This document shows positions 1-34,847 of a stretch of DNA of 34,847 bases, one piece after another (position 1 is the stretch's first letter; every line of letters begins with the position of its first letter). Made by a program: the position numbers and the translations under genes. The DNA is from a virus. The stretch lies in the IMG/VR virus record IMGVR_UViG_3300030333_003435, positions 1 to 34,847 of that record, one strand, 5' to 3'. Under the pieces are notes generated by a model, which ran no database searches, was not told the DNA's origin, and was given only the letters and a program-made list of their open reading frames with translations.

Positions 1-122
1 CCAGCAATACAGAGGTGCGGATAGCAGAGGCTAACGGAGCGGACATTGATTGTTATTACACTATTTACGGCGAACGAGCAGATGTTGAACGGTATGACGT
101 AGAGTACGAGGGGCAAATATGA
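1..122 (+). CDS. 3' end of a small tail-module protein (5' part at 34682-34847)
   Basis: The first bases are open in the frame that ends at the TGA at 120-122 and no start codon is needed inside the window. The right edge of the window carries the 5' part of a gene in the matching phase: the last base of the window plus bases 1-2 make a GCC codon. Joined, they give a 95-residue protein with no interruption, rich in Asp, Glu and Tyr toward its C-terminus. It lies directly after two tail-fibre-like genes, so a small tail or fibre-associated protein is likely. No family is recognised. The stop overlaps the next start codon by four bases (ATGA). Confidence 0.75.
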   Translation, partial: SNTEVRIAEANGADIDCYYTIYGERADVERYDVEYEGQI

Positions 123-337
123 AACCGAAACTAGGACGAGTTTATAAAGTGGAAAATGCTAACCCCAAATGGGGAGCGAATGCTGCTTATAAATATTTGA
201 GAGTGCGGGACAGTTGGGGTGTGGAAATGGATTTAATGTTCACAGACCGTGAACTACTGGCAGCGGAGAAACGTGCTGGGAAGAATCCAGAAGATAGGGT
301 GAAGCGGATTAGTTTGAAGGAGTGGCTGAAGAGGTAG
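119..337 (+). CDS. small basic hypothetical protein
   Basis: This 72-residue protein starts at an ATG that overlaps the stop of the preceding gene (ATGA), which suggests translational coupling in the late operon. It is rich in Lys and Arg, with a Trp-containing central part and a basic Lys/Arg C-terminus ending in a Lys-Glu-Trp-Leu-Lys-Arg stretch. No membrane segment or signal peptide is visible. It sits between the tail-fibre genes and the spanin-like pair. The family is not recognised; the tight spacing and coupling support it as a real gene. Confidence 0.7.
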   Translation: MKPKLGRVYKVENANPKWGANAAYKYLRVRDSWGVEMDLMFTDRELLAAEKRAGKNPEDRVKRISLKEWLKR

Positions 338-342
338 CATGA

Positions 343-648
343 ATGGAAAACTTAAACCAACTATGGGAGCAGGGAGTCAGCGTGGTAGCGTTAGTAGGAG
401 TTTCCTACTATGTAATCCGCTTGACCAATTTTCTGTTCCGCACGTTGGCCGGAGGTTTAGATGAGCACAAGGAAATCACTATTAAACAAATTGACGCCCT
501 CAATCAAATCCGAGGGTCGTTGTGCGAGGTCAACCAGCAGTTGGCTGAACTCAAAGAGCAGCATCGTAATTACCATGATCTTTTTATTCTGCACCGTGAC
601 AGGGTGCAAGAACCTAGCCGAAGCGGACGTAAGTCTCACCGGACTTGA
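343..648 (+). CDS. inner-membrane spanin-like protein (Rz-like)
   Basis: The 101-residue product has a single hydrophobic segment at about residues 12-33, followed by a long charged helical stretch rich in Glu, Gln, Leu and Lys (about 40-85) that looks like a coiled coil. An N-terminal anchor plus periplasmic coiled coil is the build of class II Rz i-spanins, which disrupt the outer membrane together with a lipoprotein partner. The partner is visible: a lipoprotein gene in another frame (575-760) begins inside this gene, the classical Rz/Rz1 overlap. The start ATG has a GAGG about 8 bases upstream (331-334). A holin-like role is the alternative. Confidence 0.65.
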   Translation: MENLNQLWEQGVSVVALVGVSYYVIRLTNFLFRTLAGGLDEHKEITIKQIDALNQIRGSLCEVNQQLAELKEQHRNYHDLFILHRDRVQEPSRSGRKSHRT

Positions 649-760
649 GCTTGAGTGGTATGAGCCACCTCCAGTAACTATCATATATACCAATGCCCCT
701 GTCGCTACACCAAGTAAATTTAAGTTGTTTCCAACTTTAATGGAAATGGATCAGAAATAA
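575..760 (+). CDS. outer-membrane spanin lipoprotein (Rz1-like)
   Basis: Starting at the ATG at 575, this frame encodes 61 residues beginning with a short lipoprotein signal peptide, MIFLFCTVTGC, whose Val-Thr-Gly-Cys is a good lipobox. The mature part is small and contains a Pro-Pro-Pro motif and several further prolines, as Rz1-type o-spanins usually do. It overlaps the last 74 bases of the Rz-like gene in another frame and ends just before the next late gene. The longer open frame reaching back to 461 has no signal-peptide logic and was not used. The predicted role is to bridge to the i-spanin and fuse or disrupt the outer membrane at the end of lysis. Confidence 0.7.
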   Translation: MIFLFCTVTGCKNLAEADVSLTGLELEWYEPPPVTIIYTNAPVATPSKFKLFPTLMEMDQK

Positions 761-761
761 C

Positions 762-1175
762 ATGAGTAACACTTATTCAATATGTCGGCTGGAACCGCAA
801 TGTGATTGTGGTGAAGGAGTGGATGCTGTTTGCAGCGTAGTCATTGGAGTCAATGCAACATCAGAGTGCGGCAACCATAGTGGCTATGTAGACGGGGTTT
901 ACAGCTTTGGAGAAACAAAACCAACATTGGCCGAGTTCAACAACACTATCGGCACAATAGCGAACCAGTACATTGCTGACCAAGGCTGGCAGTCACAATT
1001 GGACAGCCAGATTGAAGCGTCCAAGTTGCGGCCTATTGGCCCACCGGATGATTGGGAACGACCAAACGTGACGGTGGATATGTCGGTTGAAGCGGCAGTA
1101 GGTAGTCCAGCTAACCCTGCTCCAGCGGAGGAGGAAAGCAGCGAGGAAACTAGCGAAGAAGAATCTAGTGAGTAA
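762..1175 (+). CDS. Cys-rich late protein with acidic Ser/Glu tail, function unknown
   Basis: The 137-residue product has six cysteines in its first 40 residues (a Cys-Asp-Cys pair among them) and a C-terminal tail made almost only of Glu and Ser from about residue 122. The Cys cluster could bind metal or form disulfides; this is inference. The start follows the o-spanin stop by one base, and the stop overlaps the next start (TAATG). It lies just ahead of the internal virion protein genes, so it may be a virion or tail component. No family is recognised. Confidence 0.7.
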   Translation: MSNTYSICRLEPQCDCGEGVDAVCSVVIGVNATSECGNHSGYVDGVYSFGETKPTLAEFNNTIGTIANQYIADQGWQSQLDSQIEASKLRPIGPPDDWERPNVTVDMSVEAAVGSPANPAPAEEESSEETSEEESSE

Positions 1176-1552
1176 TGGGTCAGCTTAAAACAGATCTTGT
1201 GGCGAAGCTAAAAGGGTATGCCCCTTTTGAAAAGATTGCTGCCTTATACCATGAGCCAGAGAAGTTCTTTCAAGAGCTTAACAACTACATGGTAGGAGGC
1301 ATGGTAATCTCTTCGCCCAAGTTCTTTTTAATGTTAAAGCCTATAGATAAATCACAGGAACCGAGTGGGCAATGGTGGGCGACCAAGCCGGATACCTGGT
1401 ATATAAGATGGGCGGCGGGAGATGGAGCAGTACGCGCAATGATGGACGCTGTAGAGCCCCTGCCCTATCTTATGTTCCGAAGGGTTACACCGTCAGGAGA
1501 GACAAAGCTCAGGACGTACTCCTGGGATAAATTTTATAATAAGACAAAATGA
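1175..1552 (+). CDS. late hypothetical protein upstream of the internal virion genes
   Basis: The product has 125 residues and is rich in aromatic residues (several Trp, Tyr and Phe), with a central hydrophobic patch (Met-Val-Gly-Gly-Met-Val-Ile) that is part of the fold and not an obvious transmembrane helix. The start overlaps the previous stop (TAATG) and the stop overlaps the next start (ATGA). Its position, directly before three proteins of internal-virion type, matches the small gene that precedes the ejection proteins in T7-like late operons. This is positional inference only; there is no sequence-level recognition. Confidence 0.72.
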   Translation: MGQLKTDLVAKLKGYAPFEKIAALYHEPEKFFQELNNYMVGGMVISSPKFFLMLKPIDKSQEPSGQWWATKPDTWYIRWAAGDGAVRAMMDAVEPLPYLMFRRVTPSGETKLRTYSWDKFYNKTK

Positions 1553-2520
1553 GTAGTTTAACTAGAGCAGCCGACTTGCTTAACAGAGCAGCACCTCCAG
1601 GTGAGCGTTTGGCATTTGTAAATCCAATGGAGGAGCGCGGACTTAAAGCAGCGGGAGGCATGGGCCGCCCTGCCGCTGGAGGAGTGCCGTCTTATAAAAA
1701 GGGTGATGTAGAAGCGCCGCCTCCCCGCGACTATGCGGGAGAAACACGCGACACGCTACAAGCGCAGATTGATCTAATGCCGGATCTGATTGCGGCCAAG
1801 CGGAAGTTTATGCCGCAAATGGCTGAGACTCAGGTTGAGATGGCTGAGACGTTCTCCCCTCGCCTATTAGACTTATATGAGAATAAAATTAACCCAGTAC
1901 TTTCCCGCATGGACGCTGCGGCTGTTAGGCGACAGCGCGAAGCTGATATTTCAGCCGTCCGAGAATTAGGGCCAGAAGCGACTCAGGCGCTAATGGACAG
2001 TGATCCTGAGAGAGCAAAATTGCTCCGAGGATTAACTGCACAAGCAGAATCAGAATTGGCGCTAGGAGGCCAGCTAAGCGCCGCTGAAAAACGTGCTATC
2101 TCTCAAGACGTTTTAGCGCAAAGAAGCGCCACAGGGATGTCCTACGGCCCAGACACGGCTGCTTACGTCGCACTGGCACAGCAACAAGGAAGGCAGCAGC
2201 GCCTAAGAGACAGGCAGCGCTTTGCTGGCCAGGTTGCAGGAATGCGGACAAGTATGTTGGGCGATCCATTTCAGCAGATCACCGGCAGACCTGGCAGAGT
2301 TGGCGCTGGTTCTGGTGCGGGAATATTCGGACAAACCCAAGGCTTGTCGGGACAGCTATTTAATCCAGAGAGCAATTACGCTGGTGGTTTATACGGAGCT
2401 AACGCCCAGGCACAACTGGCAGCGCGGACGGCGACAGCAAACAACAGGGCCGCGCTTGGTGCTGGCATGATGAATATGTTTGGAGCAATTGGAGGCGGCT
2501 ACGCATCTACATTAGGATAA
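1549..2520 (+). CDS. internal virion (ejection) protein, first of three
   Basis: The 323-residue product is rich in Ala, Gln, Arg and Gly. It has a helical central region (about 65-230) with heptad-like repeats and a Gly/Ala/Gln-rich C-terminal third ending in a small hydrophobic Gly-Ala segment. This build (Ala/Gln-rich helical, alternating with Gly-rich, no enzyme motif) is typical of the smaller ejection proteins of podoviruses, comparable in place to T7 gp14. The gene is coupled to the upstream gene by ATGA and followed after 4 bases by the next virion gene. Assignment rests on composition and gene order. Confidence 0.65.
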   Translation: MSSLTRAADLLNRAAPPGERLAFVNPMEERGLKAAGGMGRPAAGGVPSYKKGDVEAPPPRDYAGETRDTLQAQIDLMPDLIAAKRKFMPQMAETQVEMAETFSPRLLDLYENKINPVLSRMDAAAVRRQREADISAVRELGPEATQALMDSDPERAKLLRGLTAQAESELALGGQLSAAEKRAISQDVLAQRSATGMSYGPDTAAYVALAQQQGRQQRLRDRQRFAGQVAGMRTSMLGDPFQQITGRPGRVGAGSGAGIFGQTQGLSGQLFNPESNYAGGLYGANAQAQLAARTATANNRAALGAGMMNMFGAIGGGYASTLG

Positions 2521-2524
2521 TATA

Positions 2525-4186
2525 ATGAGCAAATACTTTAGCGGACAAAGTCAGGGCAGTTATCTGCCTCCAGGTTTTATGGAAGCGGCAACACAGAGCG
2601 GACGCTTATATGCGGACGCGATGGCAAATGTTGGCCGCTCTATTGGTGAGGTCATTAAGCGCCGCTCTGAGAAGCGCAAAGACGATACATACTTTGACCT
2701 TATGGAGCGCCTTGGCGAGATTCCTGACGAGACTAAGCAGGGCTCAGTTCCTGGCTTGGTTGAACGGGGTCGCCCACTTGATAATGCGGAGAGCAAAGCG
2801 TTTAGCGCTAAGTTGGCTGGCGATAGAAACGCTTACAACCGCGAGTCTAAAAGATTCAAAGATCTGATTAAGGATGAAACGGCGCTATTAAAAGAGTTCG
2901 CATCTAGCGGCGACAGTGCAGTCCCCCAGGAGTTAATTGATCTTTTTAAAAAGCGCGACAAAGACATTGATGACTTGCGTGACGCTGGCAACGATCAGTT
3001 TATAGAAGAGCGTTTAAATCCTGAGCATACGTTAAACGCTACAATCTCTTCGCCGCCGAAAAAAGATCCTCCAATGATTGGGCCAGGCAGCGATTTTCGC
3101 TCATTTGTATACGATGTCATAGGTAGACCTACGGATGATGTAATGGCTGAAACTGAGTTGCCGCCTGTTGAATTAAGCGGGCCACCAGACCCTGCTAATC
3201 AGTTTTTAGATGAGAGCGATGTCATGGCTAGGGGCTTGAAAGCTGCCAAGCGTTGGGCGCGTCAATCGTCCAAAAATTTTGCAGGGATGGCTTACGAGGC
3301 AGAAGACAAGTTAAGCCGATTCCAAGAGGGACGAGAATTAATTCCTTCAGAAGTTTCTGGTGGAGATCCGACAATCGGCGGCTTGCTGATGGAGCCAGGG
3401 CTAGTTCCTGGCACAGTTGGGTTAAGCGAAGACGAGCAAAGAGATCTGGCGCTCGGTGAGCTTAGCAAGATGGCTCGCAGCATGGGCCGAGAGCGATTTG
3501 CTGAAGCGTCTGCAAAAATAGACAAACTGTTCCCTGACAAACCGGACATTGAAACGGTGGATCTTGGAAGCTACTCGGTTATTACCGAGGATGGCAAATA
3601 CAAGGCCGCTATTAAGACTCCTAACAGGGCTGGAAACACTACCTATGCTGGACTAAGCGAGAACCAACAGAAATTAGCTGATACAACATACACTAAAATT
3701 GGAAATGAAAGCTTGGTGAGTAGCTACTCTGAAGGTGTATTAGCTTACCGGAAGATTAAAGAATTGGCGGCAGGAGGATTCTCTGGAAATCCAATTTCTG
3801 ACGCAGCACTTATTACAACTTTTAATAAAGTTCTAGATCCCAGGTCTATAGTTACAGAAGGTGAAACAAGAATATACCAAGGCGCTAGACCTTATATTGA
3901 GTACTTTGACAAGCTTGCGGATGAGATCAAAAAAGGCCCAAGTGTATCCCCAGAAATGCGTGAACGGTTTGCTGGAGCGGCGAGAGGCTTGATGGACGCA
4001 CACAAAAAACTAGCCCAGGAAAAAATAGATTCTTATAGGCCATTTGCAAAAAGCAGAGGTATCCCTTTTGAATTAGTTGCACCTGAGCTACCAGACATTG
4101 ATTTTGGTAGTGGGCAAGAGAGAGCAATGGAAGGCGTAAAGCGGTTTAAAGCCGACATAGGTGCGGGAACAATAACACCAAAATAA
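2525..4186 (+). CDS. internal virion (ejection) protein, second of three
   Basis: The 553-residue product is hydrophilic and mostly helical, with charged segments (about 35-60 and 95-150) that could form coiled coils. No catalytic motif or membrane helix is visible. It lies between the 323-residue and the 1935-residue virion proteins with almost no spacing, the same order as the gp14-gp15-gp16 ejection genes in T7-like phages. By that comparison it would help form the channel that carries DNA through the cell envelope. The start follows the previous stop by 4 bases. The function is inferred from position and composition. Confidence 0.65.
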   Translation: MSKYFSGQSQGSYLPPGFMEAATQSGRLYADAMANVGRSIGEVIKRRSEKRKDDTYFDLMERLGEIPDETKQGSVPGLVERGRPLDNAESKAFSAKLAGDRNAYNRESKRFKDLIKDETALLKEFASSGDSAVPQELIDLFKKRDKDIDDLRDAGNDQFIEERLNPEHTLNATISSPPKKDPPMIGPGSDFRSFVYDVIGRPTDDVMAETELPPVELSGPPDPANQFLDESDVMARGLKAAKRWARQSSKNFAGMAYEAEDKLSRFQEGRELIPSEVSGGDPTIGGLLMEPGLVPGTVGLSEDEQRDLALGELSKMARSMGRERFAEASAKIDKLFPDKPDIETVDLGSYSVITEDGKYKAAIKTPNRAGNTTYAGLSENQQKLADTTYTKIGNESLVSSYSEGVLAYRKIKELAAGGFSGNPISDAALITTFNKVLDPRSIVTEGETRIYQGARPYIEYFDKLADEIKKGPSVSPEMRERFAGAARGLMDAHKKLAQEKIDSYRPFAKSRGIPFELVAPELPDIDFGSGQERAMEGVKRFKADIGAGTITPK

Positions 4187-4187
4187 T

Positions 4188-7100
4188 ATGCCTAAGATTG
4201 TTGAGGTAGATGGGATTGGGGAAATTGAGTTTAGCGACTCCGCAACAGATGCGGAAATTTTGGGATTTATTCAAGACAAGTTTGGTTTGTCTGATGATCA
4301 GTTAATCCAGGCTGCTGAATCGCCTAACAATAATTACTTTGAGCGCATAGGTAGAGACAGGGCTTTGCGTGAGTACGAGCGCTACCGGCAGCTTAAAAAA
4401 GATGACACAACGTCCTGGGGAGAGGCTTATGACATGGGCGCTCAGGCGCTTGGCATGATGCGCGACGATGCAATCGCAGCTTACAAAGAGCTCAACAAGG
4501 AAGACTACTCGTATGGGAAACTTGCTCGTTCTCTTTTTGAAGGAATAGTGCTGCGAGGCACTATGGACTCAGTCAGGGCAATCACCCCAGCGATTCTGCC
4601 GTCAACTTGGTTTGGTGCGGAGGACACTTACGAAGAGTACCTTGAGTCAAACGGTTTAGAGCCAAGCGTAGAGGCTCGCGCTAATTATCTTGAGTCGCTT
4701 AAAGGCGACTTTGCCGACTTCATGTACTTGAGGGATTGGGACACTGATCGCCAAAAGTTACGCGAGGGAAAAGATACTTATATTCAACGCCTTGGCCTGG
4801 ATACATATATTGGTAGCGATGTTCTAAAGGCGACAACAGAAGCTGGCAGCTACGCAGATCCAAGCTTGTTTGCTGGTGCAGCAGCAGCGCCATTAAAGGC
4901 TGGCAGTAAGGTCGCTACAGCCGCAAGTAAGACTGTTGGCGTTGCGGGTAGCGCTGGCACTTTGGGCGGCAAAAGCTTAAAGGCAGTAGGCGCTGCCCCA
5001 GAACTTGCTGCTGGTGCGGCAATTGGTGCTGTTGCGGGGAAGGAGGCTGGCGAGGCTGCATCCAAGTCAGTAGCAAGCGGCACTTTAGGAGCGACAATTG
5101 CAGGGGGGCCGACAGCGCCACTCACAGCGTTCAAGGCGGCTGGCGAAGGTGTAGCTACCGCCGGAGAACTTGTTTCTGCTGCTGCTGAAACTATAGGTAA
5201 AGCACCTTTGCCAGGCGGCGGCGTGTTTGAGCAGATTGCTAGGGGCCAGAAAAATGCTCCGCTGAGAGTCATTGCAGCCGCATCCCAGGCATTAGGAGGA
5301 AGTACAGCGGCAAGAGTTGCTGGTGCAAGTGGCAAGGGACTATTAGCCGGTGGAGTTACTGGTGCAGCGCTTGGAAGTATTGAGGCGCTTAGAGAGAAAC
5401 ACTTTTTAGAAACTGCCGTGCCTGGTTTGATGATGGGCGGGGCAATGGGTGCAGTTGGCGGTGGAGGTACTCAGGCTTTTCGGGAGGCGGCTGGTTTTGA
5501 GTACAAGGCCCAGGTCAAACGCAACACGCAGGATTGGCTCGCTGGTAAATCTGACAATGAAATTGAACTACTGCGTAAGAGAGGGCTCACCGAAAAGGAT
5601 TACGATAAGCTCGCGCTGATTGAACGAGTAGTGGCTGGTGTTGGTGGTGATGACATTACGTTTCAATACCTGAACGATGCGGAGTTCAAAGCTTTGTCAG
5701 ACCAGAGCGCCGAAGGCATATTTATGCATCAAGGCGTTAACGGCAGACCGACTGTTGCCATCAACATGGAAAAGGCAACGGGAGGCCCAGTAGCGCGTGA
5801 GGCTGGTAAGCCTAGAGCCCAGAGAACAATTTACCATGAGATTGGACACGCTCTTGATGCACTTGATTTCGCACCAGAAGCAAAGCGCCAGTTGAATGAC
5901 ACGCTTTTTGGAAGGTACACCGCAGATGGTGCAGAAATTACTAAGGGAGTTATTTCAGACTCTATGATTGATGACATAGCTGATCAGTATGGACTCTCCA
6001 ACATAGATCTGACAGGCGACGATGCGTTGGACAAAATGCGTAAGCGCGACCTGGTGCAAAAGGAGATCCGCGCTGAAGCTTGGGCCAATATGCTTGAAGG
6101 CAAGAGTATTCGTAAGCTTGGAAGAAACGGAATTGTAAGCCGAATTATTGACGGGGCTGTGACCAGGGACGCTGACAGTAGGCTGAACGCATTCTTTCAG
6201 CGCATGGTTCCTAGCGAAAGGACAGGCGCGGAGGGTTTATTTACTATTGGCGAAAAGCCATTCTACAACTCCCCAGAAATGAACAAATTGTTGACCTCAA
6301 TGTTCAGAGCTAAGCGCAGGACTTATCAGCGCTTAGACTTGGACGTTGATCAAAAGCGCAATGTCATTACCCAGAAAGATTTTACAAACCCCGAAACAAG
6401 AAAAGCTTTGCTTAAAACATTTAGAGACTCGGATGTTTTTGAGAGAAACGAAGAGGGCCAAATTTTAAACCAACAATTACAGCCGATAAGCTCTAATGGG
6501 GGTATGCCTAAGTTCTTAACTTCACGGCAAAAAACACAAGCGAGAAAAGTTCGTTCAGAAAAGATTCAAGAGGCTCTAATGAATGCCGGAGAACCTCCTG
6601 CAATGGGACGGCTAGGAAGGAGCGCATTCAGATTTTTTACAGACCCTGTCGCTAGGCAATACTTTAGAGCCAACGGGCTGGGCGCTTACTTGTCAGACAG
6701 CCAGATGGCGGCACTAAGGGCGCTTCCTAAAAATGTACTTACGCCATCGTTGCTAAAAAAAATAGAGACGCTAAACGCAGCGGCAAAGGATGGCACTGGT
6801 AGGCAGTTTGCATTCATGTACAACGCAGCCTTGTCAGACACCGGCAAGTACAGTTCCAGACTCAGCAACGAGTACCGACAAGGCATTGTTTTAGATTTTG
6901 AAATAACCACTGCCGGAAACTTTAACATCCGCACACTGGACACTATCGCGCTATTTAATCGCGTTGAAAAAATTTCTAAGAAACGCAAAAATGATGATGC
7001 TTTCTGGGCTCCCTGGGGAGGATACGACAAAGCCTTTGGCGGTGAGGCTACTTTCATTGAAGGGTTCAAAAAGTACTTGGACAATCACCGCGCTCACGCA

Positions 7101-9995
7101 ATGGGCGACGAGACTCGCCAGGGCTGGATGGGACTTAACAGCGACACCGTCAAGGCCAAGGCTATGCGGGATTTGTACAATGAGGTGATTGGCTGGCGCG
7201 GCAGGGAAGAGAGCAATCCCCTGTTTGGCACTTTGTTCACTGAGCGCGACAATCCAATAAAGAGTCGCCGCCTTGATCGTATTAACGAAATCATAGAGCT
7301 CCCCCACACGCCTGACTTTTTCATCAATCCATCTTTGCAACGCGAAAACTTTATGCCTGTGAAAGGCGCTGAGCAGTTACTGAAGCACAGCCGTGCTGGG
7401 CTCAAAGCTGGCGACCACTACATTGGAGTTGCTCCTCTAAGGCATCAAAGCATTGAAGACGTTAACAACAGAAAGCTCTTTGATAATGTCAAATACGAGA
7501 GACTTAAAACTAATGCAAAAAATGTTGCTGAAGTTTTAGGGCTAAGCATTGTGGAGGAACATGATGTATTCGGCGGCTGGAATGAAGAGGGTCGGCACTC
7601 CCGCGAGACAAGCTACAGAGTAAAAGTTAACAGTAAGGATGCGGACAAGATAGAAGCTTATGCTGCTCTTGTTGGTGCATTGGCCCCAGAGGTGCAAGAT
7701 GCTGTAATGGTGGTGAAGAAATCAAACGTCAAGGACTCAACTGGCGTTGAGATGTCTATTCCCGTCAGGTCTAAAGCTAAAGGCCAAGAGTTCAGCGAGA
7801 AACTGGCTGAGTTTGGTTTCCCAGGCTATTCTTATGACCCAAAAACTAAGAAATTCATACTTGCAATAGAACACGCACAAGCAGAGTCTCTTGAGGCGCT
7901 GCTGCAATTTGGCATTGATAACAAATTAATAAATGAAAAAAGAATTGAAACAGAACCAATCCAAGTCTCCTTCCCAGGGGGAGATAGTTATAAACAGACT
8001 TATCAAAAAATTCGGAGTCAAATTGAAAGGTACACAAAGCGGGGAGATGACCTCAATGTACTTCTCTCCGAAGCAGAGCGACAGATAGCAGACCGAGAGG
8101 TTAACGAAAAAGTTAAGGCTTTAGCCGCCGACACCCTTGCTCAATTGACTGAGCCTGTGGAGTCGGCGGTTCGCTTTTTAGAGGGTAGAGAACAAGCGCC
8201 GGATTTGGGCAAAGGCAGCAAGGTTCGCGGTGTTGGCAAACACTTTGATAAGCGAGCACTGGATATGGAGTATGGCGATGTCGCCTTAACTCCAGAAAAT
8301 AGAGAGAGGATGGTTGCAGCGCTGGCTTACGAAACAATTTTTCAGCTTTCACAAGATGGCAACGCGCTTGGCTGGTATGATCGGGCTGTGAAAAAAGCAA
8401 TGTCCATCATTCACAATATTCACCCTGAGTTGAAAACTGATGACAAGGCAGACTTAGTTTTTAAAGCCGTACTTGCAATCACCTCAAACGGCGAAACGGT
8501 TGAGAAGAATTTTCGCAACGCGCACAACGTCTACTCTCATTGGAAGGAACATGGTGAGGTTCCGCAAAAAGCAGAATACGGCACAGAGACTGAGGCTATT
8601 AACAAGTCTTTGATTAAGTTTGAGGAAATGCTGAATGACTTAGGAGCAGAAAAGACTCGCGAGTTTTTGAGTAAAAAGTTTTCTGTCGGTCAGCTAAAGA
8701 AGGATCACGGTTTTGAGATAAGCGGAGAGAACGTGCAAACGATGGTTCCAGGCGCTGCAATATTTGGCCCTAAGATCGGATCATTTTTTAATAACCTAAC
8801 AGGCGACTACTCCACCCTTACAATGGATCTGTGGTTCAGCCGCACAATGAACCGGATCATGGGTTCAATGGTTCGCATTGCCACCCCAGAGGAAAGAGCT
8901 AAGCGTTACGAGCGATTGCGGTCGGCTGTTGAGGACTACTGGGAGGAGTCAGGGCTTGGCAAAGAAGACACTCACAATGGCTACACAAAAGATCAGTTGA
9001 TAGCAGATGAAACTAAGCTGCATGACTTTGCGCTGAAGCAGCAAAAAGATTTTGCCAAGCGCTCTTTTAAGACTCCTAAAGGTAAGCCAAAGATGTCTGA
9101 ACTAGACAAAGCCAGCAACAACTACGGTAACACTCTTGAGGTGATGATGGATGCTCCGCGAACAGGCACAGAGCGCCAGTTTTTCCGGTCAGTTATCCAA
9201 GGGGTGCAGGACAGACTTGTTGAGCTAGGAATGCCCGTCATTGAAATAGCTGATATTCAAGCGCTGCTTTGGTACGGGGAGAAAGATTTGTTTGGAGCGT
9301 TTGACGCAGTGAATAAGCGCTCCGAGGGTATGGATTACACAGACGCATCCAGGTCTTTAGCCAGGGACTTAGGCGTGTCACCTATGAAGTTGCTGATGCC
9401 CACGCACGGGCCAATTGACGGGGTCAATATTCGCAACACAGAGACACGCTACGCAGACCTAGTTGTTGACGGTGCGAAGACGGTTGAGACTAGAGGAAGT
9501 GTAAAGGGGCTGGGCAAGCTTGTAGGGCAACGTGCGAGAGTCATAAGAACCGGCGAAGGCGATGCGGAAGTTATCGGTGAAGTTACTTTTGGAGAGCCCT
9601 TCACATACACAAGCGCAGATGCCTTTGACGCAGACTTCATGCGGCACAAGGTTGCCAAGGATGATCCATACTACGACCCAAGTGGCAGAAAGGTAGGGTT
9701 TCCTTTGCGCGATGCTGAGCGGTACGCAACTCCTTACCCTGCTCCCAAAAAGAAAGGCATCCAGACAACCAAAAACTTGGCCTTTCAAAGCCTCATGCCT
9801 AGCGACAGTTTTTACCCAACTGAAAAGAGCGGAGCGCTGGAAGTATTTCGTAATGAGCTAGGCTATAGGGTTACCCACACTGCGGACGGCAAATACCGTT
9901 TGTACGATCCAAAGGATGCATTGCTAGGTGTCGCCGGATCACGCAAACAGATTGGTCAGTTGTACCGTCGCAAGGTGGTCAACAGAAGGAACTGA
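4188..9995 (+). CDS. giant multidomain internal virion protein with zincin and ASCH-like domains
   Basis: At 1935 residues this is the largest gene. The N-terminus (about 1-35) has the Ile/Val-Glu-Phe-x-Asp-Ser-Ala-Thr-Asp-Ala-Glu-Ile pattern common at the start of phage virion proteins. Residues about 215-440 are a long Gly/Ala-rich, weakly hydrophobic region suited to membrane insertion. A zinc metallopeptidase signature HEIGH lies at residues 550-554, with Glu630 in an Arg-Ala-Glu-Ala-Trp context as a plausible third ligand (gluzincin type). Near the C-terminus (about 1745-1830) a Tyr-Ala-Asp-Leu-Val-Val-Asp-Gly-Ala-Lys-Thr-Val-Glu-x-Arg stretch looks like an ASCH/PUA-type domain. Its position after two other ejection-type genes suggests it enters the host with the DNA. 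The architecture resembles phage polyvalent proteins. No lysozyme or transglycosylase domain was recognised. Confidence 0.75.
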   Translation: MPKIVEVDGIGEIEFSDSATDAEILGFIQDKFGLSDDQLIQAAESPNNNYFERIGRDRALREYERYRQLKKDDTTSWGEAYDMGAQALGMMRDDAIAAYKELNKEDYSYGKLARSLFEGIVLRGTMDSVRAITPAILPSTWFGAEDTYEEYLESNGLEPSVEARANYLESLKGDFADFMYLRDWDTDRQKLREGKDTYIQRLGLDTYIGSDVLKATTEAGSYADPSLFAGAAAAPLKAGSKVATAASKTVGVAGSAGTLGGKSLKAVGAAPELAAGAAIGAVAGKEAGEAASKSVASGTLGATIAGGPTAPLTAFKAAGEGVATAGELVSAAAETIGKAPLPGGGVFEQIARGQKNAPLRVIAAASQALGGSTAARVAGASGKGLLAGGVTGAALGSIEALREKHFLETAVPGLMMGGAMGAVGGGGTQAFREAAGFEYKAQVKRNTQDWLAGKSDNEIELLRKRGLTEKDYDKLALIERVVAGVGGDDITFQYLNDAEFKALSDQSAEGIFMHQGVNGRPTVAINMEKATGGPVAREAGKPRAQRTIYHEIGHALDALDFAPEAKRQLNDTLFGRYTADGAEITKGVISDSMIDDIADQYGLSNIDLTGDDALDKMRKRDLVQKEIRAEAWANMLEGKSIRKLGRNGIVSRIIDGAVTRDADSRLNAFFQRMVPSERTGAEGLFTIGEKPFYNSPEMNKLLTSMFRAKRRTYQRLDLDVDQKRNVITQKDFTNPETRKALLKTFRDSDVFERNEEGQILNQQLQPISSNGGMPKFLTSRQKTQARKVRSEKIQEALMNAGEPPAMGRLGRSAFRFFTDPVARQYFRANGLGAYLSDSQMAALRALPKNVLTPSLLKKIETLNAAAKDGTGRQFAFMYNAALSDTGKYSSRLSNEYRQGIVLDFEITTAGNFNIRTLDTIALFNRVEKISKKRKNDDAFWAPWGGYDKAFGGEATFIEGFKKYLDNHRAHAMGDETRQGWMGLNSDTVKAKAMRDLYNEVIGWRGREESNPLFGTLFTERDNPIKSRRLDRINEIIELPHTPDFFINPSLQRENFMPVKGAEQLLKHSRAGLKAGDHYIGVAPLRHQSIEDVNNRKLFDNVKYERLKTNAKNVAEVLGLSIVEEHDVFGGWNEEGRHSRETSYRVKVNSKDADKIEAYAALVGALAPEVQDAVMVVKKSNVKDSTGVEMSIPVRSKAKGQEFSEKLAEFGFPGYSYDPKTKKFILAIEHAQAESLEALLQFGIDNKLINEKRIETEPIQVSFPGGDSYKQTYQKIRSQIERYTKRGDDLNVLLSEAERQIADREVNEKVKALAADTLAQLTEPVESAVRFLEGREQAPDLGKGSKVRGVGKHFDKRALDMEYGDVALTPENRERMVAALAYETIFQLSQDGNALGWYDRAVKKAMSIIHNIHPELKTDDKADLVFKAVLAITSNGETVEKNFRNAHNVYSHWKEHGEVPQKAEYGTETEAINKSLIKFEEMLNDLGAEKTREFLSKKFSVGQLKKDHGFEISGENVQTMVPGAAIFGPKIGSFFNNLTGDYSTLTMDLWFSRTMNRIMGSMVRIATPEERAKRYERLRSAVEDYWEESGLGKEDTHNGYTKDQLIADETKLHDFALKQQKDFAKRSFKTPKGKPKMSELDKASNNYGNTLEVMMDAPRTGTERQFFRSVIQGVQDRLVELGMPVIEIADIQALLWYGEKDLFGAFDAVNKRSEGMDYTDASRSLARDLGVSPMKLLMPTHGPIDGVNIRNTETRYADLVVDGAKTVETRGSVKGLGKLVGQRARVIRTGEGDAEVIGEVTFGEPFTYTSADAFDADFMRHKVAKDDPYYDPSGRKVGFPLRDAERYATPYPAPKKKGIQTTKNLAFQSLMPSDSFYPTEKSGALEVFRNELGYRVTHTADGKYRLYDPKDALLGVAGSRKQIGQLYRRKVVNRRN

Positions 9996-9999
9996 AACA

Positions 10000-10377
10000 A
10001 TGAACAATGACCGGCAGAGCTCCGGTCTGATAGCCGAGGAGCGAGTTAGGCTCAAGCTACTTGAGCGAGGCTTAGATGTCGCTCGCCCTACCCTCTACGG
10101 GCCAATTGATCTGCTCTCTATATACGACAACTCAGTCATCTACCGGCTCCAGGTTAAGAGCGCCAGCCAGCGAGGCGACTATCTGCGCTACACTTTTACC
10201 GTCAAAAATTGCTACAAAGAGACAGCCGATTATCTGATTCTTGTTGGGCTGGAAACTGACTCCTATTGGGTCATCCCCACTAAGAAAGCTGGCACGTTGC
10301 AAACCATCAATTGTGCGCCTGGAGGCAACAACACTTTTGATAAATATTACGATGCCTGGAGCCAGCTTGAAAAATAG
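10000..10377 (+). CDS. PD-(D/E)XK endonuclease-like protein
   Basis: The 125-residue product has a compact nuclease-like core: Glu13 in an N-terminal helix, Asp37 in Gly-Pro-Ile-Asp-Leu-Leu, and Gln51-Val-Lys53 in the next strand, matching the E...D...(Q/E)xK pattern of PD-(D/E)XK nucleases, particularly the small group related to I-Ssp6803I-type enzymes. The ATG at 10000 has AGAAGGA 9 bases upstream; the open frame extends further 5' but without a better start. It is the last gene of the late operon and abuts attP, a place where phages often carry accessory cargo. Role unknown: recombination, host DNA degradation or anti-competitor activity are all possible. Confidence 0.65.
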   Translation: MNNDRQSSGLIAEERVRLKLLERGLDVARPTLYGPIDLLSIYDNSVIYRLQVKSASQRGDYLRYTFTVKNCYKETADYLILVGLETDSYWVIPTKKAGTLQTINCAPGGNNTFDKYYDAWSQLEK

Positions 10378-10384
10378 GTTGAAC

Positions 10385-10420
10385 TGCGTAGGTTTTCGCG
10401 TAGGTTTCGGCGTAGTTCTT
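10385..10420 (+). repeat. left attP arm: three tandem 12-bp integrase arm-type repeats
   Basis: Three consecutive 12-bp units share the core GCGTAGGTTT: they start at 10385, 10397 and 10409, the third being degenerate (GCGTAGTTCT). The same core recurs on the other side of the tRNA-like core at 10629-10661 in the same orientation. Paired sets of short direct repeats flanking a core are the arm sites bound by the N-terminal domain of lambda-type tyrosine integrases. Assignment as integrase arm sites is inference from position and symmetry. Confidence 0.7.
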
Positions 10421-10508
10421 TGACGGCGTCTTGCGGTTGTCTGCGGTTTGAGTGCATTGAAAATGTGGCCAGAACTTAGCAAGGTGCAAATTTCTTAGGA
10501 TAAACGTA

Positions 10509-10567
10509 GGTAGAGCCCCAGATTGTGATTCTGGTTGTTGCGGGTTCGAATCCCGTCGGTCACCCCA
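10509..10567 (+). other. attP: attP core: 3' 59 nt of a tRNA-His gene
   Basis: The segment matches the 3' three quarters of a bacterial tRNA-His: end of the D arm (GGTAGAGCCCC), anticodon stem CCAGA/TCTGG with loop TTGTGAT and anticodon GTG at 10525-10527, variable region, T arm with loop TTCGAAT, acceptor 3' strand and CCA end at 10567. The 5' acceptor strand and most of the D arm are absent: the upstream sequence does not pair with the acceptor 3' strand. A tRNA 3' fragment next to an integrase gene is the standard attP arrangement: on integration it would restore the host tRNA-His gene. The exact crossover within the block cannot be seen. Confidence 0.85.
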
Positions 10568-10623
10568 CCTTATTTCCTAAGCTTTTTTGCATTTTCAAGA
10601 TTCTTCCCCCTGCTCAAAAAGCG

Positions 10624-10661
10624 CTCTAGCGTAGGTTTTGCGTAGGTTTTTGAGTAGGTCT
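10624..10661 (+). repeat. right attP arm: three integrase arm-type repeats
   Basis: GCGTAGGTTTT at 10629, GCGTAGGTTTTT at 10640 and GAGTAGGTCT at 10652 repeat the left-arm unit with 11-12 bp spacing and the same orientation. The stretch 10624-10649 is also present, exactly and inverted, at 20468-20493 inside the candidate small terminase gene. Within attP it is best read as the P' arm. Confidence 0.7.
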
Positions 10662-10665
10662 ACCC

Positions 10666-10745
10666 TTGGGTTCCTTTTCCTATGACAAAAATAATTTTGG
10701 TGTCTGACACTTTTTTGTTGCTTTTGGAGCGCAGGTGTCTGACAC
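10666..10745 (+). promoter_or_regulatory. integrase-operon control region with two GTGTC-T-GACAC dyads
   Basis: Two exact copies of the perfect dyad GTGTCTGACAC lie at 10700-10710 and 10735-10745, centre to centre 35 bp, both with the same flanking GG on the left and T on the right. A weak sigma70-like promoter (TTGGGT at 10666, AATAAT at 10690, 18-bp spacer) would place the first dyad across the transcription start. The region lies between the right attP arm and the first gene of the integrase operon, so the dyads are likely operators controlling lysogeny genes. The promoter call is weak; the repeats are certain. Confidence 0.55.
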
Positions 10746-10778
10746 TCACCGCATCGGAGGCACTTAGGCCAAAGATAA

Positions 10779-11444
10779 ATGAAAAAGCATATGAAAAAAA
10801 TAAACTTCACTGAGCTAAAGCGCTTAGGAAAAGAAACAATAAGACTCTACGAATCTGAGTGGGGTTCTGAGCGGCAGATCAACAGAGAAACTGAACTACA
10901 TGATTTGCTTTACCACTATCTTCCCTGCAAGCCATTTGAAAATCTTATGTCTTACGGCGAAAAATCCACATTAGATGAGTGGGTTCTGGAAGGCTTGCGC
11001 TTGGCTGCATACGAAACTCTTAATCAATGGCGGCTAGATTATAATGAAGACCAGAACGGAAGCTACCTCGTCACTTATGAAGGCAAAGTGCCGGATGATG
11101 ATTGGATAGATGAAAGACCACAAATCTGTGCGGCTTTTGATCACTTGACTTGGGGGATGGATTTGAACCTTGAGCGCTCTAAAGAGGAGTCTCCAATTAG
11201 GTTTACAAAAGATGAGGTAAACCAATTGCACAACTGTTTGGATGTCTTTTCAACAAAGCAGCAATTTAAGGCGGTGATTACGCTTATTGAACAAGGCCCG
11301 TTAAAGGAGTGCTTTGATGATCAAGGTAATATTATTGACGATGAAAAACGTAAGTTCTGGCAGCAGTGTATTGGGAGTTGCCAGACATTGTCTTGTGATT
11401 CAGATCTTAAAACAATTTGGAAAAAATTAGATAAATTTATATGA
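10779..11444 (+). CDS. hypothetical acidic protein, first gene of the integrase operon
   Basis: The 221-residue product is acidic, rich in Glu, Asp, Trp and Leu and predicted mostly helical. No known motif is recognised. It may start at 10779 or at the in-frame ATG at 10791; neither has a strong ribosome binding site. It lies directly downstream of the paired GTGTCTGACAC dyads and its stop overlaps the next start (ATGA), forming a three-gene operon with the integrase. Position suggests a role in lysogeny, immunity or superinfection, but that is only inference. Confidence 0.7.
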   Translation: MKKHMKKINFTELKRLGKETIRLYESEWGSERQINRETELHDLLYHYLPCKPFENLMSYGEKSTLDEWVLEGLRLAAYETLNQWRLDYNEDQNGSYLVTYEGKVPDDDWIDERPQICAAFDHLTWGMDLNLERSKEESPIRFTKDEVNQLHNCLDVFSTKQQFKAVITLIEQGPLKECFDDQGNIIDDEKRKFWQQCIGSCQTLSCDSDLKTIWKKLDKFI

Positions 11445-11650
11445 GCGACCAGTTTAAACAAACCATCGGCAAGCTGACTCAAGTGGAGTTGGCCCTTCTC
11501 AAGCACAACCTAGCGCACCATTCGCCAGACGCAGAAAAGATTGCTTTGATAAACAGCGAGCTAAAGCGCCGCACTAAAGTTGGATCTTTTTGGCAGCGTC
11601 AAAAATACGAGCAGCAATTCGGTAAAAACTACAACGCATCGGTAATATGA
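11441..11650 (+). CDS. small basic hypothetical protein coupled to integrase
   Basis: This 69-residue protein is overlapped by four bases at both ends: its ATG sits in the stop of the upstream gene and its TGA overlaps the integrase start. The sequence is helical and basic (Lys, Arg, Gln rich in the C-terminal half). Its size and position next to an integrase would fit a recombination directionality factor or accessory DNA-binding protein, but no HTH is clear and the excisionase-like gene at 14442 is the better candidate. Family not recognised. Confidence 0.65.
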   Translation: MSDQFKQTIGKLTQVELALLKHNLAHHSPDAEKIALINSELKRRTKVGSFWQRQKYEQQFGKNYNASVI

Positions 11651-13077
11651 AAATTCCTAATATTAAAATAGATAAGGTTTGTAACAAGTACAAGCGCAAG
11701 CATCACCCTAACAGCGTGACTTGGAAGGAAAGCGATTGGGTAGCTCAAGCATGGGACGCTAGGCTTGGCGCTAAGGGCGCTCCTAAGAGATTTCAATATC
11801 CTGCGGCGCTTACGCATGAGGAAGTTGAAGAGCAGTCTGCAAATGATTTTGCAGCGCACTTTGGCAAAACTTTGCACACGGTTCAGCTTGAGAAAAAGAT
11901 CAAGGGTGAGCCACGCATTAGTGACCTTGTTGGGCTGTACCATGAAGTGTGTGCTCTCCTACCAAGCGCCAGTGTTCGCAAGGCTAATATTGCCGACTTA
12001 ATCCAGATGCTTACTCAGACCGGCTCGCCTAACCCTGAGCGCGAATACTTAAAGGTTTTAAGGTCATCATTGGTGGATTCATGGTTTGCCAAGCGAGTGA
12101 CGGAGCGCAGCGAAGCAAGTGGCGGTGATGTTAATGAGATTAACCGCGAGAAACGGACACTCAAATCCAAGTGGGACAATATTAAATCTCTTTTTAAAAC
12201 TAAAATGAGAATCGCCATGAAGGAGCGCGGTTTCAGCGAGGATCTTATTCGCCAGCTTAAAGATTTTCGCGAGGATGTTGATACGGCTGCAATCTCCGCG
12301 CCAATTGGTCAGGACGATTTTGTTCCCGTCTCTGATGAGTTAATTAAAAATACGATGGCTGAGTTCAAGGCTCTAAAGTACAAAGATCCAAATGCGTACA
12401 TTGTGTTCCTGCTCGGCATCGGCGCTGGACTGCGCTCAAAAGAAGCGATTTACGTTCGCTGGGAGGATCTTGGGCAAGGTTATGTCATGGCCCTGCCTCA
12501 CGGCGAGTACAACACCAAGGGTAAGCGGACTCGTAAGGCGCTGTGTCCGCAGTTCATTATTGATGAGATCCGCGAGTTTGAACACTTAGATAAGAGTGGT
12601 GAGTTCGCGCAGTACTGCGTGTCTCATAACACTCCCAAGCGCACCATTACCGTTGTGCGCGGAGCATATAAAGGGAAAGCGCCAAAGCAGAAAAAAGGCA
12701 AAGGTGTTGGCATGGGTGCAGTAGTTTCCGGCAAGTTTGTGAAAACGAACCGCAAGGCCGCAACATGGACGCAGGAAGTCGGAGGTAATCCTTGCACTAA
12801 GACTGAGAGAGGTGAGCAAAAAACCCGTCTTAGCGTACAAACTCGCGTTAATGCTTTATTAAAAAAACTTGGCTGGAACGAGGTGGGTCTGACAAGTTCC
12901 GGCAAAAAGTTTCACAAGTTGAGGGGTTGGAACGTGACTCAAGTAATTGAGAATGAGGGGCTCAAGGCTGGATCTGTCCATGCTGGGCATCGGTCTACCA
13001 AAACCACAAGCGCTTGGTATCACCTTCCTGCGGCTGAGCAGGACAAGGAATATCTTGTGAATAAGTTATGCAAATAA
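11647..13077 (+). CDS. int: tyrosine recombinase / phage integrase
   Basis: The 476-residue protein carries the tyrosine recombinase catalytic set: Arg263 in Gly-Ala-Gly-Leu-Arg-Ser-Lys-Glu-Ala, a likely Lys at 291-293 in the beta-hairpin, His423-x-x-Arg426, His448 in Ala-Gly-His-Arg-Ser and the nucleophile Tyr458. The N-terminal 220 residues would hold the arm-binding and core-binding domains. About 130 residues separate the Lys hairpin from the His-x-x-Arg box, longer than usual, with a Lys/Gly-rich insertion around 335-390. The protein would catalyse recombination between attP (1.1 kb upstream) and the host tRNA-His gene. The start overlaps the preceding stop (ATGA). Confidence 0.93.
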   Translation: MKIPNIKIDKVCNKYKRKHHPNSVTWKESDWVAQAWDARLGAKGAPKRFQYPAALTHEEVEEQSANDFAAHFGKTLHTVQLEKKIKGEPRISDLVGLYHEVCALLPSASVRKANIADLIQMLTQTGSPNPEREYLKVLRSSLVDSWFAKRVTERSEASGGDVNEINREKRTLKSKWDNIKSLFKTKMRIAMKERGFSEDLIRQLKDFREDVDTAAISAPIGQDDFVPVSDELIKNTMAEFKALKYKDPNAYIVFLLGIGAGLRSKEAIYVRWEDLGQGYVMALPHGEYNTKGKRTRKALCPQFIIDEIREFEHLDKSGEFAQYCVSHNTPKRTITVVRGAYKGKAPKQKKGKGVGMGAVVSGKFVKTNRKAATWTQEVGGNPCTKTERGEQKTRLSVQTRVNALLKKLGWNEVGLTSSGKKFHKLRGWNVTQVIENEGLKAGSVHAGHRSTKTTSAWYHLPAAEQDKEYLVNKLCK

Positions 13078-13136
13078 GTCTTGCACTTACCCTTAAATGA
13101 TTGCAATAAAACCCCTTCAGCCGACATAACGAGCCA

Positions 13137-13334
13137 GTGAGTTCACAACGCAAAGACGGAAAGAAGCTTGTCAGTTCCTACGTTTGGGAATCTGACAAGG
13201 AAAGGCTACAAGAGATTGCAGAAGAGCAAGGCGTAACTATGTCGGATCTTATAAAAGCAATGGTGACTGAGCTTGACAGCCTAAAGAAAGATGCAAAGGA
13301 ACAGATCTACAAATCTGCGAAAAATCTAGACTGA
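13137..13334 (+). CDS. ribbon-helix-helix DNA-binding protein, candidate repressor
   Basis: The 65-residue product begins with a GTG codon and has the layout of a CopG/Arc-type protein: a short basic beta strand (Lys-Leu-Val-Ser-Ser-Tyr-Val), helix A, a Gly-Val-Thr turn and helix B (Ser-Asp-Leu-Ile-Lys-Ala-Met). Such proteins bind DNA as dimers of dimers on short palindromes. It is the only small repressor-like gene between the integrase and the replication genes, making it a candidate binder of the GTGTCTGACAC dyads; this is inference. The Shine-Dalgarno sequence is weak, and an initiation site elsewhere is possible. Confidence 0.65.
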   Translation: MSSQRKDGKKLVSSYVWESDKERLQEIAEEQGVTMSDLIKAMVTELDSLKKDAKEQIYKSAKNLD

Positions 13335-13381
13335 GACAACCCATGTCCTACCGGAAATCTTAACCTATTTTTTTTTAAATA

Positions 13382-14080
13382 ATGAACGAAACCAAAAACG
13401 AAAAACAAGTTGAAGAAGTGCGGAATGAACAGCAAGTGACGCAAGGGTATTTGCTACACGCCATCTACGCGATGGTGAGAGAACTCAAGCAAACAAATAA
13501 AATCACAATTAGCAAACGAGGGCTCAGGATTCTATTTGCTATGGGATTTTTAATTGCTGGCCTTGATATTTGGACTCACATAAACCAATACAAAGAAAGT
13601 GCGCGAGAAAATATGCACAATGAAGCAAACCACACTATTTCCAACAATGTTTATCCAATTAATTTGAAACGATATGTTGGCGTTGCTACGGAAGCAGAGT
13701 GGCACAAGTATCTTTTAAATTCTTATCGGGCAAATGCGGATCAACCCATAAAAGCAATATTGAGTTTAGATGAAGTGGTTAAAATGAAATCAGTTGCGAA
13801 GCTAATAAAAGACAATGAGCGTGAAAAACTTGAAGCGAAAAACATTGAACTTGAATTGGCAGTTTCTCAGTCCAAATTAAATGCATTGCTGGCATGGTAC
13901 TGGGATGATCCAAAGTATTTGGAATCTGTGGATTATTCGCACTTAAACGATAAATGGGCTGAAGGGTTTAGCTTGGGCCTAAAAGAAGCGCCTAAAGTTA
14001 TGAGGCATTTATTTGATAGTCAGGATAAACTCACAAATTTAAATCATCAGAAAGATGGCAATGCGAAATCCCTTGAATAA
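13382..14080 (+). CDS. single-pass membrane protein, function unknown
   Basis: The 232-residue product has a charged N-terminal stretch (about 1-48, many Glu, Lys and Gln), one hydrophobic segment at about 48-66 (Leu-Arg-Ile-Leu-Phe-Ala-Met-Gly-Phe-Leu-Ile-Ala-Gly), and a long hydrophilic C-terminal domain with a helical Lys/Glu region (about 130-165). The gene and its flanks look more AT-rich than the structural genes. A membrane protein between the repressor-like gene and the replication genes could serve superinfection exclusion or lysogenic conversion, but no family was recognised. It follows a T-rich stretch directly before the ATG; no good ribosome binding site is visible. Confidence 0.65.
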   Translation: MNETKNEKQVEEVRNEQQVTQGYLLHAIYAMVRELKQTNKITISKRGLRILFAMGFLIAGLDIWTHINQYKESARENMHNEANHTISNNVYPINLKRYVGVATEAEWHKYLLNSYRANADQPIKAILSLDEVVKMKSVAKLIKDNEREKLEAKNIELELAVSQSKLNALLAWYWDDPKYLESVDYSHLNDKWAEGFSLGLKEAPKVMRHLFDSQDKLTNLNHQKDGNAKSLE

Positions 14081-14089
14081 CAAACATAC

Positions 14090-14134
14090 ATTTAACAATT
14101 TAATATTTGTTAAATTATAAAAGGTGTCTGACAC
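14090..14134 (+). promoter_or_regulatory. promoter with inverted repeat and GTGTC-T-GACAC dyad at the start site
   Basis: A 9-bp perfect inverted repeat (ATTTAACAA at 14090-14098 and TTGTTAAAT at 14107-14115, 8-bp loop) overlaps a sigma70-like promoter: TTAACA at 14092-14097, 18-bp spacer, TATAAA at 14116-14121. The dyad GTGTCTGACAC (14124-14134) follows within 3 bp of the -10 box, where a bound protein would block initiation. The GG of the dyad flank also forms the AAGGTG ribosome binding site of the gene at 14137. This is the likely start of the replication-region transcript. Confidence 0.55.
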
Positions 14135-14136
14135 TT

Positions 14137-14355
14137 ATGGCGATAACTAAGAAACGAATATACAAACACGTTGCTAAAGAAATGCTAGTCAGGAATGAAA
14201 ACAATTCTGATGCAATCGTAAGCGCTGTTACCAGTTACATTTTAGCTTTAAAAAAAGAAGGATGCATAATCCAACTTTGGTCAGCTAAAGATGCTGTAAG
14301 CCAAGTACGCAAGTACATGAAACTTTCAAAATCACAAGAGGTGTCTGACACCTAA
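14137..14355 (+). CDS. small hypothetical protein downstream of the dyad promoter
   Basis: The ATG at 14137 is preferred over the upstream TTG at 14107 because AAGGTG lies 10 bases upstream and because 14107 falls inside the promoter inverted repeat. The 72-residue product is basic at the N-terminus (Lys-Lys-Arg-Ile-Tyr-Lys-His) and helical, with no recognised motif. Its last codons (Val-Ser-Asp-Thr-stop) are read from another exact copy of the GTGTCTGACAC dyad. It opens the replication-region operon, so an early regulatory role is plausible but unproven. Confidence 0.6.
   Translation: MAITKKRIYKHVAKEMLVRNENNSDAIVSAVTSYILALKKEGCIIQLWSAKDAVSQVRKYMKLSKSQEVSDT
14341..14351 (+). repeat. GTGTC-T-GACAC dyad inside the end of a gene
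   Basis: This exact copy of the 11-bp dyad is preceded by GG and followed by C and encodes the last residues of the 72-residue protein. It lies 10 bp before the start of a small membrane-protein gene. Confidence 0.8.
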
Positions 14356-14361
14356 TATACT

Positions 14362-14445
14362 ATGAAACAAGAATCTATTGACTATTGGATCGCTGCATAT
14401 CTTGCAGGGTTTCTCATCATAGTTTTTATGCATATAATTTTATGA
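14362..14445 (+). CDS. 27-residue single-span membrane peptide
   Basis: Starting at ATG 14362, the frame encodes a 27-residue peptide with a polar N-terminus (Met-Lys-Gln-Glu-Ser-Ile-Asp) and one hydrophobic helix (Ile-Ala-Ala-Tyr-Leu-Ala-Gly-Phe-Leu-Ile-Ile-Val-Phe). Its TGA overlaps the ATG of the following HTH gene by four bases (ATGA), the coupling pattern used throughout this genome, which is the main evidence that it is real. The best ribosome binding site, GAGGTG within the dyad flank, is about 17 bases upstream, farther than ideal. Function unknown. Confidence 0.5.
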   Translation: MKQESIDYWIAAYLAGFLIIVFMHIIL

Positions 14446-14639
14446 GGAATCTCATAAACAAAAACAGGACTTGCGAGTACCTTGATATATCGGAGCGGAC
14501 TCTTGATGCTTTAATGAGAGAGCGCCGAATTCCATATGTCAAACTCAGCAAACGAATCATACGTTTTTCGCCAGACGGCTTGGATGAATGGCTGAAAAAC
14601 GAACAACTAAAACAACTCCAAGCATTAGATAAAAAGTAA
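14442..14639 (+). CDS. excisionase-family helix-turn-helix protein
   Basis: From the ATG at 14442 the product is 65 residues and matches the MerR-like winged-helix fold of the excisionase (HTH_17) family: Cys-Glu-Tyr-Leu-Asp-Ile-Ser-Glu-Arg-Thr-Leu-Asp as HTH, then Arg-Arg-Ile-Pro-Tyr-Val-Lys-Leu, then Arg-Phe-Ser-Pro-Asp-Gly-Leu-Asp-Glu-Trp-Leu. These small proteins bend DNA at attachment sites to direct excision, or act as transcription factors. The longer open frame from 14385 was rejected because this start is coupled to the upstream peptide gene. It may be the recombination directionality factor of the integrase at 11647, though it lies in the replication operon. Confidence 0.75.
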   Translation: MRNLINKNRTCEYLDISERTLDALMRERRIPYVKLSKRIIRFSPDGLDEWLKNEQLKQLQALDKK

Positions 14640-14640
14640 T

Positions 14641-15162
14641 ATGGAACTAGTAGTACCATCGGAAAAGGCGAACGGAAAAGATGCGTTTGAAATGTTAGAG
14701 GCAGGAACCCATGACGCTATGTGCATAGATGTCATCTACCCTGTCGTTACAAGATACCAGAATGAACCACCGAAAAATACGGTGGTTTTTGTTTACGAGG
14801 TAAACAAGAAGCGCACACTAAAGGACGGCGGCGGCGAAGATGAGTTTAATCATCATATATGGTCAAACAACTTCACGCTTACGTTGCATCCTAAAGGCAA
14901 GCTCAAGCCTATGTTAGAAATGTGGACGGGCGAGACGTTGAATGAGGGGTCAAAGACTAACTTAGAAGACTTCGTTGGTAAGCCAGCGAAGCTGACTGTG
15001 GTGCATAAGAATAAGGTCACTAAGCCTGGCGAAAAGAAGCTGGACATAGTCGCAGTCATGCCAAGCGACCTAGAGTTTGCAACGCAGGAGGGTTACGAGC
15101 GGAAGAACCCAGACGACATCGGATCTGCGGCAGCAGCGGCAGATAACAACGTCCCATTCTGA
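14641..15162 (+). CDS. ssDNA-binding-protein-like replication protein
   Basis: The 173-residue product has a beta-rich body and an acidic, flexible C-terminus that ends in Asp-Asp-Ile-Gly-Ser-Ala-Ala-Ala-Ala-Ala-Asp-Asn-Asn-Val-Pro-Phe. An acidic tail ending in Pro-Phe is the partner-recruiting hallmark of bacterial and phage SSB proteins. It is the first gene of the DNA-metabolism block, directly before an exonuclease and upstream of nuclease and primase-helicase genes. The call rests on the tail, size and context; the fold was not recognised from residues alone. The start follows the HTH stop by one base. Confidence 0.6.
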   Translation: MELVVPSEKANGKDAFEMLEAGTHDAMCIDVIYPVVTRYQNEPPKNTVVFVYEVNKKRTLKDGGGEDEFNHHIWSNNFTLTLHPKGKLKPMLEMWTGETLNEGSKTNLEDFVGKPAKLTVVHKNKVTKPGEKKLDIVAVMPSDLEFATQEGYERKNPDDIGSAAAAADNNVPF

Positions 15163-15163
15163 G

Positions 15164-15174
15164 GTGTCTGACAC
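15164..15174 (+). promoter_or_regulatory. GTGTC-T-GACAC dyad overlapping the exonuclease ribosome binding site
   Basis: An exact dyad copy one base before the exonuclease ATG at 15176. Its flanking bases form GAGGTG (15161-15166), 9 bases before the ATG, so the dyad and the ribosome binding site are one element. No promoter is visible immediately upstream, so a protein bound here could act as a roadblock, or the dyad RNA could form a small hairpin hiding the start. Confidence 0.7.
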
Positions 15175-15175
15175 T

Positions 15176-15862
15176 ATGAAGCGGTTAGGCATTAACGACA
15201 TAGACCAATTGGAGTTTGATCCTGTGGATCGCTCTCCAATTTTCTTTGATATTGAAACTGGGCCTTGCGACCAAGTGAACTTTGCCAAGGCTCTGATCCC
15301 AGAGTTCAAAGCACCTTCCAACTATACTGCCCCAGAAAAAATTGAGGCATATATAGCAAAGAAGGAGGACGAGTTTTGGGACAAGGCCGCGCTAGATCCT
15401 GTGACAGGCGAGATCTGCGCGTTTGGGTTTAGGTATCAAGGTCAGAACTATTACATAGACGAGGAAGGCCCAACGGTTGAGCAAGTGGTTTTGCATGGCA
15501 TTACCAACTTGGCAAGCAAGGCCGGACAGCGCACTTGGATAGGTCACAACATCCATGATTTTGATCTGCCTTTTATTGTGAGGCGTTTGTGGAAGTACGG
15601 CATGACTATTCCTGTGGGCTGGTACTCTGGTAAGTGGTGGAGTGAGTGGCTGGTGGACACTGGTAAAATGTGGGGGCTGGCTAAGTTTAAGGACATGATA
15701 GGACTTAACAGGCTCGCTCTATATCTGGGCCATGTCTCAGGCAAAGACGGCAAGTCAGGCAAGGATTTTCATAAGCTTGTGCTGAAAGACCCAGATGCCG
15801 CTTACGAATATCTCGCCAACGACTTGGAGCTTACCGAGTACGTTTACAACCGAATGAAGTAA
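15176..15862 (+). CDS. DEDDy 3'-5' exonuclease (PolB-exonuclease-like)
   Basis: The 228-residue product shows the three exonuclease motifs of the DnaQ/PolB superfamily: Exo I Phe-Phe-Asp25-Ile-Glu27-Thr-Gly, Exo II Gly-His-Asn-Ile-His-Asp128-Phe-Asp130, and Exo III Tyr212-Leu-Ala-Asn-Asp216, the DEDDy variant. It matches the family of stand-alone predicted exonucleases related to the proofreading domain of family B polymerases; no polymerase domain follows. It would remove 3' nucleotides from ssDNA. ATG 15176 is chosen because GAGGTG lies 9 bases upstream; the open frame extends to 15077 but overlaps the SSB-like gene. Confidence 0.85.
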   Translation: MKRLGINDIDQLEFDPVDRSPIFFDIETGPCDQVNFAKALIPEFKAPSNYTAPEKIEAYIAKKEDEFWDKAALDPVTGEICAFGFRYQGQNYYIDEEGPTVEQVVLHGITNLASKAGQRTWIGHNIHDFDLPFIVRRLWKYGMTIPVGWYSGKWWSEWLVDTGKMWGLAKFKDMIGLNRLALYLGHVSGKDGKSGKDFHKLVLKDPDAAYEYLANDLELTEYVYNRMK

Positions 15863-16077
15863 TGGAGGAGAGCACAAGCGGACATCCTAGCTCTATTCCT
15901 AATATGCAGGAAATGGGTGATCAAATCACTTACAAGACAAGACTTAATGTACTTACTGGTAAGTGGAGCCCTGACCCTAAAGACAGGGAAATGATTCTCG
16001 CATTTCGGAAGCAGCGCAAATCAGCTAAAGCCTTTTTAAAGACTTGGAAAAGAGGAGCGTGGAATGGCGGTAAATAG
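15862..16077 (+). CDS. small basic hypothetical protein
   Basis: The 71-residue product starts at an ATG that shares a base with the exonuclease stop (TAATG). The C-terminal half is strongly basic (Lys-Gln-Arg-Lys-Ser-Ala-Lys, Lys-Thr-Trp-Lys-Arg) and could bind nucleic acid. It overlaps the next gene by 14 bases. No family recognised; context between exonuclease and nuclease suggests a DNA-metabolism accessory role. Confidence 0.65.
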   Translation: MEESTSGHPSSIPNMQEMGDQITYKTRLNVLTGKWSPDPKDREMILAFRKQRKSAKAFLKTWKRGAWNGGK

Positions 16078-16408
16078 TAAGCGGAAGGGCAAGGTCAATG
16101 AATTGGCTTGGGCTCATATATTAAGAGATGCTGGATTCAAAGATGCCAGAAGAGGCCAGCAACACAGGGGCTCACCTGAGTCGCCTGACGTTATATGTAG
16201 TGAGCTTGCTTTGTTTCATTTTGAAGTGAAAAGCGGCAAGCAAATAAACATTTGGCGAGCGCTGGAACAAGCCGAACGCGACAAAGGCCAGGAGGAACTG
16301 TCTGTAGTCGCCGCTCATAAGGACAGGGAGCGCTGGGTTGTTTCAATGTACGCTGATGAGTGGTTGAAAGTAATAAAGTCTATGGGGTGTCTGTCACCTC
16401 ATGGTTAA
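16064..16408 (+). CDS. PD-(D/E)XK nuclease, Holliday-junction-resolvase-like
   Basis: The 114-residue product has the compact resolvase-like PD-(D/E)XK core: a basic N-terminus with Glu13 in Val-Asn-Glu-Leu-Ala, then Ser-Pro-Asp42-Val-Ile and Glu54-Val-Lys56 followed by a Ser-Gly. Such phage enzymes cleave branched DNA during recombination or before packaging. ATG 16064 has AGAGGAG 7 bases upstream. It sits in the replication block after the exonuclease. The stop lies just after a degenerate dyad copy (16387-16397). Confidence 0.75.
   Translation: MAVNSKRKGKVNELAWAHILRDAGFKDARRGQQHRGSPESPDVICSELALFHFEVKSGKQINIWRALEQAERDKGQEELSVVAAHKDRERWVVSMYADEWLKVIKSMGCLSPHG
16387..16397 (+). repeat. degenerate GTGTC-T-GTCAC copy of the dyad
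   Basis: The element differs from the exact dyad at one base (GTGTCTGTCAC) and keeps the GG flank. It lies in the last codons of the resolvase-like gene and is followed after two bases by an ATG (16400) that opens a nine-codon frame (Met-Val-Lys-Gly-Cys-Gly-Leu-Lys-Glu). It may be a decayed site or a weak operator. Confidence 0.5.
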
Positions 16409-16417
16409 GGGTTGTGG

Positions 16418-16496
16418 CTTGAAGGAATAGAGCCGTAGGAGATCTACGGACAGGGTTCTATGCACCCTCATTGAACACCTTCAAGTCACTTTTTTT
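16418..16496 (+). ncRNA. structured intergenic RNA, possible attenuator or terminator
   Basis: The 99-bp gap between two nuclease genes folds on paper into a junction. An outer 8-bp stem (CTTGAAGG 16418-16425 with CCTTCAAG 16478-16485) encloses a 6-bp hairpin (CCGTAG 16433-16438, CTACGG 16444-16449, loop GAGAT) and a 5-bp hairpin (AGGGT 16452-16456, ACCCT 16464-16468). An alternative long arm pairs ATAGAGCC (16427-16434) with GGTTCTAT (16454-16461). Seven T residues follow at 16490-16496, then the AAGGAGG ribosome binding site of the next gene. Terminator, attenuator or processed small RNA are all possible. Confidence 0.5.
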
Positions 16497-16507
16497 AAGG
16501 AGGCAAT

Positions 16508-16966
16508 ATGGATAATTATAGAGTGAATTTTGAGCACCGACTGAGTGCTAGTGAGGCGGCTAAACTCGCTGTAGTTAAGTATATCAACAGGCAAGGTATG
16601 CCATGCACTGTTAACCCAAGTGTCATGTATCCCGCAGGAGCAGATCCTGAGAAGTACAAGGATGGCGGCGACTTGTTCATGCACTTTCGCACCGAGGTGA
16701 AGCACCGCCCTAAGTTGGATTTTACAAGCGCTGAAACGTACCCGTTTGACACGGTACTTATATGCAGTCAGAGCTCATTTGATAGTCAAGTTGTGCAGCC
16801 TAAATATTACTTTATCTGCAATGGGCCAATGACTCACGCCGCGCTTGTTGACGTTAAGAAGACCAAAGACAAGTGGCTTGTATTAGACCAGCCTGACTTT
16901 GAGAGGAACTACACAACGAAGACTTACGCAATTCCAAAGCAGGATGCCATATGGATTCAGCTTTAA
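16508..16966 (+). CDS. PD-(D/E)XK nuclease-like protein
   Basis: The 152-residue product contains Gly-Gly-Asp55-Leu followed by Arg-Thr-Glu63-Val-Lys65-His-Arg, the D...ExK core of PD-(D/E)XK nucleases, with an N-terminal helix containing Glu16 in Ser-Ala-Ser-Glu-Ala-Ala. The C-terminal half is beta-rich and not recognised. It has the best ribosome binding site in the region (AAGGAGG, 16497-16503) and follows the structured RNA, so its expression may be controlled separately. It is the second of two PD-(D/E)XK genes in this block; substrate unknown. Confidence 0.65.
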   Translation: MDNYRVNFEHRLSASEAAKLAVVKYINRQGMPCTVNPSVMYPAGADPEKYKDGGDLFMHFRTEVKHRPKLDFTSAETYPFDTVLICSQSSFDSQVVQPKYYFICNGPMTHAALVDVKKTKDKWLVLDQPDFERNYTTKTYAIPKQDAIWIQL

Positions 16967-17289
16967 TATATGACGATCCTGCTGACCGCCTATTAGCGGC
17001 AATCATTGGGCGAGCTATTAAGGACTACTGTGTAGCTAGGATGAGGAACATTCTTAGTGCTGACGGGGTCATTAACGATAAGTTATTAGCAAAGCACAAT
17101 GTTGGATTTGTTTTAAGCGCAGACGTTATGCAGGGCTGTTCACGGCTTGAGATTCGGACGGCATATATCTTCATGCACAGTGGGTTGAATGTGATGCTGG
17201 AAGCATTAGCGCCTAACCAAGACCCTTCAATGATAAGGGACAGCGCCGAGAAAGTTATAACAGGAGAGAAAGTAATCGTATGGCAGTAG
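16951..17289 (+). CDS. hypothetical helical protein
   Basis: The 112-residue product overlaps the upstream nuclease by 16 bases and the downstream gene by 10 bases. It is predicted largely helical with short hydrophobic stretches (Leu-Leu-Ala-Ala-Ile-Ile-Gly) but no clear membrane span. No motif is recognised. The overlapping arrangement in the early operon supports it as a real gene. Confidence 0.65.
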   Translation: MDSALIYDDPADRLLAAIIGRAIKDYCVARMRNILSADGVINDKLLAKHNVGFVLSADVMQGCSRLEIRTAYIFMHSGLNVMLEALAPNQDPSMIRDSAEKVITGEKVIVWQ

Positions 17290-17480
17290 AAAAGAAACCT
17301 ACAGATCTAATATTCACAGGCGACGGGTTTGTTGAGCGCCGAACGCTAGATGTTAAGCTAAGAAAAGAGCTTACAAAGAAGCAAAAGCGCAACAAGAAAG
17401 ACAAAGCCAAGTACATGGAGCATTCCCTGGCTAACGCCCAACGCAAACCTGACAGAGCGAGAAAGTGGTATGGCAAATGA
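17280..17480 (+). CDS. small highly basic protein
   Basis: The 66-residue product is very rich in Lys and Arg from residue 20 onward (Lys-Leu-Arg-Lys-Glu-Leu-Thr-Lys-Lys-Gln-Lys-Arg). It overlaps both neighbours. A nucleic-acid-binding accessory of the replication genes is plausible from charge and location, but no fold is recognised. The ATG at 17280 has GGAGAG about 11 bases upstream. Confidence 0.6.
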   Translation: MAVEKKPTDLIFTGDGFVERRTLDVKLRKELTKKQKRNKKDKAKYMEHSLANAQRKPDRARKWYGK

Positions 17481-17689
17481 GAGTCTCCCAGTTTCTAAAC
17501 TATAGGCGCGGCCCAGATGTCATACAGTCTGAATGCGGCACTGGTGGATTGAACAGTAAGTACCAAGAGGAACATGAGGTGTTGTTGCCTTTTAAAAGAA
17601 TACGCCACTTGCATAGCACCTATGTGAGGGATCGCTCGTACTACGACAACATTGGCTTAATAATGAAAACTTTAGGATATGGAAATTGA
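17477..17689 (+). CDS. small hypothetical protein before primase-helicase
   Basis: The ATG at 17477 overlaps the previous TGA (ATGA) and is preferred to an upstream in-frame start at 17465. The 70-residue product is rich in Arg and Tyr and has an Arg-Ile-Arg-His-Leu-His stretch. It overlaps the primase-helicase start by 11 bases, suggesting coupled translation. Function unknown. Confidence 0.6.
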   Translation: MRVSQFLNYRRGPDVIQSECGTGGLNSKYQEEHEVLLPFKRIRHLHSTYVRDRSYYDNIGLIMKTLGYGN

Positions 17690-19334
17690 TGAAATGAAAG
17701 ACAGGCTACCGCTCCCCCAACTCATGGAGCGGTTAGGTTATGGGGAAGAGTTTCAGCGGCGCTCATGTAGGTCGCCGTTTAGGGAGGAACAGCGAGCAAG
17801 CTTTGGGATCTTCCCGCATCAGAATAAATGGTTCTGGAAAGATCATGGAGTAGGAGAGTCAGGCGATGAGATAAACTTTATTATGAAAGCGCGAGGCTGT
17901 GACCAGAAACAAGCCATTGAGTTTTATAAGGATCTTATCGGACACCGTGAGCAGACGGCTGCTTTAAAGCCAAGCAAACTCAGCGACCAGGCGCTTGATG
18001 AGATAGCTCTGATACGAGGCTACAAGCGCACAACGGTTGAGCTCCTAAATAACAGAGGGCTACTAGTCAATGTTGACGGCAACATAGCTATACCAGTGAA
18101 GTCTGGACGCGAGCTTATCGGATACCATAAGCGCTGCACTGATGGGCGCTGGATGTACAGCCCAAAGGGAACCACTGCCCTACCTTTGGTCATTGAGCCA
18201 AGCGGACAAGCAGCCAGCACAATCGCATTTGAATCGCAATGGGATGCGTTCGCCTATTTGGATATCGCTGGATGGCCTGAGCACCAGCGCATCATCGTTA
18301 CCCGTGGAGCAGCCAATGCTAAGCGCCTGGCCAAGCGCACGGTAGGCCCAGTGATACTATACCTACAGAATGACGAGGCTGGTGAGAAATGGGCCAAGGC
18401 AGCAACTGAAGTCATTGACGATGTCCGAATCTGTGTCGCTCGCCCCCCTGCCCCGCACAAGGATCTGAACGATTGGCTGAAGGACGGCTGTACCTTGCAG
18501 GATCTCCTTCGCACTGTCGGTGATGCTCAGGTTGTGAAGGCTGGCCCAGAGAAGGACATCATGTCCTGGGATGACCTGGATGACACCGGCAGTGACCCTG
18601 ACAATTTAATCGGGAATCGCTGGCAGTGCCGCGCTGGTTCATGCCTATGGGTTGGCCCGTCCGGCGTAGGCAAGTCCAGCCTGACACTGCAAGCAGCGCT
18701 CACTTGGGCCGCTGGCCATGATCTGTTTGGGATCAAGCCAGAGCGCCCACTCAAGAGCCTCATTATTCAAGCCGAGAATGACGCAGGAGACGTTAAGGAG
18801 GTTCTCCAGGGTGTCCGCATGGGTTTGCCTCAATTAAGCGCTCTATGGCCCGATCTGAAGCAAAGAGTGAGCATTGTGTCCAAGGCCGATGTCAGTGGCG
18901 CTGCGTTCCTCAACTATGCCAGCAATATGTGCAAGGCGGTACAGCCGGATCTGCTCTGGATAGACAACATCCAGGCTTACATGGACGGCGATGTTTGCTC
19001 CCAGCAACAAGTGAGCGCCTTCCTCAATCCCCTGCGAGCCCTAGCGCTTGATACCGGCGTAGCCGTGCAGCTTATCCATCACACAGGAAAGGCCATTACG
19101 GGCTCCAGAACAGCCCTAGATTGGTCTTACATAGGCAATGGGTCTAGTCAGTTAACCAACTGGGCCAGAGCCGTCATGGTGCTAATGCCAGCCGAGGATG
19201 AGGAGTATGGCAATTTCAACCTTAGAGCAGCCAAGAGAGGCTCACGGGCTGGCCTATGCCATTCTGGAGGGCTCCCGTCTGATTGCGTTAAAATTAGGCA
19301 TGGACAGCGCGGGATCTGTTGGGAGGAGAACTAA
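17679..19334 (+). CDS. primase-helicase fusion (TOPRIM plus RepA-like ATPase)
   Basis: The 551-residue protein combines an N-terminal CHC2-like region (about 25-70; only one candidate Cys of the Zn site is obvious), a TOPRIM-like region (about 130-265) with Glu185 in Phe-Glu-Ser-Gln-Trp-Asp and an Asn-Asp-Glu-Ala-Gly at 231-235, and a RecA/RepA-type ATPase with Walker A GPSGVGKS (326-333), Walker B Asp-Leu-Leu-Trp-Ile-Asp (424-429) and a His-His-Thr-Gly-Lys (467-471) typical of RepA-like helicases. It would unwind and prime the phage origin. The ATP-binding motifs are complete; loss of zinc ligands hints that the primase half may be altered. Confidence 0.9.
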   Translation: MEIDEMKDRLPLPQLMERLGYGEEFQRRSCRSPFREEQRASFGIFPHQNKWFWKDHGVGESGDEINFIMKARGCDQKQAIEFYKDLIGHREQTAALKPSKLSDQALDEIALIRGYKRTTVELLNNRGLLVNVDGNIAIPVKSGRELIGYHKRCTDGRWMYSPKGTTALPLVIEPSGQAASTIAFESQWDAFAYLDIAGWPEHQRIIVTRGAANAKRLAKRTVGPVILYLQNDEAGEKWAKAATEVIDDVRICVARPPAPHKDLNDWLKDGCTLQDLLRTVGDAQVVKAGPEKDIMSWDDLDDTGSDPDNLIGNRWQCRAGSCLWVGPSGVGKSSLTLQAALTWAAGHDLFGIKPERPLKSLIIQAENDAGDVKEVLQGVRMGLPQLSALWPDLKQRVSIVSKADVSGAAFLNYASNMCKAVQPDLLWIDNIQAYMDGDVCSQQQVSAFLNPLRALALDTGVAVQLIHHTGKAITGSRTALDWSYIGNGSSQLTNWARAVMVLMPAEDEEYGNFNLRAAKRGSRAGLCHSGGLPSDCVKIRHGQRGICWEEN

Positions 19335-19341
19335 CATAAAA

Positions 19342-19611
19342 TTGCATCATACGTACATATATACACAGCGCCTGAGTGACGGTTCACTGTTCGTTCAAGG
19401 CTTAGCCATGTCAGGCGACGGCAACAGCCGTGCTATATGCAGGAACCCAAGCCTGGAAGCTTACACAGACGAGCGCAAGTGGTGGATATCCGAGACGCTA
19501 GAAGAGCTTGCAGCGCTTGGGTATGAGAACGAAGCAGTGGTAGACATCATGCACTCCCTGCCTGAGAAGCTTTTAGAAGTTAAGGAGAATCAAATAGAAG
19601 AGGAATGGTAG
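19342..19611 (+). CDS. small hypothetical protein after primase-helicase, start uncertain
   Basis: The frame is open from 19198, but the portion before 19334 lies inside the primase-helicase gene. A TTG at 19342, 13 bases after a GGGAGGAG sequence, gives 89 residues; an ATG at 19300 would overlap the primase by 35 bases. The product contains a beta-like N-terminus and an acidic C-terminus (Glu-Asn-Gln-Ile-Glu-Glu-Glu-Trp). I considered a frameshift of the helicase but its own C-terminus looks natural. No family recognised. Confidence 0.5.
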   Translation: MHHTYIYTQRLSDGSLFVQGLAMSGDGNSRAICRNPSLEAYTDERKWWISETLEELAALGYENEAVVDIMHSLPEKLLEVKENQIEEEW

Positions 19612-19623
19612 ACATCCTGAGTT

Positions 19624-19746
19624 TCTCTGTATCTGTGTATCCTATGTATCTCTGTATCTGTGTATCGCCTAAGAATCTTATAAGCGCTTATAAGCGCTTT
19701 AGTATGTGTATATTAAAAGATTCTTACAAGATTCTTGGAAGCGCTT
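19624..19746 (+). repeat. direct-repeat and palindrome cluster, candidate replication origin
   Basis: Two exact copies of TCTCTGTATCTGTGTATC (19624-19641, 19649-19666) are spaced 25 bp. They are followed by AAGAATCTT (19671), an 18-bp perfect palindrome made of two AAGCGCTT units (19682-19699), AAGATTCTT at 19717 and 19728, and a third AAGCGCTT at 19739. The stretch is AT-rich and lies right after the primase-helicase, where phage origins and iterons commonly sit. An ATG-led 47-codon frame (19605-19748) happens to run through it but has no sensible ribosome binding site. Confidence 0.55.
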
Positions 19747-19763
19747 GAAGATTATAAAGAGCT

Positions 19764-20069
19764 ATGCCGATCTCCTGTCAAGATATTCTTAGCAAGTTTG
19801 ATGGAAAAGTTGTGTACGACATCGGGCCAAGCGACAGGATACATCCAGGTGTGCTGGACGTAGTTGAGGCTATGGTAGGAGATGACCCTAAGTGGGCCAA
19901 ACACCCTCAAATGGTACAGTATAGACAGCTAAGGGCATTGAGGGCAAAAAAAGAACAGCCGAGAAACTTGAGGACAGAGCAGGAGAAGTTAAACTCGTTC
20001 CTTAAAGCGATGAAGAATCGCAGTGTAAGAGCACGGTATGCCAGCGCCAGACCCCAAGTCAGTCAGTAA
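19764..20069 (+). CDS. hypothetical protein before candidate small terminase
   Basis: The 101-residue product has a mixed N-terminal half and a basic, Gln/Arg-rich C-terminal helix region (Arg-Ala-Leu-Arg-Ala-Lys-Lys). It overlaps the next gene by 32 bases in another frame, so the last ten residues are double-coded. No motif recognised. It could be part of the packaging module or an early protein. Confidence 0.6.
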   Translation: MPISCQDILSKFDGKVVYDIGPSDRIHPGVLDVVEAMVGDDPKWAKHPQMVQYRQLRALRAKKEQPRNLRTEQEKLNSFLKAMKNRSVRARYASARPQVSQ

Positions 20070-20505
20070 GAATCACCTAATAAACAAGGATCGCAAGAAG
20101 TACGACTCCATTGTAGCAGGGCTGAAAGAAGGCAGAGGTATGGTGCAATTAGCCAGTGAGGTTGGCGTAGCGCCTAGTACAGTGCAGTTGATAAGAGAGG
20201 ATCATAGAGATGAACTACCCAATTGGAAGAGGCGTACAGTTAAGGCTCTCTCCGAGGCGAGCGAAGCAATTGCTCAGTCGCTTGTTGAGGGGCATGAGAA
20301 TATCCCGTGGAGTCAGAAGGCATTAAGCCTCGGCATAATTCTGACGAAGAAGCAAGAGCTTGAAGGATCAATGCCGCAACAAAAAGTAGTACATGAGCAC
20401 CGCATAACGCATGACAGCCTGGTGGACAAGTTCAAGCAGATGAAGAAAGTGGTGGATATAGACTCTGAAACCTACGCAAAACCTACGCTAGAGGCAGATA
20501 AATGA
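20038..20505 (+). CDS. HTH protein, candidate terminase small subunit
   Basis: The 155-residue product has a helix-turn-helix at about 30-58 (Gly-Met-Val-Gln-Leu-Ala-Ser-Glu-Val-Gly-Val-Ala-Pro-Ser-Thr-Val-Gln-Leu-Ile) and a helical middle and C-terminal region, the usual layout of small terminases that recognise the packaging site. It lies upstream of the large terminase but five genes intervene, so assignment is moderate; a transcription factor is the alternative. The last codons (Thr-Tyr-Ala-Lys-Pro-Thr-Leu-Glu) are encoded by an exact inverted copy of the attP right arm. Confidence 0.55.
   Translation: MPAPDPKSVSKNHLINKDRKKYDSIVAGLKEGRGMVQLASEVGVAPSTVQLIREDHRDELPNWKRRTVKALSEASEAIAQSLVEGHENIPWSQKALSLGIILTKKQELEGSMPQQKVVHEHRITHDSLVDKFKQMKKVVDIDSETYAKPTLEADK
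20468..20493 (-). repeat. 26-bp exact inverted copy of the attP right arm
   Basis: Bases 20468-20493 are the exact reverse complement of 10624-10649, including two complete GCGTAGGTTT units. The match ends abruptly on both sides. It lies inside the coding part of the candidate small terminase, about 10 kb from attP. A chance match of this length in a 35-kb genome is not credible. Confidence 0.9.
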
Positions 20506-20597
20506 CTTGGGAGAGCAACAAAAAGCGCGTAAACATTAGGAAATACGCAAATTTAGTGAACCGTTGGCATCCAGAATATCGTTCTGCAAGGGTATGA
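20502..20597 (+). CDS. 31-residue basic peptide coupled to the small terminase candidate
   Basis: The ATG overlaps the previous TGA by four bases (ATGA). The product is basic with Trp residues (Met-Thr-Trp-Glu-Ser-Asn-Lys-Lys-Arg, then Asn-Arg-Trp-His-Pro-Glu-Tyr-Arg). Short length leaves doubt, but the coupling pattern and the Trp/Arg-rich composition argue for a real gene. Function unknown. Confidence 0.45.
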   Translation: MTWESNKKRVNIRKYANLVNRWHPEYRSARV

Positions 20598-20623
20598 GGT
20601 GTTGTTTTTTACACAGCAACGAC

Positions 20624-20655
20624 GGGGGGAGGGGGCCGTTTGTGTCCCGTGGGGG
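20624..20655 (+). other. G-rich tract in packaging-region gap
   Basis: The gap between 20598 and 20702 contains G6-A-G5 at 20624-20635 and G5 at 20651-20655, the strongest G run in a window of otherwise moderate composition. It could form a G-quadruplex (with the first run split) or mark a cos or pac cleavage region, since it lies between the small terminase candidate and the large terminase. No further evidence in the sequence decides. Confidence 0.4.
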
Positions 20656-20702
20656 TAAAACTAGACGGGTTTCTGCCCATAAATAATTTTCCCAAAAAGC
20701 GC

Positions 20703-20915
20703 ATGGACGAGTCTGATCAAGCCAACATCCTTTCCGAGAAAATATCCTCTGCGTTGGATTGGGCTCGCGAGGAGCTTGATATGACATATGTCAGCATTAT
20801 CGGGGTACTTGAAATGCATAAGTTTTTGACGCTGTGCGAACTGTACAGCGTAGCTAATAGCGAATTAGAAGATGACGAAGACGAAGAAGAAGGCGACGAA
20901 GAAAGCTTCCTCTAA
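20703..20915 (+). CDS. small protein with acidic tail
   Basis: From ATG 20703 the product is 70 residues with a helical body and a C-terminal run of Asp and Glu (about 56-67) ending in Ser-Phe-Leu. The frame extends upstream to 20640 but without a better start; no clear ribosome binding site precedes 20703. The last 44 bases also code, in another frame, for the Lys-rich start of the next protein. Function unknown; acidic tails are often protein or DNA mimic surfaces. Confidence 0.55.
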   Translation: MDESDQANILSEKISSALDWAREELDMTYVSIIGVLEMHKFLTLCELYSVANSELEDDEDEEEGDEESFL

Positions 20916-21108
20916 GCCTACCTTAGCAATTTGGCGGCGTAATTTTAGGAACCAGAAGATTATAGAGGCTGAGCTAGACACTGGCGAAATACAGACCGTG
21001 ATAGTGCGGGATAGTGGCCTCTACTGCGATGGTATGACTTTTGAGGTATACACAGATGGAAACAACTACTACGAGCGAAAAGTCCCCAGACAACGGGGAA
21101 AGGTATGA
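20872..21108 (+). CDS. small basic protein with Lys-rich N-terminus
   Basis: The 78-residue product starts with Met-Thr-Lys-Thr-Lys-Lys-Lys-Ala-Thr-Lys-Lys, then a beta-like body with Glu-Leu-Asp-Thr-Gly-Glu-Ile and Tyr/Asp-rich turns, perhaps a small SH3- or OB-like fold; this is a guess from pattern. Its N-terminus is double-coded with the acidic tail of the preceding gene. It overlaps the next gene by 53 bases. Confidence 0.55.
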   Translation: MTKTKKKATKKASSKPTLAIWRRNFRNQKIIEAELDTGEIQTVIVRDSGLYCDGMTFEVYTDGNNYYERKVPRQRGKV

Positions 21109-21418
21109 CCAAGTTCTGGCAGCTTTACAGACTGAACTTGGCTTGGCGACGGCGCAGGGAAAGAGAGCATTGGCACTCGCAATTGAATGCGTCAGATTGC
21201 TTGACACAAAGCAGCAAGACTACGGCAGCAAGAACATCACCTACAGCGGTGAACTCGGCGTTGCCGTTCGCTTGCAGGACAAGGTATGCAGATTGAGGCA
21301 TATGCTTGAGAGCGGCAACACGCCTCAGCATGAGGCGATGGTGGACACCTACCAGGATATAGCTAATTACGGGCTTATTGGGCAGATGCTATTAGATGGC
21401 AGTTGGGTGTGTGGTTAG
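21056..21418 (+). CDS. Nmad1 / DUF1599-like nucleotide-modification-associated protein
   Basis: The ATG at 21056 has GAGGT 8 bases upstream and is preferred to the TTG at 21041. The 120-residue product shows the family pattern: Leu-Asp-Thr-Lys-Gln-Gln-Asp-Tyr-Gly-Ser-Lys-Asn, then Arg-Leu-Gln-Asp-Lys-Val-x-Arg-Leu and Asp-Thr-Tyr-Gln-Asp-Ile-Ala-Asn-Tyr. DUF1599/Nmad1 proteins are linked in phages to modified nucleotides or dNTP-pool enzymes, with acidic residues that may bind metal. It directly precedes and overlaps the cytosine methyltransferase by 23 bases, so the two probably act together on phage DNA. Confidence 0.7.
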   Translation: METTTTSEKSPDNGERYDQVLAALQTELGLATAQGKRALALAIECVRLLDTKQQDYGSKNITYSGELGVAVRLQDKVCRLRHMLESGNTPQHEAMVDTYQDIANYGLIGQMLLDGSWVCG

Positions 21419-22253
21419 TGCCAAAGCAAATTTTAGCCATGTCTCGTTATGCACGGGATATGGAGGAATTGATCTCGGATTGCGACGAGTTTTGCCAGAG
21501 TGCAGAACAATCCTTGCTTGTGAGGTCGAAGCCTATGCCTGTGCAGTCCTTTTATCGCAAATGGAAAAGGGAGCATTGGATGCGTGTCCTATCTGGACGG
21601 ACATTAAAACGCTGCCATTGGAAATCATTCCAAAAGGCGTTTATGTCATGTCAGGGGGATTTCCTTGCACCCCGTTCAGCCAAATAGGCAGAAAGCATTC
21701 TGACTTAGATCCACGGCACATATTTCCATACATAAAAAATGCAATTCAGTTTGTTAAGCCAGAGTGGGTGTTCTTGGAAAACGTGGAAGGAATCATCAGC
21801 GCCAAGCTTGGGGGAGACGGATGGGAAGACCCAGCAGGGACTCCGGTACTGCTCCATGTCCTTAGAGAATTGGAAAGAATCGGTTATAAGCCAGCGTGGG
21901 GTTTATTCTCAGCGGCAGAGTGCGGTCATCCCCAGCAGCGAAAAAGAGTGTTCATCCTCGCAAAACTGGGCAACTCCAAGTTCTCGCGATTGGAAGGATA
22001 CACCGAATCAGAGCAAAAAAAGGCCAGACGGCAGATCCCGTTTAGACCAGTTGCCCCGCCAAGTTTTTGCCAACATGAGTGGGAGCATCCAAGGGCAATA
22101 TTTAAATCCAACATGGGTGGAGCAGTTGATGGGTTTGGCGCCAGGTTGGACACAACTGAGTTCAGAGTGGATAGGCTTAGAATGATTGGAAATGGGTGTT
22201 GTCCTGACACTGTTGCACTTGCATGGCAGACGTTAATAAAAAAATTTCTATAA
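21396..22253 (+). CDS. DNA cytosine-C5 methyltransferase
   Basis: The 285-residue protein has the ordered C5-methyltransferase motifs: I (Ser-Leu-Cys-Thr-Gly-Tyr-Gly-Gly-Ile-Asp-Leu-Gly), IV (Gly-Gly-Phe-Pro90-Cys91-Thr-Pro-Phe-Ser) with the catalytic cysteine, VI (Glu128-Asn-Val), VIII (Gln-Gln-Arg-Lys-Arg-Val-Phe-Ile) and X (Met-Ile-Gly-Asn-Gly). It transfers a methyl group to cytosine in a short recognition sequence that cannot be read from the protein. The region between motifs VIII and X is short, so the target-recognition domain is small. No restriction partner is adjacent, so it likely protects phage DNA. It overlaps the large terminase by 31 bases. Confidence 0.92.
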   Translation: MAVGCVVSAKANFSHVSLCTGYGGIDLGLRRVLPECRTILACEVEAYACAVLLSQMEKGALDACPIWTDIKTLPLEIIPKGVYVMSGGFPCTPFSQIGRKHSDLDPRHIFPYIKNAIQFVKPEWVFLENVEGIISAKLGGDGWEDPAGTPVLLHVLRELERIGYKPAWGLFSAAECGHPQQRKRVFILAKLGNSKFSRLEGYTESEQKKARRQIPFRPVAPPSFCQHEWEHPRAIFKSNMGGAVDGFGARLDTTEFRVDRLRMIGNGCCPDTVALAWQTLIKKFL

Positions 22254-23863
22254 AGGATCTCAACATCACGCCGCATCCGGTTATACCAGCGCCGGACGAG
22301 GCGATGATAGAGGCTATATTGGCCCAGGATAACGGGGAGCAACTCCTGGCTGAGTACATAGTTGAGCGCGAGGCGACGATTCAAAGGGAGCAGGAAGATC
22401 CCTTCAATTTCGGTTATGAGCCCGATAATTGGCGAGTCGCTGACGAGTTATTGCAGGAGTACGACGAGGTGCTCATTAATGGCGGTAATCGGGCTGGCAA
22501 GAGTATGTATGCGGCTAAGCGCGTTGTGCAGATGGCCAACAGGATACCCAATGCGCGGATCTGGTGTTTGCATACAACGAGCATGAGCTCAGTGCAGATG
22601 CAGCACCCTCTGATTTGGAACTTTGTTCCGCTGGAATGGAAGGCGGCTAAGAAAGGGCGAGTGACCAGTATTCTGTACAGCCAGAAGAACGGGTTTGGCA
22701 ACAATACGATGGTAGCACCGAATGGCTCACAGATTACGTTTCTTAACTTTGCCCAGGAGAAGCGGGTTATAGAGGGCGGCGAGGTGGATCTTGTTTGGAT
22801 TGACGAGGGTTTTGACGAGTTGGATTGGATAGAGACGCTTAGATATCGGCTTATTACCAGGCGAGGATTGGGTGATGGACGGGGGAAACTGCTGATGACC
22901 TTCACTCCAATCACTGGGTTTTCTCCAGTGTGCAGGGAGTACCTGGCTGGGTTTGAAACTATCAAGAGCGAGATAAGCGAATTGTTGCCTGGCCAGAATG
23001 TTAAAGGCTGCAAAATCGGGCATATGCCCTACGTTGCCAAGTCTGGCCGAAATAACAGTGCTGTAATGTGGTTTCATACAAAGATGAACCCATACCAGGA
23101 TTGGGACAGCATGGTGAAGCAGTTAAAAGGTCGCCCTAAGCAAGAGATTAAAATTAGGGCATACGGTTTCGCTGACGATGCTACAACGACTCAGTTTCCG
23201 CAGTTTAAAAGTCATAATATTATAGAGCATGACAAGATCCCTACAGAGAGAGTGAGTCGCTACCACAGCACTGACCCTGGGGGCCAAAAGAACTGGTTCC
23301 ATTTATGGTGCGCTGTGGACGAGCACGGGCGCTACTACATTTACCGTGAGTGGCCTAATGACGCTGAGTGGGCAGTGCCTGGCCCAGGCGACGGTAAAAA
23401 GGGATTAGCCCAAACACAGGACGTATTGCTGGGCATTGCTGACATTGTTGAGCATATAAAAGACCTTGAAGGGGACGAAATAATTGAGGAACGCTATATT
23501 GACCCTAGAATGGGGGCGACTCAGGCCGCTGGGAAACTTGGCGGCACTAGTTACATTGAGCTTTTAGCGGATGAGGGCATGGACGTTTTGCCAAGCGCCG
23601 GACTCCGCATAGAGCAAGGTGTTGGAATAATTAATGATTGGCTGGCTTACGATGAAGACCGGCCAATTACAATTGAAAATGAGCCTAAACTTTACATATC
23701 AGAAAGATGCGAAAATTTGATCTACTGTATGAGGACTTGGGCGAACAAGGAAAAAGATGGAGCGACTAAAGATCCGGTTGACACGCTCAGGTATCTGGCT
23801 GTGATGAACCCGATGTACATAGATCCTAAAAGTGATAAGAGTTATGGAGGCGGCGGCTACTAA
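22223..23863 (+). CDS. terL: terminase large subunit
   Basis: The 546-residue protein shows the packaging ATPase: Walker A Gly-Gly-Asn-Arg-Ala-Gly-Lys-Ser (87-94) and Walker B Asp-Leu-Val-Trp-Ile-Asp-Glu (189-195), followed by an RNase H-like nuclease half with candidate metal ligands Asp351 (Ser-Thr-Asp-Pro-Gly-Gly), Asp427 (Tyr-Ile-Asp-Pro) and Asp520 (Asp-Pro-Val-Asp-Thr-Leu). It cuts and pumps DNA into the procapsid through the portal. The start at 22223 lacks a ribosome binding site and lies in the methyltransferase gene; translation is probably coupled. An ATG at 22304 is an alternative start. Confidence 0.93.
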   Translation: MADVNKKISIKDLNITPHPVIPAPDEAMIEAILAQDNGEQLLAEYIVEREATIQREQEDPFNFGYEPDNWRVADELLQEYDEVLINGGNRAGKSMYAAKRVVQMANRIPNARIWCLHTTSMSSVQMQHPLIWNFVPLEWKAAKKGRVTSILYSQKNGFGNNTMVAPNGSQITFLNFAQEKRVIEGGEVDLVWIDEGFDELDWIETLRYRLITRRGLGDGRGKLLMTFTPITGFSPVCREYLAGFETIKSEISELLPGQNVKGCKIGHMPYVAKSGRNNSAVMWFHTKMNPYQDWDSMVKQLKGRPKQEIKIRAYGFADDATTTQFPQFKSHNIIEHDKIPTERVSRYHSTDPGGQKNWFHLWCAVDEHGRYYIYREWPNDAEWAVPGPGDGKKGLAQTQDVLLGIADIVEHIKDLEGDEIIEERYIDPRMGATQAAGKLGGTSYIELLADEGMDVLPSAGLRIEQGVGIINDWLAYDEDRPITIENEPKLYISERCENLIYCMRTWANKEKDGATKDPVDTLRYLAVMNPMYIDPKSDKSYGGGGY

Positions 23864-24041
23864 AAAATGGCCTCCCCTGCTCCGGCGGGAGGAGGCGGCA
23901 GAAATGACGGGCGCGAAACCGCGCTACATAGACAAGCTCCGATTATGCGGGGCAATAAAAACCTACAAATATGTGAACGGTAAAAATCACCTATATTACA
24001 GAGATGATTTACTAAGCCACTTTGGACTGAACAATGAATGA
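23844..24041 (+). CDS. HTH (MerR/excisionase-like) protein between terminase and portal
   Basis: From ATG 23844 the product is 65 residues: Leu-Arg-Arg-Glu-Glu-Ala-Ala-Glu-Met-Thr-Gly-Ala-Lys-Pro-Arg-Tyr-Ile-Asp forms an HTH, followed by a wing (Ala-Ile-Lys-Thr-Tyr-Lys-Tyr-Val-Asn-Gly) and Tyr-Tyr-Arg-Asp-Asp-Leu-Leu. It resembles the excisionase-type protein at 14442 in layout. It overlaps the terminase end by 20 bases and the portal start by 8 bases. A late-gene regulator or a packaging-site DNA binder are both possible. Confidence 0.6.
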   Translation: MEAAATKKWPPLLRREEAAEMTGAKPRYIDKLRLCGAIKTYKYVNGKNHLYYRDDLLSHFGLNNE

Positions 24042-26151
24042 TTTTGATAAACTAGCGGATGCGGTGGATACACCGATGATCACCGAGTTGCAGCGTGAGT
24101 ACCACAGATCAATTGATGACGGGTACTCGCTCCAGCGAATGAACGAAAACGATGATATTCGTTTTGCCCGATGGAACTCTCAAAGCAGTGACGGCAAAAA
24201 GCACTCTGCTAATATGAGCCAGGGCCAACAGGCGTTTCCATTTGAGGGAGCGAATGACGGTAGGATTTTCCACACCGATGACTTAATTAATACCCAGGTA
24301 GACATCCTACAGACTGCCTTTAAGCGAGCGCAGTTAAAGATTGGGGGCAGCGAGCTTAATGATATGCCTGTGGCCCAGACCGCCAGCACTTTAATGAAAT
24401 GGCTAGTAGGCACTAAGCTTCGCCATGATTTGCTAAAGGAGAGCGAACTGCTCGCGCAATATGGCCAGCAATATGGTTACAGTTTGTTGTTTGTTGGTTG
24501 GCAGCAGGAATACGGGCTCAGGCCAATGGAGGTGTCAATGGAAGAGCTTGTCGCAATGGCTGGGCAAGTTGATGAGGAATCTATGCTGGCCGAGTTGCCT
24601 GAGATGATCATGGACAAAGAGCGCGAGTCTAGCGCTGTTGACATTATTACTAGCCAATTAGCTGACACTACTCGCCGTAAAGCTAAGAAGTTAATTAAGG
24701 AGCTCAGGGAAACCGGCAAGACATCTATTCCTGTCGCCTACATGGCCAAGAACAGACCGACTTGCCACGCTTTGAAACCGCTTGAAGATGTATCGTTTCC
24801 ACCGGAGACAGTGAACATCCAAGATGCGCGTGTGATTTTTAGACGAGTATTTTTGACGGCTGTACAAGTTCGCGAGAAAATAAAGAGCGAAGGCTGGAGC
24901 GAGGATTTTGTGGATCAAGTGTTGCGTACCCAGGGAAACAGCACCTACCACAACGAGATCCAGAGCAGTATAAGTGGGCTAAAGGTTAGTGACGGCATCA
25001 TCGTTAGGGATAATCTAATTGAGATAGTTTATGCGTACACTAAGGCTTTGGATGAACAAAATAATATTGGCATTTACTGCACCGTTTTTTCTCCTCTTGT
25101 ATCTGGTAATCCTGGGGGCGAGCCTGTTTTTGGTAAGCATATACACGTTGACTATGCACATAATCAGTACCCTTTTGTGCTCTATAAAAGGGAAAATGTT
25201 AGGAGGCAGATTACAGAATCCAGGGGCATCCCCGAAATCAGTCAAACCCAGCAAAGTGAACTCAAGTCACAGCATGACTCAGTCTATGATTTTACATCGT
25301 TCTCAACGCTCCCGCCGCTGGCGGTGAACCGGAGAATGGGCCAAATAAAAAAATATGGCCCAGGGACGCAAATCCTAGTTTCTAGGCCAGACGATATTCA
25401 GCACCTTGACGGGCCGAGGAAAGATCCGGCTGTGGCTTTTAAGTTGATTGAAGAGGTTAAGGCCCAGGCAGACAGATACTTTGGTTTGCCTAATCCAATG
25501 CTGCCTCCGGCAGTCAGCGCTGTTAAGCAACAGCGAGCCACCAACTCCTGGCTAAATGTCTGGCAGGAGGCATACCATCAAATGCTTTGCCTGGCTGTGC
25601 AGTATATGAGCCCTGACGAGATCAATCGCGTCACAGGGTCACAAGTGCCGCTGGACATGAGCGTTAATGACTACGACATAATTCTTAAATTTGACGTTGC
25701 AGAGGCGCTTGATACGGAAGGCGTTGAAAAGCGCTTGAGCGCTATCGCCCAGTACATCGTTCCGCAGGATATGGCTGGTGTAATTGACAGGGCCAAACTC
25801 ATTGAGTTTCAGACTCGCGCAATAGCACCGGAATACGCAGATGACCTAATCGTCCCGCAGCAACAGGCTACGGTGAAGATGAAAGAAAACGTCAAAACGG
25901 CAGTGTCTCAGATGATGAATGGCATTGAGCCGGAGTATAATCAAGAGGTTGACCCTAGCGCCGGAAACAAGTTGGCAATGCTTGAAAACATTGTGGCTAA
26001 TAATCCGAAATTGCAGCAACAGATCCAGCAAGGCGATGAGTTGCTTCAAAAGATGTTGGAAGCGTACCAGCAAAACCTACAGTTTTCTGTGCAGCAACAG
26101 CAAAACGCACAGATTGGGCGAATGGGTACTAGCCCAGTAACAGGACAATAA
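24034..26151 (+). CDS. portal protein
   Basis: The 705-residue product lies between terminase and scaffold genes, is mostly helical, and has an acidic, Gln-rich C-terminal end (about 640-700) as podovirus portals often do. The N-terminal region (Phe-Ala-Arg-Trp-Asn-Ser-Gln-Ser, then Phe-Pro-Phe-Glu-Gly-Ala-Asn-Asp) and the Leu-Leu-Lys-Glu-Ser-Glu-Leu-Leu-Ala-Gln-Tyr-Gly-Gln-Gln-Tyr-Gly segment resemble P22-like or T7-like portals. It forms the dodecameric ring through which DNA is packaged and ejected. Family assignment is from order, size and pattern. Confidence 0.85.
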   Translation: MNDFDKLADAVDTPMITELQREYHRSIDDGYSLQRMNENDDIRFARWNSQSSDGKKHSANMSQGQQAFPFEGANDGRIFHTDDLINTQVDILQTAFKRAQLKIGGSELNDMPVAQTASTLMKWLVGTKLRHDLLKESELLAQYGQQYGYSLLFVGWQQEYGLRPMEVSMEELVAMAGQVDEESMLAELPEMIMDKERESSAVDIITSQLADTTRRKAKKLIKELRETGKTSIPVAYMAKNRPTCHALKPLEDVSFPPETVNIQDARVIFRRVFLTAVQVREKIKSEGWSEDFVDQVLRTQGNSTYHNEIQSSISGLKVSDGIIVRDNLIEIVYAYTKALDEQNNIGIYCTVFSPLVSGNPGGEPVFGKHIHVDYAHNQYPFVLYKRENVRRQITESRGIPEISQTQQSELKSQHDSVYDFTSFSTLPPLAVNRRMGQIKKYGPGTQILVSRPDDIQHLDGPRKDPAVAFKLIEEVKAQADRYFGLPNPMLPPAVSAVKQQRATNSWLNVWQEAYHQMLCLAVQYMSPDEINRVTGSQVPLDMSVNDYDIILKFDVAEALDTEGVEKRLSAIAQYIVPQDMAGVIDRAKLIEFQTRAIAPEYADDLIVPQQQATVKMKENVKTAVSQMMNGIEPEYNQEVDPSAGNKLAMLENIVANNPKLQQQIQQGDELLQKMLEAYQQNLQFSVQQQQNAQIGRMGTSPVTGQ

Positions 26152-26152
26152 T

Positions 26153-26386
26153 ATGGCAGAAGATCTAACTATGTTTCGCTGGGAAGGCGAAAACCGACTA
26201 TGGAATGAAATTATGAAACGCCTGGAAGACAGGATTCGTAGTGCTAATAACTACGCAACTAGAAGTGATATAACGGATACAGAACGAAGTTTTTATTGCG
26301 GTGTGTTGTTTGAGGCTGGCGATGTTAGGGATTATTTGATGGAGCTAAGGGATGAGGCTAATAATCCCAGTGGTTCTGTTGAGTGA
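26153..26386 (+). CDS. small acidic helical protein after portal
   Basis: The 77-residue product is acidic and helical (Trp-Glu-Gly-Glu-Asn-Arg-Leu-Trp-Asn-Glu-Ile-Met-Lys-Arg-Leu-Glu-Asp-Arg). It begins two bases after the portal stop and is the last gene before the strong terminator at 26415. No family recognised; it may be a head-assembly accessory. Confidence 0.65.
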   Translation: MAEDLTMFRWEGENRLWNEIMKRLEDRIRSANNYATRSDITDTERSFYCGVLFEAGDVRDYLMELRDEANNPSGSVE

Positions 26387-26414
26387 CAGAACTACGGTCG
26401 CCAACCGATGCTCG

Positions 26415-26445
26415 GAGTCCCCAGGAAACTGGGGGCTCTTTTTTT
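26415..26445 (+). terminator. strong Rho-independent terminator after portal operon
   Basis: GAGTCCCCAG (26415-26424), GAAA tetraloop, CTGGGGGCTC (26429-26438; one G-T pair), then seven T. This is the clearest terminator in the window and separates the terminase-portal operon from the scaffold-capsid operon. Confidence 0.92.
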
Positions 26446-26499
26446 GTCTAAACCGCTAATAACCAGAGGGATAGAGATGTTTAAAATATGTTTACCCGA

Positions 26500-26531
26500 T
26501 TGTTGACATTATTGTCGGAGGTATAATGTCA
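26500..26531 (+). promoter_or_regulatory. late promoter with overlapping 9-bp inverted repeat
   Basis: A consensus -10 TATAAT (26522-26527) pairs with TTGTTG at 26500-26505 (16-bp spacer); a consensus TTGACA at 26503-26508 would have a 13-bp spacer, too short. The perfect inverted repeat TGACATTAT (26504-26512) and ATAATGTCA (26523-26531), 10-base loop, covers the -10 box, so a dimeric regulator could act here. It precedes the scaffold-capsid genes by about 200 bases and is the likely late promoter. Confidence 0.6.
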
Positions 26532-26728
26532 GAAGCTTTTTAGGCTTATTTGTGTTATAACAATTTTAATTCACACGGCTATATTATGCGATGGAGAGCT
26601 ATATATGTCTATAAGTGTCTCGCAATAGAAAACAAATATATAGGGAGGTAATATATGTTCGTATAAACGCCCTGTGACTTTCTGGGTTTAGAGAAACCCT
26701 GCGGTCAATCTTGCAGACCTAAAAACGC
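26532..26728 (+). promoter_or_regulatory. structured 200-nt leader with strong ribosome site on a 3-codon ORF
   Basis: No gene lies here. GGGAGGT (26643-26649) is an excellent ribosome binding site 5 bases before ATG 26655, but that frame stops after Met-Phe-Val (TAA 26664-26666). Downstream, GGGTTT-AGAG-AAACCC forms a hairpin at about 26684-26699 and GGTC/GACC can pair further on. The scaffold ATG at 26729 itself has no Shine-Dalgarno sequence and its frame has a stop at 26720. The leader could hold translation in check; the rest of it is AT-rich without other obvious signals. Confidence 0.5.
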
Positions 26729-27679
26729 ATGGCTGAGTCAGAGACTAATGTGGCAGAGGGAAGCGCTGCCTTTACAGAAAGCTTCAACAGTGTAGGCGAT
26801 GTATTGAACGAGGACGGCTTAGCTGCCGCAGTTGAGGATTTCGTTCAGCCTCAAGAACCGGATTCTGAGCCGGAACCTCCCGCCCAGGTTGAATCAGAAG
26901 AGCATGGCGAACCGGAGAATGATCTTTCTCAGGTGGAAGAGGAAAGTGAGGAGCAATCCTCTAACGTCCAAAAACGGATAGACAAACTTACTCGCCAGCG
27001 CAAAGAGGCTGAAGCTGACGCTGATACCTATCGGCAAGAGCTTGCTGCTATGCGCGAAGAGCTTGCAGAATTGCGAGACTCTAAGAGTGAGCCAGCGCCG
27101 TCCCAGGACAATCCATACGCTAACAAAACAACCGTTCGCGAATTAGAACGGGCTGAAGAGGAGGCAGAGGATTGGCTTGAGTGGTGCGAAGATAATCCAG
27201 ACGGGGGCGACAGAGGAGGTCGCGAATATGACATTGATGACATCAAGCAAATTCGCCGCGCCGCTCGCAAAGCGCTAAGGACGCACATTCCAAAACAAAA
27301 AGAATACATTGAAGCAGCCAGGAGTTATGACCCTATTGCTAATGATGTTTACCCGTTTTGGAAAAAGCCAGTTAGTGCTGAGTTCAAAGTAGCGCAAGAG
27401 TTTGTGAGGTCAGTCCCAGGCATTAAGCAATTCCCAGATTACAAGATTATAATTGGGGATTACTTATATGGGCGTTATATGCGCGAACAGGCTATAAACA
27501 AAAAGTCTGCCCCTGCCCCAGCAAAGAAAGCGCCTCCACAGCCAGCAGTAAGCGCTGCACCAAAGGCTGAGAAAAGTGCTGACCGCGCTAGGCAAAGCTC
27601 ACTGAACGCATTTCATCAATCAGAAGGATCGGTCAATGACTTAGCAAGTGTACTAGGCTCTATAGGCTTAGTGAAATAG
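26729..27679 (+). CDS. scaffolding protein
   Basis: The 316-residue protein is acidic in its N-terminal half, with a long Glu/Gln/Arg coiled coil (about 80-120), and basic and Ala/Pro-rich near the C-terminus (about 260-290), ending in a short amphipathic helix. This charge layout and the position directly before the major capsid gene are typical of podovirus scaffolding proteins, which guide procapsid assembly and leave before DNA packaging. No protease gene is adjacent, so it is probably released intact. Confidence 0.8.
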   Translation: MAESETNVAEGSAAFTESFNSVGDVLNEDGLAAAVEDFVQPQEPDSEPEPPAQVESEEHGEPENDLSQVEEESEEQSSNVQKRIDKLTRQRKEAEADADTYRQELAAMREELAELRDSKSEPAPSQDNPYANKTTVRELERAEEEAEDWLEWCEDNPDGGDRGGREYDIDDIKQIRRAARKALRTHIPKQKEYIEAARSYDPIANDVYPFWKKPVSAEFKVAQEFVRSVPGIKQFPDYKIIIGDYLYGRYMREQAINKKSAPAPAKKAPPQPAVSAAPKAEKSADRARQSSLNAFHQSEGSVNDLASVLGSIGLVK

Positions 27680-27693
27680 AAAGGTATACTAAG

Positions 27694-28860
27694 ATGGCAG
27701 ATATTCTTTTAGAAAGCAGCCAAGTCGGTAAGAGAGAGGATCTCTCCGATTTAATTGCAACGGCAGATCGCAAAAACACACCGTTTTATAACGGCGCTAA
27801 AAAAGGCGCTGTTCCCAAAAACGTGGTATTTCAGTGGCAGATGGATCGTTATAACAGTCCTGTTGCCGACACCTCTGAAACATCCAACTCCAGCGGCAAT
27901 GACCTGGCTGGTGTAAGTTCCACTGTTGACGGTGATGATGCTTCACTTACGGACGGTTTCGCAGATTCCAACACTCGTAAGCTTGCTCAAAACTATGTTC
28001 ATACTTTTGACAAGACCGTAGGAATTGGTTTCCTGGCAGAGGACGTTTCTAACGTAGCAGGAGCGCCAAGCGAACTTGCTCGCTCTGTTGCTCGTCGCAT
28101 TGTGGAAATGAAGCGTGAAATTGAAAAGCATATGCTTTCAAATTCTAACGCTGTTACTCAGGTCACTGCGGCTGGCACTGCTCGCACAGGCTATAAGACC
28201 AAGGCTCTTGGTTCTTTTGTGCATGAAGACGGCAAGTCTGGGGAAACAAGTGGCGACATGGGAGGCACTGATGCCTTCACTGTAGATCCGCTGTTCCAGC
28301 CTTCTGCTTCTAGCAGCACAGGAACTGTGGCGGGGATCTGGACGGGCGCTGCATCAACAGTGACCGAGGAGGTTGTGCAAAACGTACTCCAAGGTATGTA
28401 TGATGAAACCGGAACAATTCGCGAATTTACCGGAATCGTCGGCACTTCTTTGAAGCGTAAGTTCACCAACTTGGCAAGTACCAATACGGTGACAAGCACT
28501 GTAACCCACACGGCAGATCCAGATGGAGGTGGCGCTGGAGCAGCAGTTTCGGCTTACCCTGGCATTACTGCGGATCAAAGTCGCACAATCACACGGGCTC
28601 AGGAAAACCGTTCATTCGTTAATACGATTGATGTGTTTACCGGAGATTTTGGAACCGTAACTTTAGTGCCGGATCACTACATGGATCACGCTAATAACGG
28701 TTACATCATCCCGTTTGACGAGGTGGAGATGGCTGTTCACACAGCGCCTAATGTTTCTGAGCTTCAGAACAACGGCGGCGGTGAGCGGAGACTCTTACGC
28801 GCTATCATGGGCTTGAAGGTTTACAACCCTCGCGGGTTTGGCCGGATTCGCTCTAACTAA
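27694..28860 (+). CDS. major capsid protein (SU10/HK97-like)
   Basis: The 388-residue product begins with a pattern seen in SU10-type (DUF5309) capsid proteins: Lys-Arg-Glu-Asp-Leu-Ser-Asp-Leu-Ile-Ala-Thr-Ala-Asp-Arg-Lys-Asn-Thr-Pro-Phe, followed by Val-Phe-Gln-Trp-Gln-Met-Asp. The C-terminus (Leu-Lys-Val-Tyr-Asn-Pro-Arg-Gly-Phe-Gly) is also typical. It follows the scaffold gene by 14 bases and has AAGGT about 9 bases before the ATG. An internal Gly/Ser/Thr-rich region (about 180-225) could be a surface loop. The protein would form the icosahedral shell with the HK97 fold. Confidence 0.85.
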   Translation: MADILLESSQVGKREDLSDLIATADRKNTPFYNGAKKGAVPKNVVFQWQMDRYNSPVADTSETSNSSGNDLAGVSSTVDGDDASLTDGFADSNTRKLAQNYVHTFDKTVGIGFLAEDVSNVAGAPSELARSVARRIVEMKREIEKHMLSNSNAVTQVTAAGTARTGYKTKALGSFVHEDGKSGETSGDMGGTDAFTVDPLFQPSASSSTGTVAGIWTGAASTVTEEVVQNVLQGMYDETGTIREFTGIVGTSLKRKFTNLASTNTVTSTVTHTADPDGGGAGAAVSAYPGITADQSRTITRAQENRSFVNTIDVFTGDFGTVTLVPDHYMDHANNGYIIPFDEVEMAVHTAPNVSELQNNGGGERRLLRAIMGLKVYNPRGFGRIRSN

Positions 28861-29240
28861 TGTCTGACTCGCTAGAGTTTGATTTATCATCGGTTCCTCC
28901 CGATCTCCTTCCCGCTTTGGAAAAGGAGTTTCGGGAGGGCCGACTAAAGCAACACGTTGACGCTCAAAGCAATGCAGCGCAACGCATAGGCTCAAGCCGT
29001 GAGACTGACTATAAGTCGGTCAACGGCCTGGGTCGGTTGCGACTAAGAATAGACCCTTACACTTATCACTACTTTGGCCAGCGCCTTGGTTATAATTGCT
29101 GGCACAATGAACAATTTTTAAGAGAGTTTGAGCGGGACAATGAGTATGCCCGTGTGAACTGCGGAGGAACCAAGATCCAGGCTGGCTACGGTTCCAAGCA
29201 ACCTAAATTCAGAAAGAAATATGGAGTCAACAAAGTTTAG
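28860..29240 (+). CDS. hypothetical head or neck protein
   Basis: The 126-residue product overlaps the capsid stop by one base (TAATG) and the next gene by 20 bases. It is charged and has a Tyr-His-Tyr-Phe-Gly-Gln-Arg and a Trp-His-Asn-Glu-Gln-Phe motif. A gene here is conserved in many podoviruses of this plan. No function recognised. Confidence 0.65.
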   Translation: MSDSLEFDLSSVPPDLLPALEKEFREGRLKQHVDAQSNAAQRIGSSRETDYKSVNGLGRLRLRIDPYTYHYFGQRLGYNCWHNEQFLREFERDNEYARVNCGGTKIQAGYGSKQPKFRKKYGVNKV

Positions 29241-29925
29241 CGTATTTCTGAAACAAGTCGCCGCCGCCGCAGGGATTGACCAGGACACAATCCCCAACTC
29301 TTTCTTTACCCAGATCCGCGACTTTGCTGATCGCCGTGTAAGCCAAGCCTGGGATCGCTGCGAGTGGCCAGGGACAATAGGCTATTCCCAGCCCACAGTT
29401 GGCACTAGCGGCAACTTAAATAAATTCACCTACCCTACTGACGCTGACGTAATAATGAACGTCTACAGCGACGATCCTCGCACTAGTACCACAATAAAGA
29501 CTTATGGCTTTAGATTGGCTGAGACTGATGCGGGGGCTCGCGAGGTCATTGTGCCGGACGCAGACACTAGCGTCACTGTAGAGTACAAAAAGAAAGCGCC
29601 GACATTTACTGGAGATACACATTTAGCTTCCGGTAAAACATACTCCGCAAATGAGCAAGCTTATCACCAAGGTGATTTTTACGAAGCAAACAGCGGCAGT
29701 ACATCTGGTGCTTTTTCTGCCGGTGCTTGGACAATTGTAAAACTACCAAAGATATTTCAAGGGTACATGGTCAAAGGTTGTTATGCAGATTACCTGAGAG
29801 CAAACGGCCAGACCCAGGAGGCGCAAGTTGAGGATCAGAACGCAGAGGCTATACTTTTCCGCGAGATAGAAAAGGTTCTGCGCGTTGAGGGCCAGAACAG
29901 ATTAATTCAAATGAACACTTATTAA
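29221..29925 (+). CDS. head-tail connector (T7 gp11-like tail tube protein)
   Basis: The 234-residue product starts Ser-Thr-Lys-Phe-Ser-Val-Phe-Leu-Lys-Gln-Val and has helices at the ends (Ile-Arg-Asp-Phe-Ala-Asp-Arg-Arg-Val and a C-terminal Glu/Gln-rich helix), as in gp11-like adaptor or tail tube A proteins. A segment around 142-175 (Tyr-x-x-Gly-Asp-Phe-Tyr-Glu-Ala ... Trp-Thr-Ile-Val) looks like a small inserted beta domain of the carbohydrate-binding (CBM5/12-like) type. It would sit between portal and tail. Assignment is from position and pattern. Confidence 0.7.
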   Translation: MESTKFSVFLKQVAAAAGIDQDTIPNSFFTQIRDFADRRVSQAWDRCEWPGTIGYSQPTVGTSGNLNKFTYPTDADVIMNVYSDDPRTSTTIKTYGFRLAETDAGAREVIVPDADTSVTVEYKKKAPTFTGDTHLASGKTYSANEQAYHQGDFYEANSGSTSGAFSAGAWTIVKLPKIFQGYMVKGCYADYLRANGQTQEAQVEDQNAEAILFREIEKVLRVEGQNRLIQMNTY

Positions 29926-29926
29926 A

Positions 29927-30196
29927 ATGACAGTTACAGAAGCAAAAAACGTAGTAGTAAACAGGCTTACGGGAACCGCGCTTTTGCCTGAAAAAGAGCA
30001 CAGAAAAAAGCTCATCATTCAGAACACACACGCCAGCAATATTTTGTACGTTAAGTTTGTAGCAACCGGCACAGTTGACAGTAGTGTTGCAAACTATGAT
30101 ATCCAAATTCCTGGCAAAGCTAATTTTGTTTTAGATAACTATACCGGCCCAGTTAAAGCGGGGGCCACTACTGTTAACTACACAGAGCTCGGTTAA
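29927..30196 (+). CDS. small beta-rich virion protein
   Basis: The 89-residue product is beta-rich (Leu-Ile-Ile-Gln-Asn-Thr, Ile-Leu-Tyr-Val-Lys-Phe-Val, Tyr-Asp-Ile-Gln-Ile-Pro-Gly-Lys-Ala-Asn-Phe-Val-Leu-Asp) with no charge-rich tail. That composition fits a head fibre, decoration or tail protein. It starts two bases after the connector stop. Confidence 0.7.
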   Translation: MTVTEAKNVVVNRLTGTALLPEKEHRKKLIIQNTHASNILYVKFVATGTVDSSVANYDIQIPGKANFVLDNYTGPVKAGATTVNYTELG

Positions 30197-30201
30197 TTTT
30201 T

Positions 30202-30387
30202 ATGGACGCTAAAAAAGTAGACGAACTAAAAGGTCAATTGAATATGTTGTACCAGGCGGCTGCAACTGCATTACTAAGCAAACAGCAACATGATGTTTGT
30301 CAGCAAGCAGCGCAAGGTCTGATGGATCATTTGGAGTCCTGTGGCGAGTGCGATGCACAGCCAGAGGAAACTCCAGTTGAGCCCTGA
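30202..30387 (+). CDS. small hypothetical protein of the lysis-like cluster
   Basis: The 61-residue product is helical with a Cys-x-x-Cys pair near the C-terminus (Ser-Cys-Gly-Glu-Cys) and an acidic end (Gln-Pro-Glu-Glu-Thr-Pro-Val-Glu-Pro). It overlaps the next gene if that starts at 30377. No membrane segment is visible. Function unknown. Confidence 0.6.
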   Translation: MDAKKVDELKGQLNMLYQAAATALLSKQQHDVCQQAAQGLMDHLESCGECDAQPEETPVEP

Positions 30388-30541
30388 TGACATAAGAGTA
30401 TTGGCGGTTGGCGGTGCTGGCCTTGGGTCAGCTTTGGTGGAGATTGATATAGTCTTAAAAGTGGTTATATCAGTTCTAAGTTTGTTGTATGTAGGCAAGA
30501 AAACCTACGATTTATATATAAACAAAAAAGACGATGCTTAA
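30377..30541 (+). CDS. small membrane protein, possible holin component
   Basis: A TTG at 30377, 8 bases after AGAGGA, gives 54 residues; an upstream GTG (30341) would lack such a site. The hydrophobic segment at about 25-42 (Val-Leu-Lys-Val-Val-Ile-Ser-Val-Leu-Ser-Leu-Leu-Tyr-Val) is followed by basic residues, a small single-span type. It is followed, with an 8-base overlap, by another hydrophobic gene, and together they may form a holin or antiholin pair. Not confirmed by family. Confidence 0.55.
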   Translation: MSPDDIRVLAVGGAGLGSALVEIDIVLKVVISVLSLLYVGKKTYDLYINKKDDA

Positions 30542-30725
30542 ATCAAAAACATTATATGCTTCCCTGACCGCCATCATAGGAGCAATTGGCGCGTGGCAGA
30601 TGTCGGAGATCTCCCTTGCAGAGATGTTCCAAGTCTGCATTCCGGCAGTGCTTGCCGTCACGCTTAGGCACTCAGTGGCGAAAGTGGACAAGAAACTGGA
30701 AGAACCCAGTGCTAAGTCTTCTTAA
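30534..30725 (+). CDS. holin-like small membrane protein
   Basis: The 63-residue product has two hydrophobic segments (about 7-24, Leu-Tyr-Ala-Ser-Leu-Thr-Ala-Ile-Ile-Gly-Ala-Ile-Gly-Ala-Trp, and about 28-44, with Phe-Gln-Val-Cys-Ile-Pro-Ala-Val-Leu-Ala-Val) and a charged C-terminal tail, matching class II holins. It would make holes in the inner membrane to trigger lysis. Overlaps its upstream neighbour by 8 bases. Confidence 0.6.
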   Translation: MLKSKTLYASLTAIIGAIGAWQMSEISLAEMFQVCIPAVLAVTLRHSVAKVDKKLEEPSAKSS

Positions 30726-30987
30726 TATATTAAGCGGACTATTTAAGGCGTTCCCAAAGTTGGCAGACATTTTTGAGGACGCTGTAAAGTTTTACAGAAA
30801 TGCTCAAGCTGAGTCTCACAGGCGCGAAAAGGATAGCGCTGTTGATGCTTTTATCAATCAGCACAGCGTGTCATGTGACTCAGTACAATGGAGCGGAGAA
30901 GTGGATGAAGCATCCACAAGCAGCGGCGGCGGCGAAAGTAGCACCACATTTCACAGCGGGAGTGCTCAAGGAGATAAATCGCCTTGA
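30709..30987 (+). CDS. small lysis-cluster protein starting with GTG, containing an embedded gene
   Basis: A GTG at 30709 with GGAAG about 8 bases upstream opens a 92-residue frame: Leu-Ser-Leu-Leu-Asn-Ile-Leu-Ser-Gly-Leu-Phe-Lys-Ala-Phe-Pro-Lys-Leu-Ala-Asp-Ile-Phe, an amphipathic or hydrophobic N-terminus, then a Glu/Arg/Lys helix and a low-complexity Ser/Gly end. The next gene (30800-31012) lies mostly inside it in another frame. The arrangement resembles Rz/Rz1-type overlapping pairs, but a clean membrane anchor is not seen. Confidence 0.5.
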   Translation: MLSLLNILSGLFKAFPKLADIFEDAVKFYRNAQAESHRREKDSAVDAFINQHSVSCDSVQWSGEVDEASTSSGGGESSTTFHSGSAQGDKSP

Positions 30988-31012
30988 GGCAGAGCTCGCG
31001 AAGACGGAATGA
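30800..31012 (+). CDS. putative lipoprotein overlapping the upstream gene
   Basis: The 70-residue product starts with a positively charged N-terminus and a hydrophobic stretch ending Ser-Ile-Ser-Thr-Ala-Cys (Cys24). The -3 residue (Ser) is unusual for a lipobox, so lipid modification is plausible but not certain. The rest contains a Trp-Met-Lys-His-Pro-Gln-Ala-Ala-Ala-Ala and a C-terminal helix. Embedded in the previous gene, it may be the o-spanin-like member of a second overlapping pair. Confidence 0.5.
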   Translation: MLKLSLTGAKRIALLMLLSISTACHVTQYNGAEKWMKHPQAAAAAKVAPHFTAGVLKEINRLEAELAKTE

Positions 31013-31015
31013 ATA

Positions 31016-32851
31016 ATGCCAGCGCCACTACCATTAAACGACGGTGACAATTCATTTGTCGGCGTTAACTCTAAACTATCCCCAGACCAGATTCCCCCTG
31101 GCCTCGTAAGTGAGGCTATCAACTTGAGGTTTGATAAAGGCGTAGCAACGCCTCGCAAAGGCATTAAAAAGATTGGCTTTGCAAATATCAAAAACACCTC
31201 AAGCAGCCCTACTTCTCTCAATAACAATAAGTTAATTTTAAACGTCAACCAGGGGTTATCGGCTTACGATACAATCAAGGGGATTGGTAAGTTCCAAGAT
31301 GTCTCTGGCTTTAGTTGGCTGCTTGTTGCTACGACTACAAAAGTCTACGCGCTAAGAGACGGAAACCCTCCTAGAGAGTTAAAAACTCTTGCTAATGGAG
31401 ATCCTGCTTTGCCAGCAAGTTACACAACAAGCACGGCCAATGCTAATAAGGTAGATTTTATCCAGTGCTTTAATAAGGTGATAATGTTTCGCGGCGAGTC
31501 AGTGCCTCCCCTGCAACTGGAGGACGTTGACTTGGGTTGGCGAGACATTAGCAAAGAAGACACTCGGACAGACTTTGACGAGAACGATAGCGACGGCACA
31601 GAAAGTATTCCCAACTCTGCTGGCGGCTCTGTTTATATGCAAAACAGATTGTTCGTAATTGACACCGTTAATAGGGATCTTATAGCCGCAAGTGACGTTG
31701 CAAATCCAACTAGGTATCAACCTATCCTCCAGGCGTTTCGCATTAACGTCGGCAGTGAGGACTCGTTGGTTGCTTTGCACAAATACGATGAGACTACCCT
31801 GCTCTGCTTTAAAGAGCACAGCGTCTATGCGATTCGGAACGTCTTTGGTAATCTGTCAGATTGTTACTTAGACCAGTTGACTGACGCTTATGGCCTAGTG
31901 GCAAGCAAGGCTGTGACTTCAGTCGGTAAGGATGTTTGGTTTTTAAGTGACCAGCGCGGTGTTGTTTCTCTTTCAATTAGTGAGAGCGGAAAAGTGCAAG
32001 GTGTAGATGCTCCTGCTAGTGAAGCGATTCAGCCTGTTATAGATAGAATAAGCTGGCCCTACTCTCACTTGGCTTGCAGCGCCTACCATGACTCTAAGTA
32101 CTGGCTTGCAGTTCCCCTGGATAACTCAAGGGTCAACAATGCAATTCTTTGCTATGACTTTAAAATGAAGGCATGGAGTGGCTTTGATCAAGGCACAGCC
32201 ATAAATGGCATTAGCGAATTTATTACTTACAAGTACCAGGGCAAAAAGCGCCTGTTCTTCAGCACTTCTGATTTTATTAATCTCTACAACGATGACCGTT
32301 ATTGTGGTGCAGTGGATGAGCTTGTTACAACAAGCACAGACACAGGAAAAAACATCACTACGGAAGCGATAGAAACTAGCCTGACCACTAGGGGCTATAA
32401 GTGCAAACTGGATAGCCGAAAACGCTTTAGGGCGACAGGGATCAGTTTTGACACCAACGGGGTTGTCGGAACCAATAAAGGGATCACCGCAAAGCTTATA
32501 TTTGACGGCATTAAAGAAGAGACAACAGTCTTTAGCGATAAAAATTATTCACGCACTAAGTACAGCCGCCCGTTTGATAAAGCTGATTACGTCATCAGTA
32601 ACTCTAGCGATGACTACCTAGACCCCTACCGTGAGGACTACAGCCTGGCCCTGGCTGGAAGCGAGGCGATTGAGCCTGGAACAAATGGATTTGACCCTGA
32701 CGCTTTGCAGGAGTCTACGCAGAAAAATTACATAAACGGTGACGGCACATTTGTGCAATTAAAGATCACCAACAACGTCGGCAGTTGCACGGTTAAGTCT
32801 GTTGCTGTTGGCGCTACTCCACATGACACCAAATTAATTGAAAAACGATGA
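31016..32851 (+). CDS. tail tube or hub protein (T7 gp12-like position)
   Basis: The 611-residue product is beta-rich with repeated Trp/Tyr-containing strands and few long helices. The N-terminus (Asn-Ser-Lys-Leu-Ser-Pro-Asp-Gln-Ile-Pro-Pro-Gly-Leu-Val, then Ala-Thr-Pro-Arg-Lys-Gly-Ile-Lys-Lys) matches a protein type found in many podoviruses at the tail tube B or hub position. It follows the connector and lysis-like genes and precedes the fibre genes. It would form the lower tail, contacting the receptor. Confidence 0.7.
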   Translation: MPAPLPLNDGDNSFVGVNSKLSPDQIPPGLVSEAINLRFDKGVATPRKGIKKIGFANIKNTSSSPTSLNNNKLILNVNQGLSAYDTIKGIGKFQDVSGFSWLLVATTTKVYALRDGNPPRELKTLANGDPALPASYTTSTANANKVDFIQCFNKVIMFRGESVPPLQLEDVDLGWRDISKEDTRTDFDENDSDGTESIPNSAGGSVYMQNRLFVIDTVNRDLIAASDVANPTRYQPILQAFRINVGSEDSLVALHKYDETTLLCFKEHSVYAIRNVFGNLSDCYLDQLTDAYGLVASKAVTSVGKDVWFLSDQRGVVSLSISESGKVQGVDAPASEAIQPVIDRISWPYSHLACSAYHDSKYWLAVPLDNSRVNNAILCYDFKMKAWSGFDQGTAINGISEFITYKYQGKKRLFFSTSDFINLYNDDRYCGAVDELVTTSTDTGKNITTEAIETSLTTRGYKCKLDSRKRFRATGISFDTNGVVGTNKGITAKLIFDGIKEETTVFSDKNYSRTKYSRPFDKADYVISNSSDDYLDPYREDYSLALAGSEAIEPGTNGFDPDALQESTQKNYINGDGTFVQLKITNNVGSCTVKSVAVGATPHDTKLIEKR

Positions 32852-33984
32852 GTGACTTCACAGTAACAGTAACAGCAAACGAGGATTTTCCTGACAACAC
32901 GCCAATAACACGGGCGATGTTAAAAAACGCAGCAACGCCCCAGGTTGCGCTGACCGGCACTATAGGCAATTCAGATTTAAGCAATGGCGTTATTACGGGT
33001 AATAAGATATCTGCAACTGCAAACATAGAACACACTAAACTGCAAATAACGCAGTCCTGCATGGTTGCCGGTGTCGCGAGCGGCAAGGTGATTGCCCTAG
33101 ATCCAGACGCTGCCAGCAACGACATTTACTCATCGTCCAACACAAGCGGAACTAAGGCTTATGTGAATGGCGGCGTTGACGGTGCGAGCGGTAACAAGCG
33201 AGCTCGGTTTGCTGTTTCCAGGGGGACAAATCCAAATGAATGGGCTTGCCTGGGAACAACGACATCTGTTGGCGGCGACGTAATGATTGACGTTACCAAC
33301 AACGCATTAAAACTAACTATCCAGAATGACTCCATTGAAGGAAGCATGATTAATTCTGGAATAGGCGGTACAGCGGCAGATGATTTCACGCCTACAATTG
33401 GAGTCAGTAATGACCGGCTTGTAGTGTTAGATAATTCAATTGGACTAGCGCCGCTCGCTCACGTTGGCGCTAACTATTACGGAAGTGTTATTGCATTTAC
33501 TGACAATGGTTCTCCTGCATATGTGCCGAAAGGCGCGGCTGGTGCATTCTTAACTTCCAACGGCAACTCAAATCCCACATGGCAAACTCTATACACAGAT
33601 TTCAACATGGGGACAGCACCTTCGGGGGCAAAAACCGTTAGAATAAAACATGGACTAGGCAGTACGCCGACTGACTTAAAGTGGTACGTTAAAAACACTA
33701 GCAGTTCAAATAACAGTTCAACAGGATTTTATAAGTTAGGAGCAATTGTTTATGCTGCTAATTTTATGAAAGATAATTATGGGATAAATTTTGCAGCAGA
33801 TGACACGTTTATAACTTATAGCCAAGAAAGTGGCTCAATTAAAATTAGATTCAGAGGTTACAGTGACAATGATGTTGGTAATGAGCAAACTGGTGTTGCA
33901 ACATCTGCCGCTGATATAGTTTCAGATCATCATGCTTATTTAGCTCTAGGAAGTGATTGGGAAATACACGTTTTAGCTAGATGA
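32848..33984 (+). CDS. tail fibre-like protein
   Basis: The 378-residue product is Gly/Asn/Ser/Thr rich and beta-structured, with the N-terminal pattern Phe-Pro-Asp-Asn-Thr-Pro-Ile-Thr-Arg and several short repeats of Ile-Gly-Asn or Ile-Thr-Gly-Asn type. Near the C-terminus a His-Gly-Leu-Gly-Ser-Thr-Pro-Thr-Asp-Leu-Lys motif resembles one in the next gene. It overlaps the neighbours at both ends (ATGA). A host-recognition fibre or its adaptor is likely. Confidence 0.7.
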   Translation: MSDFTVTVTANEDFPDNTPITRAMLKNAATPQVALTGTIGNSDLSNGVITGNKISATANIEHTKLQITQSCMVAGVASGKVIALDPDAASNDIYSSSNTSGTKAYVNGGVDGASGNKRARFAVSRGTNPNEWACLGTTTSVGGDVMIDVTNNALKLTIQNDSIEGSMINSGIGGTAADDFTPTIGVSNDRLVVLDNSIGLAPLAHVGANYYGSVIAFTDNGSPAYVPKGAAGAFLTSNGNSNPTWQTLYTDFNMGTAPSGAKTVRIKHGLGSTPTDLKWYVKNTSSSNNSSTGFYKLGAIVYAANFMKDNYGINFAADDTFITYSQESGSIKIRFRGYSDNDVGNEQTGVATSAADIVSDHHAYLALGSDWEIHVLAR

Positions 33985-34682
33985 TAAAAGCTGGCTCCAT
34001 ACGCGAGAGTAATCTCTCAAAGCAGTTTGAATTTAAGCATAAGAAAATTCAAAAGGCAGATGAAGGGGCTCAGCTTTTAGTCTCGGAGGATAACACTGCT
34101 TCGCCAGATCATAAGCGCTTCAAGCCTGTCACCATTCATGGAGATGGGACACTGGATGGCACTGGTAAACTTACAGTCAATTTTCCCGAATCAAAAACTG
34201 TTGTCCAGGGAGACGGGCTTACAGAAGACCAAAAGCGCAAACTAGATGGAATTGAGGATGGGGCGACACGCGATAAAACTGGAGTTGAGCTAAAAGATGC
34301 TTATGAGGCAAACGCTGACACCAATGCTTTTACGGATGCCAATAAAAACCAGTTAGATTCCACTCACTCAACCTACGTCGCCAGCACAAGCAACCACACC
34401 GCCGGTTCATCCTCTGCGATCAGCACATCAAACGGGGGGATAGCAGGAACTAGCCAAACGATCCCGCTGACAATGATTACCGCTAGTTCAACAGGCAACA
34501 ACAGCAACACAACCGACTACATTGTTGAGCATGGTCTAGGCAACGTGCCGCTGGACGTAAAAGTCTTTGAAGGCAACGAAGAGGTGGAAACTGAAGTGGT
34601 CAGCACCACAACCACATCCACCATCAAATTTTCAAAACCAGACGTAACTTTCACCACAAAAATCTTCGGACTTAAAAGCTGA
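33981..34682 (+). CDS. tail fibre or tail-spike-like protein
   Basis: The 233-residue product carries the tail-fibre signature Lys-Leu-Asp-Gly-Ile-Glu-Asp-Gly-Ala followed by Lys-Asp-Ala-Tyr-Glu-Ala-Asn-Ala-Asp-Thr-Asn-Ala-Phe-Thr-Asp, which recurs in many phage fibres, then a Ser/Thr/Asn-rich region and a C-terminal His-Gly-Leu-Gly-Asn-Val-Pro-Leu-Asp-Val-Lys strand. It overlaps the next gene start by one base (TGATG). Likely a distal fibre component. Confidence 0.75.
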   Translation: MIKAGSIRESNLSKQFEFKHKKIQKADEGAQLLVSEDNTASPDHKRFKPVTIHGDGTLDGTGKLTVNFPESKTVVQGDGLTEDQKRKLDGIEDGATRDKTGVELKDAYEANADTNAFTDANKNQLDSTHSTYVASTSNHTAGSSSAISTSNGGIAGTSQTIPLTMITASSTGNNSNTTDYIVEHGLGNVPLDVKVFEGNEEVETEVVSTTTTSTIKFSKPDVTFTTKIFGLKS

Positions 34683-34847
34683 TGGCAGATAAGAAAATTT
34701 ACGTCACACATGACTTTCAAGACGGGGCAAAGGTTAAGAACCTAAAGCTACCAAACATTGCCCTGCCTACCGAAGTAGAAGGCGGCGTTGCGTACTCTGA
34801 CGGTTTGTATGTTTCGGACGATACGGATTGGAACGAGGTGGCAACTG
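34682..34847 (+). CDS. 5' part of a small tail-module protein (continues at 1-122)
   Basis: The ATG shares a base with the stop of the fibre gene. Fifty-five codons remain open to the edge of the window, with one base of the next codon left over. Bases 1-2 of the window complete that codon and the frame continues to the stop at 120-122. The 95-residue product has a Gly-Val-Ala-Tyr-Ser-Asp-Gly-Leu-Tyr-Val-Ser-Asp stretch, a beta-turn pattern common in tail proteins. Confidence 0.75.
   Translation, partial: MADKKIYVTHDFQDGAKVKNLKLPNIALPTEVEGGVAYSDGLYVSDDTDWNEVAT

Follow-up and report, generated by a model that had tools for sequence, protein, structure and literature searches.

Five exact copies of a short palindrome, GTGTCTGACAC, lie around the integrase and replication genes of the window (the whole 34,847-nt stretch of DNA analysed, from IMG/VR record IMGVR_UViG_3300030333_003435), and we interpret these dyads as a dispersed set of operators for a DNA-binding protein encoded by a temperate phage. 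Judging from sequence comparisons, we put the probability of this reading at roughly two in three. We favor it because the closest relative, L130, has the copies at syntenic positions, the more distant L132 has an equivalent set, L260 has a dyad at the end of its RusA gene and the motif is not dispersed in the probable hosts. The same evidence lends good support to the phage-specific operator set that had been proposed in an earlier, sequence-only reading of this DNA.

Dyad copies and their genomic context

All five exact copies are on the plus strand of the 35,475-base record and each is preceded by GG, as the sequence-only reading had reported; the core itself is a perfect dyad, the asymmetry being confined to the flanks (Table 1). 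The degenerate copy described at 16387 is also present and has one mismatch. The statement that there were none elsewhere was correct for exact copies, since no sixth one exists across the 35,475-base record, but it overlooked a one-mismatch copy at 6831, on the minus strand within a 1935-aa ORF.

Such recurrence is above the chance level. In 200 dinucleotide shuffles, identical dyads of the 5-1-5 or 4-3-4 type reached at most three copies per shuffle and never five. When each phage is scored for its own dyad, there are five copies in the window, six in L130 and four in L132, with 0/200 shuffles matching the count in the window or reaching four in L132. Non-coding DNA makes up 7.6% of the region 10378-19334 and contains four of the five dyads, while 1 nt separates the end of the fifth from a stop codon. 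Dyads 1 and 2 precede ORF 10779, the opening gene of the integrase operon, and thus do lie upstream of that operon as claimed earlier; dyad 4 is upstream of a TM peptide and the HTH_17 gene. The suggestion that one dyad marks a likely transcription start holds for dyad 3, next to which a promoter is predicted. However, this is the only dyad with a recognisable promoter, which counts against the operator model. A promoter scan with relaxed rules gave two sites in 9 kb with a score of at least 10 out of 12, and in a generic scan promoters were not commoner than in shuffles.

Table 1. Dyads and neighboring features of the window
Feature	Position	Strand	Remarks
tRNA-His fragment	10500..10567	+	likely attP core
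Dyad 1, GTGTCTGACAC	10700..10710	+	first of tandem pair upstream of integrase operon; kept in L130 (1981)
Dyad 2, GTGTCTGACAC	10735..10745	+	second of tandem pair, 35 bp apart; L130 2016
221-aa ORF	10779..11444	+	function unknown; first gene of integrase operon; absent from L130
Tyrosine integrase	11647..13077	+	third gene of operon behind dyads 1-2
65-aa ribbon-helix-helix (RHH) protein	13137..13334	+	candidate dyad-binding regulator; RHH_1 profile match
Sigma-70-like promoter TTAACA-18-TATAAA	14092..14121	+	predicted start falls in dyad 3
Dyad 3, GTGTCTGACAC	14124..14134	+	upstream of ORF 14137, over expected transcription start
72-aa ORF	14137..14355	+	flanked by dyads 3 and 4; confidently predicted helical fold
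Dyad 4, GTGTCTGACAC	14341..14351	+	last codons (VSDT-stop) of ORF 14137-14355, not intergenic
HTH_17 (AlpA/excisionase-like) protein	14442..14639	+	second candidate binder; 36.5 bits, cutoff 27
SSB-like gene	14641..15162	+	part of replication operon; inferred name (phrog_862, function unknown)
Dyad 5, GTGTCTGACAC	15164..15174	+	fills 13-nt gap between SSB-like and exonuclease genes; L130 5655
3'-5' exonuclease gene	15176..15862	+	alignment with L132 places the start at ATG 15176
Degenerate dyad GTGTCTGTCAC	16387..16397	+	one mismatch; 3' end of RusA-like ORF

Conservation and centre exchange in related phages

The sequence-only reading had made its case depend on relatives having the dyad at syntenic positions. 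This is so for L130, which keeps all five and has a sixth immediately beside attP; L132 lacks the sequence but carries an equivalently placed set of its own. The dyads of L130 are retained even where the flanks have diverged to 46-74% identity. Within the divergent stretch 13078-14440, the three longest exact runs shared by the two phages include the dyads at 14123 and 14338: 14 bases from 14123 (dyad 3), with the 100 nt to the left only 46% identical, and 19 bases from 14338 (dyad 4), the longest of all. Dyad 4 is part of the reading frame in the window and falls past the stop codon in L130; consequently, it is the DNA that has been kept and not the peptide. The counterpart of the 16387 copy is identical in L256 and reads GTGTTTGTCAC in L130. 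Among the viral contigs listed, multiple copies of the GTGTCTGACAC type occur in L130 alone.

L132 is 40% identical to the window in the integrase and 57% in the exonuclease. Its four dyads are copies of GTGTTTTACAC (GTGT-TTT-ACAC) or the reverse complement. Two of them stand in tandem ahead of the integrase operon, one at 2075 in a block aligned with dyad 1 and the other at 2105 (30 bp apart). The copy at 6088 stands where the homologue of ORF14137 ends, a place corresponding to that of dyad 4, and is followed by a separate AAAGGAG, and one further dyad precedes the SSB-like gene. Counterparts of the dyads at 14124 and 15164 are lacking (the SSB and exonuclease genes of L132 overlap, with no dyad at their junction), and one dyad occupies a new place, so that positions have been partly turned over. 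Dyad orientation, uniform in the window and L130, is mixed in L132. At the RusA gene end, where the window has its degenerate copy, L260 carries a perfect GGTGTTAAACACC (GGTGT-TAA-ACACC). As far as these alignments tell, the phages share GGTGT-N3-ACAC(C/T), the centre of which is specific to each lineage; the 5' region is covered by three genomes, of which two are closely related over parts of their length. GTGTN3ACAC is absent from the exonuclease relatives L244-L254, most of which are remote (30-40%), L244 being without the 5' region, and no recurrent dyad was found in the short flanks of weakly related primase loci from the family of G553. The deposited phage collection gave no match in a nucleotide search and none to the RHH protein, and a literature search on the dyad sequence returned no relevant paper.

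Candidate binding proteins

The likeliest protein to bind the dyads is probably the RHH protein at 13137. It matches the RHH_1 profile with 23.5 bits (cutoff 20.5), its L132 homologue falling just below at 19.1, and each of the three phages with sequence for the 5' region has the gene at the same location. Over the first 18 codons, the window and L130 differ by 10 synonymous and no replacement changes, whereas in L132, which has a different dyad, residues 3, 7, 13 and 15 of the N-terminal arm are changed, although this covariation is essentially one contrast. The AlphaFold monomer, a model of no informative value with its 3-sequence alignment, is helical at the N-terminus, where RHH dimers have a DNA-contacting beta strand; the residues of that strand are strongly conserved. 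The layout of the phage dyad resembles that of matS (GTGAC-N3-GTCAC), the site of the RHH protein MatP, which may offer a lead. Among RHH autorepressors, RA3 MobC (PMC4175270) and the plasmid CopG proteins are likewise small and belong to the very operon that their palindromic operator precedes; however, they act mostly at one promoter, whereas the phage sites span two operons.

It seems rather unlikely, though worth weighing, that the operators are bound instead by the HTH_17 protein at 14442, the integrase or the 72-aa product of ORF14137. The HTH_17 gene is conserved in L132 and L244, but short palindromes suit RHH dimers more than monomeric HTH_17 proteins. In favor of these proteins, the attP core is 130-180 bp away from dyads 1-2 and one L130 dyad adjoins attP, yet dyads 3-5, at 3.5-4.6 kb from attP, are too distant for integrase arm or Xis sites. 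The recombinase fold of MrpR, the master repressor of SP-beta, speaks for the integrase (PMC10516654). As for ORF14137, it is bracketed by dyads in both the window and L130, but the search with its predicted fold gave no significant match and no DNA-binding fold.

Possible mode of action and comparison with known operator systems

If the RHH protein does bind the dyads, the tandem pair 10700/10735 would control a lysogeny operon comprising ORF 10779, ORF 11441, the integrase and the RHH protein itself, and the dyad at 14124 would occupy the start of the replication-operon promoter. Inside the replication operon, elongating RNA polymerase could be halted in stoperator fashion by protein bound at the gene boundaries (the dyads at 14341 and 15164 and the decayed copy at 16387). 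By repressing its own operon together with the replication genes, the RHH protein might hold lysogeny.

There is a precedent in SP-beta, in which the SPBRE repeat was first noticed in the sequence and later proven to represent operators of the master repressor MrpR (PMC10516654). In both cases, a short element is repeated at several intergenic sites of one phage, and the dyads, as expected of SPBRE-like elements, recur above chance at promoters or gene boundaries and are conserved in related phages. However, SPBRE is a 15-bp motif in promoters bound by a recombinase-fold protein, whereas here the element is a palindrome of 11-13 bp, of which several copies mark boundaries between genes of one operon, and there is a candidate binder only. 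The stoperators of Cluster A mycobacteriophages (L5, Bxb1) number 20-30 per genome, each being an asymmetric 13-mer to which an HTH repressor binds as a monomer (PMC6550527, PMC9283540). The dyads share with them the single orientation relative to transcription (in the window and L130), the location in short intergenic spaces and at gene ends, and the lineage-specific site variants. They differ in being symmetric, in numbering 5-6 rather than 20-30 sites oriented with transcription, and in the mixed orientation in L132; furthermore, no HTH repressor of the Cluster A type was found in the phage.

One might tentatively go further and envisage stoperator-like immunity exerted by a tiny RHH repressor in Verrucomicrobiota phages, with a 13-bp dyad serving as both promoter operator and boundary roadblock, and with the 3-bp centre and the DNA-contacting strand co-diverging into separate immunity groups. 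We regard this as possible rather than probable. Should the operator reading be true, it would provide a sequence-readable immunity system for temperate marine phages that have been little studied and probably infect Verrucomicrobiota, and it predicts that the dyad centre (CTG, TTT/AAA, TAA) tracks RHH residues 13 and 15 and sets which lysogens exclude which phages.

RNA-level and host-derived explanations

The sequence-only reading had also considered an element acting as operator and Shine-Dalgarno sequence in one. Only the dyad at 15164, and loosely that at 14124, is suitably placed for this, and L132 argues against it. At 15164, AGGTG might serve as a Shine-Dalgarno sequence, though a remote one with the ATG at 15176 being 11-12 nt away, and such a role of the dyad looks incidental. 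More generally, control through an RNA hairpin or at the level of translation might be suggested by this spacing, by the ability of GGUGU to pair with ACACC around a 3-nt loop and by the presence of every copy in the sense strand. We nevertheless consider it very improbable, as the arm letters are constant in all relatives, without compensatory swaps, and only the unpaired centre varies. In addition, the L132 dyad at 6088 has its own downstream AAAGGAG and the L132 SSB/exonuclease junction has no dyad, the pair at 10700/10735 is far from a start codon and 14341 is in coding sequence.

The acquired mobile motif, raised earlier as the alternative, was a sensible one: the dyad core is REP-like and highly repeated in distant bacteria (~369 copies in Bordetella genomosp. 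2, 41 in Thalassomonas and 55 in a 1.3-Mb gammaproteobacterial MAG), in L290 it flanks a Y1 transposase as inverted pairs, and the phage copies are largely intergenic, as expected of a dispersed repeat that jumped into the phage from a high-copy host. REP/REPIN repeats with RAYT transposases (PMC3733652) are indeed similar, being short, mostly intergenic palindromes, and in Bordetella the core is identical. The tRNA-His attachment site points to Verrucomicrobiota as the probable host phylum, with the best identity of 98%; a gammaproteobacterial host was rejected, the tRNA-His being at best 92% identical. (For L132, the best tRNA-Lys matches of only 88-90% leave the host unsettled.) Across 388 Verrucomicrobiota genomes, among which no related prophages were found by integrase, GGTGTCTGACAC has at most two copies per genome, and the 11-mer occurs 0-5 times in each of the 8 genomes with the best tRNA-His matches. 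The many dispersed host copies typical of REP/REPIN are thus not seen in the likely host phylum, the host being placed to phylum and not to species. The phage dyads, unlike those of Bordetella, form no inverted pairs in the window, L130 holds the same sites despite flank divergence and is alone among the viral contigs listed in having multiple copies, and the centre is exchanged between relatives, L132 having a different dyad at equivalent sites. The dispersed-repeat explanation, to which we give hardly any credence, is already largely refuted. A core common to the proposed phage operator and to a REP-like repeat found in unrelated bacteria is a trap for motif-only annotation.

Least probable of all are sites for a host regulator or a replication/partition element, for which the location of dyads 3-5 within the replication gene block might be invoked, since the dyad is no more frequent in candidate host genomes than expected by chance, its centre differs between related phages and sites paired in tandem ahead of an integrase operon do not resemble the layout of an origin.

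Conserved dyads in related phages

An exact-match count agreed with the sequence-only reading in finding five copies of GTGTCTGACAC in the window, all on the + strand and all with GG directly 5'; the 16387 site has a single mismatch, and no sixth exact copy occurs anywhere in the 35,475-base viral record. Shuffling the window 200 times with dinucleotides preserved gave at most three copies of any identical dyad of this type, and GTGTN3ACAC likewise occurred no more than three times per shuffle. The five-copy set is real and beyond chance. By gene content the phage is temperate: terminase, capsid, scaffold-like and virion protein genes are accompanied by those for an integrase, ribbon-helix-helix (RHH) and HTH_17 proteins, an exonuclease, a RusA-like resolvase and a primase-helicase.

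Features of the phage sequence, in window coordinates
Feature	Position	Remark
Late-region ORF	4188-9995	one ORF, 1935 aa
tRNA-His fragment	10500-10567	directly before integrase operon
Dyad 1	10700	
Dyad 2	10735	
221-aa ORF	10779-11444	directly behind tandem dyads; no family
RHH protein	13137-13334	
Dyad 3	14124	
72-aa ORF (ORF14137)	14137-14355	
Dyad 4	14341	
HTH_17 protein	14442-14639	AlpA/excisionase-like
Dyad 5	15164	
Degenerate site	16387	
C5 cytosine DNA methylase	21396-22253	adjoining terminase

The closest related phage (L130), whose exonuclease is 99% identical, has all five dyads at matching places; a sixth adjoins its attP core on the left, replacing an equal length of window sequence. 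Between 13078 and 14440 the two phages have strongly diverged, and yet the dyads at 14124 (flank identity 46% left, 74% right) and 14341 (62% and 70%) have stayed intact; exact runs here are longest at 14338 (19 nt, a dyad), 14123 (14 nt, a dyad) and 14152 (14 nt). Dyad 14341 supplies the final codons of ORF14137 in the window, whereas the L130 ORF stops before it, so what is conserved there is the DNA element.

The decisive comparison for the meaning of the dyads is with L132, a distant syntenic relative (identities of 40% for the integrase, 57% for the exonuclease and 77% for the primase). GTGTCTGACAC is absent from L132; a repeat search found two copies of GTGTTTTACAC, at 2075 and 2105, and two of its reverse complement GTGTAAAACAC, at 6088 and 6419; the total of four compares with at most two copies of any dyad in 200 shuffles. 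Those at 2075 and 2105 fall in a conserved block, starting TATGACAAAAA, where they align to the tandem pair that lies upstream of the integrase operon in the window. The one at 6088 marks the ORF14137 homologue's 3' end, as dyad 14341 does in the window, and the one at 6419 lies between the HTH_17 and SSB-like genes. In L260, related through its primase (70%), the RusA-like gene has GGTGTTAAACACC at its 3' end as the counterpart of the 16387 site, the degenerate form of which is retained in another relative, L256, and decayed further in L130; a further relative, L259, has a single GGTGTAAAACACC. Thus the element that these phages have in common is GGTGT-N3-ACAC(C/T); its centre differs between lineages, and the copies persist as a set.

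Proposed operator function and candidate binder

These observations point to a phage-wide operator set of an already known kind. The earlier proposal of phage-specific operators is well supported by the syntenic copies in L130, the equivalent set with another centre in L132 and the lack of dispersal in probable hosts. As read from sequence, the layout is that of operators, because a tandem pair lies upstream of the lysogeny operon, dyad 14124 covers the position where transcription from a TTAACA-18-TATAAA promoter is expected to begin and the remaining dyads stand at gene boundaries inside the replication operon. The boundary dyads might play a stoperator-like role. They resemble Cluster A mycobacteriophage stoperators, which occupy short intergenic spaces, are oriented with transcription, halt elongation and differ between immunity groups (PMC6550527, PMC9283540), as well as the SP-beta SPBRE sites, to which that phage's master repressor binds (PMC10516654). 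A stoperator system run by an RHH protein, with immunity groups that diverge, would be a testable, moderately novel extension.

The RHH protein is the likeliest candidate for binding the dyads. It scores 23.5 bits against the RHH_1 profile (cutoff 20.5), and its gene lies within the operon behind the tandem pair, with RHH genes at the matching place in L130 and L132. The window and L130 have the dyad in common, and between them codons 1-18 of the RHH gene show 10 synonymous and 0 replacement changes; in L132, with its other dyad, arm residues 3, 7, 13 and 15 differ. This parallel variation of arm and dyad is suggestive of RHH as the binder. The HTH_17 protein, the integrase and the ORF14137 protein are other possible binders. 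The last of these, conserved in three phages, is confidently predicted (pLDDT 91) to form a compact helical fold, for which no structural match was found.

The idea of a combined operator and Shine-Dalgarno element, also proposed earlier, is weak: dyad 15164 does provide AGGTG before the exonuclease ATG, but the spacing is long, the SSB-like/exonuclease junction of L132 has no dyad, and the L132 dyad at 6088 is followed by a separate AAAGGAG. Probably the overlap simply arises because sites sit in 13-nt gaps.

Probable host and dispersed repeats

The tRNA-His fragment is likely the attP core. Its best matches are Verrucomicrobiota tRNA-His genes (98% over 59-61 nt); the best identity among 369 Gammaproteobacteria is 92%, the two Planctomycetota genomes compared reach 77-83%, and two other single genomes gave no match. 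Because the fragment matches best there, the host phylum is probably Verrucomicrobiota.

The alternative that the dyad is an acquired mobile motif, dispersed as repeats are in bacterial genomes, draws on its core, which in certain unrelated bacteria is a REP-like repeat present in many copies: a Bordetella has ~369, often arranged in inverted pairs with spacings of 17-18 or ~51 bp, and pairs cluster around a Y1 transposase gene in a Bordetella genomosp. 2 locus (L290). Judged from the probable host phylum, however, it fails on dispersal: across 388 Verrucomicrobiota genomes GGTGTCTGACAC has at most two copies per genome (about equal to the reversed control pattern), and the eight best genomes by tRNA-His match have 0-5 copies of the 11-mer. 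Among the viral contigs listed with AGGTGTCTGACACT, L130 alone has several copies, and no inverted pairs were seen among the phage copies. REP-like sequences of Bordetellae have been mentioned before (PMC3733652). GTGTCTGACAC forms the core of high-copy REP/REPIN-like repeats, with inverted pairs (AGGTGTCAGACACC..GGTGTCTGACACCT), in several unrelated bacteria (L290, near the Y1_Tnp gene, and the genomes G001, G002 and G004). A 1.3-Mb gammaproteobacterial MAG has 55 copies, and a Thalassomonas in which no Y1 transposase was detected has 41.

The window's attP region includes a long 3' stretch of tRNA-His; in L130 (1780-1830) the 5' part of it is swapped base for base for phage sequence with the sixth dyad, and L132 has a 3' part of tRNA-Lys at the same place. 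The phages therefore use different tRNA genes for integration, the layout being the same. L130 lacks the 221-aa ORF, and L132 has other ORFs in its place; its position is a variable cargo slot heading the integrase operon.
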